64,000 nucleotides of DNA from Anaeromusa acidaminophila DSM 3853 (GTDB taxonomy: Bacteria; Bacillota; Negativicutes; Anaeromusales; Anaeromusaceae), in contig NZ_KB894594.1 of assembly GCF_000374545.1 (NCBI RefSeq), positions 1 to 64,000 on the forward strand, written 5' to 3'. A program made the translations under genes and the position numbers. The notes beneath the pieces are model-generated. The model did not search any database, was not told where the DNA came from, and was given only the letters and a program-made list of their open reading frames with translations. Shown here one piece after another: positions 1 to 64,000 of this stretch (positions are counted from its first letter, which is position 1; each line of letters begins with the position of its first letter).

Positions 1-9
1 AAAGGTTGA

Positions 10-1218
10 TTGTAAAATGAAGTTGAACACTTAAGAAAAAAGTCCATGGTGACTTTTCCTCGTATGGTAGAATGGAGTTCTCACACAACCATCACCAACG
101 AGGAGGCAATCACTATGGACTGCCATGATTATATCATACAAGAGCCAGAACGCAAGCGCGGCCAGCACTTAGGGAAAGAAGAACGAGGTGCTATTCAGCA
201 CCTAAATAAGCAGGGCTATTCATTACGCAAGATCGCTCAAGCCATCAATTGCTCGCCAAGTACGGTTATGAACGAGCTGCGCCGGGGAACGCCGCTGCGC
301 AAAAGCAACAGAGGTCGTGCGCCTGAATACAACGCTAAACGAGGTCATGCGGTCTACAAGGCTAACCGAACACGCTGCAAGAAAAGGCATCGTATAGTGG
401 AGTGCTCGGCCTTTGTTAAATGGCTAGTAAAAATGGTTCGCAGCCATACGTGGTCCATAGATGCTTGTGTAGGCCATGCAAAGCTTCATAACAAATTCCC
501 TAAAGAGCAGCTGGTGTGTACCAAAACGCTATACAACGAACTGGCATCCGGCAACTTGCCTCTATCACTTTTTGACGTGCCGGAATTGCTTAAACGCAAG
601 CGCAGAAAGGTCAAAAGCCATGAACATAAACGCCTGAAAGGCCGTAGCATCGATGAGCGCCCCGCTATTGTTGCGGAACGCACCGAGTTAGGACATTGGG
701 AAGCCGACACAGTGGTCGGCCTGCGCAATGGCAAGGAAGCTGTCGTTTTGACACTGATCGAACGCGTCACAGACCATTATCTTGCCATTCACATTCCCGG
801 AAAAACAAGCGTGGCCGTGATGAATGCCATGAGGCAACTATACAGTGAATATGGCAACCAGTTCAGTACTATCTTCAAAACAATCACCACCGACAACGGT
901 TCTGAATTTGAAGACTTTGCAGACGTTCAGCAATGGGGCACGAAAGTTTTCTTTGCTCATCCTTACTCGTCTTGGGAGAGAGCCATAAACGAAAGGCATA
1001 ACGGTCTCTTGCGCAGGTACATTCCCAAAGGCACGTCTATAGAGAGGTATACTCCCGAAGAGGTGAAGGGCTTTGCTGATGAAATAAACGCTCTTCCACG
1101 CAAGCGCCTCGGTTATCGAACTCCAGACGACCTTTTCGAAGACTTTCTTGACTCTATTTATGCTGCTTAATTTAAACTACTGTTCTACTTTACCAAAGTG
1201 TTCAACTTGCACTTGCAA
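10..1218 (+). mobile_element. IS30-family insertion sequence, complete
   Basis: One transposase gene is framed by imperfect terminal inverted repeats of about 22 bp at 11-32 and 1196-1217. Both inner ends read AAGTTGAACACTT; 17 of 22 positions match. The element is about 1.2 kb, normal for IS30. It sits just upstream of a lytic transglycosylase gene. The target duplication cannot be read with confidence, so the outer ends are approximate by a few bases. Confidence 0.85.
115..1170 (+). CDS. IS30-family DDE transposase
   Basis: This 351-residue protein cuts and joins the ends of its own element. Residues about 20-60 form the helix-turn-helix typical of IS30 (SLRKIAQAINCSPSTV). The catalytic triad is visible as D198 (GHWEADTV), D260 (TTDNGSEFE) and E293 (ERAINERHN), giving the DD(33)E spacing of the family. 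The start at 115 is chosen because GAGGAGG lies a few bases upstream; an in-frame start at 46 has no such site. No frameshift or stop interrupts the gene, so it may be active. Confidence 0.93.
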   Translation: MDCHDYIIQEPERKRGQHLGKEERGAIQHLNKQGYSLRKIAQAINCSPSTVMNELRRGTPLRKSNRGRAPEYNAKRGHAVYKANRTRCKKRHRIVECSAFVKWLVKMVRSHTWSIDACVGHAKLHNKFPKEQLVCTKTLYNELASGNLPLSLFDVPELLKRKRRKVKSHEHKRLKGRSIDERPAIVAERTELGHWEADTVVGLRNGKEAVVLTLIERVTDHYLAIHIPGKTSVAVMNAMRQLYSEYGNQFSTIFKTITTDNGSEFEDFADVQQWGTKVFFAHPYSSWERAINERHNGLLRRYIPKGTSIERYTPEEVKGFADEINALPRKRLGYRTPDDLFEDFLDSIYAA

Positions 1219-1255
1219 TTTGCGGATAATTTTTAAATAACAAGGGAGGGGAGCG

Positions 1256-1280
1256 CTAAAGTATCTAGTGATACTCTTAG
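1256..1280 (+). promoter_or_regulatory. Hairpin between Shine-Dalgarno and start codon
   Basis: An inverted repeat, CTAA-AGTATC / GATACT-CTTAG, lies between a strong purine-rich ribosome site (AGGGAGGGGAG, 1243-1253) and the ATG at 1293. Without folding the spacing is far too long. With the hairpin folded out, about 14 nt remain. The same arrangement occurs in front of tadA at 30454-30481. Confidence 0.55.
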
Positions 1281-1292
1281 TTAATAAGCGCG

Positions 1293-1946
1293 ATGATGAT
1301 GAAAAAGTGGGTTGTATTGGTCATGGTGGGAGCTCTCATGGTTTGTTGTACTTGCGAAGCAAGCTGGGCTAAAACGTCTGATGGTAAATATTACGAAATC
1401 CCAGATGCAGGGAGCGCAGCGTCAACAACTCAAGCCGAATCCTATTCGTCTCAGCAACAACAAGATATGGGCCAAACATACTATCAAGTTATTATGAGAC
1501 ATATTTATAGAACGTCACCGTATTTAGGTATGGATTGGGCCGATTCTGTCGCGCGTTGTATTTTATCATCTTGCGTGAAATACCAAGTTGATCCATTGCT
1601 AGCAACAGCTCTTTTTACGCAAGAAAGTGGGTTCAATAATTCGGCGGTATCTTCTACCGGTGCGATTGGAATATCGCAGCTTATGCCTTCTACCGCTGAG
1701 TCGTTAGGCGTCAATCCGCAAAGCCCTGCCGAGAATATTGATGGAGGTGTTAAATATCTCTCGTATCAATTGCAGCAGTTTCAGTCAGCAGGAGAATGGT
1801 GTTTTACCTACGCTATAGCAGCGTACAATGCCGGTCCAGGACGAATTTTTCAATATGGTGGCGTACCACCATACCAGGAAACTATTAACCACGTTAGAAG
1901 CATAGGAGCTATATATACAAGATTGGTTAGTGACATGTCTGCATAG
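1293..1946 (+). CDS. Lytic transglycosylase, SLT domain
   Basis: The protein (217 aa) is predicted to cleave peptidoglycan outside the membrane. Residues 1-25 form a signal peptide. The SLT fold covers about 95-210: the catalytic glutamate is E111 in ALFTQESGFN, followed by GAIGISQLMPSTAESLGV and AYNAGPG, all hallmarks of the family. Such enzymes open the wall locally for conjugation machines (VirB1-like) or pili, which fits the Tad genes further on, but a general wall role is equally possible. The start has a distant ribosome site with an intervening hairpin. IS30 lies directly upstream. Confidence 0.85.
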   Translation: MMMKKWVVLVMVGALMVCCTCEASWAKTSDGKYYEIPDAGSAASTTQAESYSSQQQQDMGQTYYQVIMRHIYRTSPYLGMDWADSVARCILSSCVKYQVDPLLATALFTQESGFNNSAVSSTGAIGISQLMPSTAESLGVNPQSPAENIDGGVKYLSYQLQQFQSAGEWCFTYAIAAYNAGPGRIFQYGGVPPYQETINHVRSIGAIYTRLVSDMSA

Positions 1947-1971
1947 GTTGGTTATTTGAAAGGAGGTCTTT

Positions 1972-2508
1972 ATGGATTATTGCAGTCAGTGCAGAGGAAG
2001 TTTAATATCGGACGTTGACTTGCCAACAGGGGAAGGGGCCTATATTTGCTCTAGATGTGGGAGTGTATTTTTAGTCGATGGACTGCAAATTTTAAAAAGT
2101 ATCTCAGTACCTAAGAGATGGCCGTTTCCATTAGAGGAAATTCAATTGCAACCCGGGGAGACATTGCCTGATGAGGAATATCTGCAATCGCTTCATATAC
2201 ACCCAGTAAACAAAGAAATTTTAAGACGCATGGCTATCTTGATTGTTCTTTGCAAGCGGTTCAAGTATAAGTATTATCCGAGGGAAGGTATTGTTGGTAT
2301 TTATTCGTTAGGGGATCGATGGAGTGTTGATATTACCTCTCCTAAAATGAAATTGATGCACGCGAATACACGCCATACCTTAAATAACAGTCATGTTCAA
2401 AGATGTTTCACGAAAATCGAAGAATTGGTTTTATATCTTCGCCATCACGATCGCTATCTATATGGACCACGGTCAAAGGAAATGCGGGTATTAAAAGCAT
2501 TAAGCTAA
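1972..2508 (+). CDS. Zinc-ribbon protein of unknown function
   Basis: The 178-residue product begins with a CxxC...CxxC zinc ribbon (CSQC at residues 4-7, then CSRC near 27-30). The rest is mixed alpha/beta with many basic residues near the C-terminus and no motif I recognise. An AAAGGAGG site precedes the ATG. It follows the transglycosylase by 25 bp and precedes another Cys-rich gene by 22 bp, so the three probably share a transcript. Nucleic-acid binding is a guess from the ribbon. Confidence 0.7.
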   Translation: MDYCSQCRGSLISDVDLPTGEGAYICSRCGSVFLVDGLQILKSISVPKRWPFPLEEIQLQPGETLPDEEYLQSLHIHPVNKEILRRMAILIVLCKRFKYKYYPREGIVGIYSLGDRWSVDITSPKMKLMHANTRHTLNNSHVQRCFTKIEELVLYLRHHDRYLYGPRSKEMRVLKALS

Positions 2509-2530
2509 TAAGGCAAGGAGAGCGGATAGT

Positions 2531-2800
2531 ATGGGAAAGAGAAGTGCCGCTTGTGCGGAAAGCTGTTATAATCCGGGTATGAATTTCTTGGTCCGTCCCA
2601 AAGAAAGATACTTATCTTGCGATTACTGCCAGCACTTTGTGCCACCTATAGCTGATGCGCAAGGAAACTTATCTGCTAAAGCCGTTTTTTATTGTACCGC
2701 GTTGAAAATATCGTTTTTTGAAAAAAATGCGTATCGATTTAATGAATATGGTACCCGTGAAATCCCATCGTTGTGTCAGGGCCATTATAGAAGGAAGTAG
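2531..2800 (+). CDS. Small cysteine-rich protein
   Basis: This 89-residue protein has cysteines at CAESC, CDYCQH, FYCTALK and SLCQGH, suggesting one or two metal sites. GGCAAGGAGAG precedes the start. It belongs to the same short operon as the zinc-ribbon protein before it and is followed by a hairpin. No family is recognised. Confidence 0.65.
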   Translation: MGKRSAACAESCYNPGMNFLVRPKERYLSCDYCQHFVPPIADAQGNLSAKAVFYCTALKISFFEKNAYRFNEYGTREIPSLCQGHYRRK

Positions 2801-2803
2801 AAC

Positions 2804-2832
2804 GAATTCCCCTGCGTTGCAGGGGAATTTTC
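2804..2832 (+). terminator. Hairpin, terminator or attenuator
   Basis: The stem AATTCCCCTGC / GCAGGGGAATT with a 3-nt loop ends in TTTTC. The following gene's ribosome site (GAGGAG) begins only a few bases later, so partial read-through is likely. Confidence 0.6.
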
Positions 2833-2846
2833 TTGAGGAGATTAAA

Positions 2847-3641
2847 ATGGCAAAAATTCACTGCATGGCATATCTTGAAAGATATTGCATATCTTGCAAA
2901 AAAAAGATTCTTGGACGAATTTTTGATTATGGAGTAAAAGATCCTGATTTTGTAGAAGATTGGTGCGAAGAAGTTGAGTTGTCTATTTTACCCTTGCCTT
3001 GCGATTCCTGTGGAAACAGTTCATACCCATCTCTTCTTTCAATCTATGAACAGGATCAGTATAATCGCCCGATACGAAGGATTTACGCAGAACGTATTGG
3101 GCGTTTACATGCATTAGAAGTGAAATATAGGGAATGTAGGGAAGAAATAGACAAGAGAAAAGAAGTTCCCTTTATTGAATCAAGTGAAGATGAAAACGGA
3201 AAAAGGCTTCAAAAAATGGTTCTATCGTATGTTGAACTGGCAGCCAAAATGAGGGCAAGGATTGTTGAACTAGAGTCTTCCCAGACTAAAGTGATTAAGT
3301 CGGCAACGGAGCCGCCCGAGGAAGAGGATTCGCTTAATGATGATGATTTGTACAGCCTGGCTAAACTCGAAAATAGAAAAATAGGAGTGTTTGGGTGGCC
3401 AAAGGACATAGTTCAATTAGAAGGAGTTTTATTTCAATGGCACCATGGAAACTGTATTGATCATAAGGCTGTCTCCTTAACGGAAGATGCAGATATTTTG
3501 GTGTGTTTGACTCGGTACAGTGATTCAAATTTGATATGGTGGTTGCAAGATGTTTCGATATCGCATCAAATCCCTTTAATTCTTTTAGACAACAAAAATA
3601 TCCACCATATTATTCAAGCAGCTTCCAATATATCAAACTAG
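2847..3641 (+). CDS. Zinc-binding protein with DUF2325-like C-terminus
   Basis: The start at 2847 is set by TTGAGGAG 6 nt upstream; the reading frame is open further upstream without a ribosome site. The 264-residue product has N-terminal cysteine pairs (CISCKKK and CDSC), a charged helical middle (about 80-165), and a C-terminal domain (about 175-260) with pattern RKIGVFGW...DILVCLTRYSDSN...IPLILLDN. That resembles the Rossmann-like DUF2325 family, but the match is by eye only. The function is unknown. Confidence 0.6.
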   Translation: MAKIHCMAYLERYCISCKKKILGRIFDYGVKDPDFVEDWCEEVELSILPLPCDSCGNSSYPSLLSIYEQDQYNRPIRRIYAERIGRLHALEVKYRECREEIDKRKEVPFIESSEDENGKRLQKMVLSYVELAAKMRARIVELESSQTKVIKSATEPPEEEDSLNDDDLYSLAKLENRKIGVFGWPKDIVQLEGVLFQWHHGNCIDHKAVSLTEDADILVCLTRYSDSNLIWWLQDVSISHQIPLILLDNKNIHHIIQAASNISN

Positions 3642-3673
3642 AAAGAGCAAGCCATATAGGCTTGCTCTTTTAT
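3642..3673. terminator. Bidirectional terminator
   Basis: AAAGAGCAAGCC / GGCTTGCTCTTT is a perfect 12-bp stem between two convergent genes, with T or A runs on both sides. Confidence 0.85.
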
Positions 3674-3674
3674 C

Positions 3675-4121
3675 TTATTCGGCTTTTCTTCTTTGGGTAT
3701 TATGAGAATTTCTTTCGTATCGATTGATAACCGTTACCTTTGGTGCCTGAACAACAGCAGGAGGTTCTGGAGTACCTTTTTTCTCTGGTTTTTCTTTTTT
3801 TGGATGTTGCTTTTGATTGGATTGTTGTGGCTGCTGCGGCTTAGCAGGAGACGAATTCGATTTATTAGATACTGGCTCGGCGGTACTAGCTTGAGTATCT
3901 AAAAGTGGTTCTCCTTGGATTGAAAGAATGCTGCTTTCCGGAATTAAAAGTATTTTCCCATCTTCTTGGGAAAGGCATAAAAAGGTGGTGTGGCTGTTGG
4001 GAGCAATACCAACTATATCTTGCGCTGTACCTGTTACTGCACCCTTTGCAGTAAGCATTTTATTTTTCGTTTCATACGCAATTGTAACTTGTTTTAATCC
4101 TAGGTCAGCCCATTTTTTCAT
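3675..4121 (-). CDS. Unknown protein with disordered Q/P/K-rich tail
   Basis: The first 75 residues of this 148-aa protein look folded (beta-rich, with TFLCLSQEDGKILLIPESSI). From about 80 onward the chain is low in complexity, rich in Q, P, K, S and E. No signal peptide or membrane segment is seen. AGGAGG precedes the start. The gene is divergent from the LCP gene, and the two share a perfect inverted pair of the TCCGTATACT motif. Confidence 0.7.
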   Translation of the reverse strand: MKKWADLGLKQVTIAYETKNKMLTAKGAVTGTAQDIVGIAPNSHTTFLCLSQEDGKILLIPESSILSIQGEPLLDTQASTAEPVSNKSNSSPAKPQQPQQSNQKQHPKKEKPEKKGTPEPPAVVQAPKVTVINRYERNSHNTQRRKAE

Positions 4122-4151
4122 AAAATAAAACCTCCTAAAAAAATTTCTTCT

Positions 4152-4200
4152 TAACTATAGTATACGGACAAAATTTGAAATTAAATCCGTATACTATAGC
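4152..4200. promoter_or_regulatory. Divergent pair of TCCGTATACT motifs
   Basis: CTATAGTATACGGA at 4155-4168 and its exact reverse complement at 4186-4199 face away from each other, one toward the gene at 4121 (minus) and one toward the LCP gene at 4233 (plus). Each contains TATACT, a plausible -10 element about 30 nt from the start codon. This is the clearest member of the window-wide motif family. Confidence 0.75.
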
Positions 4201-4232
4201 TAAGAGGGTAAATTATCAAAAGGAGTGAGGCT

Positions 4233-5444
4233 ATGAAACGAGTGATTCGTATTAGAGGACGACCTTCCGATCTTAGACCCATAGAGTCTAAAAAACAGTT
4301 TAAAAGGCTCTATCCGTGGCTGCTAGGACTTTTTGTTTTATCACTCAGCCTATCGTTTGCTTGGACTTCTTGGGGAAATATGCTTTTCCCAAAAGAAGAC
4401 AAGAACGCAAAGCAAATGGCCCAAGCGGACGATGGAACGGTACCACTAAAAGGCAGATTTCTTTTACTTGGCGTGGATGAGCGGGAAGAGGATCGTGGAC
4501 GGTCTGATGTAATGATTTTGGTTGACCTGACAGGTTCTTTACCAACGTTCACTCACATTCCAAGAGATACTCGTATACCTGTTACTGGATATGGTTTAAC
4601 AAAAATCAATCATGCGTATGCGTATGGAGGTGAACGTTTAGCGAAAGAAGCGGTGGAGCTTCTACTCGGCAAAAAGGTAGATCATACCATTGTTGTGACA
4701 ACGCAGCAGTTTGCCAAAATTATTGACGCTATGGGTGGTGTTGATATTGATATTGCAAAATCAATGCATTATGAGGACCCATGGGACGATAACGGTGGCC
4801 TAGTAATCAATTTTGAACCTGGCCCCCAAAAGCTAGACGGTCGTCGTGCCCTTGAGTATGCACGTTTTCGTGATGGAGAAGGGGATATCGGACGGATAGA
4901 GCGTCAAAAACAAGTCATTACGCAGGTGATTTTAAAAATGGCCAATCCATTGAATTGGCCCAAGTTGGCAACTGTTGTTCATGAAGATGGTTTGTTTCAT
5001 ACCGATGCAAACACCTTGCAGCTTCTAGGAGCTGCTAAAACTCTGGTGTTGAATCATCAACTTTGCCATTTTGAAACAGTGCCCGGCCATCCGGAAATGA
5101 TTAACGATATTAGTTATTGGATCGCTGATGGTGAGAGCCGGTATATCGCGCAAAACACTCTTTCGCAAACATTCTCTTATTCCACGGTAGAACAGGATTT
5201 AAGCGAGTTTTCTGGTGCTAGTCGCTCATCGAAGAAGGAAGACGTAAATGAAAGCGCATCTTCCAATTCGAGAAGAGCAGCTGCTGCATCACCCCAGTCA
5301 AGTAAAACGTCTTTGGAAGGAGTAACGTATACGGCATCCGCGAGAAGGGCTACAGCGGAAGAGGTCGAAGTGATTCGAAAAAAAGAGACCTATAGCCGGG
5401 TAAACCAAATGTTAGATCAAACCAAGAAAGCAATTGGAGAATAA
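4233..5444 (+). CDS. LytR-CpsA-Psr (LCP) family protein
   Basis: LCP proteins move glycopolymers from a lipid carrier to peptidoglycan, or act as related phosphotransferases at the outer membrane face. The 403-aa product has a short basic cytoplasmic N-terminus, one membrane helix at about 29-50, then the LCP domain: RFLLLGVDERE, GRSDVMILVDL, THIPRDTRIPV, KINHAYAYGG, and LDGRRALEYARFRDGEGDIGR with the usual Asp and Arg residues. The last 80 residues are Ser/Ala-rich and probably unstructured. An AAGGAG site is present. The motif at 4186-4199 is the likely promoter or operator. Confidence 0.9.
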   Translation: MKRVIRIRGRPSDLRPIESKKQFKRLYPWLLGLFVLSLSLSFAWTSWGNMLFPKEDKNAKQMAQADDGTVPLKGRFLLLGVDEREEDRGRSDVMILVDLTGSLPTFTHIPRDTRIPVTGYGLTKINHAYAYGGERLAKEAVELLLGKKVDHTIVVTTQQFAKIIDAMGGVDIDIAKSMHYEDPWDDNGGLVINFEPGPQKLDGRRALEYARFRDGEGDIGRIERQKQVITQVILKMANPLNWPKLATVVHEDGLFHTDANTLQLLGAAKTLVLNHQLCHFETVPGHPEMINDISYWIADGESRYIAQNTLSQTFSYSTVEQDLSEFSGASRSSKKEDVNESASSNSRRAAAASPQSSKTSLEGVTYTASARRATAEEVEVIRKKETYSRVNQMLDQTKKAIGE

Positions 5445-5458
5445 ATGGGGGTGAATCT

Positions 5459-7249
5459 GTGCAAGTAGTTCGAAGAGACGGATTGGAAAACGTGATCTAT
5501 GATATGAAAGTCGGGTGGTGTCTTTCTCCGTCTAATAATGAAGAGGAAATCAGAGAAATTTTTAATCACACCTTTCAATGGAAAACAAGTGCCGAAGGCA
5601 GTGTTGCAACGTTTCCAGACAACAAACATGATGTGAAAATTTTCGGCATGTACAAGATGAACGGGGAAGGACGATATGATCTGCTGCCTGGTGCGGATAT
5701 GATCATTGGTGAAACAGCTTGGCAAGCGTTTGTTCCTTCTTTTGAGGGCGCTGCAACACGAAGCAAAGTCTATCCGGTAGTATTAGTGTCTGACCATAAT
5801 GAATTTATTGAATGTGAAATCGGTGAGCTATTAAACATTTTTAAAGCATTGAACAGCCAGCGCAACAAAGAAGCGGCCGCCTTTCTCTATGGGCGATATA
5901 CGGCTTCAAAATGGGATGAAGAATTAACGTCGCAGTTGAAAAGCAAAACAATCTCCTATTGGCGGTTTGTTAAAGAAAATGGAACGACAGTTCCTAAAAA
6001 TGAAACCTTACGGTATTATGTTGCAAACATTCAAGGCGGAGGGGACCTGCGCTTAGAAAATGTTCCAACTCGCCTTTCCAGGCATTGGACTGAGGCTCCT
6101 GCGCCACAAGCAGGCATGATTGACCCTGTAAGTTTTTACTTGTCTTGTGGTGTTATTCCAGACTGGCGCTTTGGTGACGACAATTCCGAATTTGTCAAAG
6201 AGTCCATTTCTCTAATCCACGATCGCTTTGGAATTGAACGGGTTGGGAATTGCTTTTGCAAAGAGGAAAACGGGTTAATTGAGCAAGTCTGGTCGTATGA
6301 TCCCTTGTTTGATAAAGAGTCGTCAATCCTTGGTGAGCAGTTAGCGGAAGGGGTTTATCAGAAAAGAGAGACCGACCGGGTAACATTGTTCGGTTTCTTC
6401 CAGCCTGGAACCTTTGGAATGCATCAAGAAGACTTGGTTATGTCGGAATTCATGATTGAAGGCAATCTGTTTGCAGCCGTTGGCGATATTGAAAAAGCAC
6501 TGAGACGAAAAGCGAAACATCAATATTGGAAAGAACGGCTAGTCGATCTTCGCTCTCGTCCGCGACCCAAAGCAGTACCGGCAGCGCCGCAAGTGCTTGA
6601 GTTGAGAGAGGCGCCGGCGGCAAATAAACCGGTGAATCCGTTCTTTACTTCCCATGAAACCAAAAACCATTCTAATGAAGTACCTGTGGCGGTTTGTGAG
6701 CCAGCCGAATTACCACCGACTATGGTGGTTGCAGAGGAATCTACTCCCCAGGAGCCGTTGGCAAAGGAAAAGCAAGTTGAGGAAATCAATGCAAATCGAC
6801 CGGCGGTTCCCTTACGGGTGGTAGAAAACGTACCGGGGGATAATCTTCAAAGAAGGGAAAATTCACTTTTCAGAAGTGATCATTCCCCACAGAGAAGGAT
6901 GTTTGGAACCCATGGCGGCCTTAAACCTGGCTTTGGCTCCAACGTCAGCAATGGTCAAAACAATCGGGAATACCAACAGCTGCTTCAATCGCAGTCTGAG
7001 CGTATGAGCATTTCACTGGATCAAGTTAGGATCACATCGGAACGCTTGAATTTGCGGAATGACTTTGATGAGTTCGTAAGCCATTTCGCACAATTGTTCC
7101 CGGATAATGCAAAAGCCAAAATTCCGCTGCAAACGCTTATGGAATACGATGAGTGGCCAAGCATTGAGGCAAACGTGCTCTTTAGACGCTGGTTTCTCTA
7201 CCATGCTACAAGAAATACGTCCGGTCCACAAAGGCTTTTGGCAAGATAA
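5459..7249 (+). CDS. Large protein of unknown function
   Basis: The 596-residue product starts at a GTG with GGGGGTGA upstream, 14 bp after the LCP gene, so the two are probably co-transcribed. Residues 1-365 look globular and mixed alpha/beta, with no signal peptide or membrane helix. Residues about 365-500 are Pro/Ala/Glu/Asn-rich and likely a flexible linker. A helical domain of about 100 residues ends the protein. I recognise no family. It is followed by a strong terminator. Confidence 0.7.
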   Translation: MQVVRRDGLENVIYDMKVGWCLSPSNNEEEIREIFNHTFQWKTSAEGSVATFPDNKHDVKIFGMYKMNGEGRYDLLPGADMIIGETAWQAFVPSFEGAATRSKVYPVVLVSDHNEFIECEIGELLNIFKALNSQRNKEAAAFLYGRYTASKWDEELTSQLKSKTISYWRFVKENGTTVPKNETLRYYVANIQGGGDLRLENVPTRLSRHWTEAPAPQAGMIDPVSFYLSCGVIPDWRFGDDNSEFVKESISLIHDRFGIERVGNCFCKEENGLIEQVWSYDPLFDKESSILGEQLAEGVYQKRETDRVTLFGFFQPGTFGMHQEDLVMSEFMIEGNLFAAVGDIEKALRRKAKHQYWKERLVDLRSRPRPKAVPAAPQVLELREAPAANKPVNPFFTSHETKNHSNEVPVAVCEPAELPPTMVVAEESTPQEPLAKEKQVEEINANRPAVPLRVVENVPGDNLQRRENSLFRSDHSPQRRMFGTHGGLKPGFGSNVSNGQNNREYQQLLQSQSERMSISLDQVRITSERLNLRNDFDEFVSHFAQLFPDNAKAKIPLQTLMEYDEWPSIEANVLFRRWFLYHATRNTSGPQRLLAR

Positions 7250-7292
7250 AAACAGGGAGCTAGGTAAAAAACACCTAGCTCCCTGTTTTTGT
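7249..7292 (+). terminator. Rho-independent terminator
   Basis: AACAGGGAGCTAGGT / ACCTAGCTCCCTGTT forms a 15-bp perfect stem followed by TTTTT, right after the stop codon of the preceding gene. Confidence 0.92.
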
Positions 7293-7452
7293 TAAACTAT
7301 GAATGACTATTGATATTATCAATACTAAAACATACTACAAAACCCAGCAAAAGCTACACTTCCGGCCGATTATCGCTAATAAGATACTAGGATACCAAAC
7401 TTATGTTTTGTATAGTATAATAATGTTAGATTAGTAATAGAGGAGGGTTGAC

Positions 7453-8394
7453 ATGGGAAAGACAATTGAAGAATTTTTGGAGACCTATATGGACGATTTA
7501 AGAAAGGATATTTCTCATGGTAGGCCCTCTCCAGATACCCTTCGTTCTTATCAAACTTCGATATCCAGATTTCTAGATTGGTGCAACCAAAAGAACATTG
7601 GCCCACTTGAAGTTATTGAATCTGATGCTAAAGACTATCGTGACTTTCTATGGGCAGCTGGTCGGAAAACTACCACGGTGTCACTTCACTTGTCAGCGGT
7701 TCGCCATTTTTTTCGGCTTGCTTCAAAAATGGACTTGTATCACAAAAAAAATCCCTTCGGGGATATATTTGCAGGATTGCCAGTAGAAAAATCGTTAGCT
7801 CAACTTCATTACTTAGAAGCCGAACATGTTCAGGAGTTGTTTGATGGTATTGCAAGGGAAGAGATAGATCCGGTACGTTCCATTAGAGATCGTTTGATCA
7901 TTGCACTAATGATACTCCAAGGGCTGAAAGTTATCGAAATTGAACAAATGAATGTTGAAGATCTTGACCTTGATCAAGGAGCTGTCCTAATACGTGGACG
8001 CAGGAAACAAGAATGGGTTCCCGTTCGGTTCGATGTTGTTGAATTGATTAAGGCGTATCTGGAGCTATCGCCGCTCCGATTAAAAGATTCGTCAGGCACT
8101 CCATTATTTGCAAGCGTTTCTAATCGCAGCCAGCACAAACGGTTAACAAGGGTTGGCATTCGAGCCATTATAAATGGCCGCCTAGAAGATCAAAACCTAA
8201 AAAGGCCGGGCCTTAGCTGCCAAACACTGAGAGATACCTGTGGCGCCTTGATGTATAAAGCTGGCGGCGATTTAACGATAGTGCAGGATGTAATGAGACA
8301 CTCTAAAAGTGAATCTGCCCAAAAGTTTATTAAGGTCCAGGAGCGATTACTCAAACGTTATACTGAAGCTATCCCGGTTAAGGTAATAAAGTAA
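7453..8394 (+). CDS. Tyrosine recombinase-like protein, probably catalytically dead
   Basis: The 313-aa protein has the two-domain layout of XerC/D-type integrases: a SAM-like core-binding domain (about 1-105) and a catalytic fold (about 120-305). Several catalytic positions are changed. The first arginine is K159 (QGLKVIEI instead of GLRxxE), the box II histidine is Q257 (QTLRD), and the nucleophile tyrosine aligns with F292 (AQKFIKV). R260, H283 and a beta-hairpin lysine near 185 remain. It may bind DNA or partner another recombinase without cutting. GAGGAGGG precedes the start. Confidence 0.85.
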   Translation: MGKTIEEFLETYMDDLRKDISHGRPSPDTLRSYQTSISRFLDWCNQKNIGPLEVIESDAKDYRDFLWAAGRKTTTVSLHLSAVRHFFRLASKMDLYHKKNPFGDIFAGLPVEKSLAQLHYLEAEHVQELFDGIAREEIDPVRSIRDRLIIALMILQGLKVIEIEQMNVEDLDLDQGAVLIRGRRKQEWVPVRFDVVELIKAYLELSPLRLKDSSGTPLFASVSNRSQHKRLTRVGIRAIINGRLEDQNLKRPGLSCQTLRDTCGALMYKAGGDLTIVQDVMRHSKSESAQKFIKVQERLLKRYTEAIPVKVIK

Positions 8395-8427
8395 AGAGAC
8401 GGACTAATTATTGTCCGTCTCTTTTTC
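8394..8427. terminator. Bidirectional terminator
   Basis: AAGAGACGGAC / GTCCGTCTCTT with an 8-nt loop is followed by TTTTT. It lies between convergent genes and overlaps the last codons of the minus-strand gene. Confidence 0.85.
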
Positions 8428-8722
8428 TTATTTCCCTCGCTAACGCTAAGGCTTTTTCGGAAGGGATAATACTGGGAGCTTTAGCTTTGCTGTTTTTGTT
8501 ATTTTCTTTTTCGACAATAATTGTTGCGGCAACTATATCTCTAAGTTCAACACAAGAGTTTTCCGAAAACGAACTTTCTTTATTCACGAATGCTTTCATT
8601 TTCTTCATGGCTTCGTTGTATCCATGGGCATAAGCGATAGTGTAAATTATTTCTAGAAAGTCATCGTTAAGATTTAAAGCTTTTATATGCTTAAATGCAT
8701 CAAAGTGTAGAGAGGTTTTCAT
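8408..8722 (-). CDS. Hypothetical helical protein
   Basis: The 104-aa product is predicted mostly helical, with a charged Lys/Asn/Ala-rich segment near residues 70-85 and no metal motif or membrane span. It is the last of a minus-strand series of small genes running down from 10.3 kb. I do not recognise the family. Confidence 0.55.
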   Translation of the reverse strand: MKTSLHFDAFKHIKALNLNDDFLEIIYTIAYAHGYNEAMKKMKAFVNKESSFSENSCVELRDIVAATIIVEKENNKNSKAKAPSIIPSEKALALAREIRKRDGQ

Positions 8723-8737
8723 AGTCTATCACTACTT

Positions 8738-8965
8738 TCATTTTGGTTTGTTTTGATTATGAAATTGCTCAAAGCGCTCCGTGTTTTTCCCCATGCTGCG
8801 CAAGTGTTCCATTTGGGATTGAAAAATGACTTCGCGGCCGGCTTGAAGAAATTCAGTGGGGTTAATATTGATAGGGGAAAGCGTATGCACGAAAAGGCCT
8901 AAGAAGAAGATCACTGCGCGGCATACGAAGTAATAAAAAACCAACTTTTTCATCCATCTAATCAT
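8738..8965 (-). CDS. Small single-pass membrane protein
   Basis: Residues about 6-28 (KLVFYYFVCRAVIFFLGLFV) form one membrane helix, followed by a hydrophilic tail of about 45 residues rich in Gln, Asn and Arg. AGGCAGGTG precedes the start. Its role is unknown; it lies in the cluster of small proteins downstream of the integrase. Confidence 0.6.
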   Translation of the reverse strand: MIRWMKKLVFYYFVCRAVIFFLGLFVHTLSPININPTEFLQAGREVIFQSQMEHLRSMGKNTERFEQFHNQNKPK

Positions 8966-8983
8966 GACATACGCACCTGCCTT

Positions 8984-9178
8984 TCAAAATAATTGAACTT
9001 GGCCACTCTCATCTATTGAAAGAGGGTTTTTGTCCTTTTTTATTATTGAACTTCCTTTAATCAATTTACCACAAGTTGGACAATATACGTCACACGATGG
9101 CAAGGCCCAGATAATACTTTTATCGCATTTGGGACAAATGAACTCAATAAGTCGATTGCCATCACAGTTGTCGCTCAA
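8984..9178 (-). CDS. Zinc-ribbon microprotein
   Basis: The 64-aa protein carries CPKC and CPTC knuckles 17 residues apart, a classic zinc ribbon. GGAGGG precedes the start. Such microproteins are common on plasmids and phages; function is unknown. Confidence 0.65.
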   Translation of the reverse strand: MSDNCDGNRLIEFICPKCDKSIIWALPSCDVYCPTCGKLIKGSSIIKKDKNPLSIDESGQVQLF

Positions 9179-9191
9179 ATTGAGACCCTCC

Positions 9192-9356
9192 TTATTTGCT
9201 CATACAAGCAGTTGAACAATACACGGTCATATCTTCTTTCAAATGCCAGCCGTTCTGGATGCACACCTCTTCTAAAACGGTAGGAGAAGAGATATCTGCT
9301 TTTAGGTGAACCGCTTTTCCACATGATGCACAAACCAAGGTTACAGCCGTTTTCAT
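9192..9356 (-). CDS. Cysteine-rich 54-residue protein
   Basis: A short minus-strand frame runs from ATG at 9356 to TAA at 9192. The product has CASCGK near the N-terminus and two more cysteines near the C-terminus (YCSTAC), a likely four-cysteine metal site. AGGAGTG lies before the start. It begins just after the stop of the integrase gene, so it is probably translated from the same transcript. Confidence 0.6.
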   Translation of the reverse strand: MKTAVTLVCASCGKAVHLKADISSPTVLEEVCIQNGWHLKEDMTVYCSTACMSK

Positions 9357-9361
9357 TTTTA

Positions 9362-10342
9362 TCACTCCTCTGATTTTATTATTGTGCTTAACCCGTTAGA
9401 AGAAAATACATCGCTTTCTTCAATATATCGGCGGACCATTTTCTCGCTTCGGTGTCCGGTTTGCTTCATTATATGTCGTTCAGCTGCGCCGGCTTTTGCA
9501 GCGGACGTAGCGAAACCTCTTCGTAAACTATGACCGGCAAACCGCTTTGGATCAGCACCGATGCGTAGGGCAAATTCCTTAACGGTTTTTGCAACAACCT
9601 GATCGGTTAAACGACTGGATTTTACCATATCCAGCGACCGTTGTTTAATCGGACGAAATAGAGGGCCTGCTTTAATATTTGCAGCTTCTAACCAGGCTTC
9701 TAGTGCTCGTACCGGACATATTTGAGGGATATCAATATTTCGGTTGATTCCCTTAAATTGTCCGGCGCCATCAGGATCGTTCTTAGCATGGCCTAGGAAG
9801 ACTTTTATTCCTTCTTTATGATAACTTAGATCCTCGCAGTCTAGGGCCACCAATTCAGACCGTCTAAAAGCGCCAGCAAAGCCAAAGAGAAGTATAGCGC
9901 GGCTCCTAAGGCCTAATAGGGAGGTGTCAAACGCTAAAGGAACTTTTTTTAACATTTGCCACTCAATTGGTTCTTTCCCTTTTTGAAAAGTGCCTTTGCT
10001 TTTTCGAATGCCTTGCAAGGTAAGCCGTACATCTTCCGATAGAGTAGGAGAGGGAATACCCGCTGCTTTATGGGCTTCGCTAATCGCTGTGAGTTTTCTT
10101 GAAATCGTATTTGCTTTAACGTAGTCAGCCAAATAGGAAATATATTCTACAAGGACATTGGGAGCCGTGGGAAGCGGTTCTACGTTCATGCTTTTACACC
10201 AATAGATGTAATCGGTCCAATCGGCCTTGTACGCTTTAATCGTATTCTCGGCCTTAGCATGGCTTAAGTACTTTAGAGCCTTTGCAGAATAGGACTGTTT
10301 TGAAAAGGGTACTATATTACCGCCTGATTTTTTTAAATGCAC
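9362..10342 (-). CDS. Tyrosine recombinase / integrase, intact
   Basis: The 326-aa protein should catalyse site-specific recombination. The core-binding domain covers about 15-115 and the catalytic domain 125-320. All key residues are present: R160 (AFRRSEL), H271 and R274 (GHSLRR), H297 (TGHRSE) and nucleophile Y306 (VRRYIEES). It resembles phage- and plasmid-type integrases rather than XerC/D. The attachment or resolution site was not identified. It lies 11 bp after the PIN-domain gene, and GGTGAAG precedes the start. It contrasts with the degenerate relative at 7453. Confidence 0.9.
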   Translation of the reverse strand: MHLKKSGGNIVPFSKQSYSAKALKYLSHAKAENTIKAYKADWTDYIYWCKSMNVEPLPTAPNVLVEYISYLADYVKANTISRKLTAISEAHKAAGIPSPTLSEDVRLTLQGIRKSKGTFQKGKEPIEWQMLKKVPLAFDTSLLGLRSRAILLFGFAGAFRRSELVALDCEDLSYHKEGIKVFLGHAKNDPDGAGQFKGINRNIDIPQICPVRALEAWLEAANIKAGPLFRPIKQRSLDMVKSSRLTDQVVAKTVKEFALRIGADPKRFAGHSLRRGFATSAAKAGAAERHIMKQTGHRSEKMVRRYIEESDVFSSNGLSTIIKSEE

Positions 10343-10353
10343 TTTGCTTCACC

Positions 10354-10809
10354 TCAGTTTGCCGGTACTCCAAATACCAAGATACCCGATAGCGGAGATT
10401 CGTCTGTGCAGCAGCTGTTATAATGCCCCACTTTTTCGGGAAGTGTCGTAATTGTTGCCCCTAAGAGTTTGGCTGTTGATGCAACAAAGAGTAATTCGTT
10501 TGTTAACGGGTATTTTTGAAGGTCTAATCCCTCTTGGCTCGAATACCAATTGCGATAAATACCCGCATATTTTGCTATATCATTTGAAATGGGGATGCAA
10601 TTAAAATGAGATAATAGGTCAGTTAGTTTTTGCGTTTCTTCGGCCGAGCCACCAACAAACTCTTTTCTTGAGTAAATTTCAAATAGGCTTGCCGCGGACA
10701 CGATGATTTCGCGTTGACTTGCTAACAAGAGGCGCAGTAGCTTGCTGCAACTTTCATTTCTAGTAAGGTGGCCGATTATTACCGAACTATCAATTATAAT
10801 CTTTTCCAT
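10354..10809 (-). CDS. PIN-domain protein, toxin of a toxin-antitoxin pair
   Basis: VapC-type PIN proteins are RNases. Here residue D7 (IIIDSSVII) and E44 (LFEIYSR) match the first two acidic positions, but the position usually held by the third Asp looks like N104 (LTNELLFVASTAKLLGA). That could lower activity. The gene starts 1 bp after the stop of an AbrB/MazE-like gene, the usual antitoxin-toxin order. The 151-aa size is typical. Confidence 0.75.
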   Translation of the reverse strand: MEKIIIDSSVIIGHLTRNESCSKLLRLLLASQREIIVSAASLFEIYSRKEFVGGSAEETQKLTDLLSHFNCIPISNDIAKYAGIYRNWYSSQEGLDLQKYPLTNELLFVASTAKLLGATITTLPEKVGHYNSCCTDESPLSGILVFGVPAN

Positions 10810-10810
10810 A

Positions 10811-11059
10811 TTAAATCACCTCCTGGGCGTTTTTATACCATAAGCCTGAAGTAGCTTCTAATGCGCTGATCGCGACTTCGCGCCGTTTGGTATGGGAAGA
10901 TAGATTTTCGAGATCTTGACTGGGAATAATAATAATTTCGTTTTTATCCGTAATATCAATAGCAACTGCATCTTTGTCAATTAGTCCGCATTTCCTGCGA
11001 AAAGATATCGGGAGTGTTAAAGTACCTTTTTTGCCAAGAGATATAAAAGCCTTACTCAT
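10811..11059 (-). CDS. AbrB/MazE-type antitoxin
   Basis: The start is placed at 11059 (MSKAFISLG) because TGGAGG sits 9 nt upstream; a more distal ATG at 11074 overlaps the ribosome site. Residues 1-50 form a SpoVT/AbrB swapped-hairpin DNA-binding domain (GKKGTLTLPISFRRKCGL, then DKNEIIIIP). The tail would bind the PIN toxin encoded next. A TATAAT-like box near 11088-11097 suggests the promoter, which such antitoxins usually autorepress. Confidence 0.8.
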   Translation of the reverse strand: MSKAFISLGKKGTLTLPISFRRKCGLIDKDAVAIDITDKNEIIIIPSQDLENLSSHTKRREVAISALEATSGLWYKNAQEVI

Positions 11060-11361
11060 TATAAAAACCTCCACAAAAACTATATTTATACTATAATTAT
11101 AGCATGAATACTAAAAATATGTGAGTTCGGATAGTGTGGAAATGGTAAAATTAAAAGTAACGATAAATTATAATTATCGTTACTTTAGCCTTGCGAACCC
11201 TGTCGGGATTCCGCTGTTTTTTTGTCCAGTGACACTTAGACGCATACTTTTTGAGAATTTAGATTTATACTGCTTTTTTGCAAAAAAAGATGTTGTTTAA
11301 AAAGTACGACAAACTTGCAAAAATATACTTTTGCTATAAAATCTTTCAATGTTTACTTTTC
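11060..11361. other. Intergenic region with two hairpins
   Basis: This AT-rich gap holds the promoter of the toxin-antitoxin pair and a 12-bp perfect stem AAGTAACGATAA / TTATCGTTACTT at 11155-11185. A second weaker GC stem at about 11190-11215 is followed by seven T residues at about 11217-11223, a possible plus-strand terminator with no gene before it. No open frame is convincing. Confidence 0.5.
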
Positions 11362-11802
11362 TTATTTTTTGGTTCTAACTAAAGCTCCGTCTAGTTTTAC
11401 GTGCGGCCTAGCTGTGAAATAATAATCGCCTTTTTGATGCTCAATACTGGTAGGTATCCATGTGTAAAATTCATCTTCATCGTCATAGAATGGAAGAAAG
11501 ACTTCGCAAGAATCTCCGCATGTAAAATATCGCTCTGTACCTTCGAGTTGATACCTTCCTTCGGAATTTAAGAAAAGAGTACCTTTCGCTTCTACCGGCA
11601 TGAAAAGCCGTTCTAAGCGCCAGGCAACTTCATCAAATGGGCGGTTGGCTAGGTTTCTTAAATGTTTTACCTGGCAGCGTTCTTCCTCGGTTGCCTCTTC
11701 CGGTGAAAACTCATTGTCCAGCCATTCTATATCCCTTTGCAGTTCTCGTAGCACTGGCAGTGCCGATCTAAAGCGTTCAATCATTCCAGGCTTTAATGCC
11801 AT
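11362..11802 (-). CDS. DUF5348-like protein
   Basis: The start is placed at 11802 (MALKPGM) since AAAAGGAGAG lies just upstream. The first 75 residues are helical and acidic. Residues about 76-146 (GRYQLEGTERYFTCGDSCEVFLP...WIPTSIEHQKGDYYFT) resemble the small beta-rich DUF5348 domain common on Bacillota mobile elements. The function is unknown. Confidence 0.6.
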   Translation of the reverse strand: MALKPGMIERFRSALPVLRELQRDIEWLDNEFSPEEATEEERCQVKHLRNLANRPFDEVAWRLERLFMPVEAKGTLFLNSEGRYQLEGTERYFTCGDSCEVFLPFYDDEDEFYTWIPTSIEHQKGDYYFTARPHVKLDGALVRTKK

Positions 11803-11895
11803 ATTAAAAACTCTCCTTTTCAATAATTTTTTTCCAATCAGCTAGTATAGTCGTTTTACTCATAGCCAGTTTCTTTAAAATGAGTATAACATAAA

Positions 11896-11934
11896 CCAAG
11901 AGAGAGAAAACTAAGTTTTCTCTCTCTTGGTTTA
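11896..11934. terminator. Hairpin terminator
   Basis: CCAAGAGAGAGAAAA / TTTTCTCTCTCTTGG is a 15-bp perfect stem just after the stop of the gene at 11932-12333. The stem itself supplies T-rich sequence in the minus direction. Confidence 0.75.
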
Positions 11935-12333
11935 ATTAGTATTCTCTTGTTTTTTAAACCCTGCTGATTCTAAGGCCATTAGTAATGCTTGCTCGTGAGT
12001 TAGCTTGGTTATAGCCCGCAATTTCTCATAAATCTCGAAAGCAACAAAAATGTTTTCTACTACTTCTTTTACCATTTCCATATTAGATGCCGCAAATTGC
12101 ATAAAAGGGAATTTGCGGTCAAGGCATACCCCAACAGGAACATCTTCGAATGTGTCGTCTTCTAATGCAATAAGTAGAGGATTTATTTGCTCTGCGTCCA
12201 TAGTCGCATCTTCATCACAAGTAACAATTCGCAAGCTATCATTAAAATTTGGATTTGGAAAGCAGGGTATACCCTGCTTTCCTTTAAAATGCGCACATGC
12301 AAGGGATTCCGTAATCTTCTTCATCTTCATCAA
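11932..12333 (-). CDS. Hypothetical protein overlapping the PP-loop gene
   Basis: The 133-aa frame starts inside the last 50 bp of the upstream PAPS-reductase-like gene, in another frame. Its middle part is acidic and its C-terminus helical. No domain is recognised. A strong ribosome site is not obvious, so the true start may be internal; overlap with the upstream gene suggests translational coupling. Confidence 0.55.
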   Translation of the reverse strand: MMKMKKITESLACAHFKGKQGIPCFPNPNFNDSLRIVTCDEDATMDAEQINPLLIALEDDTFEDVPVGVCLDRKFPFMQFAASNMEMVKEVVENIFVAFEIYEKLRAITKLTHEQALLMALESAGFKKQENTN

Positions 12334-13039
12334 ATAAAGAAATACTCCCTCTTTCCCATTCCAAAGCTAGTTCGATCAATGAAATGTTTTTAAAAACAGT
12401 ATGTCCAGTTGACTCTTCTCTAGCAACTGCTTTTGCAAATTCATCCGGATAGTATTTCCAAACTTTTTTCCAAGATGACTTCCCTGCTTTATAGCAAGGG
12501 ATGCAATTATTATGTTTCATAAATCGATATGCGTTTGGGAGACATATCTTCCATTCTTGCTGAATAATGGCTTTAATATCCGCATTAAGAAGGTTCTCTT
12601 CAAACAGAAGTGAACGTACTTTGCGATTAGCCATTTCCGCTCGCATAGTGGCTTTCTGCACCCGGCTCCACTCCTCGGGTCCAAACCCATTATAAGTGAT
12701 GAAGGGTATAGAAGCTTTCCTCAACGAAGTATAAAACTTTTCTGCAGGTGCCTGTTTTAATGCTTGAGTACAAAAGGGCATCATGTTACTTGGTAGGGCT
12801 TGATACTGATCGATAAGCTCCCATAACGACCGCCCATCGGAGCATTCTGTTATAGGAATGTCTAAATAAGTTGATACATCATTGATAAACCTAGCCGTAT
12901 CTGGATCTTCCGCCTTTGTGTCATGGTGTAAGAGGATAATATCTTCCTTGGAAACCCTTTGAGACACCAAGTAAGCAACATAAGCGCTTGCGGCGCCTCC
13001 ACTAAATTGAACCACATGTTTGCAATTTTTTGTTTCCAT
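12284..13039 (-). CDS. PAPS-reductase-like PP-loop protein
   Basis: The 251-aa protein has the PP-loop SGGAASA (residues 14-20) of adenine-nucleotide alpha-hydrolases such as PAPS reductase and DndC. A LLHHDTKAEDPDT segment follows at the second strand. C-terminal cysteines (NNCIPCYKAGK) could bind an iron-sulfur cluster or zinc. Members activate substrates by adenylation or reduce sulfonucleotides; on mobile elements many are unassigned. No dnd partners are near. The start codon lies in a 12-nt segment perfectly complementary to an upstream leader frame, so translation may be controlled. Confidence 0.75.
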   Translation of the reverse strand: METKNCKHVVQFSGGAASAYVAYLVSQRVSKEDIILLHHDTKAEDPDTARFINDVSTYLDIPITECSDGRSLWELIDQYQALPSNMMPFCTQALKQAPAEKFYTSLRKASIPFITYNGFGPEEWSRVQKATMRAEMANRKVRSLLFEENLLNADIKAIIQQEWKICLPNAYRFMKHNNCIPCYKAGKSSWKKVWKYYPDEFAKAVAREESTGHTVFKNISLIELALEWERGSISLFDEDEEDYGIPCMCAF

Positions 13040-13043
13040 TTTC

Positions 13044-13262
13044 TACCCGCCAATTTTTGTGTATTCACAAAAATGACAGGTAGTAGATGACACTAAAAAA
13101 CGTGTCTTCCGCGCCTTCCCATGCTCGTCGTTTTGACATACGACTCACGCTAGTTATCGGCTACTTTATGGCTTCATTTGACAGCATATGCGGCGCACCT
13201 CGACAGGTGGTTGTCCTCCTATTAACTGTGTGTGCAGTTTCACGCCTCGCCAACCCAGGTTA
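13044..13262 (-). ncRNA. Structured leader RNA, possibly HEARO/omega-RNA-like
   Basis: Read on the minus strand, this gene-free stretch holds many hairpins: CCCAGG-CTAA-CCTGGG, AACTG/CAGTT, CACCT-GTCG-AGGTG, GTCGT/ACGAC, GACAC/GTGTC and TTTTTGTG-AATA-CACAAAAA. It is GC-richer than its surroundings. The 5' part (GGCGAGGCGTGAAAC and a GGACAACC...CTGTCGA...GCGCCGC pattern) recalls from memory the HEARO RNAs that guide IscB-family nucleases, but no HNH gene is present. A riboswitch for the downstream PP-loop gene is the alternative. Confidence 0.4.
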
Positions 13263-13310
13263 GCCTGGGACTCGAAAATGGAAACGAAGAGATGATAAAT
13301 TTGTCTTCAT
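13260..13310 (-). CDS. Leader peptide, 16 residues
   Basis: A short frame (MKTNLSSLRFHFRVPG) starts 6 nt after AAGGAGGA and stops just before the structured RNA. Its codons 8-12 hold GTTTCCATTTTC (13274-13285), the perfect complement of the region around the start codon of the PP-loop gene (13032-13043). Ribosomes on this frame would prevent that pairing. It could also be the beginning of an older gene cut off by insertion of the RNA element. Confidence 0.45.
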   Translation of the reverse strand: MKTNLSSLRFHFRVPG

Positions 13311-13324
13311 AAAATTCCTCCTTA

Positions 13325-13336
13325 GCGCATCTGCGC
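13325..13336 (-). promoter_or_regulatory. Stem-loop before AAGGAGGA (leader family)
   Basis: AAACAAAAATTT is followed by GCGCA-GA-TGCGC and then TAAGGAGGA. The same leader, nearly base for base, precedes ssb at 26093-26104. Confidence 0.7.
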
Positions 13337-13351
13337 AAATTTTTGTTTTCA

Positions 13352-13365
13352 TTTTTAGTATACCG
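13352..13365 (-). promoter_or_regulatory. Variant GTATACT motif
   Basis: ACGGTATACTAAAA on the minus strand differs from the window-wide consensus TCCGTATACTAAAA by two bases. It lies about 45 nt upstream of the leader peptide and is the likely promoter of the PP-loop transcript. Confidence 0.5.
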
Positions 13366-13377
13366 TTTGTTCCTAAA

Positions 13378-13426
13378 TAAAAAAAAAGAGCAGGGATCCA
13401 AAACCGCACGCGGTAATGGCTCCCTA
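13378..13426 (-). terminator. Terminator
   Basis: In the minus direction an AGGGA-G-CC / GG-A-TCCCT outer stem encloses ACCGC/GCGGT and is followed by GCTC and nine T residues. It ends the small HTH gene at 13432-13623. Confidence 0.75.
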
Positions 13427-13431
13427 CCCTA

Positions 13432-13623
13432 TTATTTGGATGCTGTTTTTGGTTTTCCAAACACCCTATTCATTCCCTCTGTTGTAACTAACCAGGTACC
13501 TCCTGATTTCTTTGCTTCTGAATCAGTAAATTTTTTTCGAATACAGGCATATCGGATAGTTGAAACTTCTTTATTCCATATTTTCGATGCTTCCGGTATA
13601 GTCATTATCTCATTCAGTTCCAT
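13432..13623 (-). CDS. Small HTH DNA-binding protein, paralog 1
   Basis: The 63-aa product is one helix-turn-helix domain: MTIPEASKIWNKEVSTIRYA, then a basic wing KSGGTWLVTTEGMNRVFG. It is clearly related to proteins at 20236-20439 and 50964-51338, which share EAA/S...W/V..EVST(I/L)R and GxWL(I/V)T. AGGAGTG precedes the start. Such single-domain proteins act as excisionase-like or repressor factors; which applies is unknown. Confidence 0.75.
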   Translation of the reverse strand: MELNEIMTIPEASKIWNKEVSTIRYACIRKKFTDSEAKKSGGTWLVTTEGMNRVFGKPKTASK

Positions 13624-13718
13624 TTCTATACAGCACTCCTATAAAATGTAAATTCACGACTTCGGGAACAAGAAGCAGGCTCAAATATAGTATTTCCATA
13701 GCAAAATCAAAAATCCTT

Positions 13719-13752
13719 TTTTAAAAAAATAGGACCGCTAAAAGCGGCCCTA
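13719..13752 (-). terminator. Terminator
   Basis: AGGGCCGC-TTTTA-GCGGTCCT followed by ATTTTTTT in the minus direction, downstream of the two small genes at 13810-14153. Confidence 0.85.
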
Positions 13753-13809
13753 CCATTAAAACATATTATTTTTTATATGTTAGTGTAACTTAATGTGTTT
13801 TGATATATT

Positions 13810-14034
13810 TCAATGAATTGGAGTTAAGACAGATTGCTTTAATGTCCAGTGCTTTCGATGCCCCTTTTTTTCACAAGCTTTGCAAATGGGGGGCTCTGGT
13901 TGGCTGCAATCCCAATTAGCGCATGTTCCGCATCGCACCGTTATTGTTGCGGGAGTTACCGAAGATACGTATTTTGAACTTACTAGGCTTGTTCCTTTAA
14001 ACATAGTGCAGAAATGCCTCCTTTTTTCATCCAT
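13810..14034 (-). CDS. Small cysteine-rich protein
   Basis: The 74-residue frame has CGTCANWDC and CKACEKKG, a probable zinc-binding unit. Two starts are possible: ATG at 14034, or ATG at 14001 (MFKGTSL) which has AAAGGAGG about 12 nt upstream and overlaps the preceding gene less. I favour the second for translation. Function is unknown. Confidence 0.55.
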   Translation of the reverse strand: MDEKRRHFCTMFKGTSLVSSKYVSSVTPATITVRCGTCANWDCSQPEPPICKACEKKGHRKHWTLKQSVLTPIH

Positions 14035-14153
14035 TTAACAATTTCCTTTTCACTGACTTTTAACAGAACGGCAATTTCTTTTGGTGAAAATGCTTCTACC
14101 AATAAATGACTGGCCACACTCTTATTGAATCGTGGTTTCCTCATTATTATCAT
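13983..14153 (-). CDS. 56-residue HTH-like protein
   Basis: A frame from ATG at 14153 (AAAAGGAGCTG directly upstream) to TAG at 13983 encodes a basic helical protein with AFSPKEIAVLLKVSEKEIVKWM, a helix-turn-helix pattern. It overlaps the next gene by some 20-50 bp depending on that gene's start. It follows the right end of the IS605 remnant. Confidence 0.55.
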   Translation of the reverse strand: MIIMRKPRFNKSVASHLLVEAFSPKEIAVLLKVSEKEIVKWMKKGGISALCLKEQA

Positions 14154-14229
14154 CAGCTCCTTTTAAAAACATATGAAGCATAAAGCGACCGCTGTAATGC
14201 ATATACCTGCACTAAAGAAGAGCTGATTA

Positions 14230-14345
14230 GTGACAACTCCCCCGCCTAGCTTCGTTAGGAAGGGGCTTCTCGGTTCATCTACGGTTAGCAACCTACCCAT
14301 ATCCCCGAAGGCCGTGTCCCGGCCCTAATTGTTTGAGTTGCTTAG
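14230..14345 (-). ncRNA. TnpB omega-RNA (right-end RNA)
   Basis: The minus-strand region from the tnpB stop to the right end has GCCGGGACACGGC and GAAGCCCC...GGGGGAGTTGTCAC, the hairpins typical of IS605 right ends. In this family the omega-RNA overlaps the 3' end of tnpB, and the roughly 16-20 nt beyond the element (14210-14229) serve as the guide. The 5' boundary is not determined. Confidence 0.7.
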
Positions 14346-15454
14346 CTCTCCAATGCGATAGCTAGAATATTTATAGCTGCGTTTACATCGCGCTGAATGC
14401 TGAGGCCGCAGTGCGGACAATTATGCCAGCGTTCCGAGAGTTTTTTCGGCACGAGTTTGCCACAACCGGAACAAATCTGACTTGTATAGGCGGGTGGTAC
14501 AGCAACCACTTGGCGACCAGCGTCACTCGCTTTGTACGCCAAGAAGTTGAATAGCATGAACCAGGCTGCATCTGTTATTGATTTTGCTAAGTTATGGTTC
14601 TTAACCATGTTTTTGACTTGCAAATCTTCGTGAGCGATTAAATCGTTATTGTTGACTAGTTCGCGGCTTACCTTGTGCGCTATATCCCTGCGTTGATTGG
14701 CCACCTTTTCATGTTGCTTGGCTAGCAGAGCAACCGCTTTGCGTCTGCGCTTCGAGCCTTTTTTACGGCGACTAACTTGCCGTTGCAAGTATTTTAGCCG
14801 CTTTTCGGCTTGGCGATATTTATCTAGTTTCGGAAAAAATTGACCGTCAGATGTGATGACAAAATCAGCAACGCCAACGTCAATGCCCACGCTATCGCCA
14901 GTAGAGAGCATTGTTTGCATTTCAATCTCACACGAAAAACAAGCATAGTATTTGCCGTTTTTGCAAACGATTAAACACGTTTTGATTGTGCCGCAAATCG
15001 GCCGATGCAATTTGATTTTAATCGTACCGATCTTGCTTAATTGCAAATGACTCTCGCCAAGATTAAAACCAGACTGTGGATAGCAAAAACTATCGTAATG
15101 TTGTCGTCCCTTGAATTTAGGGAATCCCGGTTTTTCTGTGCCCTGCTTCACGCGGCGGAAGAAGTTCTTGTAAGCCTTATCCAGTCTCGCCGCGACATCC
15201 TGAAGCACTTGAGAATGAACTAAACTCAGATATGGATTTGAGAGTTTGAGTTTTGGTAGCTGGCTAGTCTGATCGAATTTGGTCGGAGAGGACTTGATTT
15301 CCTGATACGTGTAAATCCGATCTTCCAGCCAATAGTTATAAAGTCGGCGGCAGGTCTCGATAGTTTGATCTATAATCTGAGCCTGCTCTTTTGATGGGTA
15401 GAGACGATATTTAAACGTCTTTATGGTTCTGGTTTTCGACGTATCGTTTGACAT
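14342..15454 (-). CDS. tnpB: RNA-guided nuclease TnpB
   Basis: TnpB is a compact RuvC nuclease, ancestor of Cas12, that cuts DNA matching its omega-RNA guide and helps keep the transposon in place. The 370-aa protein is full length. Catalytic residues are present: D192 (GIDVGVADF), E276 (IAHEDL) and D356 (RDVNAAIN). A four-cysteine zinc finger has C328, C331, C346 and C349. The start overlaps the tnpA remnant in another frame, as is normal in IS605. With tnpA broken, it may persist as a stand-alone nuclease. Confidence 0.93.
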   Translation of the reverse strand: MSNDTSKTRTIKTFKYRLYPSKEQAQIIDQTIETCRRLYNYWLEDRIYTYQEIKSSPTKFDQTSQLPKLKLSNPYLSLVHSQVLQDVAARLDKAYKNFFRRVKQGTEKPGFPKFKGRQHYDSFCYPQSGFNLGESHLQLSKIGTIKIKLHRPICGTIKTCLIVCKNGKYYACFSCEIEMQTMLSTGDSVGIDVGVADFVITSDGQFFPKLDKYRQAEKRLKYLQRQVSRRKKGSKRRRKAVALLAKQHEKVANQRRDIAHKVSRELVNNNDLIAHEDLQVKNMVKNHNLAKSITDAAWFMLFNFLAYKASDAGRQVVAVPPAYTSQICSGCGKLVPKKLSERWHNCPHCGLSIQRDVNAAINILAIALES

Positions 15455-15601
15455 CAGCTAACTTCACCTCCCCGACAGAAGCTAAGAAATAACTTGGCGA
15501 CCATAGGCTGCCGCCCCAAAGTTGCTTTTTAATTTCCGGGAACTCTTTAAAGAGCAGACGAGCCGAAACGGTTTTCAAGGAGTTGATGACTTTGGAAATT
15601 G
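15411..15601 (-). pseudogene. tnpA: Truncated tnpA (Y1 HUH transposase, C-terminal half)
   Basis: About 62 residues are readable from ISKVINSLKTVSARLL through FKEFPEIKKQLWGG and SLWSPSYFLASVG to a TAA at 15411-15413. This matches the C-terminal part of IS200-type TnpA, including the tyrosine in PSYFL that acts as nucleophile. The HUH motif and the N-terminal 70 or so residues are absent, and an in-frame stop lies just upstream. The gene is dead. Confidence 0.85.
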
Positions 15602-15700
15602 TTCATATGGTAACACCTTTCTTTTGATTTTTTTTAGTATAGCAATGAATCGCTCTTTTGCGTGGAAATACGGTTGTTTACGAAATAAAATCAAAAAAAT

Positions 15701-15714
15701 TCCGTATACTAAAA
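15701..15714 (+). promoter_or_regulatory. TCCGTATACTAAAA motif upstream of helicase
   Basis: A perfect copy lies 31 nt upstream of the helicase start codon on the coding strand. TATACT fits a -10 box; no good -35 is seen at 17 nt. Confidence 0.75.
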
Positions 15715-15745
15715 GAGATGAGTCTAATAGTAAGGAGGTGCTCGT

Positions 15746-17608
15746 ATGGGATTAGATCAAAGGCAACAAATGGTCGTTGATTATCCTGTAAATACGCCCG
15801 TGTGTATAAGCGCGTGCGCCGGCGCCGGTAAAACAACGGTACTTATTGAACGTATCCTACATTTAATTGATCAAGGATTTAGAGACTATCAAATTTTAGC
15901 CCTTACCTTTACGAAAAAAGCCGGGACAGAAATTAAAACCAGGCTAGCCAGTAAGGGCGGTATGAAAGCTAAAAAGGTTATTGCAGGTACATTTCATTCC
16001 CTGGCGTTATCTTATTTGAAACGAGCGAGTGAATTTGTTCCTAATCCAGTGCCGTATACTTTTGATGCTATACTCTCGGAAAGAGACAAGCATAATATTG
16101 TTATTTCATTATTAAACGAATATGGCTATGAATTGGACCCTTCAAAGTTACTGCAATTCATTTCATGGCAGCGAAACAGTCTACTTATGCCGGGAGATAA
16201 ATTAGACTATTCGTTGTGTGAGAGAGATAAACAAGAAGAAGTTACAGCGATGTATGCAGCGTATCATAATAAAATTAACGAGTTAAAAAAGATCGATTTT
16301 GATGATATGCTGGTACGCTTCTATTTCATGTTACGTCAAAATCCTGACTTTCTCAAAAGAGTGCAGCTTCGTCATCGATATGTATTGGTTGACGAATTTC
16401 AAGATACTTGTGTGGCTCAGCATGAAATTTTAAAATTGCTTGCTTCTCATGGCCGGCTGTTTGCAGTGGGCGATTCAAGACAGTCTATCTATTCATGGCG
16501 AGCTGCGCGTCCGGATATTTTGCTAAATTTTAAGGATAACTGGCAGAAGTCTGAAATGCTATCTTTGGATACAAACTATAGATCCGCAGGCCCCATTGTT
16601 GAATTAGCAGACTTTTTTATTCAGCAAGGATTGATAAACTATCCCGGCCGTACACTGGCCTTTCATAAAGAGGGTCTGCCTGTTAGTTTTAAGGCTTATA
16701 ATGATGAAATAGCGGAAGCAAAAGGCGTGGTAAAGGAAGTCGATCGCCTGATTCAAGCCGGGACTGATCCGAAGGATATTTGTATATTGTTCCGGACAAA
16801 TGGACAGTCGATCTCTTTTGAAAACGAGCTTGCTATTTCAAAAATCCCGTTTTATTCACCGCGGACCAACTTTTTCAAATCAGAAGCTGTTAAAATAACA
16901 TTAGCTTATTTGCGCTTAATGGTTGAATCTGACAATGTAGATGCTTTGCGTTTAGCTGTTAAAACACCGCCCAGAAACATCACAGATAGTTATATTCAAA
17001 ATAAAATCAATTTAGCCAGGGATAATAACATGCCGTTAGCAGAATGCTTTTATAGCGAGGATGCTAGTGATGATGCCATCGAATTTGCGAACCTGATGGG
17101 AATGTTGAGACGCTTTAGTAAGCGTTCACCCGTAGATGCGATAGCTGCCATTATGGCCATGACGGAATGCAGCAAGTACGTTACTGTATCAAGCAGTCCG
17201 GATTCATCTGCTCAGGAGATGGAAAACCTTCTATTAAGTCAAGCCAGACAATTTGATTCGATTGCTGGCTTTCTATCTCACTTAAATCTTCTTCAAACTA
17301 CAGGCAACAACGAAGAAGAAGGTGTGCGCTTGCTTACAATCCATAGTGCCAAAGGGATGGAGTTTCCGATCGTCTTTCTTGTAGGTATTGCGGATGGCAT
17401 TTTCCCGGCCAGAACCTCTACAGAGGTTGCTCATGAGGGCTCACTATCCCCTCTTGAAGAGGAACGACGTCTTTGTTATGTAGGTATTACCCGGGCGAAA
17501 AAAAACCTTTATATTTCAAGCCTAGACTCTTATGCAGAAAGACTCCTTCCAGGTGCATCGTTTTTTGACGAACTAAGAACGATGGCTCATTCTGCCAGAG
17601 AAGATTAA
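15746..17608 (+). CDS. UvrD/Rep/PcrA-type superfamily 1 helicase
   Basis: The 620-aa protein should unwind DNA 3' to 5' using ATP. Motifs appear in order: I (ACAGAGKTT, about 23-31), Ia (LALTFTKKAGTEI), II (VLVDEFQDT), III (FAVGDSRQSIYSWRAA), IV-like (LDTNYRS), V (LTIHSAKGMEFPIVFL) and VI (EEERRLCYVGITRAKKNLY). It is about 100 residues shorter than PcrA, mainly at the C-terminus. TAAGGAGGTG precedes the start. Plasmids and phages carry such helicases for their own replication. A TCCGTATACT motif sits upstream. Confidence 0.93.
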   Translation: MGLDQRQQMVVDYPVNTPVCISACAGAGKTTVLIERILHLIDQGFRDYQILALTFTKKAGTEIKTRLASKGGMKAKKVIAGTFHSLALSYLKRASEFVPNPVPYTFDAILSERDKHNIVISLLNEYGYELDPSKLLQFISWQRNSLLMPGDKLDYSLCERDKQEEVTAMYAAYHNKINELKKIDFDDMLVRFYFMLRQNPDFLKRVQLRHRYVLVDEFQDTCVAQHEILKLLASHGRLFAVGDSRQSIYSWRAARPDILLNFKDNWQKSEMLSLDTNYRSAGPIVELADFFIQQGLINYPGRTLAFHKEGLPVSFKAYNDEIAEAKGVVKEVDRLIQAGTDPKDICILFRTNGQSISFENELAISKIPFYSPRTNFFKSEAVKITLAYLRLMVESDNVDALRLAVKTPPRNITDSYIQNKINLARDNNMPLAECFYSEDASDDAIEFANLMGMLRRFSKRSPVDAIAAIMAMTECSKYVTVSSSPDSSAQEMENLLLSQARQFDSIAGFLSHLNLLQTTGNNEEEGVRLLTIHSAKGMEFPIVFLVGIADGIFPARTSTEVAHEGSLSPLEEERRLCYVGITRAKKNLYISSLDSYAERLLPGASFFDELRTMAHSARED

Positions 17609-17678
17609 CCCCCTATTTCGCAAGTCTTAAAAGCCATTTCACATCTAAAATACTATTTATTTTAAGGAGGATTATTTT

Positions 17679-18410
17679 ATGAAAAAAGCGTTGGTCTTAG
17701 TAAATTACGAGATGTGGTACCATAGTGCCCATAACGAAGGAGAACAGCCAAAAGTGAAAGAGCTTATGGCTTCGTTAGAAGATCGATATACTTTGAGCAG
17801 GTTGGCCTTTTTAGGTGATTTTTCTAAGGCGCCCCTTAAAAACCAAATATCAGCACTAAATGTATTGCCTTATAATGAAGTGGTCGTAATTAACACGATC
17901 GATGAAAATCATCAAGAGAATCCTTTATTATTTACTATGGCTGAAGAATTATTTTTGTATGTAACAGCGATTCCAGAACAGGATCGAAATGCTCATGCGG
18001 TGGTTCTTATGAACGGAGATTGGAGAATAAACGGGATAGCTGCACAACTGGCCGAATTGAATGTTGAACTTCATGTTTTAGGGCCAGAAGGAACACTTAA
18101 TAGTGATTTAAAGGATATCGCTTATTCTTTCCATGAGTTTTCGGTAACGAATCCCAATAAAGAACTTTATGAAACGCTACTTCGAGAAGAATTCGTTAAA
18201 CGATTCAAGTCTTGTGAAGATACAGAAACCCCTTTGGCATTTAAACCCTTTGCAGCTACCGCAGCGAAGAAGCTAAAGCTTAAGCCGTTGCAAGCGGAAG
18301 CGCTGCTTTCAAAAATGATCGATAATGGTGAAGTAATACGGTACATGCAACAAGCCGACGATGGGAAAACCTATCGCCTAATTAAAGCCAATTGGGAAAT
18401 GCTAAACTAA
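17679..18410 (+). CDS. NYN/LabA-like protein with altered active site
   Basis: The fold order resembles NYN-domain RNases: KKALVLVNYEMW where lfiDgxN is usual, and AVVLMNGDWRINGIAAQLAELNVELHVLG where SGDxDF...G..V.v.G is usual. Acidic residues expected for catalysis are partly replaced by Asn. A C-terminal region of about 70 residues looks like a winged helix (LKLKPLQAEALLSKMIDNGEVIRY). The assignment is tentative. AAGGAGG is preceded by a weak AAAATA/TATTTT stem. It lies 70 bp after the helicase. Confidence 0.4.
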   Translation: MKKALVLVNYEMWYHSAHNEGEQPKVKELMASLEDRYTLSRLAFLGDFSKAPLKNQISALNVLPYNEVVVINTIDENHQENPLLFTMAEELFLYVTAIPEQDRNAHAVVLMNGDWRINGIAAQLAELNVELHVLGPEGTLNSDLKDIAYSFHEFSVTNPNKELYETLLREEFVKRFKSCEDTETPLAFKPFAATAAKKLKLKPLQAEALLSKMIDNGEVIRYMQQADDGKTYRLIKANWEMLN

Positions 18411-18411
18411 A

Positions 18412-18443
18412 GAGAAAGAGCCGCCTTAGGCGGCTCTTTCTTT
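18412..18443. terminator. Bidirectional terminator
   Basis: AAAGAGCCGCC / GGCGGCTCTTT with a short TTA loop and T or A runs on both sides, between convergent genes. Confidence 0.9.
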
Positions 18444-19221
18444 ATAAGCATCGCTGCGTACCACTTTGACAGTGATAAAAATAGGGGCACATTTTAGGTG
18501 AGCACCGATACGTGTCAACATTTGGGTAAAAATTTCCTGCCTGGATTTGCATCCAGACTCCGGCAATCGTCTTTGCGCAAATATCAAGGTCTTGCTGATT
18601 GCGCTTAGAAGAAAGAGTAATCGCTTCAATTTCCTTTTTGGTTACCAATACATCTAAATTTACGCTAGCTTCTTCCATCGCCATCTCGCTTCGATATGCC
18701 ATAGAATAAATGGAAAGTTGGACGTTTTTTTGAACATCACTTTGCGTTGGTGTTTTAGCGTAACATTTTAGGTCCCGGATATTTCCGTCTAAATCGATAT
18801 TATCTAAGATAGCGATAAGACGAACCGGTCCTATAGGAGTCATGATAGAAAAGTAAAGCGTCTGCTCAACCATAGCCGGCTCAAATGTTGGAGCAACGGT
18901 CTCCACAAAAGCTTTCGCTAATGCAATGCTTTGGTCTTTAAAAAAGCCTGGATCATCTTCTCCAAAATCGGTTAACTCGGATTCTTTGTCGAAGGTTTCC
19001 GAAACAAAATCCAGAACTTCTTCTAGGCTGGGAATAATACTTGGGTTCGTTCTCGCTTCAATACGCCGGCGCCCATGCAATTCAGCGCCAGCATGTACTG
19101 ATTTTCCGCGAGCTAAAGGTGGCGTTGGTAATGAGCGCATCCCATCAATATATCTAAAATAATACATCGCTGGGCAACTCATAAAAGTACCTATTCTCGA
19201 TGCAGATAAATCGTATTTCAT
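18442..19221 (-). CDS. PD-(D/E)XK nuclease, Cas4/AddB/RecB-like
   Basis: The 259-aa product (start chosen at 19221 after GGAGGATTTAAT) has the order of PDDEXK_1-type nucleases: SRIGTFMSCPAMYYFRYIDG, a helical insert, AILDNIDLDGNIRDLKCYAK with the D...D-x-K core, and QLSIYSMAY. Cysteines near the C-terminus (MCPYFYHC) with the early SCP may hold an iron-sulfur cluster. Placed next to the ERF annealing protein, it is probably the exonuclease half of a recombination pair like lambda Exo/Beta. A GACAGGCA/TGCCTGTC hairpin (19241-19267) precedes it. Confidence 0.8.
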   Translation of the reverse strand: MKYDLSASRIGTFMSCPAMYYFRYIDGMRSLPTPPLARGKSVHAGAELHGRRRIEARTNPSIIPSLEEVLDFVSETFDKESELTDFGEDDPGFFKDQSIALAKAFVETVAPTFEPAMVEQTLYFSIMTPIGPVRLIAILDNIDLDGNIRDLKCYAKTPTQSDVQKNVQLSIYSMAYRSEMAMEEASVNLDVLVTKKEIEAITLSSKRNQQDLDICAKTIAGVWMQIQAGNFYPNVDTYRCSPKMCPYFYHCQSGTQRCL

Positions 19222-19282
19222 ATTAAATCCTCCGTGAACGACAGGCAACCGAAATGGCTGCCTGTCCGTTCTAACTTTTTGT

Positions 19283-20140
19283 TTACGCGGGGATATTATT
19301 TAGTACAGCTGGGACATCACTCTTTTTGAGTTTATCCAAGCTTTTTGAGTTTACTCCAAACTCGGCAAGTACTTGCTCCATTTGCTCCTGAGTAGACTTC
19401 CCACTCTTAATGGAAGATTCCATTTTGCTCATAAGCATCTTTACTTGTGTCGATGAAGCAACTTGCGTTGAAGCGGTATCCCCATTAGACGGTCCTCTTG
19501 ACGTTTGAGGAAAAGGAGTTGGGACATTATCCTGATTGTGGTTGTTATCGCTTTCTACTTCCTCTTTATTGCCCATTGGGATATTGAAAGCGTTGGTCAT
19601 AGCATACTTCAGTGCCGATGTTTGCGCTTTTTGCAAAAGACGCTCTCCAGCATCTTGGCCGCAGCCATAACCATAATAATCAATATACTCAGTCGTTTCG
19701 GGATCGATGACTCGGAACGTTGATTCCATGTAAATCTGGTATTCAACATTCCCTTTGAAGGTTTTGACTTTCCGTGTTCCTAAAACTTTGTAAAGCGTTT
19801 GGCTAATAAGCTTTGCTCTCCGCAGCGCGGGATTAACAACATTTTTAATGTCATCAATTTCCGCGTAAGCGTAGTTGAAGTGACTGTTATAGCCAGTTTT
19901 AGGAACATTGCTAATCGCATCGTTTGCGACTAACAGTTTAGCTCCCACTCCTGCACCAAACTTCTCCATGTTTGGAGACGACATGACATTTTGTAAAAAG
20001 AACAATTCATTATCTGAGTTTGGCGTCATAGTAGGCTCTTGGTCACTAGTCATTCCAGGCATTCCAACACCAGCATTGATGTTAAGTTCTCCTGGGCCTG
20101 AATTTGGGATTACGGACGATACCTGTTGTACATTTTCCAT
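19283..20140 (-). CDS. ERF-family single-strand annealing recombinase
   Basis: ERF proteins anneal complementary single strands in phage and plasmid recombination. The 285-aa protein has the core NSHFNYAYAEIDDIKNVVNPALR (about 85-107) and YGYGCGQDAGERLLQKAQTSALKYAMTNAFNIP (about 155-190). A hydrophilic linker follows, then a small C-terminal helical domain. The downstream nuclease gene is its natural partner. The leader carries the AAAATAA-stem-AAGGAGGAATT arrangement seen before dnaN and ssb. Confidence 0.85.
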   Translation of the reverse strand: MENVQQVSSVIPNSGPGELNINAGVGMPGMTSDQEPTMTPNSDNELFFLQNVMSSPNMEKFGAGVGAKLLVANDAISNVPKTGYNSHFNYAYAEIDDIKNVVNPALRRAKLISQTLYKVLGTRKVKTFKGNVEYQIYMESTFRVIDPETTEYIDYYGYGCGQDAGERLLQKAQTSALKYAMTNAFNIPMGNKEEVESDNNHNQDNVPTPFPQTSRGPSNGDTASTQVASSTQVKMLMSKMESSIKSGKSTQEQMEQVLAEFGVNSKSLDKLKKSDVPAVLNNIPA

Positions 20141-20155
20141 TTAAATTCCTCCTTG

Positions 20156-20168
20156 GCCGTAATTCGGC
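20156..20168 (-). promoter_or_regulatory. Stem-loop before AAGGAGGA (leader family)
   Basis: AAATCAAAATAA, then GCCG-AATTA-CGGC, then CAAGGAGGAATT and the ERF start codon on the minus strand. Confidence 0.7.
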
Positions 20169-20235
20169 TTATTTTGATTTACACTTTAATTTTAAATGAG
20201 AAAATGCTTGGCCGCAAAAGAGCCAAGCATTTCGT

Positions 20236-20439
20236 TCAATTTTTAGATGAAGTTTGTTCAAGCGGTTCGGGCCCATAAACCCTTACCATACCCTGCTCTG
20301 TAATTAGCCATACATTACCTGATTTTCTTGCTTCGGACGGTTTAAATGCTCTCCGAGCACAAGCTTTGCGCAAAGTGGATACCTCCTTCTTCCATCGTTG
20401 TGCTGCTTCTGAGATTACCATGACATCCATTAAGCGCAT
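20236..20439 (-). CDS. Small HTH DNA-binding protein, paralog 2
   Basis: The start is the ATG at 20439, preceded by AAGGTGGTG. The 67-aa product has MVISEAAQRWKKEVSTLRKACARRAF and KSGNVWLITEQGMVRVYG, matching the paralog at 13432-13623 across its length. A perfect 14-bp palindrome lies about 30 nt upstream and could be its operator. Confidence 0.75.
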   Translation of the reverse strand: MRLMDVMVISEAAQRWKKEVSTLRKACARRAFKPSEARKSGNVWLITEQGMVRVYGPEPLEQTSSKN

Positions 20440-20467
20440 CCGCAATCACCACCTTGTATTTATTTTA

Positions 20468-20481
20468 TCACGAATTCGTGA
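20468..20481. promoter_or_regulatory. Perfect palindrome TCACGAATTCGTGA
   Basis: This 14-bp dyad lies between the methyltransferase stop and the HTH gene start, 29 nt upstream of the latter. It has the size and position of a repressor operator. Confidence 0.55.
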
Positions 20482-20520
20482 CATTACGATATATTCTGTA
20501 CTTATGAAAGAGTTTTTTGC

Positions 20521-21720
20521 CTATTTCCCTTGAAAATTAAGAAATACGGGGTTTATTTGAACTAATTTAAATCGTGTGAGTGACGTTTTGATATAATGGA
20601 AGCTTTTTTCAATGGATATCCATTGTCTACCTAATTTTTCCGCAATCCAACCAGTTGTATTTGAACCAGCAAAAATATCCAATATCACATCATTAGGTTT
20701 GCTCAGAAATTTTATAAGAAACTCGGGTATCTTCCAAGGGAACCTGGCTGGATGAGGCTTAACCCCTTTTTGTTTGCAAGCTTTTATATATTCATTATCA
20801 CAATTATTATGAGGTACTTTAATGATATTATGAGGAATGGCGCCACCATTATCTGCATAAAACGAAGGACTTATTGAAAATCCAGACGGACGCTTTACGG
20901 TTTCTTGTGGAGGAGACTCCATTAAGCTTTGCTGGCTCGCTGCATACGGCTTTAAAATGGCGCGGGTATCTGAATAGGGGTCGGGTGTTTTTGATAGCCA
21001 CCAGAGCGATTCTACAGCGTCCTTTACCCTCTTTCTCTGTTTAGCGACCCACATAGTTGGCGTGGGCAGCTTTGTGGTATTATGCCAATATAATTTTTGA
21101 GCTAAATAGAATCCATGATTTCTGCAAAGATCAAGTATAACTTCTTCTTGATACAAACTCATACAGGGTTTGCCCGGTTCCCAAACATTGCCAAGGTTTA
21201 GCACAAGCGATCCGTCATGCGTAAGAACTCGCTTAACCTCTTGCAATGAACCTACTAGCCATTGATGATAATCTGTCCCTTTTAAGTTTCCGTATTCTCT
21301 TGGACTAGCTAACTGGTATGGTGGACTAGTTAGGCATAATTGCACATGATTATCTTCAATGGTTGCTAAACTTTCACGACAATCCCCCCAGATGCTCGTT
21401 CCCTTTGTGGTAGAAAATACGGTTACTACGACACCGGATTTTGCATTTAACAAATGCTTTTTTCCTGCTTCCGTTAGATTCCATAAGCTCTCCATTTTTC
21501 GCTCAATGAATCCAGCTTTTTTTAAATCTTGGTATACCCATCGGACCCTACGCTTCCAATACGATACATTCCCAAGTACGGTTTTTTCTCTTTGAAATTC
21601 GGTAAGATCAAATGAATCGGCCAATAGGTTATAGGCTTTTTGTGGTTGTGTAGTTCCTTGATCGATTAACTCTAATAGGGGTAAAGCGAGTTGTTTAGCT
21701 GATGGATATTTCCCCTGCAT
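20521..21720 (-). CDS. DNA methyltransferase with N-terminal winged helix
   Basis: The 399-aa protein has motif IV TSPPY (CLTSPPYQLA) before motif I (ILDIFAGSNTTGWIAEKLGRQWISIE), the beta-class order; TSPPY is typical of N4-cytosine or some N6-adenine enzymes. Residues 1-90 look like the winged helix of Mrr-type restriction proteins (LALPLLELIDQG, then GFIERK...LTEAGKKHL). No restriction enzyme gene is adjacent, so it seems an orphan methylase that may protect the element or mark its DNA. GAAGGTG precedes the start. Confidence 0.85.
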   Translation of the reverse strand: MQGKYPSAKQLALPLLELIDQGTTQPQKAYNLLADSFDLTEFQREKTVLGNVSYWKRRVRWVYQDLKKAGFIERKMESLWNLTEAGKKHLLNAKSGVVVTVFSTTKGTSIWGDCRESLATIEDNHVQLCLTSPPYQLASPREYGNLKGTDYHQWLVGSLQEVKRVLTHDGSLVLNLGNVWEPGKPCMSLYQEEVILDLCRNHGFYLAQKLYWHNTTKLPTPTMWVAKQRKRVKDAVESLWWLSKTPDPYSDTRAILKPYAASQQSLMESPPQETVKRPSGFSISPSFYADNGGAIPHNIIKVPHNNCDNEYIKACKQKGVKPHPARFPWKIPEFLIKFLSKPNDVILDIFAGSNTTGWIAEKLGRQWISIEKSFHYIKTSLTRFKLVQINPVFLNFQGK

Positions 21721-21792
21721 CTTTACACCTTCTTTATTGATCTTTATGATTAAATGCTATCATCGAACCATAGTTTTGTGTGGTTAGAAAAG

Positions 21793-21832
21793 AAAAGCCT
21801 TTGCATTAAAAAATGCAAAGGCTTTCTTTTAA
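21793..21832 (-). terminator. Terminator of dnaN
   Basis: AAAGCCTTTGCATT / AATGCAAAGGCTTT with T runs on both sides, overlapping the dnaN stop codon region. Confidence 0.88.
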
Positions 21833-22938
21833 ATCCGCATTGGCGTCAAAACGCACAAAAACGAATTGTCATCAACCGGCGTAAGCAACAATGGTTTTAA
21901 TGGCCCAGAGAAAGATAGTTTAACATCCTTGCAATCCAGTACTTTCAGTGGTTCGAAAAGGAAAGACCCATTAAATGCAATTTTTACGGCTCCATCACTT
22001 GTCGCAGTAAGCTCTTCTTCAATTTGCTCGGCAACTTTTTCCGATGTGGATAATTTAAGTTGATCCTCTGTTAGATTTAAGCAAACCGATTTGTTTTCCC
22101 CTTTGGCAAAGAGAAGCAACCGATCCATAGTGTCTCGCAGCTCTCCCGTATCAGCCTGTATTGTTGCAATAAAATCACTAGGGATAATCTTATTATAATC
22201 AGGATACTTTCCACAAATTAGTCTAGAGGACAACTTTGTGTTGGGCAACCTAAATTCAATAAGACTTTTTTCGTCTCCGAAGATACGAATATCATCTCCT
22301 GGATTTTCAATAAGGCTAGCTACGTCAACCATGGTTTTATAGGGAACAATAAACGCGTTTGTTGCTGCTGGTTCGCGTTCTAAGGCAACTTTTGCCTGAG
22401 CTAACCGATGCGTGTCTGTAGCAACAGCAGTGATGGACTTATCTTCCTTTGAGATGGATAGATAAATACCTGTAAACATAGGACGACTTTCGTCCTTCGC
22501 AATTGAAAAGCCTGTTTTTTTGACCAGACTTTTAAAGTCTTCTCCTTTAATCGTTACTAATTCTCCAGATTCAATTTTAGAAGTCGGTGGAAGTTCTTCT
22601 GCAATCACAGGCAGATGGCACTTGATTTTCCCTGCCTTAATAAGCAAGCGGCCATCCTCTTTGATCTCCATCGAAATTAACGATCCTTCCGGCATCTTTG
22701 TGGTAATGGCCAATAGTTCGGCTCCTTTTACCAAGACAGCAAATTTTTCATCGCCAGCTTCAATACTGCAAACAGATTGAACGTCAACAGACAAGTCTGT
22801 CGATCTTCCGGCTAAAACAGTCCCGGTACATTTCAAAAGAACCGTACCACTTACAGAAGCCACTCCTACTTTGTTATTCCATCCTTTCTGAACCTTTTTC
22901 AATAGACCAATCAATTCCTCACGACGTACTTTAATCAT
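21829..22938 (-). CDS. dnaN: DNA polymerase III beta subunit (sliding clamp)
   Basis: The clamp encircles DNA and tethers polymerase. The 369-aa length is normal for the three-domain clamp. Recognisable parts are SRPMFTGIYLSI, AVATDTHRLAQAKV, LICGKYPDYNKIIP and the C-terminal LLTPVDDNSFLCVLTPMRI, close to the usual PVR end. A clamp on a mobile element suggests its own replisome loading or competition with the host clamp. It follows the leader-hairpin AAGGAGG arrangement and has a strong terminator. Confidence 0.95.
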   Translation of the reverse strand: MIKVRREELIGLLKKVQKGWNNKVGVASVSGTVLLKCTGTVLAGRSTDLSVDVQSVCSIEAGDEKFAVLVKGAELLAITTKMPEGSLISMEIKEDGRLLIKAGKIKCHLPVIAEELPPTSKIESGELVTIKGEDFKSLVKKTGFSIAKDESRPMFTGIYLSISKEDKSITAVATDTHRLAQAKVALEREPAATNAFIVPYKTMVDVASLIENPGDDIRIFGDEKSLIEFRLPNTKLSSRLICGKYPDYNKIIPSDFIATIQADTGELRDTMDRLLLFAKGENKSVCLNLTEDQLKLSTSEKVAEQIEEELTATSDGAVKIAFNGSFLFEPLKVLDCKDVKLSFSGPLKPLLLTPVDDNSFLCVLTPMRI

Positions 22939-22953
22939 AATAAAATCCTCCTT

Positions 22954-22966
22954 TGCCTGTATGGCA
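22954..22966 (-). promoter_or_regulatory. Stem-loop before AAGGAGGA (leader family)
   Basis: ATAAAACAAAATTA precedes TGCC-ATACA-GGCA and AAAGGAGGATT in the dnaN leader. The moxR leader at 43663-43675 is nearly identical. Confidence 0.75.
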
Positions 22967-23013
22967 TAATTTTGTTTTATGATTCAATTTTATGGGTTAA
23001 AAGGGACAGATGC

Positions 23014-23050
23014 AAAAGAGCCGAGGATTTATTTTTCCTCGGCTCTTTGT
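23014..23050 (-). terminator. Terminator
   Basis: AAAGAGCCGAGGA / TCCTCGGCTCTTT stem with an AT-rich loop; it overlaps the end of the Sel1-repeat gene. Confidence 0.85.
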
Positions 23051-23469
23051 TCATTCTCAAGTTGTTTTTTTTCAACCAATTTGAAGTACTTTCTTGCAAC
23101 GCTTCTACTTTTAGGAAATCGCACTTGGCTCTTCCCTTGATCATAAAACCAGGCAAGTCTAAACATTGCATAGGTATTACCCTGTTCTGCTGCTTTGCTA
23201 TACCATTCCAACGCCAACTTATTATCAGGCTTAGTTCCAAGCCCATATTGGTACATATCCCCGACTCTGGCTTGGCTGTGAGCATCGCCCTGACTCGCAG
23301 CACGAGTAAACCAATATAATGCGGCATCATTATCTTCAGCCCGATTTAACCCATGGTAATAATGTTCGCCAAGGCGGCGTTGAGCTACCACATTGTCTTC
23401 CCTAGCTAATCGTAGTAGCTCATCATCGATAACCTGTTCTACGACGGTAGGCCGATGAAAAGACTGCAT
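23029..23469 (-). CDS. Sel1-repeat protein
   Basis: The 146-aa protein has about three Sel1-like (SLR) helical repeats between residues 20 and 130: RRLGEHYYHG...AALYWFTRAASQGDAHSQARVGDMYQYG and ALEWYSKAAEQGNTYAMFRLAWFYDQG. These are protein-protein scaffolds. No signal peptide is seen. It is the last gene of the pilin-side operon (pilin, TadE, TadG-like, membrane protein, this one), suggesting an accessory assembly role. Confidence 0.8.
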   Translation of the reverse strand: MQSFHRPTVVEQVIDDELLRLAREDNVVAQRRLGEHYYHGLNRAEDNDAALYWFTRAASQGDAHSQARVGDMYQYGLGTKPDNKLALEWYSKAAEQGNTYAMFRLAWFYDQGKSQVRFPKSRSVARKYFKLVEKKQLENEQRAEEK

Positions 23470-23491
23470 ATAATCAACCTTTCAAAGAAAC

Positions 23492-24037
23492 TCAACCAAA
23501 CGGAATTTTTACGGTAGAATCAAATGGAGCTTCACCCATTCGAAATAACCGTGGAAGGGTCAGTTGGAGGGTTGTAACTTCAGTTGGAATAGGCGTAAAA
23601 GCCAATTCCAGCTTTGCTGTTGTACCCGGCAATATAGACGCTGGATTTCTTGTTTCAAGCGGTTCGCATTTGTATTGTTGGCCCACATTATCAATCAATG
23701 TGGCTTGGTTAACACCGCTTAAAATTTGCAATTCTTTTGCACCATCATTCTTGACGGTTAAAAAGACTTTTGAATATTCCTTTTTAAACTGAATTCCCTC
23801 AACCGTTACGCCTAAATCTCTTGTATAGGACTCGGCCGAAGTTTTATAAATTTTATCCCCCATATCTTTCATTGGTGGCTTTTTGGTAAATTCTTTTTCG
23901 CTAACCAGCGTAGCGTTTCCTAAGCCAGGAAGATGACCATGTGTATTCCAATAATACGCACCCAAACCACCTATGCAACACCCAAGGACCAAAACACCTA
24001 CAAGCAATTTCCACGGTCGACGATTCGTTTCTGCCAT
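23492..24037 (-). CDS. Membrane-anchored beta-sandwich protein in the Tad cluster
   Basis: The start is at 24037 (MAETNRRPWK) after GGGAGG. One membrane helix covers about 11-30, followed by an extracellular domain. Residues 80-181 look like an Ig-like/DUF4352-type beta-sandwich (VTVEGIQFKKEYSKVFLTVKNDG...ILPGTTAKLELAFTPIP). It lies between the TadG-like and Sel1 genes, so it may sit at the pilus base. Function is inferred only from context. Confidence 0.6.
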   Translation of the reverse strand: MAETNRRPWKLLVGVLVLGCCIGGLGAYYWNTHGHLPGLGNATLVSEKEFTKKPPMKDMGDKIYKTSAESYTRDLGVTVEGIQFKKEYSKVFLTVKNDGAKELQILSGVNQATLIDNVGQQYKCEPLETRNPASILPGTTAKLELAFTPIPTEVTTLQLTLPRLFRMGEAPFDSTVKIPFG

Positions 24038-24061
24038 GATGTTTCCTCCCTGCACCTATCA

Positions 24062-24499
24062 TCAGATTCGTTTTTGTTTGATGGCAGCAGTACCTTTAGC
24101 TTTTACCTTTGTTTCTTTCAATCCGTTACTTACAGCTTTCATAAAGGTCATTGGAACAGTAGCTTCCACTTCAATATTTAACAAACTTTTATCAGATTGA
24201 ATTTCAAATTTTGTTAGCTTCATGTTCCAACTGGCATTTCTGGCATTATCTCGTAAACTTTGTTCAACGCCCTCTCTAGCCTTTCCAGGATCTAAAACAC
24301 GGTTGCCGGTTTGCATAAAGACTTCTTCACTAAATCCTTTTCTAACGCCGGCAACCGCTGCAGCATTTGCTATGTTAGCTAAGTCAGAATGAACGGAAAG
24401 GGCGCCTCCCAAATCAAAGACCAATATTCCTAAGCACAAAGTAATGCAAACGAGAAATACGAAGCCTATTACTAATATAGCCCCCTTCCGCTTTTTCAT
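24062..24499 (-). CDS. TadG-like pseudopilin-family protein
   Basis: The 145-aa protein starts with a short basic segment, KKRKGAILVIGFVFLVCITLCLGILVFDLGG, the N-terminal helix of TadE/TadG-like proteins. It continues with SDLANIANAAAVAGVRKG, also typical. It is much shorter than classical TadG and lacks a von Willebrand domain. It begins 1 bp after the TadE gene stop, so the two are co-translated. Confidence 0.75.
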   Translation of the reverse strand: MKKRKGAILVIGFVFLVCITLCLGILVFDLGGALSVHSDLANIANAAAVAGVRKGFSEEVFMQTGNRVLDPGKAREGVEQSLRDNARNASWNMKLTKFEIQSDKSLLNIEVEATVPMTFMKAVSNGLKETKVKAKGTAAIKQKRI

Positions 24500-24500
24500 C

Positions 24501-24935
24501 TTAGACGTCCTCCATAATCATAACGGCTTTTCTTGATACGTTAAACGATGCCCAATTTGGTAGAAAATACTGTGAAAAAATTGGTTTCAAGCTAACGGTC
24601 ACGACAACTTCCAACGGATACCCAGGAGCATTCTGGCCGGCTTTAGGATAGGCTTGCACATTACTGATCGAAGTGTATCCGGCTTTTGCAAATGGGACAT
24701 TCTCCATCGCTGCTTGTCTTGCTGTTTGTTGGGCCACAGACAGGTTACTGGGGGCTTTGGTTAAAACCCCCTGGCGTACCCCTGCAAAGGCTGCGCTTGA
24801 CGTAGCCTGGACGGTTATAACAGCTCGTCCGACTTCCATTAACAGCGCAATTGCCATGATCATCATTATGAAAACCATTAAAAATTCTACAATGGCTTGT
24901 CCAGAGCGCTTTCCTCGTTTTGAGAAGTTAAGCAT
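24501..24935 (-). CDS. tadE: TadE-like minor pilin
   Basis: The 144-aa product carries the TadE N-terminus: RGKRSGQAIVEFLMVFIMMI followed by a hydrophobic helix to about residue 40. TadE-family minor pilins are processed by the prepilin peptidase and assist Flp pilus assembly. It is placed directly after the major pilin. Confidence 0.8.
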   Translation of the reverse strand: MLNFSKRGKRSGQAIVEFLMVFIMMIMAIALLMEVGRAVITVQATSSAAFAGVRQGVLTKAPSNLSVAQQTARQAAMENVPFAKAGYTSISNVQAYPKAGQNAPGYPLEVVVTVSLKPIFSQYFLPNWASFNVSRKAVMIMEDV

Positions 24936-24944
24936 AAGTTCACC

Positions 24945-25178
24945 TTAGTTTGCGAGTTGCGAAATTTTGGTTTTTACCGTAGTAATCAGAGGATCGATAA
25001 CTCCAGACGAAAACTTATCCTTAAACAAATACACAATGCCGGCAACAACCGCAAGGATTGCCAGATACTCAATTAAACCTTGTCCTTTGCGAGCTTTTCC
25101 TTTTGCGGAGATAGCCGGCTTAAAAGAAAACCATTTGGCTGCCATGACCATACTAAATTCATTTACTTTTTGATACAT
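24945..25178 (-). CDS. flp: Flp-type major pilin
   Basis: The 77-aa protein has the Flp processing region KARKGQGLIEYLAILAVVAGIVYLF, with G-x-x-(E)-Y typical of type IVb pilins. The leader before the cleavage site is unusually long, about 33 residues, and contains KWFSFKPAI. AAAAGGAGG precedes the start. The TCCGTATACT motif at 25206-25219 lies about 30 nt upstream, so this operon (pilin, TadE, TadG-like, two more) belongs to the shared regulon. Confidence 0.85.
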   Translation of the reverse strand: MYQKVNEFSMVMAAKWFSFKPAISAKGKARKGQGLIEYLAILAVVAGIVYLFKDKFSSGVIDPLITTVKTKISQLAN

Positions 25179-25205
25179 TTTTATTCCTCCTTTTTGGGGC
25201 CTTTA

Positions 25206-25219
25206 TTTTAGTATACGGA
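25206..25219 (-). promoter_or_regulatory. TCCGTATACTAAAA motif upstream of pilin
   Basis: A perfect minus-strand copy, 27 nt before the pilin start codon. Confidence 0.75.
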
Positions 25220-25253
25220 AATTATTTTAGATTTTCGGGCGGCTGGTAATAAA

Positions 25254-25287
25254 AAAGAAAACTCTCGTAAAGAGAGTTTTCTTTTGA
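25254..25287 (-). terminator. Terminator of ssb
   Basis: AAAAGAAAACTCTC / GAGAGTTTTCTTTT with a 5-nt loop, just downstream of the ssb stop. Confidence 0.85.
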
Positions 25288-25292
25288 ACTAA

Positions 25293-26075
25293 TTAAAACG
25301 GAATGTCTTCTTCTTGTATTGGCCCACCAAATGTACCGCTTTGCATCATTGCTCCACCAGGCATTCCTGCGTTGGAGTTCTGCGCTGTAGGCGGTTGTCC
25401 ACCGGGAGCTGCTTGAGAACGTTGTTGGCTACCTTGATTCGGTTGCGGAGATGGTTGCGAAGTAGTGGTAGAATTTGTTTGATTAGCAAAATCAAGGAAG
25501 GTGAACGTATTCAGTACATAACTGTGTTCAAACCTTTTTTTGCCATCATTTCCGTCCCAAGCTCTTGATTGAAGTTTTGCTTCAACCAGAATCCGGCGAC
25601 CTTTCGTTAAATGATTGCCGATGTTTTCTGCGGCTCGGTCAAAGGCTGTGACTTTGAAAAAATCTGCTTCATTTCTGTCGCGTTGAACAGCCAAAGAAAA
25701 TGTAGCAATACATTTCCCATTTGCAGAATATCGCACTTCAGGATCTTGTGCGAGTCGTCCAACGAGCATAGCGACATTTAAATCACTAGTTGCTTCGCTG
25801 GGAATAATCCCGCCATACAAAATAGCATTCTGAATATCAACGTAGCCATAGCTTCCGTTGTTATCATTAAACTTACGAGTGACAGGATTTCCTTTGACAG
25901 TAACTGGTTCTCCTGCAGACAACATCTTGGCATGTTCAGCCGCTTTCCCTTTTGTCATAACCCAGATTGGCAGCGATTCCAGGCATTTGTTACTTACCTG
26001 AAAATAAACAGAACCATCGTTTTGGACCACAGGATTGTTAACAAGGCACCCCGAGATAATAGTTGTCTTTGTCAT
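25293..26075 (-). CDS. ssb: Single-stranded DNA-binding protein with an extra N-terminal domain
   Basis: SSB coats single-stranded DNA and recruits partners through its acidic tip. Residues about 98-200 form the canonical OB fold (NVAMLVGRLAQDPEVRYSANGKCIATFSLAVQR, FFKVTAFDRAAENIGNHLTKGRRILVEA). A Gln/Pro/Ser-rich linker leads to the tip EEDIPF. The first 95 residues are extra and look like a second OB-like domain (TTIISGCLVNNPVV...EPVTVKGNPVTRKF). At 260 aa it is far longer than usual SSB. The leader has the hairpin-AAGGAGG arrangement. Confidence 0.92.
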   Translation of the reverse strand: MTKTTIISGCLVNNPVVQNDGSVYFQVSNKCLESLPIWVMTKGKAAEHAKMLSAGEPVTVKGNPVTRKFNDNNGSYGYVDIQNAILYGGIIPSEATSDLNVAMLVGRLAQDPEVRYSANGKCIATFSLAVQRDRNEADFFKVTAFDRAAENIGNHLTKGRRILVEAKLQSRAWDGNDGKKRFEHSYVLNTFTFLDFANQTNSTTTSQPSPQPNQGSQQRSQAAPGGQPPTAQNSNAGMPGGAMMQSGTFGGPIQEEDIPF

Positions 26076-26092
26076 AATAAAATTCCTCCTTA

Positions 26093-26104
26093 GCGCATGT
26101 GCGC
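26093..26104 (-). promoter_or_regulatory. Stem-loop before AAGGAGGA (leader family)
   Basis: TAAAACAAAATTT, then GCGCA-CA-TGCGC, then TAAGGAGGAATT in the ssb leader. Confidence 0.75.
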
Positions 26105-26183
26105 AAATTTTGTTTTACATATTTATTTTAGGTGTAAAAAAAACAGAAAGCAAAAGAGCGTACCCTTTTACTTTCTGCTTCGC

Positions 26184-26708
26184 TTATATGTTGTTTACTG
26201 GACTATGGAGTAAATGTTCTCCATTACGCCACTCTTTTATTCGCACCATCACATCGAAGGCCGCAGCACGGACAACCTCGTTTGGTTCCCATCCATTTTC
26301 TTTTTGCCATTCTTCCTCCGTCTTGGGCATTGTATCGTCCAATGACTGTAATAACCACCCTCCGTCGACTTTGAGATTGTTTCGATATGTTTCATCCATT
26401 GCCTTTGCAAACATGATTAAATCCATCATTTCTTTTATAGTTTCGACCAATAAATCCACTTTGCTGTTTTCGCCTAGATGTGGATTTAACAAGGTAATAC
26501 AGTCCGCAAAAAAATTGAACATGGATTCATAATTTCTCATTCTGGCTACTTTAAGTAACGCGTCAGAGTAGTCAGCCGTGGTCTGCTTATCATGAGAGTT
26601 TAATAAGTACGCATCCAACGCTTGTGCGGTTTCTGCTAGCATTTTATCTTCATTCTTTCCAAATTTGTGCTTTGCCAGATCAACCACAATTTCTTTCTTC
26701 TTTTTCAT
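26184..26708 (-). CDS. Hypothetical helical protein
   Basis: AAAGGAGA lies 9 nt before the ATG at 26708; the ATG at 26717 would be too close. The 174-residue product is almost wholly helical and acidic, with a lysine-rich start. No motif is recognised. It lies between ssb and the DUF192 gene. Confidence 0.6.
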   Translation of the reverse strand: MKKKKEIVVDLAKHKFGKNEDKMLAETAQALDAYLLNSHDKQTTADYSDALLKVARMRNYESMFNFFADCITLLNPHLGENSKVDLLVETIKEMMDLIMFAKAMDETYRNNLKVDGGWLLQSLDDTMPKTEEEWQKENGWEPNEVVRAAAFDVMVRIKEWRNGEHLLHSPVNNI

Positions 26709-26730
26709 AACTGCCATTCTCCTTTATTCG

Positions 26731-27048
26731 TTACTTCCATATAAGTGTATCTCCGCGGCAAATACTATACTTTTGAATGGTTCCTTCCGGAAGCTCCAGG
26801 GCATAACTTCCTTTAAAGGATATCATGATTTTCCCTGGATGAAGAGTTTTCATGGATACTACCTGATGATTTTTCGATAGAAAGAAAATGTCTAAAGGGA
26901 TTGTCATGCCAAGAGTATGTACTGCATGACAAGGTTTTAAAAGTAATCCCTCATCAAATTGTCTTTCCTTTTCCCCCAACAAGCCTATCAATCTTTGGTA
27001 AAAGGTTGCCGCTGTCCTAACTTTTATTGTAAGATGAACTGTTTTCAT
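26731..27048 (-). CDS. DUF192 family protein
   Basis: The 105-aa product fits DUF192: RTAATFYQRLIGLLGEKE, HAVHTLGMTIPLDIFFLSKNHQVV, and ALELPEGTIQKYSICRGDTLIW at the end. The family's biochemical role is not settled. It lies between the Tad assembly genes and ssb. GGAAAGAATC precedes the start. Confidence 0.8.
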   Translation of the reverse strand: MKTVHLTIKVRTAATFYQRLIGLLGEKERQFDEGLLLKPCHAVHTLGMTIPLDIFFLSKNHQVVSMKTLHPGKIMISFKGSYALELPEGTIQKYSICRGDTLIWK

Positions 27049-27090
27049 TAGATTCTTCCTTTCAAGAGGAGTATAGCATAAAGGCGCTAT

Positions 27091-27134
27091 AAAAATGGTT
27101 GTTACTCCAATGGAGCAACAACCATTTTTTAAAA
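27091..27134. terminator. Terminator after tadC
   Basis: AAAATGGTTGTTACTCCA / TGGAGCAACAACCATTTT stem with T runs, at the end of the Tad assembly operon. Confidence 0.85.
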
Positions 27135-28028
27135 AGATTGTGCCGTTTTCAAATAACCTACGAGCATCGGGCCTAAGAGAAGAATTACAATGGCCGGAAA
27201 GATCAATAGCATCATGGGCATATTGAGCTTGAGTTGAGCTGCGGACGCGCCTTGTCGAATCTTGTCTTGTTGGCGCTGGCGCATGGTGTCGGATAGAAGA
27301 GTTAATGTTTCAGCTACCGGGTGCGCGCCCATTTCATTTTCCATTGTAAATGTTCGGTATACTTCATTGATATCTTCTGTAGGTAAACGTTTACTTAACA
27401 ACAACAAGGAGTCCTGGAGCGTCATGCCCGATTCTACGCGCTGCACAAATAGTTGAAATTCTTTGGTTAGAACATTATTTGCGTTTTCAGAAGCAATAGA
27501 AGCCATCTCTAAAATCGATAAATTTATACTTGCCAAGACAGCCATCAGGTCCAATGTTGCTGGCAGGGCAATGGAGGCATCCAGTAAGCGATTCTTGATT
27601 TGTTTTGTAATTGCGTAACTTGGCAGATGACTTCCTGCAATAGCTCCTAATATAATTAGAAGCGGCCATTTTGTCCATTCAACATCATAAATAATGGCTA
27701 AGAACAAAATAAAGGCTCCTCCTAGATACATCCCTACCATTTCAAGGGTGATAATATGAGAAGGCTTCCAATTAAATGGTTCCCCAGCAGCATACAACAT
27801 AGATTGAATGTCTTCATAGCGTTCTGGTGGAACCGGCGGACTAGACAGATTAGCTAGTCGTTTTACAATCGACTCGCGGAGCTGAGCGTAATTTCGAATC
27901 TTTTCTTTGCCGTTTTCAAGCTCAACGGTTCCGCGTATTTTCATTCGCTCTTCAAGATCTTTTTCGTCTTGAATTAGGTAAAGAATAATACATATAAAAG
28001 TGAGTAAACACAAAACAAATACAGCCAT
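27129..28028 (-). CDS. tadC: Tad pilus inner-membrane protein TadC
   Basis: The 299-aa protein has a T2SSF domain (about 155-280: LPATLDLMAVLASINLSILEMASIAS, ESGMTLQDSLLLLSKRLP, LTLLSDTMRQRQQDKIRQGASA) and hydrophobic helices at the N-terminus, near 110-150, and at the C-terminus (MMLLIFPAIVILLLGPMLVGY). With TadB it forms the membrane platform that TadA drives. It follows tadB by 13 bp. Confidence 0.9.
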   Translation of the reverse strand: MAVFVLCLLTFICIILYLIQDEKDLEERMKIRGTVELENGKEKIRNYAQLRESIVKRLANLSSPPVPPERYEDIQSMLYAAGEPFNWKPSHIITLEMVGMYLGGAFILFLAIIYDVEWTKWPLLIILGAIAGSHLPSYAITKQIKNRLLDASIALPATLDLMAVLASINLSILEMASIASENANNVLTKEFQLFVQRVESGMTLQDSLLLLSKRLPTEDINEVYRTFTMENEMGAHPVAETLTLLSDTMRQRQQDKIRQGASAAQLKLNMPMMLLIFPAIVILLLGPMLVGYLKTAQSF

Positions 28029-28041
28029 ATGCCCTCCTCCC

Positions 28042-28983
28042 TTACAGTCCAGACCGAATCATTTTTTTGATGGATAGAATCTGTTTAGCCCATATAAATC
28101 CAACAATATTGAGAATTGCCGCAACGAAAAGCATACTAAGACCTAATGCGTCCGTCAGCATTTGAGAAACTAGTTCATATTTAAAAACCAGGCAAAATAG
28201 AAAAATGCCCATAGGTGAAAACCCCACAATTTTTATTGATGCACGACCAGTGGCTGTTATCGTTCGTATGGCAGACCGATCCCCATCTCTTTTCCGAATG
28301 ATACTGATGGTGCTCGTTATTGCCTTTAATGCAACTTCGGAACTGATTCTATCGGCAACTAGCAGGCCATTAAAGAGCAAATCACCGTCCTGGGTATTGA
28401 TATTATTTTTTAAAAACCTCAATACACTTTGTAAATCCTGCCCTTTTTTTACCATGAAGGCTGCCGCTCTAAATTTTCGTCCAATCGGATCAGGAACGGT
28501 TCCCGCTTCTTCTAAAGCGCGCAATATACTTGGAGAACTTCGAAGTATGGATTGCATCTTTACTGCTGCCTGTTCAAGCTGCACTTCAATTCTTGCTTCA
28601 AGCTTTCCTTCTGCTCGTTTTACTTTAAAAATGGTTAATAGAACACCCGCAATGAAAAAAGGAAAGCTGACTAGAAAATTGCCTGTTGCTAGGGTGACTA
28701 ATGTTACGATAATACATCCTCTAATTACACTATGTTGTTTTAACCCTTTTATGCTTGTTTGAATTCCTGCGTCGTAAGCTCGTTCTGCTAAACGGCCGTA
28801 AAATTTATCGATAAAACTATTATTTTGAGTTTGGCTAGCTTCTTGCAAGTCCTCATTTCTCAGGCGAAACCGTTGCTTAAATCGTTCTTCTTCTTCCATT
28901 TGCCAGTAATATATTCCGCCGATACATAGCAATCCCACTATGAACCAGAGCATATAAATTGTGGATGGTTGAATGTAGGTCAT
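28042..28983 (-). CDS. tadB: Tad pilus inner-membrane protein TadB
   Basis: The 313-aa protein has membrane helices near residues 8-26, 85-118, 255-275 and 278-300, and a T2SSF domain between. LEARIEVQLEQAAVKMQSILRSSPSILRALEEAG matches TadB-type proteins. It lies directly after tadA and before tadC, the standard order. Confidence 0.88.
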   Translation of the reverse strand: MTYIQPSTIYMLWFIVGLLCIGGIYYWQMEEEERFKQRFRLRNEDLQEASQTQNNSFIDKFYGRLAERAYDAGIQTSIKGLKQHSVIRGCIIVTLVTLATGNFLVSFPFFIAGVLLTIFKVKRAEGKLEARIEVQLEQAAVKMQSILRSSPSILRALEEAGTVPDPIGRKFRAAAFMVKKGQDLQSVLRFLKNNINTQDGDLLFNGLLVADRISSEVALKAITSTISIIRKRDGDRSAIRTITATGRASIKIVGFSPMGIFLFCLVFKYELVSQMLTDALGLSMLFVAAILNIVGFIWAKQILSIKKMIRSGL

Positions 28984-28992
28984 AAATACATC

Positions 28993-30444
28993 TCACCTTT
29001 CCAAAAATTCGTTAGCCCGTGGGTGGACCGGTTGGCTTTTATACCAATCTGGAGTCAATGTTAATCTATCCGCAAATGTTGGAATATAACCAGTAAAGCC
29101 TAAAGTGTCACTTTCTCCCTTTTTTAAAGGGTATTTCATTTTGAAAATTGGTTGAACTTCATAGTTCCCTTTATCATCTAACCCCACCATTTCTGCAATT
29201 TCAACGATCCTGCGTTTTCCACCATTTCGGTCATCCCGATTGATTTGGATAATCATGTTTATAGCGGAAGAAATTTGCATTCTGAGAGATGATAACGGAA
29301 TTATTTTATCTAAGGTACACATATACTCAATACGAGTAAGTGCATCCGCCGGCGTATTCGCATGAAGTGTTGTAAGCGATCCATCATGCCCTGTATTCAT
29401 GGCCTGCAGCATTTCTAAGGCCTCAGACGAACGACACTCCCCGACTATAATTCGGTCGGGACGTGCACGCAAAGCACTCCAAATGAGAGCTGCCATGTCG
29501 ATATTTACGATGTCTCCTTTACTGGCGCGTATTTTTCTTGTTGCCCAGTACAATGTATGGTCTACAGCAAGATCCAGCTCCCTCGTATCTTCACAAACAA
29601 TAATACGGTCTGTCTCAATAAAATTGCTGATCATATTCAAGATTGTTGTTTTGCCGCTACCGGTACCGCCGGATATTACAATATTTAGCCGTCCGTCAAC
29701 ACAGGCCCTTAAGAAAGTTAATGCAGCGTCAGTAATAGACTCATTCTGCACAAAATCTTCAGGACGCATTTTAAATTTTGGGTGTTTCCGTATGGTTAAT
29801 TCCGTTCCGTTAGTAGCAACTGGCCATATCGTAACGTGTAGGCGATGCCCTTCTGGCAAGTACCCATCACATACGGGGTTAGCAACGTCAACTTTTTGTC
29901 CTAATGGTTGAATGATTCTGTCTACTATGTTTTTAAGGTGAGCCTCACTATCAAACCGAACCCCTTTAACCTTTCTTACCTCTCCATATTTTTCTACCCA
30001 GACATTATTGGGACCTACGCACATGATTTCTTTAACATCATCATCATGTAAAAGAGGTTCTAAGGGGCCGTAACCACAAATCTCATTGATGATTTCTGTC
30101 ATCAGCCGGTCTTCGATTTCTTTTCCTGCATAAGGAATGACAATGCGAATTTCCTTTAGCAAAAACTCTTTTAATTTTTGTTCTTTTCCCGTTTCTTGGA
30201 GCATCTTCAATTCAGGAGAAGATAAGACATTTTTAAACACGGTATCTTTGAACTGAGAATATGAGCTATCATCCATCCTGCTTTTGGGGCCTGCATTCTC
30301 AGTGCGACGACTTCCAAAAGGAGAATCGCCTTGATGAATATGTTTATTCTCTTCAGAGCAGGAAGCTATCGGCTTTTCTGGAGGTATCTCTTGAATGATT
30401 TCCAATTTTCTTGGTTGATTTCTTTGCCCAAATAATCCTCTCAT
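28993..30444 (-). CDS. tadA: Tad pilus assembly ATPase TadA/CpaF
   Basis: TadA is the hexameric secretion ATPase of Flp pili. The 483-aa product has Walker A ISGGTGSGKTTIL, an Asp box (IIVCEDTRELD), Walker B (RPDRIIVGECRSSEAL) and a His box (GHDGSLTTLHANTPADALTR). The first 65 residues are variable. Its ATG is preceded by AAGGAGG only at a distance; a perfect hairpin (30454-30481) lies between, which would bring site and start to about 11 nt. Confidence 0.93.
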   Translation of the reverse strand: MRGLFGQRNQPRKLEIIQEIPPEKPIASCSEENKHIHQGDSPFGSRRTENAGPKSRMDDSSYSQFKDTVFKNVLSSPELKMLQETGKEQKLKEFLLKEIRIVIPYAGKEIEDRLMTEIINEICGYGPLEPLLHDDDVKEIMCVGPNNVWVEKYGEVRKVKGVRFDSEAHLKNIVDRIIQPLGQKVDVANPVCDGYLPEGHRLHVTIWPVATNGTELTIRKHPKFKMRPEDFVQNESITDAALTFLRACVDGRLNIVISGGTGSGKTTILNMISNFIETDRIIVCEDTRELDLAVDHTLYWATRKIRASKGDIVNIDMAALIWSALRARPDRIIVGECRSSEALEMLQAMNTGHDGSLTTLHANTPADALTRIEYMCTLDKIIPLSSLRMQISSAINMIIQINRDDRNGGKRRIVEIAEMVGLDDKGNYEVQPIFKMKYPLKKGESDTLGFTGYIPTFADRLTLTPDWYKSQPVHPRANEFLER

Positions 30445-30453
30445 TTTTAATAA

Positions 30454-30481
30454 GGATGCAGTTAATTTCTTAACTGCATCC
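30454..30481 (-). promoter_or_regulatory. Hairpin between Shine-Dalgarno and tadA start
   Basis: GGATGCAGTTAA / TTAACTGCATCC is a perfect 12-bp stem with a 4-nt loop. It separates AAGGAGG (30484-30490) from the ATG at 30444. Folded out, the spacing is 11 nt. It follows tadZ with only a short T tract after it, so weak termination is also possible. Confidence 0.65.
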
Positions 30482-30503
30482 AGCCTCCTTAATCATTTTT
30501 CAT

Positions 30504-32486
30504 TTACCGTCTTCTAATTTTTGGTCCTTTGGAAGATCTTTTAAGAGTTGGCTTAGCAGCTGCTGGTTCTTTCTTTTTCTTTCGCGAGAACAATCTCGTA
30601 AAGAGTGAGAATAACCCTTTTTTCGGGGGCGCCTCTTCTTCGACAATCTCTTCTTCACCCTCTTCATCATAACTTTCTCCGCGAACTACCAACGCTTGAT
30701 CCTTACTGCTCTTCCTTTTCTTTTCAATAGTACCCAATGTCGTTGCTAGACGTATCACGTCCTGTGCCAAGGGTTCGTTTTCAAATGATGCAACGGCCGG
30801 CAGTCCTTGTTCTTGGCTTTTATCAGCTGATTTTCTGTCAAAAACAATTTCGCCCGCAAAAAAGTTATCCACTCCTGACGGTGATACAGTTCCCAAGATG
30901 TCTTTAATTTTATCAACATTTAACTCGCCATTATACTTTGCTTTATTGATTACCAACCTCGATTTTTTTAGATACTGCTGTGTTTCTGAATTTGGATCCT
31001 GGGAAAAACCAGCAAGTTTTGTTAATAAACTCCGGGTATTTCTGACGGATTCATAGGTAGAATCCGTTACGAATACAATCGTTTTCGCTTCGCCAAAGGC
31101 TGTCAGAATAGGGGGTAATAAATCCACGGACGTATCAATGAAGATGTAATCGAAAGACCGCCGAAGCTCATGCATAATGGCTTCTATGTGCTCTTCCTTA
31201 ATTTCTTCACTTTCGCCAATCATTTGCGGCCCCGTCAAAACCCATAAATTATCAAACCCATCGGGCTGCCATAGTGAATTGCTTATAGCGCCTGGCTGAA
31301 ATGATTTTTCTTCTTTTTGAAATGCGTCCATACGGATAAGGTCAGGTATCGTTCTAATTGGACCTTGATTCGTGAAATGGGTATCCACTGCACAATAATT
31401 AAGGTCCATGTCAATTATGGCGACCTTGGGTTGCCCTTTCCCTTTTTTTGATGTTCCATACAACGCTGCAGCCGTAGCAAAATTTACAGTTAGTGTTGTT
31501 TTGCCTGAGCCACCTTTTACAGAGGTGAAAACGATTTCTCTTGCCTTCTCATTAATGCTATCTGACGCTCTATTCATCATATCGTTAATTTGAAGAAAGG
31601 AATTGCTCGTTTCCATAGATGGTTGTGGTAATGGTGTAGCGGGATTGGTACTAATAAATTGTGGTTCTTCTTCTTTTGGTGCAACGGGTGCTAATACCGC
31701 CGGGGACAATGTTGGTGGGGCGGCGACGACAGGCGGAACCGGAATTCCTGCAGGTGCAAAAGGCGTATCGCAAGTTGTTGCCATCTGGGTCTGGGAAATT
31801 TTCATTTGAATTACATCCAGAATAACGTTGTATAAATCATTTTTTGAGTAGGGTTCTTGGCCTTGGCCTGTACGGGTTATAATGTGCGGTATTCCTTGGG
31901 CCTGAATTTGTGTTTTGAGCATTGGGTCAGGTCTAATTCCAATAGCAAACTGTGTTTGCGGATTCCGCATCATTACATGACGTGCCACTTGAATCCCATT
32001 ATGAATTGGTATGTTCATATCAATAATTACAAGATCAGGTTGATAGGACTCAATGAGTTCGATTGCAACTTTTCCTGTAATAGCCCAGCCAATATACTCC
32101 AAATTCCAGTCTTCAATGGTTTGAAACTGCTTTAAAAATTCATTGCATTGCGGGGATTGGTCTGCAACTAGAATTCGAAGGGTCGGCGTTTGCAATTGCG
32201 CTTCAACAACCGGAGATGGGATTAGCGGTTCGATAGGACTGGGGGTAAGCCGCATTTGATTTTCTTCCGGGACGTATTGTGAAGTAGTTAACCCAGGTAT
32301 GTTCTCGTTTCGATTAGCAAGAACGCTTTCTCTAGTCGGCGGCGTGAAGGAAGACGCAATCACTGCCTCTTCTTGATGATTAGCTGGTTCTTCTTTCCAT
32401 GGCAAACTATCTGATGAACCAAACCGAATTCTTTTCGTTTTGAGTTCTATTGGGGGGGCGTCACCACGAAATGTGTTTTTTGACAT
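30504..32486 (-). CDS. tadZ: TadZ/CpaE-like protein: receiver plus ParA/MinD-type ATPase
   Basis: The start is 32486 (MSKNTFRG) after GAAAGGAG. The 660-aa protein has a disordered N-terminus, a receiver-like domain (LRILVADQSPQCNEFLKQF...DLVIIDMNIPIHNG), a Pro/Ala linker, and a deviant Walker A ATPase (FTSVKGGSGKTTLTVNFA, AIIDMDLNYCAVD). It ends in a very charged Glu then Lys/Arg-rich tail. TadZ positions the pilus machine at one cell site. It is longer than most relatives. Confidence 0.88.
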   Translation of the reverse strand: MSKNTFRGDAPPIELKTKRIRFGSSDSLPWKEEPANHQEEAVIASSFTPPTRESVLANRNENIPGLTTSQYVPEENQMRLTPSPIEPLIPSPVVEAQLQTPTLRILVADQSPQCNEFLKQFQTIEDWNLEYIGWAITGKVAIELIESYQPDLVIIDMNIPIHNGIQVARHVMMRNPQTQFAIGIRPDPMLKTQIQAQGIPHIITRTGQGQEPYSKNDLYNVILDVIQMKISQTQMATTCDTPFAPAGIPVPPVVAAPPTLSPAVLAPVAPKEEEPQFISTNPATPLPQPSMETSNSFLQINDMMNRASDSINEKAREIVFTSVKGGSGKTTLTVNFATAAALYGTSKKGKGQPKVAIIDMDLNYCAVDTHFTNQGPIRTIPDLIRMDAFQKEEKSFQPGAISNSLWQPDGFDNLWVLTGPQMIGESEEIKEEHIEAIMHELRRSFDYIFIDTSVDLLPPILTAFGEAKTIVFVTDSTYESVRNTRSLLTKLAGFSQDPNSETQQYLKKSRLVINKAKYNGELNVDKIKDILGTVSPSGVDNFFAGEIVFDRKSADKSQEQGLPAVASFENEPLAQDVIRLATTLGTIEKKRKSSKDQALVVRGESYDEEGEEEIVEEEAPPKKGLFSLFTRLFSRKKKKEPAAAKPTLKRSSKGPKIRRR

Positions 32487-32502
32487 TATTGCTATACTCC
32501 TT

Positions 32503-33213
32503 TCATCGTCCTGGTTGTGATTGAACAATAAAACCAAAGCGACTTAAAAATGTTTGCGGCAAGACGTTTGCTTCCTGCACTTTTCTTGATCCTGCCTGTG
32601 CTTTGTTGATGCGGATACTTGCGCCTTGCTCTACCGCAAAGCTGATATAGCCAGCTTCTTGTGGAACTACCAGTACGGTCAGACTTTGTTTCCCGTTCGA
32701 ACCGCTGCTTACGTCAACAACTTCGACCAACGGCGCTACATTGATCGTTGTAGCGATTCCAAGCCCGCCTTCTTTTTTGAAGTTCACAATAATATCAACT
32801 ATATCTCCTTTTTTAACGTTGCCTACCTGTACATTTCCTTGGTCTAACGCTATCGGAAATTCACGGGTATTATCGTTTTTCGTTACAAGCTGTTTACCGT
32901 CTTCGTCTTCGACTCCTACCGCTTGTCCCAAAACCTCTTGGCCTTTATATATAGTTGCTACGCTTGTTAACCCAACAACTTTACTGATTTTCTCTGAGGT
33001 CAAGCCATTGGGGTGTTTGGCCATTTCTGGAATTGATTTTGTTTCAAACATATCCGCGGTTAAAACGGTTCTTGCATCAATCTTTTGTTTGGCAACAACT
33101 ACCTCTGTTAAAGTTAATGCTTTGGTATATCCTTCATACATTACAAAAGCAGCACCTAAAGCGCATAGGCAGGCACCAATAAAGAAATATTTCTTATTTA
33201 CCTGGATCTTCAT
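32503..33213 (-). CDS. cpaB: Flp pilus assembly protein CpaB/RcpC
   Basis: The 236-aa product has one N-terminal membrane helix (YFFIGACLCALGAAFVMYEGY) and a SAF domain (LTEVVVAKQKIDARTVLTADMFETKSIPEM...GLTSVATIYKGQEVLGQAV) followed by a second beta-rich domain (KKGDIVDIIVNF...VVEV...SLTVLVVPQEAGYISFAVEQG). It overlaps the HTH gene by 4 bp and precedes tadZ, with which it may interact. Confidence 0.88.
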   Translation of the reverse strand: MKIQVNKKYFFIGACLCALGAAFVMYEGYTKALTLTEVVVAKQKIDARTVLTADMFETKSIPEMAKHPNGLTSEKISKVVGLTSVATIYKGQEVLGQAVGVEDEDGKQLVTKNDNTREFPIALDQGNVQVGNVKKGDIVDIIVNFKKEGGLGIATTINVAPLVEVVDVSSGSNGKQSLTVLVVPQEAGYISFAVEQGASIRINKAQAGSRKVQEANVLPQTFLSRFGFIVQSQPGR

Positions 33214-33446
33214 GCGTGCTCCTCCCGTGATTCCAGTTTCAATAAATCGCCAGGAGTAACTGCGTATGTTTCACAAAGCTTTTCCAGTACATCCAGTTTT
33301 ATCGATTTAACATTTCCTTTTCGTAGTTCGGCCAATGTATTATTTCGGATTCCTGTTTCAATATGTGCCCGGTAAGTTGAATGTCCCTTTTCCTTTAAAA
33401 CATCGTCCACTTTTAAGACAATCATTTTTGATGCATTTTCAACCAT
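33210..33446 (-). CDS. XRE-type HTH regulator at head of Tad operon
   Basis: The 78-aa protein (start at 33446 after GAAAGGGTG) is a Cro/C1-like domain: LKVDDVLKEKGHSTYRAHIETGIRNNTLAELRKGNVKSIKLDVLEKLCETYAVTPGDLLK. Its stop overlaps the cpaB start by 4 bp, so regulator and pilus genes are coupled. It is itself preceded by a TCCGTATACT motif and is a candidate binder of that motif. Confidence 0.85.
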   Translation of the reverse strand: MVENASKMIVLKVDDVLKEKGHSTYRAHIETGIRNNTLAELRKGNVKSIKLDVLEKLCETYAVTPGDLLKLESREEHA

Positions 33447-33474
33447 TTTCCACACCCTTTCTTGAGCCTCTTAA

Positions 33475-33488
33475 TTTTAGTATACGGA
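33475..33488 (-). promoter_or_regulatory. TCCGTATACTAAAA motif upstream of Tad operon
   Basis: A perfect minus-strand copy 28 nt before the start of the HTH gene that heads the cpaB-tadZ-tadA-tadB-tadC operon. Confidence 0.78.
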
Positions 33489-33535
33489 AATCGTTTAACA
33501 TTTTTCGTATAACAAAAATTTTTTTGAAAAAAATT

Positions 33536-33573
33536 TGAGGCCCACCAACTCTCATTGGTGAGCCTCGCTTTTA
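33536..33573 (-). terminator. Terminator
   Basis: GAGGCCCACCAA / TTGGTGAGCCTC with a TCTCA-type loop, overlapping the end of the M23 gene; T-rich sequence follows in the minus direction. Confidence 0.8.
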
Positions 33574-33999
33574 TTCCCATATTTTCATTGGATCTACATA
33601 CTGTCCATCCTTAACATATTCTAAGTGTACATGAGGTCCCGTAGAGTTCCCGGTACTTCCCACAGCCGCAATGGTATCACTTTGCTTAACGGTTTGCCCC
33701 ACTTGAACGTAAATTTGGCTGCAATGACCATATAGGGTATAGGTTGTTCCGCCATGATATAGAACAACTACATTACCATATCCGCCATACCATCCTGCAA
33801 AGGTTACTTGCCCTTCCCATACGGCTGGTATTGGAGCTCCCATGTCGCCGGCAATATCAATTCCCGTATGAAAACTCCTTTCCCCTGAAATAGGGTGAAT
33901 CCTCCAACCAAACGGGGAAGTAATTGTCATTGCATAAGAAGTCATAGGGCAAAATAATGCCATTAGCAAAACGAAGATAATAATTTTTGTTTTTTTCAT
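33571..33999 (-). CDS. M23 (LytM) peptidase, secreted
   Basis: M23 enzymes cut peptide cross-links in the wall. The 142-aa protein has a signal peptide (1-23) and almost nothing but the catalytic domain. Zinc ligands are H44 and D48 (FHTGIDIA) and the second His of HVHLEY near residue 125; TLYGHC supplies the other catalytic His. It ends a long operon headed at 40247 and could open the wall for the pilus or a transfer machine. Confidence 0.9.
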   Translation of the reverse strand: MKKTKIIIFVLLMALFCPMTSYAMTITSPFGWRIHPISGERSFHTGIDIAGDMGAPIPAVWEGQVTFAGWYGGYGNVVVLYHGGTTYTLYGHCSQIYVQVGQTVKQSDTIAAVGSTGNSTGPHVHLEYVKDGQYVDPMKIWE

Positions 34000-34048
34000 G
34001 AGTATTTGTACACGCTGGAATAAATTCCAGTTTCACCTTACACCACCT

Positions 34049-37000
34049 TTACTGAGCTTTTTGAAATTGGTCTTCCCAATATTTCAGCCTTTGTTTTTCC
34101 ACCTCCAAATCAATTTCATCTTTAGGAAGATCATCTGCATAAAATATAGTGCGGTCCGTTTCCTCTGTTTTCTTTAAATCCCCGTCCCGAATGAGCCTAT
34201 TTATAAACCGCCGAGGCAAAGGCAATTTTAAAGTTTCGATGATTTCCTCATCATGAGGAGGGAGCACTGTCACAGGAGCACTTCGCACCAAGATGGGCTC
34301 GCTATGGAAATGTGAAAACTGATTATTGATTTTTATTACGCACATGCCAATAGGTTGTTTAGTAAGCCAGGTTGGTACGTCCCTATCATCTAGCCTGGCA
34401 TTCCTTGATAATGCGGTGGTAATCATTTGCACATCTTCTTGTGTACCCAGTCGATGTGCAATAATTACACCGACATTCGTTAAAACCGCATCTGGAAGAT
34501 GTTGCGGCGCCTGACCTATAACCATGGCAAATAATCCATATTCACGCGCTTCATTCAGCAGTATTTGGTATATATCTTCGTTTACACCTAACGGCGGGTC
34601 CTGATTGGGGCTGCATGGAAAGACTTCATGTGCTTCTTCCAGAATAAAGAGTCGCTCTTCCACAAGCTTTTCAAAGGACTTCATATCCTTCGAATAAAGA
34701 AATACACCCCAAGTAATGAGCCCCAAGATAAACTTTTTAGGCATATCATCGAGCATCCCGCCTTCAAGAACAATAATTCGTTTACCGTTGATAAGGTCTT
34801 CTATTTTTACAATCTGGTCTCGGTCCCGAGAGCAATACATTTCTCGCAAGTTGCGAGTCATAAACGCATTCGTTTTCGTTAGAATGGAATCGTAAGCGTC
34901 AACCATATTTCTTCCAGCAGGGTTTGATACGGCTGCCTGTCGTAGTGCATTGATTCGTTCTAACACATCCGCTAAGGTCACATTGTAGACCAATTCATAG
35001 GCATTTTCTGACTCTACGGCGATGGTTCCGGCACCAGTTCTTGGATTCTTTTCCAGCACTCCTTGTTTTAAAAATAGCTCCTCCGCGACTTTATCAAATA
35101 CGCCTTTTTGCTTATTACCAAAACCATATGCAAGGCAAAGACTTTCATGAACTTTATTCATCCAGTCCATGACCGATATTCCCATAGGAGGAACATATAC
35201 CTGCATTCGTATAGGGCGTACTCCTTCTGCGTAAAGCGAGAAAAAGTCAAAGTCCTCGTCAGGCACAAACCGCTTCAATATTCTCCAAGACTTTTTCCAA
35301 TCCAACGCAAGGATTTTCTTTTTTGGGCAATTCTTTGCAATGCCTTCTGCGATCCGTTGGCTTGTTGTTGTTTTACCGCAACCAGAAGCACCACACACTA
35401 ATATGTGCATTAGCTCTTTTTCTTTAAAGGAGTATTCAAATTCAGGTTCTCCTGTTTCATGACTGATTTGCTTTCCTACATAAATTTCCCCTTGTTTATC
35501 CGCACGAAGGGTAAATGCTGGAATGTTTTGGGCCGTTGTAAATATACCCCCGGCTTCAACCCTTGGTGGATGCGTCAATCCCGCCAATTCAGTGGGCAAC
35601 AAGACGGTACTATGCTCATAAGCTTCCGCAATCCCCGGTATAACTTCCTTTTTTGTACAAGTAGTAAATGTGCTCATGTGTCGAAGTAAATGCTCACTCA
35701 TATATGGCGGCGGCGTGTATACCTGTACAGGGCTGACAAGAGAACCGTCACCTCCAAATGCAGCTTCTGCTAAAGCGCCGATTGCTTTTTTCAGTTGAGG
35801 ATCATGACTTGAAATAAACACTTCTACATAGAAAGCTCCATCAGCAATCGCTTTGGTAAATCGCAGATTTTGTTCTTCAAATACTTTTGCCATATTAGCT
35901 TTAACTTCATCGTATTTTGTGTAGGTTTTGCTCATACCAACCGATGGTCCTAAGCCCATATTGGCGCCGGTTCCTGCACTTAACCCATTAGCAACACCTT
36001 CAGAGCGACCTAGTGAATGCCCAGTTCCTTCGGATCGGCCCTGTGTAGTTCCTGCTGCCTGTGATTGTGTCTGCGAAATATTTTGAGTTGTGCCGGCGCT
36101 TTTAGATAGCGAATCGTTTACACCTAATGATTGAGTTTGCCCTCTACCTACAGAAGCCGTTTGCCCTGAATTGGTCGATAACCCATCTGTATGCGTGGTA
36201 CCTTGTGCTTTTGACCACCCATCAGAAACGGATTGTCCATGGCTTTGGGACTGGCTATTGGCTACTGAATGAGAGTTTGCTACAGAATAACTGGTACCCT
36301 GCGAGCTACCCTGTGATGTTCCATTTGATAAAGCCCTGGATGTACCTACAGAATGGCTGCTTCCTGCTGATTCTCCATTTGAAACGGAATGTGAATTTGA
36401 TAGACTATTTGACTGAGATTGACTAGTAGAAGTTCCGGTAGTATCACCTTGTCCCCAGCCTCTACTTACACCCTCACCAACATTAGCGCCGCGCCCAGAA
36501 GATACTCCATCACTCCAATTGGCGCTAGATCCCATTGTGCTTGAATTAGAAAATGAATCCATTTCTGATGTTCCGCTGCCATTGGATAAAGAACCGTTTC
36601 CTCCAACACCCACAAAGGGCAACGAAGCATTCATACCTATAGAGCCAGCTTCATTTGTTGACATGCCGCTTGCATGGCCACTTGAACTAGAACTAGATGC
36701 TGAATTTCCGCCACCCACCATGGAACTGGTACCCGAATTAACACTCATGCCACGATTTTGGCTTTCGCCATAGTTATAGCTGTTGGAATGGCCTGCCGAA
36801 GTTCCAGTTCCTACTGAATTTGTTTGACCAACAGTAGTCCCGTCCGTTGTGGTTCTACTTACTCCATGATTGGTTCCATAAGACTCATTGGTACCATTAG
36901 TCAATGTTTGGCTTGTACCTTGATTTGTTCCATAATTTTGTCCATGCGAAACCGTTTGACCGTTTGTTACTGTTTGTCCCACTGTATTAGTAAGGGACTC

Positions 37001-38134
37001 CCCTTTAGAATGTGAAATGCTGTCAGTATGACTGGTGCCATCAGAAGAACTATGCCCAATGCCCTCAGAAACACCGAAGGACTGCTGATTAGAATCAGCT
37101 ATCCCCTGTGAGATGCCTCGACTTACTCCGTTAGTATCCGATATCCCATTTCCAATACTAACTCCTTGGGTATTCGTATTAGAAACCCCTTCTGAGTAGG
37201 ATAGGTTGGAACTATCTGTATCGGTAACACCGTTGTTATGTGTCAAAGAAGCGGACAGATTCCCAGCAAACACCATTGGCATTGACATTCCAATATTGGT
37301 TGATATGTTTTCCGCAGCACGACTTTTATAATACCCAAATTTTGTTGCTACAACTTTTGAGTAAGCAATTATTTCCCTATGTTGAATCGGGGTAGCGTTA
37401 ACCAGCATAGCAAAATGATGCTTCATCATTCCGCGAAATAGTTCTTCATTTTGTTCTTGCGAGTCGGGTGTTGGGTCTCCGCCTTTCATTCCGGCCTTTC
37501 CTAATCCCTGAGCGCTGGTTGAGTGAACCCTAGGAATACCTCGCAGCACTTGCAAGTTAGAGGCGTTTTCCATAGTATTTTTTATAATGGTTGCTTCTTC
37601 AAGAGTTAACAATTGAGTTGTTGATTGCCGATAATTCGAGCGGAGCAAGGATACGATGGCAATATAGTCTTCTTCGACTTGTTCTAACGCTACTTCTATG
37701 GTCGAGCGTAAAGCTAATTCCGTATCGTCCATATCTGGAACTGGAAGTATTCTTCTGGCTCCATAGCAGTAGATTAACCCCATTGGGCGGGGCTTTAGAA
37801 TATTGGCGCATACCATGAGGAAGAAAATATCTTGCCGCCAGATAGCGGTCATTAAATCTCCATGAATTTTCATCAAACTTTGCTTTTCGCGAAGTTCCTT
37901 AGGGATACTCACGAGGCGAAGTAATTTGACTACTTCTATACATTCCGTCCATACATCCGGTTCATCGTCCGACGAAATTAAAAGATGATAAATCATGGCT
38001 TTCGCATTGCCATCATCGTCAGACAAAATGTAACTGTTTAGGACTCTGAGATCATCATGCTCTAAATCCGGATGAAGTGAATGCAAAACATAGTCTTCTT
38101 CCATGTTCCCACGGTTTGTTCTATCTTCCGACAT
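34049..38134 (-). CDS. Giant HerA/VirB4-like ATPase with a Ser/Gly/Asn/Thr-rich repeat region
   Basis: The start is 38134 (MSEDRTN) after AAAGGGGTGG, giving 1,361 residues. Residues 1-285 form a helical, unassigned domain. Residues about 285-735 are an extreme low-complexity region built from short units such as GVSxGxSQG, SHSxGxSxT and GTSxGxSNS. From about 860 comes a DUF87/HerA-type ATPase: Walker A (CGASGCGKTTTSQ, near 920) and Walker B (RLFILEEAHEVFP, near 1165). Such ATPases pump DNA in conjugation or drive repair. A membrane-protein gene lies just upstream, so a membrane-linked DNA pump is plausible. Confidence 0.8.
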   Translation of the reverse strand: MSEDRTNRGNMEEDYVLHSLHPDLEHDDLRVLNSYILSDDDGNAKAMIYHLLISSDDEPDVWTECIEVVKLLRLVSIPKELREKQSLMKIHGDLMTAIWRQDIFFLMVCANILKPRPMGLIYCYGARRILPVPDMDDTELALRSTIEVALEQVEEDYIAIVSLLRSNYRQSTTQLLTLEEATIIKNTMENASNLQVLRGIPRVHSTSAQGLGKAGMKGGDPTPDSQEQNEELFRGMMKHHFAMLVNATPIQHREIIAYSKVVATKFGYYKSRAAENISTNIGMSMPMVFAGNLSASLTHNNGVTDTDSSNLSYSEGVSNTNTQGVSIGNGISDTNGVSRGISQGIADSNQQSFGVSEGIGHSSSDGTSHTDSISHSKGESLTNTVGQTVTNGQTVSHGQNYGTNQGTSQTLTNGTNESYGTNHGVSRTTTDGTTVGQTNSVGTGTSAGHSNSYNYGESQNRGMSVNSGTSSMVGGGNSASSSSSSGHASGMSTNEAGSIGMNASLPFVGVGGNGSLSNGSGTSEMDSFSNSSTMGSSANWSDGVSSGRGANVGEGVSRGWGQGDTTGTSTSQSQSNSLSNSHSVSNGESAGSSHSVGTSRALSNGTSQGSSQGTSYSVANSHSVANSQSQSHGQSVSDGWSKAQGTTHTDGLSTNSGQTASVGRGQTQSLGVNDSLSKSAGTTQNISQTQSQAAGTTQGRSEGTGHSLGRSEGVANGLSAGTGANMGLGPSVGMSKTYTKYDEVKANMAKVFEEQNLRFTKAIADGAFYVEVFISSHDPQLKKAIGALAEAAFGGDGSLVSPVQVYTPPPYMSEHLLRHMSTFTTCTKKEVIPGIAEAYEHSTVLLPTELAGLTHPPRVEAGGIFTTAQNIPAFTLRADKQGEIYVGKQISHETGEPEFEYSFKEKELMHILVCGASGCGKTTTSQRIAEGIAKNCPKKKILALDWKKSWRILKRFVPDEDFDFFSLYAEGVRPIRMQVYVPPMGISVMDWMNKVHESLCLAYGFGNKQKGVFDKVAEELFLKQGVLEKNPRTGAGTIAVESENAYELVYNVTLADVLERINALRQAAVSNPAGRNMVDAYDSILTKTNAFMTRNLREMYCSRDRDQIVKIEDLINGKRIIVLEGGMLDDMPKKFILGLITWGVFLYSKDMKSFEKLVEERLFILEEAHEVFPCSPNQDPPLGVNEDIYQILLNEAREYGLFAMVIGQAPQHLPDAVLTNVGVIIAHRLGTQEDVQMITTALSRNARLDDRDVPTWLTKQPIGMCVIKINNQFSHFHSEPILVRSAPVTVLPPHDEEIIETLKLPLPRRFINRLIRDGDLKKTEETDRTIFYADDLPKDEIDLEVEKQRLKYWEDQFQKAQ
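35925..37310 (-). repeat. Low-complexity coding repeat
   Basis: About 1.4 kb encodes the Ser/Gly/Asn/Thr-rich part of the giant ATPase. At DNA level the units are irregular and short, with many synonymous changes, so it is an old protein repeat rather than a recent tandem array. Confidence 0.8.
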
Positions 38135-38148
38135 GTTTACCACCCCTT

Positions 38149-38889
38149 TTAATAGTTTCTGTAATTCTCTTCCTCATGCTTTTTCTTTTGATTGCCAGTA
38201 CGCATTTGTCTTGACATTTCTTTCTCAAAAATTTCCCCAGCACTATATTTTTGCCAGTACTCCCATATGGTTTTCCCATATAGAATGGGGACGATCGCGG
38301 CAATGTAGTCTCGTGCCATTGGTAAATAACCCATAACAGCGGAAGTCGTTGCAGGAGCAGATGGGTTTTTATGAAGACTTGTTGAGCCGATTGCGGAAAC
38401 TCCCGTGTTGAACCACAATAAGATTTCAATAAGCATTATCGCACCAACATAGGCAACGGTATACGTTTCCACCGTTTGTGACAATTCTTCGCGGTCACCT
38501 TTTAGAAAACGTACAGACAGGGCCCCCATTGTCCACATAAGGGTTGTTGAATATAATATGGCAGGTGAGCTGATCACCGTCGCAGCTGCTATAACCACAA
38601 CATAGACTGCATATTTTACAAGCAGGACCTTTTTCTTTCCGTTTAGCGTATCTTCATCGTAGGTTGCGATTTGGGTACTTGCATCATCAATATCCTCATT
38701 GTTAAATCGCCTTTTGGTTAGTTTTGTTGCCAGTTGTGTCTGGAATTTCATTCTCCATTTGTAGATAAAAAGCATAGCGGTTGTCAAAATGACTATTGCT
38801 ATATTACTTATCACAAACCAATATAAAGTAACCGCGGCGTTATAATGATATATTTTCAGGGTGTTTATCAGATTATGAAGTACATCCAT
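38149..38889 (-). CDS. Multi-pass membrane protein
   Basis: The start is 38889 (MDVLHNL) with AAAGGAG upstream. About four membrane helices are visible (LYWFVISNIAIVILTTAMLF, VVVIAAATVISSPAILY, AYVGAIMLIEILLWF and a weaker one near 200). The layout of several helices with loops recalls TrbL/VirB6 channel proteins, but no motif proves it. It ends 14 bp before the giant ATPase start. Confidence 0.65.
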   Translation of the reverse strand: MDVLHNLINTLKIYHYNAAVTLYWFVISNIAIVILTTAMLFIYKWRMKFQTQLATKLTKRRFNNEDIDDASTQIATYDEDTLNGKKKVLLVKYAVYVVVIAAATVISSPAILYSTTLMWTMGALSVRFLKGDREELSQTVETYTVAYVGAIMLIEILLWFNTGVSAIGSTSLHKNPSAPATTSAVMGYLPMARDYIAAIVPILYGKTIWEYWQKYSAGEIFEKEMSRQMRTGNQKKKHEEENYRNY

Positions 38890-38903
38890 CAGGTGTCGCT
38901 CCT

Positions 38904-40247
38904 TTAATTCAATTCTTTGGGCCAACACTTTTTCGACTTAAATTCTTCAAAGGTTATGATTGATACAATTCCTCCCTCTTTTTTTCTAAACTGTTCAATG
39001 TTTTTAATTTCCGATCCATATTTATCGATCAGTACAAAATTGACCAATTTTAATAGCCTATCTTTTACACCTGCATTTTTTGTCACGAAGTATACTTCTT
39101 TTGAATAGGCTAAGATTTTTTGGATTTTATGCTCAAACATATCGTCCGTATAATTCCCGCACTCTACCTCTATGTGAAATTCCAGCCCTCCTTCTTGGGC
39201 TAATACATCACAGATGGAATCTCCTATAGGAGTTTTTACGCGGACTTCTCTACTTGTCTTAAACCCAACTTCCTTTAGCCTGGTTTCAACCTGTTCAATC
39301 ATTGCTCCATGTTCAGGACTTTTTGCTTGCTCTACATAATCATAGTATTTTGATTTTCTTGGGGGTTTATTAGGCAATCCTTTTTCCTCGAGGATGTCCT
39401 GGTAATACTTTTCTCCCCGTGTGGAAAGTAAAAAGATATTCGGTGAGCGCCCCGTCCCTATGGAAATCTTGTCTTGCATTTGGTGCAAGACTGCCTTTTT
39501 TTCTAATTCATTAAAATCTTTATGCAGCTTCATTTGGCCTTGAATTACTCCCGCAAGTTGCAGCATTTCTGTAATATCCTTTATTAGAAAGTCGCCTGTT
39601 TCACCAATCGCCTGCACAATCTCTTTCTGGACATCTGTCAAAGAGCTTTTTGCATGGCCCCCAGTAACAGAAATCGCTGGTGCGCTGTTTTGCACGCGAG
39701 GAGGAATTGTTGACTCACCTGCCTCTAGGCAAGGAACCTCAGGGGGGGCTTCCGTCTTTTCCTCAGACGCTATTTCTTCAATCATTCCTGTATTTTCGTT
39801 GCGTTTCATTGCTAACAATTCCTCATACGATATAGGCCCTTTTTCTTGTTGTTTATTTCCAGCGCTTTCTTCTCGTGTTTCTTGAAGAGATGCTTCTTTT
39901 ATGGATTCTATTTCCACTTTCAAGGTACCAACATGATTTTCCAACTCATGGATAATATGATGGCGGCTCATAATTTTAGCTTGATGGGTCATAATGATAA
40001 ATAACCCTTTTTTCTTGGCACTCCAATTATTTTTATCCTTATCCTGGATTCTCTCCCAATCGTCTCCCAACGCTTGGTTTAGAATGTCATTTATTGCCGC
40101 TTTGTATTCAGAAAGCTCCTCTGTTTTTTTCTCAGCAATCTCTTTTTGAGTTTCATATAATGATTCCATATAGGAATTGGCACTAGACAGTGTTTGAATT
40201 CGTTCTTCTGCTGCGCGTAATTGCATGAGTAATACTGTATCATTCAC
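38904..40247 (-). CDS. Coiled-coil protein with nuclease-like C-terminus
   Basis: Residues 1-125 are predicted coiled coil. The middle (about 200-285) contains winged-helix-like segments (LTDVQKEIVQAIGETGDFLIKDITEMLQLAG). The C-terminal 140 residues include GDSICDVLAQEGGLEFHIEVECGNYTDDMFEHKIQKILAYSKEVYFVT, a D...ExE...K pattern close to PD-(D/E)XK nucleases. It heads an operon with the membrane protein, giant ATPase and M23 peptidase, and has a TCCGTATACT motif 35 nt upstream. Confidence 0.65.
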   Translation of the reverse strand: MNDTVLLMQLRAAEERIQTLSSANSYMESLYETQKEIAEKKTEELSEYKAAINDILNQALGDDWERIQDKDKNNWSAKKKGLFIIMTHQAKIMSRHHIIHELENHVGTLKVEIESIKEASLQETREESAGNKQQEKGPISYEELLAMKRNENTGMIEEIASEEKTEAPPEVPCLEAGESTIPPRVQNSAPAISVTGGHAKSSLTDVQKEIVQAIGETGDFLIKDITEMLQLAGVIQGQMKLHKDFNELEKKAVLHQMQDKISIGTGRSPNIFLLSTRGEKYYQDILEEKGLPNKPPRKSKYYDYVEQAKSPEHGAMIEQVETRLKEVGFKTSREVRVKTPIGDSICDVLAQEGGLEFHIEVECGNYTDDMFEHKIQKILAYSKEVYFVTKNAGVKDRLLKLVNFVLIDKYGSEIKNIEQFRKKEGGIVSIITFEEFKSKKCWPKELN

Positions 40248-40281
40248 AACCTTTTCCTCCGTTTTTCAAACTATTTCTCTC

Positions 40282-40295
40282 TTTTAGTATACGGA
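40282..40295 (-). promoter_or_regulatory. TCCGTATACTAAAA motif upstream of giant-ATPase operon
   Basis: A perfect minus-strand copy 34 nt before the start at 40247. Confidence 0.75.
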
Positions 40296-40324
40296 GATTT
40301 GTTGTTTTATTTCTCGAAGCTTAT

Positions 40325-40375
40325 AAAGAAAAGCAAGCTCGCATAAAAGCGGTAGCCTGCTCTTCTTTATTTTGC
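40325..40375 (-). terminator. Terminator of VWA gene
   Basis: GCAGGCT-a-CCGC / GCG-a-GCTTGC stem followed by TTTTC in the minus direction, just after the VWA stop codon. Confidence 0.65.
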
Positions 40376-40381
40376 TTCTTT

Positions 40382-42190
40382 CTATTGTGCTGGAAAGTAA
40401 TTTTTCATCAGATTGACCAATTTCCTGGTTAATGTCCCAACATCTTTTACTAAGAGATTCTGTTGATAACAAGCTTTCACCGATTCAATACCAGCATCAT
40501 CCAACCCCACTCCAATGACCTGAATGTTACTTTCTTTGGAAAGAGCTGTACTTTGGTATCGTACATCGGCAGTCGAGTTGTATCTTGTACCAAACGCATC
40601 TAAATGATTGGGACTTCCGTCAGACAAAACAACAAGGATATTTTGTTCGCTGGGAGAGTTTTGGCTAATATAATCGTTAACCCAACGCAACGCGCATCCA
40701 TCCCTATTGCATCCATCTGCATCTTCGGACACTCGTGCTACATTCGCATAGTCCGAAAGGTAATTTTTCCGAAACGATTTATACAGAACGAGATTAATAG
40801 CTGATCTCCCATCGGGCGCGGAATGACCAATAATCGATATTGGTATTTCTGCTCGACGAAAGCATTCTGCTAAGACGACCGCAGCTTCTTTGGCAAATTG
40901 AATTCTACTCCCCCACATAGATCCTGACATGTCCAGTAACAGCGTAACCGCAACATCTAAATCATCTGAAAAATCGAGTGCTTTAGCAAATAACTCTTTT
41001 CGTTGTCCTCGAGCTACTTGTTTAAGGTTTAATTTTGCCCCGGTATTTACATTCATCCACTCATCTCTTTGTTGACGAATGGAATTTTTTAAATCCTTTG
41101 AGGTGGACACGATTAACCCCTTCTTGCTTTCTACGACCCGATTATATTCTGTAATATTGCGGCTTTTGATTTCAATTAGATTGCAATGAATTCCCTGATG
41201 AATTCCCCAACTTGTTGGCGCCTGAGAAACCGGTACCGATTCGGTTCGCATTTTCATCTCTTTTTCGACTTTTTTTATAAAGTCTTCAAGAAACTCTTCT
41301 TCTTCAGCAACCGCTTCTTCGGTCGCTTCCGTATCGGACGGATCAAGCTCATCGCCAGAGTTCATGCCGGTTCGTTCTTCAGAGGCTTCTTCCTTTTCTG
41401 GCTCATTGCCCGGCTGTTCTGTGTCAGGTTCATTTCCCTGCTCGGAATTTTCTTCTGCAGTTTTTTGAGGAATATCCTCTTTCTCCTCACTATCTTCTTG
41501 ATTATTTTGTTGATTCTCATTCGGGAAAGAAGAGGAGGATTGCGAAAATTCTTTTGTAGTAAACGTGGCTTGTATGATTTCTGCAATTTCTAATGCTGCG
41601 TCTAACCGGTCCTTACATTTGGGTAATTCTCTGGCCTTAATGGCCAACTCCATGACTTTTTGGAATACATCCAATTCTTCTTCGCTCAAATATAATGCAG
41701 GATCACCTTTTGAGGTTCCTAACATTACTTGATTTGCAAAGAAGTTCATCACGACATTAATTTTTGCTTGATCATGGTCTGGTTGGCTTAGTTGGAACAA
41801 TTCGTTTTTTCTCCATTGAACGAACCGTCCAAGGCCTGGCCATTTACAATAAGATAAGCCGTTCTCAATAGCAGCGTCTTCAATAATATTGAAAACGTGT
41901 TTTTGAAAAGCAGTCAGCTTATCTAGGAATGAAAAATCTGACCAAAACACATGTCCTAACTCATGAGCAACCTGCGCAAACATATGACGCAAGCCTGCTT
42001 TGAGTTGCATTTCTTCAGGAAGTTGTTCAATCCATTCATCATGGAATGTAACTGCTACAACCTTTCCATCAGTAAACGCAGTGGAATTACTAGAAATAAT
42101 CGTTTTGATTTTGCCTTCGGACCAAATGTTAATGGCCCGTTGAAGCATTTCCAGTGTTTCAGAAGACTTGAAAAAAGCATCGTTTATCAT
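40382..42190 (-). CDS. CobT-like VWA protein with HELGH metal motif
   Basis: The 602-aa protein has an N-terminal metallopeptidase-like helix with H76-E77-L-G-H80 (VAHELGHVFW), a highly acidic Glu/Asn/Gln linker (about 215-300), and a C-terminal von Willebrand A domain with the MIDAS motif DMSGSMWGS near 420. VWA proteins work with MoxR AAA+ ATPases as metal chelatases or chaperones. The upstream neighbour is exactly such an ATPase. The HELGH part may be a structural relic or a real peptidase. CAAGGAGG precedes the start. Confidence 0.85.
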   Translation of the reverse strand: MINDAFFKSSETLEMLQRAINIWSEGKIKTIISSNSTAFTDGKVVAVTFHDEWIEQLPEEMQLKAGLRHMFAQVAHELGHVFWSDFSFLDKLTAFQKHVFNIIEDAAIENGLSYCKWPGLGRFVQWRKNELFQLSQPDHDQAKINVVMNFFANQVMLGTSKGDPALYLSEEELDVFQKVMELAIKARELPKCKDRLDAALEIAEIIQATFTTKEFSQSSSSFPNENQQNNQEDSEEKEDIPQKTAEENSEQGNEPDTEQPGNEPEKEEASEERTGMNSGDELDPSDTEATEEAVAEEEEFLEDFIKKVEKEMKMRTESVPVSQAPTSWGIHQGIHCNLIEIKSRNITEYNRVVESKKGLIVSTSKDLKNSIRQQRDEWMNVNTGAKLNLKQVARGQRKELFAKALDFSDDLDVAVTLLLDMSGSMWGSRIQFAKEAAVVLAECFRRAEIPISIIGHSAPDGRSAINLVLYKSFRKNYLSDYANVARVSEDADGCNRDGCALRWVNDYISQNSPSEQNILVVLSDGSPNHLDAFGTRYNSTADVRYQSTALSKESNIQVIGVGLDDAGIESVKACYQQNLLVKDVGTLTRKLVNLMKNYFPAQ

Positions 42191-42238
42191 AATAATCCTC
42201 CTTGTGAATTATAGTAGAGAAGGGGCTTACGCCCCTCT

Positions 42239-43648
42239 CTAAATAATTGCACGCTTAATTTTGATTATGTGCTCCATAATTTCTGAAGCAAATTGCTCGT
42301 CAGGTCTAGTAGCAAGAGCAGCTGCGTAGGGAATAATCGTGACTTTAGCAGCTTCCTCAATGTTTTTGGTAAGAGCAATTTCGTCTGCCCAATCCAAAAA
42401 CTTTCTAGGCCCAACCAAGACTCCACGATCCTCATCTACCGCTTTTTTTCTGATGGATTCGTAGATCTCAAAGCATTTTTCAGTGAGTGAATCAGGGTCT
42501 GCTAATCCATTGATTTTTTCTCTAAACCGCTTGATAAGCACTTCCTTTGGCATTTCCTTAATATCGAAAAGCCGTTGAAAGCGATCCAAGAAGGCCTGAT
42601 TCATTTCTTTAGTTCCTGAGAATTCCGGGTTTGCGGTTGCAATTACTTTGAATGTTTCAGGGAAAGCTAACACTTCACCATTTTCCAAAGTAATACTTCC
42701 TCCAACTGGCATTAGTGCTTCATGCAAAACACCTGCTACGCCGGCTTTAAGAAAGTTTACCTCTTCCATAATGAATACTGCCTTTGTTGCTTGAGCTTGT
42801 TTAATCGCTCTTACCAGGCTTCCCTCTTTCCAAGCAAAACCACCATTTTCTAAAGGCACGTAGCCGCCCATAAAATGGTCTGCCTGAATGCCTTCATACA
42901 AGTTATCTGTGAAAATTTCTTCTGGCAGATAACCTGCATCAACCGCTGCCACTTTAGCAGCTGTCGATTTTCCAGTACCCTGGGGCCCGAAAAGAAACAT
43001 ATTGCGAACATTAGCGAGCGATAACCAGCCAGTAATCCGTTTGATCACGCCGGTACGTTCCACTTTACTAAAAGGGGAAGTACCCACCGGGCTAACCATT
43101 GCGGCAGCAGCCGGCGCAGCCAAAGGCTCACAAATAGCTTCTTGGGGCTCTGGTTCTTCTTTGGTGGCAATTTGTGCTTCCATGGCAATCCCTTTAGTGG
43201 TAATAAACATAGAATCACTTACCACCTCAAGAATAGCTTCAAGACGGATTCGAACAAGATCGGCTGCCTTTAAAAAATTGGCAGCGTTTTTGGGTGTTTT
43301 AATCAATCTTGCCATTTCATCTTCATCTTGAACGGAATTTGCCATGATAAAACCTGCCAGTGGCCATACGCCCGGCATTGGTTCAAGGCTTTGTACTTGC
43401 CGGATTTTTTCACCAGCCATAAGCACTTTTACCTGAGCCGTACCACCTTCATCAATAATCAGTAGTCCTTCTGTAATAGGCTGCGCTTTTGCAGTTATTA
43501 CAGCTTCCGCTACTTTCCCTCCTAACCAGGAGAGAGTCATCTCTGTTGACGAACTTTCTTTACTGTGTTGAGGAAATCGATCACCCGCATATAGACCGTT
43601 TCGTACCAACTCACCTTTTTTAAAGTTCATCACCAATTCCTTATTCAT
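42239..43648 (-). CDS. MoxR-family AAA+ ATPase
   Basis: The 469-aa protein has an N-terminal extension of about 210 residues, then the AAA+ core: Walker A FLFGPQGTGKSTAAK, Walker B KAVFIMEEVNFL, sensor 1 FKVIATANPEFSGTKEMNQAFLDRFQRL. MoxR ATPases remodel partner proteins together with VWA proteins, here the downstream gene 48 bp away. The leader has the stem-loop plus AAAGGAGG arrangement nearly identical to that of dnaN. Confidence 0.9.
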   Translation of the reverse strand: MNKELVMNFKKGELVRNGLYAGDRFPQHSKESSSTEMTLSWLGGKVAEAVITAKAQPITEGLLIIDEGGTAQVKVLMAGEKIRQVQSLEPMPGVWPLAGFIMANSVQDEDEMARLIKTPKNAANFLKAADLVRIRLEAILEVVSDSMFITTKGIAMEAQIATKEEPEPQEAICEPLAAPAAAAMVSPVGTSPFSKVERTGVIKRITGWLSLANVRNMFLFGPQGTGKSTAAKVAAVDAGYLPEEIFTDNLYEGIQADHFMGGYVPLENGGFAWKEGSLVRAIKQAQATKAVFIMEEVNFLKAGVAGVLHEALMPVGGSITLENGEVLAFPETFKVIATANPEFSGTKEMNQAFLDRFQRLFDIKEMPKEVLIKRFREKINGLADPDSLTEKCFEIYESIRKKAVDEDRGVLVGPRKFLDWADEIALTKNIEEAAKVTIIPYAAALATRPDEQFASEIMEHIIKIKRAII

Positions 43649-43662
43649 ATAGAATCCTCCTT

Positions 43663-43675
43663 TGCCAAAACGGCA
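43663..43675 (-). promoter_or_regulatory. Stem-loop before AAGGAGGA (leader family)
   Basis: ATAAAACAAAATTA, then TGCC-GTTTT-GGCA, then AAAGGAGGATT in the MoxR leader. Confidence 0.75.
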
Positions 43676-43721
43676 TAATTTTGTTTTATGGTTTTATTAT
43701 ATGACTTGATTTAAGTACAAC

Positions 43722-43752
43722 AAAAAGACCTACCAATTAAGGTAGGTCTTCT
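43722..43752 (-). terminator. Terminator
   Basis: AAGACCTACC / GGTAGGTCTT around AATTAA, just before the stop of the 161-aa gene in minus orientation. Confidence 0.8.
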
Positions 43753-43753
43753 C

Positions 43754-44239
43754 CTATTTTATTAGTCTGTTTTTTGCTTCTATTATTGCATCTGTCTTTT
43801 TTACATATGCTCGTATCGCCTTATCCCGTTGTCGTATTTGCTCACTGTCATTCTCCGTTACCGCTTGTCCTGCTAATGCCGCAATATCTATTCTCGTTTT
43901 TAATAGGTCGATTAGCAAAGCCTGATAGTTAACCAATTTAGCCGGCGGCTGCCTTTTTTCAACAGTGCCTAGTATTTCTTTTGCTTTAATCGAATGTTCA
44001 GATGCCAGCGATATTACGAAAGAGTCCGACTCGTCTCCTTTTTTAGCACGCTGACTCGCTACGTTGTATTCCTGATCCATTCGTTGAATTTCTTCCATCT
44101 GTTTATCCGCAAATGAAATATAATCAAGTACCTCCCTCATTTCAAGGGATACCATACTTCCTCCATGATATTGAGTATTTACCATTCCTATACATAAAAA
44201 TAACAAATACGTTGCTAAAATAATTCCTAATTTATTCAT
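43754..44239 (-). CDS. Secreted or membrane-anchored helical protein
   Basis: Residues 1-20 are a signal peptide or anchor (LGIILATYLLFLCIGMV). The remaining 140 residues are predicted to be long helices with charged heptads, facing the outside. Its start overlaps the stop of the upstream membrane-protein gene by 4 bp, so the two are coupled. No family is recognised. Confidence 0.6.
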   Translation of the reverse strand: MNKLGIILATYLLFLCIGMVNTQYHGGSMVSLEMREVLDYISFADKQMEEIQRMDQEYNVASQRAKKGDESDSFVISLASEHSIKAKEILGTVEKRQPPAKLVNYQALLIDLLKTRIDIAALAGQAVTENDSEQIRQRDKAIRAYVKKTDAIIEAKNRLIK

Positions 44240-44844
44240 GATAAAACTCCTACCATAACTTGTAACCCAGTGATCGTTAATTCAACAATAAAATACTGGA
44301 TAAAAAAACAACTTAATCCTAAAACAAGACCATTTTTAATTTTGATATTTTTGCAAAGAATTAGGTATAAAACAATAGAGGGCAATGTAAGTATTAAGCC
44401 ATAGTATTCCGTAAAGAAAAATCGATTTATTGGAAACATGATTATGGCTCCCAAAACAATAATGCTTAATATTGTCGGGTAAAACATAGATGCTGCCATC
44501 AAAAAGATCCATTCTAACCTTCCCAGCAACCGTTCGCTGTGTTCTTCAAAAACTTTTTCCGTCATTTTTTGAATAGATGGCATTATCGCTGCAGTCAACC
44601 CACTGCTCAAAAGACCAATTACCAACGAGCCTGTTGTAACAAAAAACAAGGCTTTTAAGGACATAGTATGCTTTATATCCGAAGTGTAAATTGCCATTAT
44701 AATTCCTTGTGTTATTAAGTATGCCATGATCCATGCTATTGCAAACAACAGGCTTCTTCTTCGAAAGATAACCATTGGAATTTCTGCAGCTTCTAACGCT
44801 ATTTTTGCTATTCGTTCTACTGTCGACTTATCTTCTATTATCAT
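44236..44844 (-). CDS. Multi-pass membrane protein
   Basis: AAAGGAGGCGG lies 9 nt before the ATG at 44844 (MIIEDKS). The 202-aa product has about five membrane helices and almost no large loops, with a charged N-terminal helix. Function is unknown. A TCCGTATACT motif lies 31 nt upstream and the next gene is coupled, so this pair is another unit of the shared regulon. Confidence 0.65.
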   Translation of the reverse strand: MIIEDKSTVERIAKIALEAAEIPMVIFRRRSLLFAIAWIMAYLITQGIIMAIYTSDIKHTMSLKALFFVTTGSLVIGLLSSGLTAAIMPSIQKMTEKVFEEHSERLLGRLEWIFLMAASMFYPTILSIIVLGAIIMFPINRFFFTEYYGLILTLPSIVLYLILCKNIKIKNGLVLGLSCFFIQYFIVELTITGLQVMVGVLS

Positions 44845-44875
44845 TACGAATACCGCCTCCTTTTGCCTATATATA

Positions 44876-44886
44876 AAGTATACGGA
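44876..44886 (-). promoter_or_regulatory. TCCGTATACTT motif
   Basis: A minus-strand copy with TTT in place of AAA after TATACT, 31 nt before the start of the membrane-protein gene. Confidence 0.68.
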
Positions 44887-44904
44887 TTTTTCATAAAACA
44901 AAAC

Positions 44905-44942
44905 CGCCTAGCTTAGAATAAATTCAAAGCTAGGCGGTTACA
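44905..44942 (-). terminator. Terminator
   Basis: AACCGCCTAGCTT / AAGCTAGGCGGTT with a 13-nt loop and TTTTGTTTT following in the minus direction; it ends the 69-aa gene. Confidence 0.85.
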
Positions 44943-44950
44943 ATGCTACC

Positions 44951-45160
44951 TTACATTGGGGCCTGAATGACAACCAAGGCTAGAGATAAGGTCATGCCTA
45001 TGGTTCCAGCAATTACCGAGTATTTCCTATTTCTTTCATCATACGTTCTAATGAAAAGAACAATATAGTGGAAAAAAGTAAGCAGCAACGCTAATGATAA
45101 GTAATACATTACCTCGGTAACCACTCCCATGGAAAGAAAACTCCATACTTGGTTTAACAT
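44951..45160 (-). CDS. Small two-pass membrane protein
   Basis: The 69-aa protein has helices near 15-38 and 47-66 with a charged loop TYDERNRK between them. AAGGAGTTGAGGTC precedes the start. Small two-helix proteins beside ATPases and pilus genes can be pore or VirB2/3-like components, but no signature is present. Confidence 0.6.
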   Translation of the reverse strand: MLNQVWSFLSMGVVTEVMYYLSLALLLTFFHYIVLFIRTYDERNRKYSVIAGTIGMTLSLALVVIQAPM

Positions 45161-45175
45161 GACCTCAACTCCTTC

Positions 45176-46246
45176 TTATGATAAAAGTTCTTCTTGCTTA
45201 TAGTATATATTCTCGACCCAAACATGTGTGAGAATGTCAATCTTTTTCCCAGGTCTTTTTTGTGTAAGCGGATCAGCAATCAAATCGAGCAATCTAATGA
45301 TTCCTGGCTCTTCATGTGTTCCAACAATTACAGGGTGCTCTTTGTCGACTTTTAGAATGGATGCTAATTCCTCTTTTTCGCGCTGGCTGGCAACGTATGA
45401 CATTCGATAATTTTCATGTTCTAAGCTGCCACGCACATGCAACGGCTGGCCTGGGCGGATAATTTTATGCGCCAGCTGCCAATCCTGCGTTCTCCAGATG
45501 CACCGGATCACATCAAACCTTTCACTGTTACTTCTGCGAACCATTAGTTTAAAACATACCTTATAATCATCTACTGCATTTTTTACCCATGGTTTAATAT
45601 CTGCTTCTTGAAACACAATGCCTTGCAAAATAGCTCGGTTTTGATATTCTTCGGTTCCTTGGACAACGGAGTCTGCTAATATGTGAAGTTTAGATGTAGT
45701 CTGCATGTTTTGAAATATCTCTTTGTTATAACACTCAGTTCCTAACAAGCCGATCATTGTTTCATATTCAATGTATTTTTTTGAGTACATATGGAGTGCT
45801 GAAAATACCTTGTCCAGGAGCGGCGAAGCAAAATCAACTTCCAACAGTTCTGCAACTTTATTTCTATCGGCAGCATTGTACTGTCTTGTTGGTAAAATTA
45901 CTTCTCTGATCTCGCCAACGATATTAACAAAATCGTTTTCCAAAACCATCTGCGATGCTTCTACTGCTTTTTCCCCATACATCATAACAGACAGTCTTGA
46001 TAAAAATGGCACACTTCGTTTTTGATCGGTACCTTCTATTGGAACAAAGCCTTTTTTAGTTGGGCTTTCGCAGCCAACAATACATCTCCACCGATTAAGG
46101 ATTTCCGTATCCGTATACATTACTTCCTGCAGGTTAGGACTGGTTTTGTAGGTCCCTTGTAATGTAATTTGATTGAAGTGCATTACCTTTTCATTTTCCG
46201 GGGTGAAAACCTTTGAATATACGGCTCCCATTAAATTGTTTTCCAT
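45176..46246 (-). CDS. Possible tandem OB-fold (SSB-like) protein
   Basis: The 356-aa product contains two segments that look like OB folds: ITLQGTYKTSP...RLSVMMYGEKAVEA...NDFVNIVGEIRE (about 28-120) and AILQGIVFQEADIKPW...CFKLMVRRS...QPLHVRGSLEHENYR (about 200-290). The pattern echoes the N-terminal extra domain of the element's ssb. The assignment is by eye. Its leader, AAATCAAAATCGATAAGGAGGAATTTAA, is the hairpin-less form of the ERF leader. Confidence 0.5.
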   Translation of the reverse strand: MENNLMGAVYSKVFTPENEKVMHFNQITLQGTYKTSPNLQEVMYTDTEILNRWRCIVGCESPTKKGFVPIEGTDQKRSVPFLSRLSVMMYGEKAVEASQMVLENDFVNIVGEIREVILPTRQYNAADRNKVAELLEVDFASPLLDKVFSALHMYSKKYIEYETMIGLLGTECYNKEIFQNMQTTSKLHILADSVVQGTEEYQNRAILQGIVFQEADIKPWVKNAVDDYKVCFKLMVRRSNSERFDVIRCIWRTQDWQLAHKIIRPGQPLHVRGSLEHENYRMSYVASQREKEELASILKVDKEHPVIVGTHEEPGIIRLLDLIADPLTQKRPGKKIDILTHVWVENIYYKQEELLS

Positions 46247-46280
46247 TGTTAAATTCCTCCTTATCGATTTTGATTTATCT

Positions 46281-46751
46281 TTAAGAATAAGTTATCCATT
46301 TTAGTTTGATCAGCCCTTCATTGAAAGAATTTGAAAATTTAAGGTTTCTTGAATAAATTATAAACTGTCTTTCCTCTTCTGTGATCATTCCTTTGGTTAA
46401 TAAGGCATCTTCAAATGATTTTTCTTCTGCTTCCAGGATTTCCGGTATGTATTCACCGGGGTACATAAAAACCGTATCTACAATTTCCCTTCCTGCCGTG
46501 TCTATTCTATGTTTAGGATGTATGAATAGCGATCGTATTTCCCACAACCCATTCACAGATCGGTCATTGGTCAGGAGTAATTGATATAATCTGTTTTTGT
46601 ATATGTGATGGCGTGCTAAGCCAAATACATCATCTACTGAATCACTGTAACTCATCCAGCCCAAAATGTAATTGAGTCCAGGGCATTCTATTGATTTATG
46701 AGCTAATCGTTGCTTAAATAAATCAATCTGCATATATTCGCCCAGACTCAT
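46281..46751 (-). CDS. Hypothetical protein
   Basis: The 156-aa product is rich in aromatic residues with alternating helices and strands; no motif is recognised. GAAGGAGGTGG precedes the start, and a TCCGTATACT motif lies 36 nt upstream. It is followed by the OB-like gene after 35 bp. Confidence 0.6.
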   Translation of the reverse strand: MSLGEYMQIDLFKQRLAHKSIECPGLNYILGWMSYSDSVDDVFGLARHHIYKNRLYQLLLTNDRSVNGLWEIRSLFIHPKHRIDTAGREIVDTVFMYPGEYIPEILEAEEKSFEDALLTKGMITEEERQFIIYSRNLKFSNSFNEGLIKLKWITYS

Positions 46752-46786
46752 CCCTCTTCCACCTCCTTCTTTTTATACTCCCCCTT

Positions 46787-46800
46787 TTTTAGTATACGGA
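46787..46800 (-). promoter_or_regulatory. TCCGTATACTAAAA motif
   Basis: A perfect minus-strand copy, 36 nt before the start at 46751. Confidence 0.75.
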
Positions 46801-46860
46801 GAAATTTTCAGAACGAAGGCAAAGACTGAATTTTTTTTAAAAATATTCCTCGTGTCGCGT

Positions 46861-46984
46861 TTTTTGAAATTCTGAAAAACATTTTTTGAAATTCAAAAAT
46901 TACACAGCATTTTTTCTCTTTTTCCTATTTTATTAAAAGCAAAGTGTGTTTTTTGAAATTCCGAAAACCATTTTCTGAAATTAC
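46861..46984. repeat. Iteron-like TTTTTGAAATTC repeats
   Basis: TTTTTGAAATTC occurs exactly at 46861-46872, 46883-46894 and 46950-46961, and a looser copy (TTTTCTGAAATTAC) at 46971-46984. Members of each pair are about 22 bp apart, two helical turns; the pairs are 89 bp apart. The array lies between a zinc-ribbon HTH gene and a regulon promoter, in very AT-rich DNA. It could be an origin iteron set or an operator. Confidence 0.65.
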
Positions 46985-46994
46985 AAAAACAGTG

Positions 46995-47384
46995 CTAATC
47001 CATATTGCATTCCTTAAACAGTTCTTTATACCGTTCGTAAACTAATTGCCTACCAATCATTCCTTTTTCCATTCTCTTAATTTCTTCGATTGTTACATTA
47101 CATCCAAGGATCTTTGCCATTTCCTTGACGGTTTTATTTAACCTACGTCTACACAGGCCTAATTCCTCGGGAGAAGGTAGTTTTCTTTTTCCCAAATAGT
47201 CTCGCGTTGCCTTCTCGATGTTTTTTAGTTCCTCGTCCATCACAAAGATTTTACTTTTACATTCGGGACATTTTGACGTTATCTTTTTGACCTGGATAGG
47301 TTCAAAGCGAACAATATACTTTCCTTTTTCTTCTTCAGTAACCAGTTCGATCATCTTCCCGCAAAACGGACACATTCTTTTCAT
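46995..47384 (-). CDS. MqsA-like zinc-ribbon HTH regulator
   Basis: The 129-aa protein combines an N-terminal zinc ribbon (CPFC at 5-8 and CPEC near 39-42) with a C-terminal XRE-type helix-turn-helix (ELGLCRRRLNKTVKEMAKILGCNVTIEEIKRMEKG). This is the layout of MqsA/YgiT-type regulators, but no MqsR-like toxin is adjacent. The repeats at 46861-46984 begin 11 bp after its stop. GGGAGG precedes the start. Confidence 0.8.
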   Translation of the reverse strand: MKRMCPFCGKMIELVTEEEKGKYIVRFEPIQVKKITSKCPECKSKIFVMDEELKNIEKATRDYLGKRKLPSPEELGLCRRRLNKTVKEMAKILGCNVTIEEIKRMEKGMIGRQLVYERYKELFKECNMD

Positions 47385-47855
47385 CTTCTTACCTCCCTAG
47401 TTTTTTCTCAGCTCTTTTTCCATTTTCTATTTCTCACTTTTTATATTAGACGATGCAATTAACCCCATTTAGAAAAAAAGAGAAAAACGAAGCAATTAAC
47501 AGTATTAAAGGGAAGATTATTACGCATAATTCTTTTTGAACAAAAATAAACCACAACAACCAAATATCCATATTCGACGCAAGAATGGTACGATGCAAAT
47601 ATATAAGAATAGTAGTTAAAAATAAATTTCAATTCAAGGGAGACATATACCAACTTTCCGATTATAATATAACACGAGCAACTTCACGATGTGGGGAATG
47701 AGAGAATTTTACTGAATACTAAAATAAGCATGATTATGTTAAATTAAAGCCTTTTCCAATACTTGTAAATATAGCGTTATTAAGTTAGGATAAAGATAAA
47801 ATCAAATACTCAATCAATTAAATAAAAATACAAAATATAAAGTGTGGTGACACGG
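47385..47855. other. AT-rich intergenic region without a convincing gene
   Basis: This 470-bp stretch separates divergent genes. It must hold promoters for both. AATACTAAAATAAG at about 47715-47728 is a degraded relative of the TCCGTATACTAAAA motif in plus orientation. No hairpin or coding frame stands out. Confidence 0.5.
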
Positions 47856-48401
47856 ATGATCCGGAGTAATGTACCTGTAGTCTTCGCGTTAACCAACCAG
47901 TTACACCAAATAGATATACTTAAACTATCTAATTGGACTATACCACAAAATCCAGCATTTGATGCCGATACGGTAATAACTCAGTTAGAAGAAAGCAATC
48001 TACCGGCAATGAGACAAGTGGTTTTCGACTTTTATGAATCAACCGTATCATGCTTAGAAAAATTTGCAATTGAACTAAAACAAAATGCAACAAAAGGAAA
48101 AGAAGTTTTAATCTTGCAAGATTGTTTTAAAACCTTACTGATTCAATTACTGTTTATTAACCGTTCAACACAAATAGTGATGTCGGTTACCTGGAAAGAA
48201 TTTTTAGCATTGGCCGTTATGGGCCAAATTGGCCCAATAATATATGGACGATTGATGAATCATTGTAGCGATGAAGACGAATGGAAAATTTTTAACCAAA
48301 TGGCTAAAGTATCCGACGAATTTCTAAAGCTTGCTTTTGTAACGACACAAGATGCAGCTTTCGGTAAGATTCAAATGATGATTCGTCAGAGTTTGAATTG
48401 A
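47856..48401 (+). CDS. Hypothetical helical protein
   Basis: About 181 residues, almost all helical, with FLALAVMGQIGPIIYGRLMNH near the end being the most hydrophobic part. The start could be the ATG at 47856 or a GTG at 47844; no strong ribosome site is present. The gene stands alone between a long AT-rich region and a terminator. No family is recognised. Confidence 0.55.
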   Translation: MIRSNVPVVFALTNQLHQIDILKLSNWTIPQNPAFDADTVITQLEESNLPAMRQVVFDFYESTVSCLEKFAIELKQNATKGKEVLILQDCFKTLLIQLLFINRSTQIVMSVTWKEFLALAVMGQIGPIIYGRLMNHCSDEDEWKIFNQMAKVSDEFLKLAFVTTQDAAFGKIQMMIRQSLN

Positions 48402-48455
48402 AAAGTGTTTCGACTGGAATAAATAATTTAAAAGAATAATTTTAGCCAAACTAAA

Positions 48456-48499
48456 GCATAAAAGTACCTGAATAAAACCAGGTACTTTTATGCTTTTTT
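48456..48499 (+). terminator. Terminator
   Basis: CATAAAAGTACCTG / CAGGTACTTTTATG stem followed by CTTTTTTG. Confidence 0.92.
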
Positions 48500-48555
48500 G
48501 TATAAATGAACCGTATAAAATTAAAAATTTATTGAAATATTTAAAGGCAACTGTT

Positions 48556-48584
48556 TTGAAGTCTCTAAAGAATAATGATATAAT
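48556..48584 (+). promoter_or_regulatory. Sigma-A-type promoter for the sigma factor gene
   Basis: TTGAAG at 48556-48561 and TATAAT at 48579-48584 are separated by exactly 17 bp. Transcription would start near 48592, leaving a leader of about 175 nt before the sigma factor. Confidence 0.75.
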
Positions 48585-48685
48585 GACGCTAATATTACTT
48601 TACCGTAAGTTTTCGCACTATTTTTTATGACAAAAGAGGCAGCAGGAAACAGTGTAAAACATCCCAATCACTTCTTAATCGGAAA

Positions 48686-48728
48686 GACTTTGGTCTTACG
48701 CAACGAATGCAGAACCTAGACTAAAGTC
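48686..48728 (+). ncRNA. Structured leader of the sigma factor mRNA
   Basis: GACTTTGGTCT pairs with AGACTAAAGTC (10 of 11, one G-U), with an inner GCA-ACGAA-TGC stem. The leader ends in a weak ribosome site and a GTG start, suggesting translational control. It does not match any riboswitch I know. Confidence 0.5.
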
Positions 48729-48766
48729 GGAAGTATAATAAAGGTTAAAGAATGGCCTTTTGACGG

Positions 48767-49657
48767 GTGGTGAGTAAACTGGATCAGGCAAACAACCCAA
48801 ACACGGATTGGGCTTCATGGAGTCAAACCTTTCTTGATGGTCCAAATCGCCCACTGACCAGAGCTGAAGAGAAAGCGTGTCTTCAGCAATGGAAATATGG
48901 TGGAGATGTCACGGCTAAAGAAATCTTGTTCTATGCTAATATGGGCATAGTTCAAAAAGTCGTAAAAAAATTCAATACTGTCGACAGCTCCTATTCGCTG
49001 TATACCAAGGAAGATTTGAGAAACGAAGCTTACCTTGGCTTTGAACGTGCGCTTGAAAAATTTGACGTTGGAAAGAATACTCGTTTGAGTACGTATCTTG
49101 AATTCTGGTTAGTAAAGTATATCTATGAATTCATTGTGCGGAACAGCTCAGCGATCAATCTTTCAGATAACGCATTTCAACAAATTCGCGCATATTCCAA
49201 TCTTCTTCAAGACTGCGAAATGAACTGTAAAATCATGACAGACGAGGAAATGTCCGAAGAGCTGGATATGAGCGTTGCCGTAATACGGAATGTACGAGCT
49301 GTTCATCAATTAACATCGAACACATTTAGTATTGACGACGATACAACCATAAAGAGCAATCATTCCTCGGTATCTATTTCCGAGGCTATACCTGACGCTC
49401 GTATAAACATTGAGGAAGAAACCATTGGAAGGGTTGAACTTGAACTTCTTCAAAAAGGTCTTGAGCAATTATCACAAACCGAGCGAAAAGTAATTGAGTA
49501 TCGTATTTTAGATACCCCCTGCTCTGTAACCAAAGCATCTCGCACGCTAGGACTCCTACCAAGAGAAGTTAAGATTGCTGAAAAAAACGCACTTCAAAAA
49601 TTACGAAACTATCTTGAGGGAATAGCACCTAAGCACCCCTTATCGAATATGGATTAA
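48767..49657 (+). CDS. Sigma-70 family RNA polymerase sigma factor
   Basis: The 296-aa protein has region 2 (ANMGIVQKVVKKF, YTKEDLRNEAYLGFERALEKFDVGKNTRLSTYLEFWLVKYIYEFI), region 3 (MTDEEMSEELDMSVAVIRNV) and region 4 (QTERKVIEYRILDTPCSVTKASRTLGLLPREVKIAEKNALQKLRN). Region 1 is short. It should redirect host polymerase. The start is GTG at 48767 or 48770 with no strong ribosome site. It is a prime candidate to read the TCCGTATACT motif, though its own promoter looks like an ordinary host one. Confidence 0.9.
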   Translation: MVSKLDQANNPNTDWASWSQTFLDGPNRPLTRAEEKACLQQWKYGGDVTAKEILFYANMGIVQKVVKKFNTVDSSYSLYTKEDLRNEAYLGFERALEKFDVGKNTRLSTYLEFWLVKYIYEFIVRNSSAINLSDNAFQQIRAYSNLLQDCEMNCKIMTDEEMSEELDMSVAVIRNVRAVHQLTSNTFSIDDDTTIKSNHSSVSISEAIPDARINIEEETIGRVELELLQKGLEQLSQTERKVIEYRILDTPCSVTKASRTLGLLPREVKIAEKNALQKLRNYLEGIAPKHPLSNMD

Positions 49658-49667
49658 ATAGATTATC

Positions 49668-49698
49668 TAAGAGCGCTAGCATTAGCTGGCGCTCTTTT
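49668..49698 (+). terminator. Terminator
   Basis: AAGAGCGCTAGC / GCTGGCGCTCTT with a short loop (one G-U pair) and TTTTGCTTTT after it, downstream of the sigma factor. Confidence 0.88.
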
Positions 49699-49745
49699 GC
49701 TTTTCAACTATTTCCCCAATAAAATAAACATATAAATTAAAATAT

Positions 49746-49758
49746 GCCGACTTACGGC
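49746..49758 (+). promoter_or_regulatory. Stem-loop before AAGGAGGA (leader family)
   Basis: AAATTAAAATAT, then GCCG-ACTTA-CGGC, then TAAGGAGGATT before the start at 49775. This is the plus-strand member of the family. Confidence 0.72.
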
Positions 49759-49774
49759 TAAGGAGGATTTTATT

Positions 49775-50920
49775 ATGGCAAGTTATGAAATTCAACAGGA
49801 AATTGAACGAATCGAAAACACCCGGGACGCTTTTTTTGTGGATGTTGTAGTCCCAATGGCTTCGACTTCTTTCTCTATGGACAATGGCCCAAGACTCTGC
49901 TTTGACTATAAAGGCGAAGAGCATACAATGCTCCTGGAAGAACATGCCTTTACGCAGTATTGCGAGTTTTTGGGAATCCCTCCCCGCTATGCACAAGCCT
50001 TGGTTAAGGCTGGCGCCGAAGGCCTGCTAAACTCCAATATTATGTATTGGTCATTAAAGCAAGCCAACGAGCGCAAGATGCTGCGGCTTTGCCCTTCTAA
50101 CGAAGGAAGCGAGCCTTACGCGGTTCGGGGAATTGTCTCGAGTCGTTTTTTGCGGCTAGACAATAAAAATGTTCTGGACGAACTTAAAAAAGCTCTCGAG
50201 AATCCAAGTTGCTCCGCTTTTGGGACAATGGAAGTTCATCATAGTGAAATTAGCCGTGATGAAATGCGTCTGGTTCTACTTCAAAAGAAAAGTCAGAGCC
50301 AGGAAGACCTTGGAGTGGAAATTACCATGGGCATTATTGTCGAAAACAATGAAATTGGTATGGGCGCAGCTAGTGTACGGCCGTTCTTCCATTTCAAAAC
50401 CGACCAAACCTCTTTCGAAATGCCTATGCCGCTCACTCCCTACCGGAGAGCGCACCGCGGCCCGGAAGTATTTACCGGTTCCGACGACGCCGAGGTTTTT
50501 CAATGTGACGTTCCCGATCATGTCCGTATGGATATGGCCAAATCCATTGATAGAATGTTGAATCACAGTACGTTTTTAACGGCCACGACACGCATGGCCA
50601 AAGCATCCGAAACGATTATATCCATGGACGCTGTGGATCATGTATTTACGAAAGCCGGTATTAAAGCAAATGAGCGAGAAATGCTTGAACGTATTTGTGG
50701 TGGTGTAGCCTTTACAAACTGGGACCTGGTTCGCCAAATAGCGACCGCTGCCAGTCAGATTACGTCGAAAAGCCGGCGTGAAAATCTGGAAAATTGGGCC
50801 TGGACGTTACTGAATAGTGGCGTGATTAAGGCTCCCAAAAAAGAACAAGCCACCGATATGGGCGACCTGTTCGACTCTCCTGTTGAAAAAATCGATGCAG
50901 AAGAAACTCAACCCGCATAA
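49775..50920 (+). CDS. DUF932-like protein
   Basis: The 381-aa product resembles phage/plasmid proteins of the DUF932 group by its middle segment (YAVRGIVSSRFLRLDNKNVLDELKKAL, then LRLVLLQKK...GIIVENNEIGMGAASVRPFF) and length. The family function is not established; members are frequent on plasmids near replication genes. The last 35 residues are acidic and flexible. The leader has the shared stem-loop. A strong terminator follows. Confidence 0.6.
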   Translation: MASYEIQQEIERIENTRDAFFVDVVVPMASTSFSMDNGPRLCFDYKGEEHTMLLEEHAFTQYCEFLGIPPRYAQALVKAGAEGLLNSNIMYWSLKQANERKMLRLCPSNEGSEPYAVRGIVSSRFLRLDNKNVLDELKKALENPSCSAFGTMEVHHSEISRDEMRLVLLQKKSQSQEDLGVEITMGIIVENNEIGMGAASVRPFFHFKTDQTSFEMPMPLTPYRRAHRGPEVFTGSDDAEVFQCDVPDHVRMDMAKSIDRMLNHSTFLTATTRMAKASETIISMDAVDHVFTKAGIKANEREMLERICGGVAFTNWDLVRQIATAASQITSKSRRENLENWAWTLLNSGVIKAPKKEQATDMGDLFDSPVEKIDAEETQPA

Positions 50921-50921
50921 A

Positions 50922-50959
50922 CAGAGAAGCTGCCGGCAATAGCTAGCAGCTTCTCTTCT
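50922..50959. terminator. Terminator
   Basis: AGAGAAGCTGC / GCAGCTTCTCT stem with T-rich flanks between convergent genes. Confidence 0.88.
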
Positions 50960-50963
50960 TTAT

Positions 50964-51338
50964 TTATTTCATTCGTTCTGGATAAGCTCGTCGTAGCCCC
51001 GGCTTAGTAATCAGCCATTCACCGCGGCCCCCCTCCACCTTACGCACGTCCAGTTTATTGAATTTTGCTCCAAGAACACAATGCTTGCGGACCGTAATAA
51101 CAGCCAAATTGACTTTTTCTGCCGCTTCCCCCACGACCATAACCTTATGCACTATCTTTTCTAGTTCAAATAATTTAGCGTAAGCCGCATAAAGGATTTC
51201 ACTATTTAATCTCTTTGCCGTATCTTCCCATGACTCCGTTAAAGCAGCATCCCATTCCCCTATTTGAACCAGATAGGAATGAACTAAAATAAATAGTTCA
51301 TTGGCGCTACGGCATTTTTGAATTTTCTCTATCGTCAT
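50964..51338 (-). CDS. HTH DNA-binding protein, paralog 3 with N-terminal extension
   Basis: AAGGAGGGCG lies just before the ATG at 51338. The 124-aa product has a 60-residue helical N-terminus and a C-terminal domain (MVVGEAAEKVNLAVITVRKHC, GRGEWLITKPGLRRAYPERMK) that matches the two smaller paralogs at 13432 and 20236. The extension may allow dimerisation or partner binding. Confidence 0.72.
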   Translation of the reverse strand: MTIEKIQKCRSANELFILVHSYLVQIGEWDAALTESWEDTAKRLNSEILYAAYAKLFELEKIVHKVMVVGEAAEKVNLAVITVRKHCVLGAKFNKLDVRKVEGGRGEWLITKPGLRRAYPERMK

Positions 51339-51502
51339 AAGGACGCCCTCCTTAAAAAGACTTACTTTTCTCCGGTCTCGATCGATAAGGCCACTTAATT
51401 GAAAAACAAATTCCTTACTAAAATAATACCATACTTTCCCGTGAAAAAGGACGAGCTTAATGCGCATTTTTATTAGCGATAATATCAATAAGCATTATTA
51501 AG

Positions 51503-52517
51503 CTACTTGGTTAAGATAATTAAACGCCCTTCTGTATTTAATTCTCCTTTGACCGACAGCTGATAAAAGCATGACTCCACTGCTTTATACAAGTCGATAA
51601 ACAAATCCTCCCTATTGGCGCTGTGTCCCTCTCTGAGGGCCGTTTCAACACTTGCTTGTACTTGGGATAGGGTCATATAAAACTCTCCTACTACCCAGCT
51701 CCAAGAAGGGCAGGCCGCTTCAATCATGTCATTCAATAAGTTTGTTGTCCTGTCCTCATCGCAAAGACTTAGGCCCCGCCCCATGGCATTCGCTACTTTA
51801 CTAACGTAGCCGGTTATCATGCTCCAACACTCATAGACATGACCAATATCATTTGTAGTTACTATTTGCTCTCTTAATTCAGCTACCTTTTCAGTACATT
51901 CCGTGATCGTATCCACCAGCAGTTTAAACTCGGTTACCTCATGCGCTGCTTGCTTAAACAGCAGTATCGATTTTTGATTCGCAAAATACTCCGAAAAGGC
52001 GGACTCCGCAATAAATTTATTGATAAGTTCTAACTCTCTTATGGCTATGTTTTGGGGAAGATGGGGTATTCCAAAGGTCTTGTTGAAAATTTCCTCTTGT
52101 ATGATATGCATACATTCATGTCGAAGCAGTCCTCTAGCTAGCAATTAACACCTTGGAAGGTTCGTTTGCATTTAAAAGATCGCCAATGACTCCCTCTAGT
52201 AAGAAAATGACCACTTGCTCCTTATTGTCTTTCGTCCAGCGCAGGACTTTCCCGCCCACAATGCCTGTTTCCATATTTACGGCCGGCACCAAGCTATTAC
52301 ACTCTTGAGCGATTACGTTATAACACTGCACTACATCGCTGGTTATTAGTATTCCCTTTAAAGCAACCAATGATGGATACTCAGCATATAGTTCCTCCAG
52401 TTCCCCAAACACCGCTTCTCGCATTTCATTTTTATTTTCGTCAGTCCAGAATGGATGATCACTTGCAAAATCCACTCGCAATGAACCTTCCGGTACTTCT
52501 TCCCACACTTCCAACAT
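51503..52517 (-). pseudogene. HExxH metalloprotease-like gene split by a 4-bp duplication
   Basis: The upstream frame (52517 down to 52137) ends in KVLIAS and a stop, the downstream frame (TTG at 52144 down to 51503) begins LARGLLRHECMHIIQEE. Between them the DNA reads CTAGCTAG (52134-52141). Removing one CTAG fuses the frames into KVLIARGLLRHECMH without any other change. The joined protein would be about 337 residues with a zinc motif HECMH. Two coupled genes remain possible, but a frameshift is simpler. CAGGAGG precedes the first start. Confidence 0.75.
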
Positions 52518-52670
52518 AGCTTGTACCTCCTGTTTTTGATTTAATAATAAACCCATTTTTAAAAATTACTACGCACAAGGTAACGGCCTTGTTCTAAAAT
52601 AGTAGGAGAACCAAGGAAAAGCAGTACATCTTAGCGAATTTATTTTAATCGAAAGAAAGGAGATTTTATC

Positions 52671-52877
52671 ATGAAAAACATTCCCTGCATCAATAGTAAT
52701 CCATCATGCCTAAAAGAAAAATGCTGCCATTACCGCTTTAATCAAGATGATTCAACCCATTACTGCATTAACAATAATTCTAAGCAATATTCGTACTTTC
52801 AAGGCAAGTGGCAAGAAATACTGGGAAACCGAGCTCGTTCTGGTGGTATGATCGCAGCAATGCTGGACAAAAATTAA
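52671..52877 (+). CDS. Small cysteine-rich protein
   Basis: The 68-aa product has six cysteines in the first 32 residues (CINSNPSC, KCCHY, HYC). AAAGGAG sits 8 nt before the ATG. It is one of the few plus-strand genes here. The function is unknown; the cysteine pattern suggests metal binding. Confidence 0.6.
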   Translation: MKNIPCINSNPSCLKEKCCHYRFNQDDSTHYCINNNSKQYSYFQGKWQEILGNRARSGGMIAAMLDKN

Positions 52878-52996
52878 CCTTTTTGAACCATATGTCTACC
52901 TTGCATCTTTTTGCCATATTTTCAACAATTTTAGTCTCTCTTCCACGGGTTAAACAGCATTATTCGTCCCTCTTTTATAATTATTCTTATTATCCT

Positions 52997-53024
52997 TTGT
53001 GAAAATTGCGTTCAGGTCTATACT
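52997..53024 (+). promoter_or_regulatory. Promoter of the ncRNA candidate
   Basis: TTGTGA at 52997-53002 and TATACT at 53019-53024 with a 16-bp spacer. There is no protein frame with a ribosome site after it before the terminator at 53266-53304. Confidence 0.6.
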
Positions 53025-53030
53025 TATCTT

Positions 53031-53304
53031 GTTGCAACAAGGGTCGGAGAAAGCCGGCCGCCCGCCTTTTGCAAGTAAAATGAATTCGCGTTGGGTTAGC
53101 ATTATGCAATCAACCGTTTATGTTTCTATTTGCTCTATGGCGGCGCTCTGATCTCAACCTGTTTTGAGGGTAAGAGCACTCCTGGTCTTTGGAACACCGG
53201 AACGGGCACCCGGGGCTCATGCTTTTGGCATGTAAGCGATGCAGATTGTCACCTGCCCAAAGACGAAAAGGCAGTCAGCAAATTTAGCTGGCTGCCTTTT
53301 TACT
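53031..53304 (+). ncRNA. Candidate stand-alone structured ncRNA, about 275 nt
   Basis: A promoter, a GC-richer non-coding body and a strong terminator form one unit. Hairpins visible: GGTT-a-GCAT-t-ATGC...AACC (53093-53116 area), a two-part stem GCTCT-gat-CTCAA / TTGAG-ggta-AGAGC, CATGC-TTTTG-GCATG, GCAG/CTGC, and the terminator. No frame in it has an ATG with a ribosome site. It does not look like 6S, tmRNA, SRP or RNase P RNA to me. Confidence 0.6.
53266..53304 (+). terminator. Terminator of the ncRNA candidate
   Basis: AAAAGGCAG-t-CAGC / GCTG-g-CTGCCTTTTT with an AAATTTA loop and a T run. Confidence 0.9.
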
Positions 53305-53344
53305 TCTACTACCCCGCCCCACAAACAATTTTTATTTCGATTTA

Positions 53345-53980
53345 CTACTTCTTTCCCTCAGGGAACGGCAACTGAATAAAATGTGTAGTGCATTTTTCAT
53401 CGATCCGTTTTTGAACTCGTTTCCCGCAAGTCTCATATAAGTCTATAATCCTTTGATTCGCCCCTGGCTTGTCCTTCATAACACGAACCAGCTCTCGTAT
53501 AGCATCAATATCTTTTTCCCCTTTAGCGGGGTCTTTTCGCGTGATTTCCAGTTTATGAAGAACATACGCAGCGGGCTCAGGCACCATGACATTATGATCT
53601 CGCACCTTTAAGGTAATCGTATTATCGGTTAATAACGCAGCTCGCAACCCTGTGGCTTTAATGCCTAGGCTATCAACCTCATACGGTTCCACTTGCCCCC
53701 GCCCTTTTTCTAACACCATAATCTCTAATTCCATAGAATCTGGATGCAGAAAATGAACTAATCCATCGGGAACCCGTTCTTGGCGAATATAACCTACTTC
53801 TTTTAACGCCTCCGTAAGATTCACTCTAGGATTAGGGCGCCGTAGATTATTTAGCAGAGTATCAATATCCGTGGTCCTCAAATTTGGAGTGAAATCATCA
53901 TAAAGGTTAGCCTCTTTATACAAATACTCCGCCCATGACCCGATAATAACCAAATGATTGAGTAAAGCTAACTCATCCAT
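53345..53980 (-). CDS. Nucleotidyltransferase-fold protein (AbiEii/GSLNT-like)
   Basis: The 211-aa protein begins with LVIIGSWAEYLY and, 20 residues on, RTTDIDTLL: the G-S and D-x-D signatures of nucleotidyltransferases. The later APT-like helices include AAYVLHKLEITRKDPAKGEKDIDAI, frequent in AbiEii-like and GSLNT proteins. It lies 4 bp after another small gene, so the pair could be a toxin-antitoxin or abortive-infection module. Toxicity is not shown by the sequence. Confidence 0.7.
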   Translation of the reverse strand: MDELALLNHLVIIGSWAEYLYKEANLYDDFTPNLRTTDIDTLLNNLRRPNPRVNLTEALKEVGYIRQERVPDGLVHFLHPDSMELEIMVLEKGRGQVEPYEVDSLGIKATGLRAALLTDNTITLKVRDHNVMVPEPAAYVLHKLEITRKDPAKGEKDIDAIRELVRVMKDKPGANQRIIDLYETCGKRVQKRIDEKCTTHFIQLPFPEGKK

Positions 53981-53984
53981 TTTT

Positions 53985-54419
53985 TTAATGGTCTTCCAAA
54001 ATAAGTCTTCCTGTGTCGGATTCGTCTAAATCCTCCTCCTTCTTAACATTACTCCTTTTTATGTGCATAATACGGATTACTTTAGGTTCATATTGGATTG
54101 CTCTTTTAGCTGTTTCTCGATCCAGCCGGACTCGTATTAATCGTTCTTCTAAATACAACCGTTGCTTTACTGCACTTATAACCTCCTGGGCCTTCTCTTT
54201 ATCCAAACTACCTATATAGCGTTCTCGAGTCTTTTTATCTTCCCATGAGCGCAGATATAAATACGGTCTGCCTTTAATCATCTTTATTCGAATGTTTCCC
54301 ACAGGGAGCTGCATAATATCTTCAACAAGCCGTTTTTCAAGCAAAGCCAACCGCTTACACTCTTCAACTAAAGTACCCCGTAAAACGCTATTGCTAAAAT
54401 ATTTATCTAGCTGTTTCAC
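53985..54419 (-). CDS. Partner of the nucleotidyltransferase
   Basis: GTG start with GAAAGGAGAATC upstream. The 144-aa product has a helical N-terminus, a beta-rich LPVGNIRIKMIKGRPYLYLRSWEDKKTRERYIGSL segment like the DUF6788-type domain, and a charged C-terminus. Being encoded first and directly coupled to the nucleotidyltransferase, it could be the antitoxin or DNA-binding partner. Two direct repeats upstream may be its operator. Confidence 0.6.
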   Translation of the reverse strand: MKQLDKYFSNSVLRGTLVEECKRLALLEKRLVEDIMQLPVGNIRIKMIKGRPYLYLRSWEDKKTRERYIGSLDKEKAQEVISAVKQRLYLEERLIRVRLDRETAKRAIQYEPKVIRIMHIKRSNVKKEEDLDESDTGRLILEDH

Positions 54420-54468
54420 GTTGATTCTCCTTTCTCAGATTACCCCAGGCAATAATATAAAAACACAT

Positions 54469-54535
54469 TTACTGGACTAACTTTATTTTACCCCACCATT
54501 TCTATTTTTTCAATCATTACTGGACTAACTTTATT
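54469..54535. repeat. Direct repeat TTACTGGACTAACTTTATT, two copies
   Basis: Identical 19-bp copies at 54469-54487 and 54517-54535, 48 bp apart, lie upstream of the nucleotidyltransferase operon. Their position suits a repressor binding site, as is common for toxin-antitoxin operons. Confidence 0.7.
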
Positions 54536-54548
54536 CCCGCCCAAAATA

Positions 54549-54586
54549 AAAAAGACAGCCTGGCGAAGGCTGCCCTCTTAACTTTG
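54549..54586 (-). terminator. Terminator
   Basis: GGCAGCCT-TCGCC-AGGCTGtC with a following TTTTTTATTTT on the minus strand, after the 121-aa gene. Confidence 0.82.
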
Positions 54587-54601
54587 TTCTTTTTGTAATT
54601 T

Positions 54602-54967
54602 TCATTTGGCAAGGAATTTATCGCAAATTTCGATTACCGTTTGTGCGGATTCAATAGGTATAGAGTTAAGATGCTTTTGCGCTTCCTTCTCAATATCTTT
54701 TAAATGGTGTACTGCCGATTGAACAATACCATTATTTACATCACTCAAAAGGTTTGCTTCCATTCCTGTTTCATCGGCAAGTTCCTTTAGCGCTCCCTTT
54801 AACATCAACACTTGCGCTTGCAGAGTTTCACTCTCCTGCTCTGATTTAATCTCCCCATCAGTTTTTCCGCAGTTCAAGCAAACATCCTTGCTGATTTCCG
54901 CATTATAACTTCCCTCAATATATCGTCCAAAAACACGGACAAACTTCTCATGCTTGCACTCGCTCAT
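54602..54967 (-). CDS. Phage-like hypothetical protein with cysteine pair
   Basis: The 121-aa product has HEKFVRVFGRYIEGS and CLNCGKTDGEI at the start, then a long helical region. AAGGAGCAGCC precedes the ATG. Only the zinc-knuckle-like part is notable. Function is unknown. Confidence 0.6.
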   Translation of the reverse strand: MSECKHEKFVRVFGRYIEGSYNAEISKDVCLNCGKTDGEIKSEQESETLQAQVLMLKGALKELADETGMEANLLSDVNNGIVQSAVHHLKDIEKEAQKHLNSIPIESAQTVIEICDKFLAK

Positions 54968-54998
54968 GGCTGCTCCTTTCTTTCATCAAGACTTAGCG

Positions 54999-55286
54999 TC
55001 ACTTTTCTATGAAAACATGAAAAACCATATCTCCATCAGAAACCATATAACTGCCTAAATACTCTTCTTTTGAGAGGTCAGGCATAGGGTTTCCTGTCCC
55101 TACGATCCGAATAGCCACCTCTTGACTCTCTTGTTCATCATCAACGAGACACCAGACGCAAGGAATTCCTTTTTGAACGGCTATATTTAAATATTGATCC
55201 TTGAAACTGGACGCTCCGTTTAACTTTGGAATTCTTATCACTTGAAGATCCGTTGTCTCAAGTGCATATTTAAAAATTTTCCTCAT
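54999..55286 (-). CDS. Conserved phage/plasmid small protein (DUF7352-like)
   Basis: The 95-aa product follows a common phage pattern: MRKIFKYALETTDLQVIRIPK, GIPCVWCLVDDEQ, RIVGTGNPMP, YLGSYMVSDGDMVFHVF. Its role in phages is not known. AAAGGAAAATACC precedes the start. Confidence 0.65.
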   Translation of the reverse strand: MRKIFKYALETTDLQVIRIPKLNGASSFKDQYLNIAVQKGIPCVWCLVDDEQESQEVAIRIVGTGNPMPDLSKEEYLGSYMVSDGDMVFHVFIEK

Positions 55287-55362
55287 GGTATTTTCCTTTC
55301 TTAGAGTGTCCTCATTTTATTTTCACGGAAACTTTCCAAAATCCCAGCTGCATCTGATTTTA

Positions 55363-55947
55363 TCATTTCTGATTTTCAAATGCTTTTTGGCTATCAAATG
55401 GCGTAATTCGGATCGAGTATAACGCCTTTCCATCGTTCGATTTGGTTCCTAGCGTTATCGGCTCACCAAACTTACACCGAATCTTGTCGGCCGAGATACT
55501 GGTAACCGCACCAGCCTCGCCCACAATCGTACCGCTTACGCTCATTTGAATGTAATCCCCTTCACGTTTCAGCGACTGTACCGATAAAGAACAACTAAAT
55601 GATGGCGTGACACTTGAAGCATTTGAATCAGAATAACTACTTGATTCCGTCATACTCACCGATGCTCCTTCCGATGCGCCGGTATCAGAAAAAGCAACGC
55701 TTACAGCCGGATGATATAAAACATCTCCTTTCTCATTTAGCACTTCAAAGTTCACAACCCCATAATTTGCAGCATTGGTGGAAAGTCGGCTTTTCGTGAA
55801 ATCCATATACCCTTGCGAGCTTCCCTGGGAGATTCCTACTGACGTTCCCTCCCCTTTACTTACGGTATCCTGACAACTTCCTGCGGCCGCCGGTGCCATC
55901 ATCAAAATTGCGGCTAATGCCAATCCAATATTTCTTTTCAAATTCAT
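55363..55947 (-). CDS. Secreted serine-rich protein
   Basis: Residues 1-25 form a signal peptide (LALAAILMMAPAAAG, then SC). Two stretches rich in Ser, Gly and Thr (GEGTSVGISQGSSQG; ASEGASVSMTESSSYSDSNASS) echo the repeats of the giant ATPase at 34049-38134. The C-terminal half is beta-rich. The likeness suggests a shared partner or surface, which is only an idea. GGGAGAGTGG precedes the start. Confidence 0.6.
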   Translation of the reverse strand: MNLKRNIGLALAAILMMAPAAAGSCQDTVSKGEGTSVGISQGSSQGYMDFTKSRLSTNAANYGVVNFEVLNEKGDVLYHPAVSVAFSDTGASEGASVSMTESSSYSDSNASSVTPSFSCSLSVQSLKREGDYIQMSVSGTIVGEAGAVTSISADKIRCKFGEPITLGTKSNDGKALYSIRITPFDSQKAFENQK

Positions 55948-55999
55948 ATTCTACCACTCTCCCACTATATTTTTCCGCCATGGGCGGGATTCCATTAAT

Positions 56000-56338
56000 T
56001 TAAGCAGATTCTTTACTGGTTTGCTTTTGCCGTTGGATTCGATCTATTTCCGCTGCAATTAACGCACCGGCTTTTACAAGCTCCTTAACTCGATCCTCAG
56101 GAGTAGGCTTCCAGTACTTCATTTCAAACGGCCAGAACCACTCAAAAAAGCTTTTACTCGCCAATTCAAACTTTCTAACTGCAGCCGGCAGCAGATAACA
56201 TAGAGCAGCATACGCTAAGGTATCTGGCTCATGCTCTCCGTCATGTTCTGCGGACCAACCTTCTTTTTCAACCTGGCGCCGCCGTTCTGCAGTAATTAAG
56301 TCAGCACCATTTAAATACAAGGCCTCACTTTTCTCCAT
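56000..56338 (-). CDS. Phage-type MazG-like small protein
   Basis: The 112-aa product has ITAERRRQVEKEGWSAEHDGEHEPDTLAYAALCYLL and DRVKELVKAGALIAAEIDRI. This pattern is common in phage proteins related to nucleotide pyrophosphohydrolases, although catalytic residues are not clear here. A TCCGTATACT motif lies 42 nt upstream. AAAGGAG precedes the start. Confidence 0.65.
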   Translation of the reverse strand: MEKSEALYLNGADLITAERRRQVEKEGWSAEHDGEHEPDTLAYAALCYLLPAAVRKFELASKSFFEWFWPFEMKYWKPTPEDRVKELVKAGALIAAEIDRIQRQKQTSKESA

Positions 56339-56379
56339 AGTATATACTCCTTTCTGGTTTTCTTCCGGTTTCTCTATAT

Positions 56380-56393
56380 TTTTAGTATACGGA
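56380..56393 (-). promoter_or_regulatory. TCCGTATACTAAAA motif
   Basis: A perfect minus-strand copy 42 nt before the start at 56338. Confidence 0.72.
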
Positions 56394-56473
56394 TTTTTTA
56401 CGGCTTTGAAGGGATATTAAAAAGCAGATGATCCAATAGAATCATCTGCTTTTTATTGGGACCTTGGTGTCGG

Positions 56474-57364
56474 TTAGGCAGTCAACACATAGCAGCCAGT
56501 ACGAATTCGCTGAAACCGATTATTTTGGCCAACGACTTGCCGTACTTTGGCCTTCCAGTTAGGATTGTTACGCGTCTTTTCAGAAGCACCTTTCTCAACC
56601 ATTGCATATAGTTCCTCTAGTGACAATGCCCGCCGCTCACGCTTAAATACACGCTCAATTACGTTGATCCAAGTGGAACGATGGATACTCCCAAGAAGCG
56701 ATGACAAATCCACGGCAAAATCCAACAATACTTTGGCAGCTGCATCTTTTTGAAAGATGTATAGGGTTTCGTGCTTAATAGGCACGAACGTCTTACCAGC
56801 GCCATTATACGTTCGAAAATCAGACGTACAATTATTTTGGATTTTGATAATCTCTTCTTTAAGCTTTCCTGGGCATACGGTTAAGGTCAGAGAACACAGC
56901 GGATAATACATACCCTTCGTTCTCCAGTTGCCCATCAAAATGCCGTACATCCCGCCCGGCCGGATAGCATCAAACACATTCATCATCGCCAGCTGCAGCT
57001 TTTGGAGAAATTCCTCTAAGGTTCCATTCGACAAATCATCTGGATGATCGGAATACTTAATCATACCCCAGTAGGGCGGGTGGACAAACGCCGTTTCAGC
57101 GTATTCGCCCAAAGTGGATCCAAGATCGTCACGAACGATATTAAACCCACTTTTAAGATCAAGTCCCTTATAGCGAATGCCTTTTTCCTTTGCTACATCA
57201 GCGCTGGTTCCACCACCTTGCATTGGATCTACAAACAATCCATTGGCTTGGCGGTGGCTAAATTCTAAGAAGTCCTTCATTATCCCTCCGGAAGTGTTGC
57301 CTCGATACCGATTGTCACCATACTTTAAACGGTCCGGATATTGGCAAATACTGTGAGTAAACAT
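56474..57364 (-). CDS. DNA methylase-like protein
   Basis: The 296-aa product has motif I-like FVDPMQGGGTSADVAKEKGIRYKGLDL and motif IV HPPYW, so it likely methylates DNA bases (adenine-N6 or cytosine-N4). PMQGGGT replaces the more usual FxGxGT. The final 80 residues resemble a winged helix (SLEELYAMVEKGASEK...VRQVVGQNNRFQRI). The leader has a perfect GAGCAG-TT-CTGCTC stem before GAGGAGG. No restriction gene is adjacent. Confidence 0.78.
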   Translation of the reverse strand: MFTHSICQYPDRLKYGDNRYRGNTSGGIMKDFLEFSHRQANGLFVDPMQGGGTSADVAKEKGIRYKGLDLKSGFNIVRDDLGSTLGEYAETAFVHPPYWGMIKYSDHPDDLSNGTLEEFLQKLQLAMMNVFDAIRPGGMYGILMGNWRTKGMYYPLCSLTLTVCPGKLKEEIIKIQNNCTSDFRTYNGAGKTFVPIKHETLYIFQKDAAAKVLLDFAVDLSSLLGSIHRSTWINVIERVFKRERRALSLEELYAMVEKGASEKTRNNPNWKAKVRQVVGQNNRFQRIRTGCYVLTA

Positions 57365-57378
57365 ACTATTCCTCCTCT

Positions 57379-57392
57379 GAGCAGAACTGCTC
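57379..57392 (-). promoter_or_regulatory. Stem-loop before GAGGAGGA (leader family)
   Basis: AAAAACAAAATTA, then GAGCAG-TT-CTGCTC, then AGAGGAGGAAT before the methylase start. Confidence 0.72.
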
Positions 57393-57531
57393 TAATTTTG
57401 TTTTTCAAAGAAAGTATAGCACGGTCTATTTTTATAAAAAAAAGACCACTTACTTTAGCAGTAAGCCGTCCTTACCCATCAAATATGCTACTATTCTTCC
57501 AATGTCTCCTCCGAAATAAAGTAATCATCTC

Positions 57532-57756
57532 CTACTCAAAATATGCCTTAATTAAATCCACAGACATTCCAGTCCCTAAAATCATCAATGCTATCAGCAT
57601 ACATAGTATAAGACTATTATATAGCCGTTCTGACAAGCTATTCCTTCTAGAAAAGAATATTTTATCCTCCTCATTACTTACTTCGTCATAGATTAAGGGA
57701 ATATCTTTTGGGTTTCTTCTTTTGATAAAATTGAGCGTACTATTTTTTCTTCTCAT
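57532..57756 (-). CDS. Small single-pass membrane protein
   Basis: The 74-aa product has a basic N-terminus (MRRKNSTLNFIKRRNPK) and one membrane helix near residues 48-66 (LILCMLIALMILGTGMSVDL). It overlaps the end of the upstream gene by 17 bp. Function is unknown. Confidence 0.5.
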   Translation of the reverse strand: MRRKNSTLNFIKRRNPKDIPLIYDEVSNEEDKIFFSRRNSLSERLYNSLILCMLIALMILGTGMSVDLIKAYFE

Positions 57757-58123
57757 TGCTTACCTCCATCCCTCGCTGCCATTGTGAAAGCCAAAATTCA
57801 TGCTTTGGGCCTTCTTTCACACCGCTAACCGTTGTAGCCGCTAGTTCCAGCTGCGCCTTTAAACTGGCAATCGTATTTTCCATTTCCTTATGTTTTGCCA
57901 GCCAATACGGAAGAGCTTTTCTGGCCATCACAATCCATTCGGCATTTTCTCGGCTAACAGCACCACTTGGGATAATACAAAATTCCAAGCTATCTGCGTT
58001 TGGATCCGAATCTGGTTTCTCACTAATGGTTCGGCACCAGCACGCTTCCCCTTCGCTGCATAAGCCTACAAACCACGGAACCGCCTTTTCACATTGTTTT
58101 TGGTCCTCTTCCCAGCTTCTCAT
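57740..58123 (-). CDS. Hypothetical protein
   Basis: The 127-aa product has cysteines in the first third (QKQCEKAVP, GLCSEGEACWC) and a helical C-terminus. AAAGGAGCGATAATTC precedes the start. No family is recognised. Confidence 0.55.
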   Translation of the reverse strand: MRSWEEDQKQCEKAVPWFVGLCSEGEACWCRTISEKPDSDPNADSLEFCIIPSGAVSRENAEWIVMARKALPYWLAKHKEMENTIASLKAQLELAATTVSGVKEGPKHEFWLSQWQRGMEVSNEKKK

Positions 58124-58147
58124 GAATTATCGCTCCTTTTGTTAGTG

Positions 58148-58768
58148 TCAGTTCCCGCCCGTTTGCTCCCAGCGCCATTGCCAGTAATTACTGTACTCTT
58201 TAGCCAGCGCCGCATTGCCATGAATCACAAGACAGTTTTCCCCGTTCCCTTGCTCGGCGGATTTTGTGAAGTTGAACGATCCGGTAATTACGTCCAACCC
58301 ATCTAAAATCATCACCTTGTTATGTGCGATTTTGAAATCATTATCAATATGAACGGCCATGCCCGCATTGTGGAAATAGGTAAGGGAAGAATACTTTTCC
58401 GTCTCCTGAGATTTGTCTAAGATGATCCGCACTTGAACCCCTCTTTTATGCGCTTCCTGCAGTGCCTTGGCAATTTCAGCGCTGGTGAAGGAGTAAGCCA
58501 TAACCTCAATGCTTTTCTTCGCCTGTCCAATGTTTTTTACGATCATATCCGTGATCCCGCCGTTAGGCGAAAACGCAACTTCCATGGTGCCTGTGCTTTC
58601 TACCACATGGACTCCCTTGATTCCATTAGGCATTCCCGCCCCCGCGGCAGACGTACTCTTTTCCACCGCCACTTTCCCTGCATGAGTACTGCAGCCGGCG
58701 AAAACACCTACGCAAAAAGTAAGAATAATGGCCAACACGGAAACGCTGTATTTTTTGCAATTCATCAT
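58148..58768 (-). CDS. Phospholipase D-family nuclease-like lipoprotein
   Basis: The start is the ATG at 58768 after AAAGGAGTG. Residues 1-25 are a lipoprotein signal ending in FAGCS, so the protein is probably tethered outside the membrane. One HKD motif is visible (HNKVMILD, then GSFNFTKSAEQGNGEN), the layout of Nuc/EDTA-resistant endonucleases that work as dimers. Such proteins on plasmids are often exported nucleases. The size of 206 aa is typical. Confidence 0.85.
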   Translation of the reverse strand: MMNCKKYSVSVLAIILTFCVGVFAGCSTHAGKVAVEKSTSAAGAGMPNGIKGVHVVESTGTMEVAFSPNGGITDMIVKNIGQAKKSIEVMAYSFTSAEIAKALQEAHKRGVQVRIILDKSQETEKYSSLTYFHNAGMAVHIDNDFKIAHNKVMILDGLDVITGSFNFTKSAEQGNGENCLVIHGNAALAKEYSNYWQWRWEQTGGN

Positions 58769-58856
58769 GGATAGCACTCCTTTTTTTGAGATATTTAGCT
58801 ATAATTTGTAAAACATGCGTATAATGTAGCCTAAAATATACGCATGTTACATCTTT

Positions 58857-59849
58857 TTAAGAAGCAAAAAGATCCATACACCCTTCCTCTTTTTCCTGCT
58901 GCTTGATCCAAGGGAGATACTCATCAAACGAACAGGTCTTGTAAAAATGACCGTTTACCCATCTAGCAAAGTGATTCAGCCATGGATCGGACTTGCAGTT
59001 GTTGTATTTCATCACATAGGGTTTTACATCCATCTCGGCTAATTTTCGAATCCGGGCCATATCTTCTTCGCGTGTCGTGTTAAACCCAACCAAACAGAAG
59101 CACATTTGCCGATAGGGCTTAATATATTTGGACAGCCGTTTAATACCCGCCAGGACCGGCGCTTCGTATTCCATTAGGTCCCAAGCATAATGAATGGAGC
59201 GCAAATGCTTTACTTCCGACAGGGCTTTAGCCTGCTCTTCTTTTAGTATACGAATATCGATTCCCTGTGAGATATCAATGACCAGCTGCCGCTGCTTGAT
59301 TTCATTCAGTTTTTCTAAACAGTCCGGATCGGCGGTGAGATTGTTGTCATACAAGGTGACGATATTGCTCCGGGGATTGATTAAATCGGCCAGCTTATTT
59401 TCCTGCCGCAGCTGCCCTTCCTTTTTGGGCACCACGCAAAAAGCACAATTTCGGAAACAACCGCGGCTAGTGAAGCCAATGCCCATATTGACGATATCCT
59501 GGGCTTTATGCAGCGTGCTCTCTTTACTGCGAATCCCGTGGCGAATTTGCGCGGCCACCTGTTCTACGGTATAGAGGTCGTAATCGGGGCTCATGGCGTC
59601 GATTTCGGGCGGGAGGGTCTTATGAATGTCATAGCCGGTCCCGCCCACTTCAAGATCTGGATACACTCGGGCCCACTCCAACGCCTTATCACGGTTCCAA
59701 GAGAAAAGAACACTGGCATAGACCTTTTCATAGGTTCTGCCAGGAACCACAAACTCAACCATTTCCCCCGTCCGTTTATAAAAATTACTGATTTTCATCA
59801 AGGCCAAGTTTGGAAGCTTGCCATCTATTTGAATGAGTCCAATTGCCAT
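58857..59849 (-). CDS. Radical SAM protein, B12-binding type layout
   Basis: The 330-aa product has the cluster motif CFRNCAFC (CxxxCxxC) near 138-145, within SRGCFRNCAFCVVPKKEG, followed by NIVTLYDNNLT and later TIM-barrel strands. Residues 1-100 resemble the N-terminal cobalamin-binding-like domain of such enzymes (IQIDGKLPNLALMKISNFYK...VGGTGYD). The substrate is unknown. It follows a 46-aa cysteine-rich gene by 15 bp. GGTGGGG precedes the start. Confidence 0.85.
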   Translation of the reverse strand: MAIGLIQIDGKLPNLALMKISNFYKRTGEMVEFVVPGRTYEKVYASVLFSWNRDKALEWARVYPDLEVGGTGYDIHKTLPPEIDAMSPDYDLYTVEQVAAQIRHGIRSKESTLHKAQDIVNMGIGFTSRGCFRNCAFCVVPKKEGQLRQENKLADLINPRSNIVTLYDNNLTADPDCLEKLNEIKQRQLVIDISQGIDIRILKEEQAKALSEVKHLRSIHYAWDLMEYEAPVLAGIKRLSKYIKPYRQMCFCLVGFNTTREEDMARIRKLAEMDVKPYVMKYNNCKSDPWLNHFARWVNGHFYKTCSFDEYLPWIKQQEKEEGCMDLFAS

Positions 59850-59864
59850 GTTCTTTCCCCACCT

Positions 59865-60005
59865 CTATTGTTTATTTTTTACAGGCACAACGGCCTTGAT
59901 ATGGACGTCTTGCCAGCACTCCTTGTGATTGCAGGTGCAACTCCCGCCCACTCGGGCCTTAATTACACACTTACGGGCTGAATAGGGGAGTTTTTTTAAA
60001 TTCAT
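59865..60005 (-). CDS. 46-residue cysteine-rich protein
   Basis: A frame from ATG 60005 (AAGGAGG upstream) to TAG 59865 encodes a small basic protein with SCTCNHKEC and one more cysteine. It is either a zinc-binding microprotein or, given the radical SAM gene 15 bp downstream, a substrate peptide. The first is more usual for this CxC...C pattern. A twister-like RNA lies just upstream. Confidence 0.6.
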   Translation of the reverse strand: MNLKKLPYSARKCVIKARVGGSCTCNHKECWQDVHIKAVVPVKNKQ

Positions 60006-60056
60006 ACTTATATGGCCTCCTTATATTTTATTAGTTACCTTTCCCTTAAAACAAAA

Positions 60057-60130
60057 CAGCGGGCGGGGTTGTGACCGCAGCCTTTCGGCTCCCGCATTAA
60101 CCCGACTACATTGTCGGGCCACTCTGCGCA
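60057..60130 (-). ncRNA. Twister-like RNA, copy A
   Basis: Minus strand: GCA-GAGUGG, stem CCCGAC/GUCGGG, UUAA-UGC, stem AGCC-GAAA-GGCU, and stem GCGG with loop UCACAACC. The loop UCAC can pair with GUGG, as pseudoknot T1 does in twister ribozymes. It begins 3 nt after the stop of the 49-aa gene. Cleavage would be expected between U and A of UUAA. See copies B and C. Confidence 0.5.
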
Positions 60131-60132
60131 TT

Positions 60133-60282
60133 TTACCCAACTGGACCTCCTATTAGATTCACCGCCGCTTCCAATACCTCAATATCATGAAGAAAGATAG
60201 AATTGGTATCTTCGGGACCAACAAGAGCTTTACGATCTTCGATTAAGTCCAACAGCCCTGCAAGCACTTGGGCACGATCCAC
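60133..60282 (-). CDS. 49-residue hypothetical protein
   Basis: GTG start at 60282 with GAGGGAGGG upstream; the frame ends at 60133. The product is acidic and helical (VLAGLLDLIEDRKALVGPED, IEVLEAAVNLIGGP). It lies in the run of small genes on the minus strand. Function is unknown. Confidence 0.55.
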   Translation of the reverse strand: MDRAQVLAGLLDLIEDRKALVGPEDTNSIFLHDIEVLEAAVNLIGGPVG

Positions 60283-60298
60283 AATTTTTCCCTCCCTC

Positions 60299-60529
60299 TT
60301 ACCAATCCGTATTTACCAATACGCCATTTCTGAATTCCCAGCCTAAGGTTTCCAGCTTTTCCTTAAACGAAAGCTGTTGCCATCGTTCGGGACGGCTTTG
60401 GAAGCTCTCGACTCGATGCGCATACACTCCATCCTGTCGGAGACGTTCTTCCAGTTTTGCCGTGTCTTTTTCCGTGACAGTCTTAAGATATTTACCCTGT
60501 CGGTTAAACACCTTCCATTTACTCAACAA
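60299..60529 (-). CDS. Hypothetical small protein
   Basis: The 76-aa product is rich in Arg, Lys and Glu, with FNRQGKYLKTVTEKDTAKLEERL at the start and a tryptophan-rich end. No family recognised. It is the gene before the 49-residue one, with a gap of 16 bp. Confidence 0.5.
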   Translation of the reverse strand: MLSKWKVFNRQGKYLKTVTEKDTAKLEERLRQDGVYAHRVESFQSRPERWQQLSFKEKLETLGWEFRNGVLVNTDW

Positions 60530-60541
60530 GCACCACCACCT

Positions 60542-60736
60542 TTATTCAATCACTTCCACTACAAACAATTCACTTTCATATACATCACCCTCCGTAGCCA
60601 AATCGGCCCAGCTTGATGCTTCAATCGCTAGCAGCTCGTCACCGGTAATCCGTTCAACCGAGTCGTAGACCAAATCAGGATTTTTTTCGATAAAAACCAC
60701 CGGACTTGTTTTGCTCTTAACTTTGTAATAACTCAA
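60542..60736 (-). CDS. Hypothetical small acidic protein
   Basis: TTG start with GGAAGGTGCG upstream, giving 64 residues. The chain alternates strands and helices (VVFIEKNPDLVYDSVERITGDE) and is acidic. Function is unknown. Confidence 0.5.
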   Translation of the reverse strand: MSYYKVKSKTSPVVFIEKNPDLVYDSVERITGDELLAIEASSWADLATEGDVYESELFVVEVIE

Positions 60737-60758
60737 TTTCGCACCTTCCCCTTTTCGT

Positions 60759-60914
60759 CTAATGATTGCTTTTTAATCGTTTCAATTCATCCCTAAAGGA
60801 TTCTAGGTTAAGACGGTTGTTATTAAGAGTCGTTTCATATCCCCATGTATCGATGTGTTTTTTACAACCTTGATAGCTTTGCTTAAATATCCGTTCCGCT
60901 TTAGTTATACCCAC
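60759..60914 (-). CDS. Hypothetical 51-residue protein
   Basis: A GTG at 60914 follows AAAAGGAGGCG very closely, which weakens the start call. The frame to 60759 encodes a charged helical protein (RIFKQSYQGCKKHID, LESFRDELKRLK). A perfect 9-bp stem TTGCGGTAA/TTACCGCAA (60924-60948) lies just before the ribosome site. Confidence 0.45.
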   Translation of the reverse strand: MGITKAERIFKQSYQGCKKHIDTWGYETTLNNNRLNLESFRDELKRLKSNH

Positions 60915-60923
60915 CGCCTCCTT

Positions 60924-60948
60924 TTGCGGTAATACCGCCTTACCGCAA
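60924..60948 (-). promoter_or_regulatory. Stem-loop overlapping a stop codon and preceding AAAAGGAGG
   Basis: TTGCGGTAA-GGCGGTA-TTACCGCAA contains the stop codon of the upstream gene and ends next to the ribosome site of the following one. It resembles the leader family in position, not in flanking sequence. Confidence 0.5.
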
Positions 60949-61137
60949 TTCCATTAAATGCACGATTCCTTTTGAATGCTGTTCATTAAACCATTGCCAA
61001 ATAGTATTGCGATCCGTCCCTCTTTCAAACCCATTCCAATCCTCAGCCAGAATCAATTCCATTTGGTCATTTTCATCAAAAGGAATATTATCTAGCTCTT
61101 CCCACAACTGTTCAATTTGTTTATCCTTTAGGCTCAT
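60940..61137 (-). CDS. Small conserved protein of mobile elements
   Basis: The start is the ATG at 61137 (MSLKDKQ); AAAAAGGGGC lies upstream. The 65-aa product has LWEELDNIPFDENDQMELILAEDWNGFERGTDRNTIWQWFNEQHSKGIVHLM, a compact domain that I recall from many Bacillota plasmid and phage genomes. Its role is unknown. Confidence 0.65.
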   Translation of the reverse strand: MSLKDKQIEQLWEELDNIPFDENDQMELILAEDWNGFERGTDRNTIWQWFNEQHSKGIVHLMELR

Positions 61138-61351
61138 TAACATTAGCCCCTTTTTGGATCCGCGCGCGGATATTTTTAATTTTCTCTGCAAGTTCATTAA
61201 TGCAATTTGTATTAGCCTTTTGATATCTTAGCTCAGATAAGTTGATTTCTAACTGCTCCAATCTCTCTAATTCAAAACGAGAATCCCCTTTTAGTTCCAA
61301 ATTGTTTTCTATCATTTGAACGGCGATAGCAATATTGTTAAGCATTAGCAT
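61121..61351 (-). CDS. Helical small protein
   Basis: The 76-aa product is predicted to form two long helices with heptad spacing. It overlaps the next gene by 17 bp. AGGAGAAAAAG precedes the start. Function is unknown. Confidence 0.5.
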   Translation of the reverse strand: MLMLNNIAIAVQMIENNLELKGDSRFELERLEQLEINLSELRYQKANTNCINELAEKIKNIRARIQKGANVNEPKG

Positions 61352-61431
61352 TCTTTTTCTCCTAATTTTATTTACGGAAGACTTGGGATCACTCTAAGCC
61401 TGAATCCTATGACGAAGATATTTTTTAATCG

Positions 61432-61605
61432 TTATGCTTCCAACACCCTAGTAATTTGTCTGTTTAATTTTTTCAAACAGCTGCGGCATATTTCAAATTC
61501 AGAACCAGCACTGCCAAGATTTATTAAATATTCCTTTTTAATCTCTTTACCGCAGCAGTAACAATAATGTCCGCCCTCTTTATGGGTTTTAATCCTAACT
61601 TTCAA
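61432..61605 (-). CDS. 57-residue zinc-ribbon protein
   Basis: TTG start at 61605 with AAAGGGGGGA upstream; stop at 61432. The product has CYCCGK near 15-20 and CRSCLKK near 40-46, a zinc ribbon. Copy B of the twister-like RNA lies 25 nt upstream of the start. Confidence 0.6.
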   Translation of the reverse strand: MKVRIKTHKEGGHYCYCCGKEIKKEYLINLGSAGSEFEICRSCLKKLNRQITRVLEA

Positions 61606-61629
61606 AAAAATCCCCCCTTTGCTCTCAAC

Positions 61630-61694
61630 TGCTGCTGTCGGGCTTGTGACCGACTTGCCGCATTACTGGAGGCCGTTGCCCCCATCACTCTGCG
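61630..61694 (-). ncRNA. Twister-like RNA, copy B
   Basis: Minus strand: GCA-GAGUGA, stem UGGGGGC/GCCUCCA, GUAA-UGC, then stem GUCGG with loop UCACAAGC and CCGAC. The optional GAAA-capped stem of copies A and C is absent. GUGA pairs with UCAC. It lies just after the stop of the 103-aa gene. Confidence 0.52.
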
Positions 61695-61695
61695 T

Positions 61696-62007
61696 TCACT
61701 GACAACCTTTTAAAATTTTCAGCGATATTACAACACAATTTCTAACTTCACCAATGTATGCTGCGGCATTATTTGCAAGGTTTAGAAGCCGCTGAACTTT
61801 TGCCGGTAATTCATGATGGAAATAATAAATTTGATTTATAACCGTCTTGTAAAACCACCGTTGAGCAATTTCCAATGACTCATAGCTTCCAACGCACATT
61901 TCCTCTCCTGCTGGTAAATCAATATCTACTTGGTAAAACTTATGATCCCATGTGTACAACGTAACTCCCTTAAGTTGCTCAATAATGACAGGGCCATTTA
62001 TTGACAT
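61696..62007 (-). CDS. Hypothetical protein
   Basis: The 103-aa product has a beta-rich first half (VIIEQLKGVTLYTWDHKFYQVDI) and a helical second half. AAAGGAGTGGG precedes the start. No family is recognised. Confidence 0.55.
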   Translation of the reverse strand: MSINGPVIIEQLKGVTLYTWDHKFYQVDIDLPAGEEMCVGSYESLEIAQRWFYKTVINQIYYFHHELPAKVQRLLNLANNAAAYIGEVRNCVVISLKILKGCQ

Positions 62008-62037
62008 ACATTAACCCACTCCTTTCTGGAAACTGGA

Positions 62038-62370
62038 CTACCGAATAAACTGGCGCTTCGCATCGTATTCTCCTTGATCATGCAATACGGACCATCTCTC
62101 GTAGGCAGCACCGGCAACCTTGTCTCCCTCATATTCATAAAGCTCTTGCCATGGGCCATCTTTCCATTCTTCTTTTTTGCCGATACTTTCCAAGTACTCT
62201 GCCATAATCATGTCTAGTTCCACTCCATTGGCAGTTGCAATCCGGTCAATAATGCTTGTTTCTTTATTGATTTTTTCTTCGCAATCGGTGCAGCATTCTA
62301 AAATTTCATATCCTCCTACAAATCTTGTAGATTGATCTGCTTCGCGGCCGCAAAAAGTACATTTTCCCAT
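62038..62370 (-). CDS. Zinc-ribbon hypothetical protein
   Basis: The 110-aa product has CTFCGRE at the start and CCTDCEE near residue 28, then an acidic helical part (DMIMAEYLESIGKKEEW). AAAAGGAGCG precedes the start. Function is unknown. Confidence 0.6.
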   Translation of the reverse strand: MGKCTFCGREADQSTRFVGGYEILECCTDCEEKINKETSIIDRIATANGVELDMIMAEYLESIGKKEEWKDGPWQELYEYEGDKVAGAAYERWSVLHDQGEYDAKRQFIR

Positions 62371-62395
62371 TGTTATCGCTCCTTTTTTTCCTCAA

Positions 62396-62416
62396 TCATC
62401 GTGGCCCCCATCACGC
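62396..62416 (-). ncRNA. Fragment of the twister-like element
   Basis: GTGATGGGGGCCACG matches copy B (GTGATGGGGGCAACG) at all but one base, but the rest of the element is missing. It overlaps the stop codon of the gene at 62411-62668. It is a degenerate copy at best. Confidence 0.4.
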
Positions 62417-62668
62417 TACTTTAATATGTGGTATTCTATCAACTTGTACTGTCAAACTAGCAATATATGCAACGCAAGTGCTAGTGAGTTCATACGCGAA
62501 ATGACGACCAGCGGGATTATCCTCAATGAGTGCTGATTTATCCAACAAAGGCGGTTTACTGAGCGAGGAACCTGGGGCATAATACTGGATATTTACATAG
62601 ATGTTTTTGCGGTCTATCCAAGGGAAAATCCGTACTTTATATCCGTCTACCCACTTATCAACTTCCAT
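62411..62668 (-). CDS. Hypothetical protein
   Basis: The 85-aa product looks beta-rich (YKVRIFPWIDRKNIYVNIQYYAPG). AAAAAGGAGAGG precedes the start, and copy C of the twister-like RNA ends 19 nt before it. No family is recognised. Confidence 0.55.
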   Translation of the reverse strand: MEVDKWVDGYKVRIFPWIDRKNIYVNIQYYAPGSSLSKPPLLDKSALIEDNPAGRHFAYELTSTCVAYIASLTVQVDRIPHIKVA

Positions 62669-62686
62669 TTCATCCTCTCCTTTTTT

Positions 62687-62756
62687 GCACTCAGGACTTG
62701 TGACCTGTAACCTTTCGGTTAGTGCATTACCGGAGCATACGCTCCGTCACTCTGCA
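62687..62756 (-). ncRNA. Twister-like RNA, copy C
   Basis: Minus strand: GCA-GAGUGA, stem CGGAGC/GCUCCG, GUAA-UGC, stem AACC-GAAA-GGUU, stem CAGG with loop UCACAAGU and CCUG. GUGA can pair with UCAC. It begins 7 nt after the stop of the 180-aa gene and ends next to the ribosome site of the 85-aa gene. It is the most complete copy. Confidence 0.55.
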
Positions 62757-62762
62757 ATTCAG

Positions 62763-63305
62763 TTAGTTGTAATAGTGTCTTAAAGTTCCATTTACTATTT
62801 CATATTGCCAACCGTTTACATCAAAGCGAATGTAGTTATAATCCGTCGCGCAATATTGCGGAATTCGGTCGTACGTCTGATACGGTTTAGCGTAAACTCC
62901 TTCTTTAATATAGGTTTTTACCTCTCTGATAATCCTAATTTTTGATGCTTCAAACCCAAATTCGCGGTTGATCTGAATAATAGCTTCCTGCTCCGTCAAC
63001 TTCCATTCCTTGTTATTCCCGGAAAGCTTTTGATAATCGTCTTCGCTCATGTTAGTACCCATGTCTTGGATGATTTCCGGCTGAATCCAAATATTAGTTA
63101 CGTTCTCGCCATGTTCGCCAGTCAAGACCTCCAGCCTGTTACCCAGATCGCAAATGCGGGAAAGATGGTTACGTGTCGGGTGCCTGTAAATCGCATACCC
63201 TGCGTTCGTGCTTGCAACTTCATCTTTTTGGTAGTCGGTCGGAAAAATCTTATCGGCTTCAGTCCATGCCTGTTCTTTTGTAGTGACGGTTATTGTTTCG
63301 CTCAT
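62763..63305 (-). CDS. Hypothetical protein
   Basis: The 180-aa product has aromatic-rich strands at the C-terminus (YNYIRFDVNGWQYEIVNGTLRHYYN) and a helical centre. AAGGAGGGC precedes the start. It heads the minus-strand run of small genes that ends near 58 kb. No family is recognised. Confidence 0.6.
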   Translation of the reverse strand: MSETITVTTKEQAWTEADKIFPTDYQKDEVASTNAGYAIYRHPTRNHLSRICDLGNRLEVLTGEHGENVTNIWIQPEIIQDMGTNMSEDDYQKLSGNNKEWKLTEQEAIIQINREFGFEASKIRIIREVKTYIKEGVYAKPYQTYDRIPQYCATDYNYIRFDVNGWQYEIVNGTLRHYYN

Positions 63306-63400
63306 GTTTATGCCCTCCTTGTATTAAGTTTCTATCCTTATTATATAATATCGCTAACGATATTTCAAGGGCTTTAGTGCGTTTTTCGATAAACTTTTTG

Positions 63401-63429
63401 CTTGTTTTATCTTTTTAGATACTATATAA
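63401..63429 (+). promoter_or_regulatory. Sigma-A-type promoter
   Basis: TTGTTT at 63401-63406 and TATAAT at 63424-63429 with a 17-bp spacer, 31 nt before the start at 63461. Confidence 0.7.
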
Positions 63430-63460
63430 TGACAATAGGAATACAAAAGGAGGGCTATTC

Positions 63461-63901
63461 ATGCAAGCAAAAATTCACACGGGCGGGGCCATTGGAGCAG
63501 ATGAAGAGTTTGCTCGTATGGGTACCCTTCATGGTTTTGAAGTATTTCAGCATAGTTTTCAGGGTCACTCCATTGCATACCCTTGCTCACCCATCATTCA
63601 TTCCGATGAAGAATTGCAAGTTTCCTCAAATGATTTAATGGTTGCCAGCCAATACCTGCGTAAGTGCTACCCGCCCAACAACGCCTTTGTGCGCCGGCTG
63701 CTTCAACGCAATTGGTTCCAGGTGCATTTTTCCGATGCGGTTGAAGCCATCGCTCCCATTGAAGACAATCGGGCACAAGTCCGCGGCGGAACTGGCTGGG
63801 CCGTTGCCTTGGCAATCAGCCAGGAGTTGCCCATACACGTCTTTGATGGGCGTTGGTACTTCTACCATCACCGTGAACTACCCACTCCCCTAAAGGGATA
63901 G
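63461..63901 (+). CDS. SLOG-like Rossmann-fold protein
   Basis: The 146-aa product begins KIHTGGAIGADEEFARMGTLHGFEV, and ends with RGGTGWAVALAISQELPIHVFD: the GGA-x-GAD and GGTGWA loops resemble nucleotide-binding SLOG/YpsA-type domains. Such proteins may bind nucleotides or signals; the reaction is unknown. AAGGAGGGC precedes the start. It faces away from the main gene train and has its own promoter. Confidence 0.65.
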   Translation: MQAKIHTGGAIGADEEFARMGTLHGFEVFQHSFQGHSIAYPCSPIIHSDEELQVSSNDLMVASQYLRKCYPPNNAFVRRLLQRNWFQVHFSDAVEAIAPIEDNRAQVRGGTGWAVALAISQELPIHVFDGRWYFYHHRELPTPLKG

Positions 63902-64000
63902 TGGCTTCTGGAAACGGAAGCTAGTTCACCAGACTCAGTACCTAGAAACAGGTACTCCGATAATTAGGTCATGATACCTGCGGTTGACGCATCAGACCGC
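63902..64000 (+). other. Possible structured RNA, cut by window end
   Basis: Three hairpins follow the stop codon: GCTTC/GAAGC around TGGAAACG, GTACCT-AGAAAC-AGGTAC, and GCGGT/ACCGC. No T run follows any of them, so they are not simple terminators. The element continues past the window and cannot be classified. Confidence 0.4.

Follow-up and report, generated by a model that had tools for sequence, protein, structure and literature searches.

The IncI plasmids R64 and ColIb encode a thin type IV pilus, a PilV-like minor pilin with alternative adhesin cassettes for its C-terminus, and a tyrosine recombinase; R64 moves its DNA via a Dot/Icm-like type IV secretion system (T4SS). Transfer of PAPI-1 in Pseudomonas relies on a type IV pilus together with homologues of VirB4 and VirD4 only (PMC12857230). 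In archaea, the DNA-import ATPase CedD, which acts in import only, works with Ups pili (PMC11868833), and in Thermus transjugation, according to two reports, the mobile-element ATPase TdtA exports DNA without a canonical T4SS (PMC5365140, PMC7767461). The locus compared here with these systems lies in the window, i.e., the 64,000 bases that were analysed (bases 1-64000 of contig C13, 113,029 bp) from the genome of Anaeromusa acidaminophila (3.48 Mb, 61 contigs).

Tad genes and the replicon that carries them

Pfam and NCBIfam recover the full cytoplasmic and inner-membrane Tad set, as well as Flp, TadE and TadG-like pilins, from the minus strand (24062-33213; neighbouring genes are listed with them):

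24062-24499, minus strand: TadG-like pseudopilin (PF13400, 2e-6)
24501-24935, minus strand: TadE pseudopilin with a G/QAIVEF site (PF07811, 4.6e-5)
24945-25178, minus strand: Flp major pilin with a G/QGLIEY processing site (PF16982, 0.0014, and PF04021, 0.027, both under the curated cut-off; motif visible in the sequence)
26184-26708, minus strand: helical protein with no assigned family (no Pfam or PHROG match)
26731-27048, minus strand: DUF192 protein (PF02643, 1.4e-16)
27129-28028, minus strand: TadC platform protein (PF00482, 7.5e-14)
28042-28983, minus strand: TadB platform protein (profile matches to T2SSF genes in loci L020-L024 and L072)
28993-30444, minus strand: TadA/CpaF ATPase with Walker A and B (PF00437, 1.8e-47; TadA family TIGR03819, 6e-72)
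30504-32486, minus strand: TadZ/CpaE, receiver and MinD/ParA-like ATPase (PF00072, PF13614)
32503-33213, minus strand: CpaB/RcpC (PF08666, SAF; PF16976, RcpC; TIGR03177 pilus_cpaB, 1.6e-12, under cut-off)
33210-33455, minus strand: Cro/C1-type HTH regulator (PF13443, 1.3e-12)
33571-33999, minus strand: M23 endopeptidase (PF01551, 3e-33)

The Flp, TadE, TadG-like, CpaB, TadZ, TadA, TadB and TadC genes named in the original prediction are thus all recovered, TadB through the profile of its relatives: it has no significant Pfam match of its own, but matches by profile the TadB genes annotated as T2SSF. The HTH gene comes first in the Tad operon, followed by CpaB-TadZ-TadA-TadB-TadC, and the Flp-TadE-TadG operon has a separate, motif-bearing upstream region. 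A G/XXXXE[YF] processing site can be read in both Flp and TadE. Of the features of a Tad/Flp (type IVc) pilus, TadA, TadB, TadC, TadZ, CpaB, these processing sites and an A24 peptidase on the inferred replicon are present; a dedicated RcpA/CpaC secretin, expected in diderm hosts, is not found inside the plasmid Tad cluster.

The Tad genes had been described as interrupted by genes for a single-stranded DNA-binding protein (SSB), DUF192 and a helical protein. All three lie among them, but we rejected DUF192 as an intruder: a separate host Tad cluster on contig C16, common to the genus mates, comprises M23, CpaB, secretin, TadZ, TadE, TadG, TadA, TadC, DUF192 and A24 genes (mostly assigned by sequence), with DUF192 at C16:46513-46854 and M23 at the head of the cluster (C16:55734-56168; both by sequence). 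Both are therefore ordinary Tad companions in this lineage. In a TadA tree, the C16 protein groups with those of the genus mates, and the window TadA falls outside this clade.

C13 carries genes for a Rep_3 initiator (102364-103752) and ParA (101153-101806, by sequence), and on this basis the replicon is a plasmid; it also encodes a sigma-70-family factor, PilT and an Omp85 protein. C13 opens with 1224 bases of an IS30 copy that recur, reversed and without mismatch, as the first 1224 bases of C31, the right end of C13 is the CRISPR repeat that opens C30, and C30 and C31 share their terminal 20 bases, inside a tail-collar cassette array. Judging from these contig ends, not from reads, the three contigs appear to close into a circle of about 176 kb, and C30 and C31 are very probably part of the C13 plasmid. 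They cluster as one group in tetranucleotide profiles, and their GC content is 41.5-44.3%, versus 47.8-50.4% in three chromosomal stretches. The mobile replicon that had been predicted is thus of plasmid type, with a HerA gene missing from the three genus mates, and not the complete chromosomal context of an ordinary host pilus locus. Outer-membrane genes suggest that the host is a diderm member of the Bacillota, probably of the Negativicutes. The element also has CRISPR-Cas genes, type IV-D-like and Cas9-type; the spacers of its second CRISPR array have no match in PLSDB.

A pilus with neither peptidase nor secretin in view holds for the window, but not for the pilus as a whole, since the proposed search on the rest of the replicon and in the host finds both. 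The genome has two A24 peptidase genes, one beside the C16 Tad cluster and one of PilD type at C31:6008-6814, and three secretins, on C4, on C16 (host Tad) and at C30:21693-23069; with an A24 gene located on C31, we dropped the idea of a peptidase borrowed from the host alone. The C30 secretin sits among PilM-, PilO-, PilB- and PilC-like genes (by sequence; PilB by NCBIfam), which encode a second, type IVa-like pilus. The C-terminus of its PilV-like minor pilin matches tail-collar fibres, C30 and C31 have additional tail-collar cassettes, and a tyrosine recombinase is present, which together point to a shufflon-like arrangement. Compared with an R64-type shufflon, prepilin, cassettes and recombinase are present, repeated sites are partly conserved, and inversion was not seen.

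HerA-superfamily ATPase and shared motif

The SSB gene and the genes beyond the M23 endopeptidase are the following:

25293-26075, minus strand: SSB (PF00436, 4e-30), kept in loci L020, L021, L022 and L025
34049-38134, minus strand: HerA-superfamily ATPase, 1361 aa (NF033849, 1.5e-250; PDB profile matches to HerA)
38149-38889, minus strand: membrane protein, 246 aa, conserved beside HerA (homologues in six relative loci)
38904-40247, minus strand: coiled-coil and PD-(D/E)XK-like protein, 447 aa (profile comparison with relatives)
40382-42190, minus strand: CobT-like VWA protein (PF11775, 1.5e-10)
42239-43648, minus strand: MoxR-like AAA_5 ATPase, VWA partner (PF07728, 2.6e-15)

The ATPase belongs to the NCBIfam family NF033849 (833.9 bits versus a cut-off of 650), which has no stated function in NCBIfam and whose linkage to Tad we did not find described in the open-access literature. 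Its PDB profile matches are to HerA, not to VirB4, and its best functionally named NCBIfam relative is CedD (1.6e-9, far under the CedD cut-off). Ahead of the ATPase domain lies a Ser/Gly-rich insert of 438 residues (290-727; 153-599 residues in relatives), in which Ser and Gly recur at even spacings in a beta-strand-like pattern. From its invariant residues (H313 G314, D347, E360, E362 and K377), we infer that the 447-aa protein is nuclease-like. AlphaFold models had a mean pLDDT of 45 for the ATPase C-terminus and 48 for the nuclease-like protein, too poor for a fold search. The MoxR-VWA pair adjoins the block, and is also found near Tad genes in pB6464.

A motif scan of the window places TCCGTATACTAAA or its close variants ahead of several of these operons, and the plasmid sigma factor lies in the same stretch:

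15701-15713, plus strand: motif, upstream of the UvrD-like helicase gene 15746-17608
25207-25219, minus strand: motif TCCGTATACTAAA, upstream of the Flp operon
33476-33488, minus strand: motif, upstream of the HTH-CpaB-TadZABC operon
40283-40295, minus strand: motif, upstream of 38904-40247 and the HerA operon
46788-46800, minus strand: motif, upstream of ORF 46281-46751
48767-49657, plus strand: sigma-70-family factor (PF04542, PF04545)
56381-56393, minus strand: motif, upstream of ORF 56000-56338

Exact copies number 14 in the 3.48-Mb genome (eight on C13, four on C30, two on C31), with none on the other contigs and none in three genus mates; the reversed motif, as a control, is absent from the genome and occurs once in a genus mate. 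With up to two mismatches, the window holds 11 matches against 1.7 expected, a number reached by none of 100 shuffles, so that the motif reported in the original prediction is real. Most sites lie 33-55 nt ahead of a start codon, and the targets include the Flp, Tad, HerA, PilM-to-PilC, pilin, A24 and Omp85-PilT operons and the UvrD-like helicase. One C31 site faces into the IS30 copy, and across the inferred junction would serve the gene for an SLT transglycosylase on the left end of C13. Restriction of the motif to the three plasmid contigs supports the proposed co-regulation of the pilus with a DNA-translocase operon; the helicase named alongside it looks UvrD-like rather than replicative. 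The sigma factor is a candidate partner of the motif.

Distribution of the HerA-Tad block

Homologues of this HerA are found in three of 72,556 PLSDB plasmids (420, 436 and 898 kb), namely pRUMAL01 of Ruminococcus albus 7, pB6464 and a Pontibacillus plasmid (genera Ruminococcus, Alkaliphilus and Pontibacillus), with Tad and SSB genes near each. Further loci come from a Clostridiales MAG (two), Candidatus Avimonas (one) and genome G488 (two). In this small census of ten loci (window included; two from one MAG and two from one other genome), Tad genes are present at nine, versus none of 17 control loci, which are weaker class- or phylum-level matches (E 1e-10 to 1e-29); these we rejected as relatives of the block, being generic VirB4/HerA-like and without Tad. 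TadZ is the single Tad gene on the Avimonas contig, and at L071, one of a genome's two loci, neither HerA nor TadZ has an intact reading frame.

Conserved along with HerA are SSB, the 447-aa protein, the membrane protein, CpaB, TadZ, TadA, TadB and TadC. Both pRUMAL01 and pB6464 keep the order SSB - 447-aa protein - membrane protein - HerA - CpaB - TadZ - TadA - TadB - TadC, from which the window departs in SSB, positioned after TadC. On the Pontibacillus plasmid, about 15 kb separates HerA from Tad, which is on the other strand, and the HerA-linked TadAs are not resolved as one clade in the TadA tree, two observations that count against a common role in DNA transfer. Identity of the block proteins across Clostridia, Bacilli and the A. 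acidaminophila genome is 15-33%. The block is rare: it is found in none of the three genus mates, a search of 394 genomes of one order returned the query genome and one weaker, ATPase-only match, and the order search around G488 covered three genomes. An IMG/VR scan for the HerA ATPase gave no relative.

No VirD4 coupling protein (PF02534, a family that leaves aside FtsK and TcpA types) is found in the whole A. acidaminophila genome, pRUMAL01, pB6464 or genome G764; Pontibacillus has a sub-threshold match, and G765 one match on a different contig. The subset of plasmid ORFs that was scanned contains no relaxase, and neither relaxase nor oriT was identified on the element, which again speaks against transfer. 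A PF03432 relaxase is encoded by pRUMAL01, and by neither pB6464 nor the Pontibacillus plasmid, and MOB-suite typing (via PLSDB) classes two of the three giant plasmids as non-mobilizable. The block-bearing plasmids would thus mostly seem to do without a known transfer set, yet have a pilus, a DNA-pump-type ATPase, an SSB and a nuclease-like protein.

Possible roles and comparison with known systems

The most likely reading, which we hold tentatively, is that these genes supply cell contact and the DNA pump in a plasmid self-transfer system built from Tad and HerA. What makes it the leading hypothesis is the conservation of the HerA-Tad block on divergent giant plasmids together with the lack of a VirD4-type coupling protein, and we put it at the top in view of PAPI-1, of CedD with Ups pili and of the Tad genes in Micrococcus luteus transformation. 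In such a system, the plasmid sigma factor would switch the regulon on, with transcription starts just 3' of TCCGTATACT; the pili would grip a recipient cell, the PilV-like cassettes would select the partner, and TadA or PilT would power retraction. The M23 and SLT enzymes may open the wall and the 447-aa protein may ready the plasmid DNA, which a HerA hexamer, anchored via the 246-aa membrane protein, would pump outward, single strands being shielded by SSB. Tad pili have well-known roles in adhesion, HerA ATPases also help to repair DNA and to defend cells against phages, and the host already possesses a Tad system of its own, all of which weigh against transfer; we found no paper in the open-access literature in which an ATPase of this kind connects Tad with conjugation.

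We rank transfer above a rather unlikely arrangement in which the Tad pilus is a plasmid-borne appendage for adhesion or biofilms, and the HerA block a maintenance or DNA-processing operon that is near it only as part of the plasmid core. Plasmids do often encode related secretion ATPases (in PLSDB, at least 5000 records, VirB11 kin counted), host and genus mates have other Tad systems, SSB and HerA are typical of DNA maintenance, and the Pontibacillus plasmid keeps the two blocks apart and opposed. Yet a gene order this tight at such low identity exceeds drift, one motif precedes both the Tad and the HerA operons, and the sole HerA locus without Tad (L070) is a 221-aa fragment. That HerA and the nuclease-like protein form an anti-phage or anti-plasmid defence pair beside the pilus is improbable: HerA models are among the PADLOC matches (4.5e-10) and the element has the CRISPR-Cas genes noted above, but the top-scoring model is that of a separate family, NF033849, antiphage HerA reaching just 1.8e-5, and block and Tad are retained together on plasmids of unrelated hosts. 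We give equally little credence to DNA import, in which the Tad or type IVa pilus would draw DNA to a HerA importer comparable to archaeal CedB/CedD. A ComEC- or ComEA-like gene was not noticed in an unsystematic reading of plasmid ORFs, import alone would gain the plasmid little, and the PilV-like cassettes suit recipient choice, even though the element carries PilT, Tad genes are required for natural transformation of Micrococcus luteus (PMC4322843), CedD is import-only (PMC11868833), and Tad-pilus DNA uptake is reported for Liberibacter in one study (PMC8513845).

A broader proposal, possible if doubtful, is that giant Bacillota plasmids would be moved by a bacterial conjugation machine of a class of its own, made up of a Tad pilus and a HerA-type pump that bears the giant Ser/Gly insert. 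It would do without VirD4 and perhaps also without a classical relaxase, for which the PD-(D/E)XK-like protein would substitute. A transfer system of pilus and HerA would explain the spread of block-bearing giant plasmids, provide a bacterial counterpart to archaeal Ups/Ced, and give NF033849 a function and a use as a marker for calling plasmids transmissible.

Among the known systems, we know of no Tad linkage in Thermus transjugation, which differs also in that the recipient relies on its own competence system. R64 and ColIb share with this element a plasmid-borne pilus with a PilV-like pilin, adhesin cassettes and a tyrosine recombinase, but the Dot/Icm-like T4SS of R64 was not found here, and the cassettes are phage-tail-collar domains, those seen on C31 sharing one direction. 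PAPI-1 is likewise a mobile element combining a type IV-family pilus with FtsK/HerA-superfamily ATPases and no full T4SS (PMC12857230); it has VirB4 and VirD4, whereas here a Tad pilus is linked to a HerA-type ATPase carrying a Ser-rich insert, PF02534 is missing, and transfer is deduced from the genes. Ups/Ced resembles the locus in making contact through type IV pili, in combining these with HerA/VirB4-type ATPases and small membrane proteins, and in having no known relaxase (PMC11868833), but Ced is chromosomal, induced by DNA damage and imports DNA, whereas the pilus described here is of the Tad type and encoded by a plasmid replicon.

CRISPR-Cas systems of the inferred plasmid

To the right of the window, contig C13 carries a type IV-D-like CRISPR-Cas set comprising Csf2, Csf1, Csf3, Cas6 and a RecD-type helicase, accompanied by CRISPR arrays. 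Cas9-, Cas1- and Cas2-like genes on contig C30, recognized by sequence only, are predicted to form a second CRISPR-Cas system of the same inferred plasmid; the repeat of their array is also found at the end of C13.

C13:69394-75093 (L010:9394-15093), minus, type IV-D-like set
~C13:68604-69233, accompanying array, 10 repeats
~C13:87868-88832, further accompanying array, 15 repeats
C30 (L100:123-4913), Cas9-, Cas1- and Cas2-like genes with array

A run of N (C13:68167-68595) adjoins the first C13 array.

Mobile elements, ribozymes and replication-type genes

An IS30 copy, shared by the window and contig C31, has apparently landed between a copy of the promoter-like operon motif and the SLT transglycosylase gene. 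The IscB-like protein, which displays RRXRR and HNH features and is adjoined by an IS200-type TnpA, and the plasmid-borne sliding-clamp-like gene were assigned from sequence only. Three type-P5 twister ribozymes lie inside 2.7 kb of the window. A tubulin-like protein on C30, weakly matching PhuZ, possibly forms a TubZR partition pair with its small neighbour.

1-1224 and C31 (L102:1-1255), IS30
C13:64163-65787 (L010:4163-5787), plus, IscB-like protein
21829-22938, minus, DNA polymerase sliding-clamp-like
60063-60128, 61638-61694 and 62692-62756, minus, twister ribozymes
C30 (L101:7180-8786), minus, tubulin-like protein

ATPase insert and pilin cassettes

In the insert of the HerA-type ATPase (34049-38134), residues 290-727, Ser and Gly repeat at even spacings, a pattern that would fit a beta strand in extended conformation better than a simple flexible linker. 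In the region of the second pilus's PilV-like pilin, tail-collar cassettes are numerous, sites resembling CTTCCCAAGGAAGT recur, and a tyrosine recombinase is encoded:

C30 (L101:14455-16725) and C31 (L102/L103:18486-27451), PilV-like pilin and tail-collar cassettes

This arrangement of pilin, cassettes, sites and recombinase on C30 and C31 appears shufflon-like.

What the first reader, a model, noticed from the sequence alone, without database searches (positions are those of the whole stretch)
60057..62756. Three twister-like ribozyme candidates between genes of one operon
Copies at 60057-60130, 61630-61694 and 62687-62756 (all minus) share GCA-GAGUGR, a variable hairpin, (G/U)UAA-UGC and a hairpin with loop UCACAA. 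The stems covary completely, and GUGR can pair with UCAC. This order and the pseudoknot match what I know of twister self-cleaving RNAs (UAA cleavage loop, L1-L4 pairing), in a permutation where the P1 stem is closed by a loop. Each copy sits immediately after a stop codon and before the next ribosome site, so cleavage would split a polycistronic mRNA. A fragment at 62396 hints at past spread.
Basis: partly seen in the sequence, partly recalled or inferred. Interest (0 to 1): 0.8.

Follow-up and report, generated by a model that had tools for sequence, protein, structure and literature searches.

The report
Twister ribozymes between plasmid genes
Three short stretches between genes of a bacterial plasmid are self-cutting RNAs of a known class (type-P5 twister ribozymes), and a survey of 209 of them suggests that they sit right at the end of genes to cut multi-gene messages into separate pieces.

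Summary
All three elements match Rfam RF02684 (Twister-P5) above the curated cut-off (63.6, 54.2 and 51.9 bits; cut-off 37.6). They carry every invariant core base and both pseudoknots. The "loop-closed P1" permutation is the known type P5. They lie on the minus strand of one predicted operon of small unknown genes, on a 113-kb Rep_3/ParA plasmid of a Negativicutes bacterium. They are absent from the three congeners held.

I collected 233 further type-P5 matches, mostly from viral contigs. In 149 of 209 analysed (71%) the stop codon of the upstream open frame ends within 8 nt of the ribozyme's first base. Comparison rates are 5.9% (random points) and 3.7% (other GCAGAG). In 58 the stop codon overlaps the ribozyme. 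The upstream genes are unrelated (172 clusters). Copies in arrays share a strand (80 of 81 neighbouring pairs), about one gene apart.

Best reading: intercistronic self-cleavage. The upstream mRNA keeps a 3'-terminal hairpin and the downstream mRNA a 5'-OH leader. New members of a known class; cleavage here is untested. The stop-codon rule is, as far as I could search, undescribed, and makes the unknown role of bacterial twisters testable.

The parts
63340..63368 (-). predicted sigma-70-type promoter (TTGAAA-17-TATAAT) ahead of the operon
   Evidence: consensus scan, 11 of 12 matches; no minus-strand terminator-like site between 63340 and 59478
62763..63305 (-). ORF 1 (180 aa), unknown function; stop codon 7 nt before GCAGAG of ribozyme A
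62692..62756 (-). ribozyme A, type-P5 twister; P1 hairpin 62730-62746, cleavage predicted between U62729 and A62728, extra P3 hairpin (AACC-GAAA-GGUU), L4 UCACAA 62698-62703, T2 AC/GU
   Evidence: Rfam RF02684 54.2 bits; coordinates
62411..62668 (-). ORF 2 (85 aa), unknown; SD-led start 23 nt after ribozyme A
62400..62414 (-). possible ribozyme remnant (14/15 identical to T1-P1 of ribozyme B) overlapping the UGA stop of ORF 2
   Evidence: only such match on the contig; 0 in 40 block shuffles; not a covariance-model hit
62038..62370 (-). ORF 3 (110 aa), possible zinc-finger-like N terminus, below cut-off
61696..62007 (-). ORF 4 (103 aa), unknown; stop codon 2 nt before GCAGAG of ribozyme B
61638..61694 (-). 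ribozyme B, type-P5 twister, no P3; P1 hairpin 61666-61684, cleavage predicted between U61665 and A61664, L4 UCACAA 61644-61649, T2 GC/GC
   Evidence: Rfam RF02684 63.6 bits; coordinates
61432..61605 (-). ORF 5 (57 aa, TTG start), unknown; start 32 nt after ribozyme B
60133..60282 (-). ORF (49 aa, GTG start), unknown; stop codon 5 nt before GCAGAG of ribozyme C
60063..60128 (-). ribozyme C, type-P5 twister; P1 hairpin 60100-60118, cleavage predicted between U60099 and A60098, extra P3 hairpin (AGCC-GAAA-GGCU), L4 UCACAA 60069-60074, T2 GG/CC
   Evidence: Rfam RF02684 51.9 bits; coordinates
59865..60005 (-). ORF (46 aa), unknown; SD-led start 57 nt after ribozyme C
58857..59849 (-). ORF (330 aa), radical-SAM-like protein with distant phage relatives
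   Evidence: Pfam Radical_SAM below cut-off; 15 phage records at <60% identity

Best explanation
The three elements are type-P5 twister self-cleaving ribozymes transcribed within one polycistronic mRNA of a plasmid. Each folds once RNA polymerase has passed and cuts between U and A of its UAA, about 31-34 nt after the upstream stop codon and 59-93 nt before the next start codon. The upstream mRNA is left with a stable hairpin (the closed P1 stem) at its very 3' end, followed by a terminal U with a 2',3'-cyclic phosphate. The downstream mRNA is left with a 5'-OH leader containing P4 (and P3) ahead of its own ribosome site. The array thus splits one transcript into short units with ribozyme-made, probably exonuclease-resistant ends, so the genes can decay independently. 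Shown here: family membership, both pseudoknots, operon layout, and the stop-codon placement across 209 relatives. From established knowledge of twister ribozymes: the UAA cleavage site and the end chemistry. Inferred: cleavage of these copies in the cell, protection of the ends, and any effect on expression.
For: Rfam hits above gathering with full-length alignments and an intact core. In 54 relatives, T1 is 100% paired with UA, GC and CG alternatives, and T2, P1 and P4 covary; 93.2% of cells are paired against 70% in shuffles and 32-42% when slid. In the window T2 is AC/GU, GC/GC and GG/CC (sequence). Operon layout: one good promoter and no minus-strand terminator between 63340 and 59478. 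Survey: in 149 of 209 relatives the stop codon of a >=60-codon open frame ends within 8 nt of the first G of GCAGAG, against 5.9% of random same-strand points, 9% antisense and 3.7% of other GCAGAG. 66% have an SD-led start within 60 nt downstream against 12.5% at random. The upstream genes form 172 unrelated clusters. 80 of 81 neighbouring copies share a strand, median spacing 538 nt. The median distance from stop to cleavage site is 29 nt, and the 45 nt ending at the cleavage site always fold well.
Against: No cleavage, transcript or decay data could be obtained. Close packing after stop codons is also expected in compact phage and plasmid genomes. The three other congeneric genomes held lack the elements, so they are not needed by the host. 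The promoter and terminator calls are consensus scans only.
Confidence: 0.72

Rival explanations
1. The ribozymes are active but are selfish or neutral hitch-hikers of plasmids and phages. They insert into tight intercistronic gaps because those are the only places where they do no harm, and cutting there has no useful effect.
For: They are sparse and patchy (8 of 380 class genomes over the cut-off; absent from congeners). A possible remnant lies at another stop codon of the same operon. Upstream genes are unrelated.
Against: The two pseudoknots, and hence presumably activity, are maintained across very divergent copies. Neighbouring copies almost always share a strand, and the offset from the stop codon is tighter than harmless insertion into any gap would need (median 1 nt upstream against 25 nt downstream).
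Confidence: 0.17
2. Translation-gated ribozymes: a ribosome ending translation at the abutting or overlapping stop codon physically covers P2 and T1, so cleavage is held back while the upstream gene is being translated. (A refinement of the best explanation, not exclusive of it.)
For: The stop codon overlaps the core in 58 of 209 relatives and lies within 8 nt in 149. The window copies have 2-7 nt between stop and core, within a ribosome's downstream reach (general knowledge).
Against: Ribosomes clear the stop codon quickly, and twister cleavage is fast, so gating may be only a brief delay. Placement could equally be packing.
Confidence: 0.2
3. The elements are not ribozymes but intercistronic hairpin repeats (terminators, REP-like or protein-binding elements).
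For: They are hairpin-rich, GC-rich and lie at gene ends.
Against: They pass the Twister-P5 model. Loop bases, not just stems, are invariant, and long-range pseudoknot pairs covary. They are not followed by a U tract and none was called a terminator.
Confidence: 0.03

Closest known systems
Type-P5 twister ribozyme (Rfam RF02684; Roth et al. 2014, known to me from memory and through PMC5408937 and PMC10085705)
   Same: Same core, same permutation (termini in P5, P1 closed by a loop), same T1 and T2 pseudoknots, above the curated score.
   Different: No core difference. These lie on a Rep_3/ParA plasmid of a Negativicutes bacterium. The middle T1 pair is U-A (GUG/CAC) where Rfam's consensus has G-C; U-A is the commoner form in my pattern-selected sample (44 of 54).
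Tandem hammerhead ribozymes flanking genes in prophages (Perreault et al. 2011, PMC3088659)
   Same: Several self-cleaving ribozymes around single genes of one transcript; [quoted passage not shown] coli for one array.
   Different: A different ribozyme class; no stop-codon placement rule in the passages I read; the window copies are on a plasmid.
Type-P1 twister ribozymes of viral contigs
   Same: Same core; upstream stop codon within 150 nt in 43 of 57, and often a hairpin just upstream of the cleavage site.
   Different: P1 is open, so any 3'-terminal hairpin must come from a separate upstream stem (the optional P0). That was clear in only part of the sample (14 of 57 with z < -2), and stop-codon placement is looser (quartiles 18-53 nt to the cleavage site, against 25-34 for type P5).

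Membership tests
Twister-P5 (RF02684) | Covariance-model score above the curated gathering score | tested here: met
   63.6, 54.2 and 51.9 bits against 37.6
Twister-P5 (RF02684) | Conserved loop nucleotides including UAA cleavage site and L4 | tested here: met
   GCAGAG, G after the variable T1 base, UAAUGC and GGUC-N-CAA present in all three
Twister-P5 (RF02684) | Stems P1, P2 and P4 | tested here: met
   paired in all three copies; P1 and P4 covary in 54 relatives, P2 core invariant
Twister-P5 (RF02684) | Pseudoknot T1 (L1-L4) | tested here: met
   GUG/CAC in the window; 100% of cells paired with three pair types in 54 relatives
Twister-P5 (RF02684) | Pseudoknot T2 | tested here: met
   AC/GU, GC/GC and GG/CC in the three copies (sequence); covariation in relatives, 82.8% paired on a MAFFT alignment that misplaces some rows
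Twister-P5 (RF02684) | Permutation with termini at P5 and P1 closed by a loop | tested here: met
   order GCAGAG - P1 hairpin - UAAUGC - P4, full model 1-58 matched
Twister-P5 (RF02684) | Site-specific self-cleavage | not testable with these tools
   needs in vitro transcription
Rho-independent terminator | GC hairpin followed at once by a U tract | tested here: not met
   no minus-strand terminator-like site at the three elements

The most novel reading that the evidence does not exclude
Bacterial type-P5 twisters are gene-end processing signals whose 5' strand is fused to the stop codon. A terminating ribosome covers the P2/T1 strand and so gates cleavage, which couples mRNA separation (and 3'-hairpin formation on the upstream message) to the end of translation. 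The closed-P1 permutation would have been favoured because it leaves a hairpin on the upstream message.
Probability: 0.2. Interest if true: 0.75.

Novelty: new member of a known kind. Interest (0 to 1): 0.47.

Why it matters
What bacterial twister ribozymes do is an open question: the biological reason for their association with phage genes 'is still unknown' (PMC10085705), and their functions 'remain largely speculative' (PMC5408937). The strict placement at or inside the stop codon of otherwise unrelated genes, with neighbouring copies on the same strand and about one gene apart, points to one role (cutting polycistronic mRNA at gene ends) and gives a simple reporter test. The three window copies, on a plasmid with a clear promoter-like site, are a compact natural array for that test.

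Tried and rejected
(1) Terminators or REP-like repeats: rejected on invariant loop bases, pseudoknot covariation and lack of U tracts. (2) A close phage relative of the operon: none in 50,697 phage records by blastn; only the radical-SAM gene has distant phage relatives, and one viral contig encodes a 62% identical relative but holds no twister match. (3) An empty site in congeners: not possible, because the first gene of the operon has no homologue in 39 other genomes. (4) A conserved post-cleavage refolding helix (UGC... with the tail after P4): possible in the window copies, but weak across the family (mean -4.8 against -4.2 kcal/mol shuffled, 61% better), so not claimed. (5) A general P0-hairpin rule for type P1: only partly supported (26 of 57 with MFE <= -8, 14 of 57 with z < -2). 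(6) Type-P1 twister in the own genome: no match, but that search rang in no control genome, so absence is not shown. (7) Many genome contigs pattern hits are likely chance; only those confirmed by the covariance model were used. (8) Reading Roth 2014 and Weinberg 2015: not held.

Full report
Observation. Rfam cmscan over the whole window returns exactly three hits at gathering threshold, all RF02684 Twister-P5: 61638-61694 (63.6 bits), 62692-62756 (54.2) and 60063-60128 (51.9), against a cut-off of 37.6. Each alignment covers model positions 1-58. The copies share GCAGAGUGR, UAAUGC and GGUCACAA. P1 and P4 differ in sequence, and copies A (62692-62756) and C (60063-60128) have an extra P3 hairpin with a GAAA loop that copy B lacks. 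The T2 pair is AC/GU in A, GC/GC in B and GG/CC in C. T1 is GUG/CAC in all three.

Surroundings. The elements are on the minus strand of a run of small ORFs without known families. The run starts behind a good promoter-like site (63368-63340), and no minus-strand terminator-like site occurs before 59478. Between the upstream stop codon and GCAGAG lie 7, 2 and 5 nt; from the predicted cleavage site to the next start codon lie 60, 59 and 93 nt. The contig is 113,029 bases, with a Rep_3 initiator and a ParA protein, a T2SSE/CpaF-type ATPase and a beta clamp. It therefore looks like a plasmid rather than a phage. Three congeners have no Twister-P5; in the class, 8 of 380 genomes have one over the cut-off.

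Family survey. A covariance model R1 built from 54 sequences (53 viral copies and window copy B) gave 242 matches in three searches, of which 236 (233 plus the window's three) were taken into the analysis. On the 54-row alignment all five helices, including both pseudoknots, are supported: 93.2% of cells paired against 70.0% in shuffles and 32-42% when slid; the middle T1 pair is UA in 44, GC in 9 and CG in 1.

Placement rule. For 209 distinct copies with at least 200 nt upstream, I looked for stop codons closing an open frame of at least 60 codons. They pile up at the ribozyme's 5' edge: 149 of 209 end within 8 nt of the first G of GCAGAG, against 5.9% of random same-strand points and 18 of 198 on the antisense side, and 23 of 627 for GCAGAG words outside twisters. 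In 29 copies the G of a UAG stop is the first G of GCAGAG; in 29 the stop is the UGA inside GCAGAGUGA, within the T1 strand. The upstream proteins fall into 172 homology clusters out of 179 cases, and 139 of the 172 representatives obey the rule. Downstream, 66% have an SD-led start within 60 nt against 12.5% at random. Where a locus holds several copies, 80 of 81 neighbouring pairs are on the same strand, with median spacing 538 nt. Caveats: the sample was chosen by an exact core pattern, frames rather than called genes were used, and a few low-scoring matches may be type-P1 elements.

Mechanism. Twister ribozymes cut between U and A of the UAA (established knowledge). In type P5 this leaves the closed P1 hairpin (about -10 to -11 kcal/mol in the window copies) at the 3' end of the upstream message, 29 nt (median) after its stop codon. 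The downstream message starts with a 5'-OH and carries P4. I infer that these ends slow decay of each half. In viral type-P1 twisters, where P1 is open, a separate hairpin often lies just before the cleavage site (45-nt MFE -10.6 against -6.3 shuffled), but a stricter test supports this in only part of them. So the idea that a 3'-terminal hairpin is the common aim is plausible, not shown. The close contact of stop codon and core also allows gating by terminating ribosomes; this is untested.

Comparison. The elements pass every sequence and structure test of the type-P5 twister family; only cleavage is untested. The operon-cutting idea is not new in kind: Perreault et al. (PMC3088659) proposed it for clustered hammerheads in prophages. 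Weinberg and colleagues report that bacterial hammerhead and twister ribozymes are enriched near Mu-like phage genes and near each other for an unknown reason (PMC10085705). I found no report of the stop-codon rule, but the two key papers (Roth 2014, Weinberg 2015) were not readable here.

Remnant. A 14/15 match to copy B lies at 62414-62400, on the stop codon of ORF 62668-62411. It is the only such match on the contig outside copy B, and none occurred in 40 block shuffles of the operon. It could be a decayed ribozyme whose UGA is now the gene's stop codon, but no covariance-model match remains.

Verdict. The three elements are new members of a known ribozyme family in an instructive setting. 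The general placement rule is the more interesting by-product.

Noticed in passing
L385:4137-11123 (contig positions 68137-75123, just beyond the window): CRISPR repeats (Rfam CRISPR-DR2) beside a RecD-like helicase, a Cas6-like protein and three unassigned ORFs on the same plasmid; this looks like a type IV-D CRISPR-Cas locus. About 430 bases of the repeat region read N.
   Followed up: partly
L385:163-1787 (contig 64163-65787): An IscB-like protein (RuvC/HNH-looking ORF, 419 aa) directly followed by a TnpA-like transposase (133 aa), judged by eye from the translations.
   Followed up: no
window 34049-38143: A HerA-like ATPase (1364 aa) with a several-hundred-residue Ser/Gly/Asn/Gln-rich low-complexity insert in the middle.
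   Followed up: no
window 27129-33213: Tad/CpaF-type gene set (CpaB-, CpaE-, CpaF- and TadB/C-like ORFs, mostly judged by eye) on a plasmid; the CpaF-type ATPase has only <60% identical relatives in the plasmid collection.
   Followed up: partly
L165 and L201 (IMGVR_UViG_3300027896_000024): One viral contig carries about ten type-P5 twisters within roughly 7 kb.
   Followed up: no
L135:4030-4087: A pistol ribozyme lies among type-P5 twisters on the same strand of a viral contig.
   Followed up: no
L402:8687-8962: Rfam 6A RNA and drum RNA side by side near the end of the plasmid contig.
   Followed up: no
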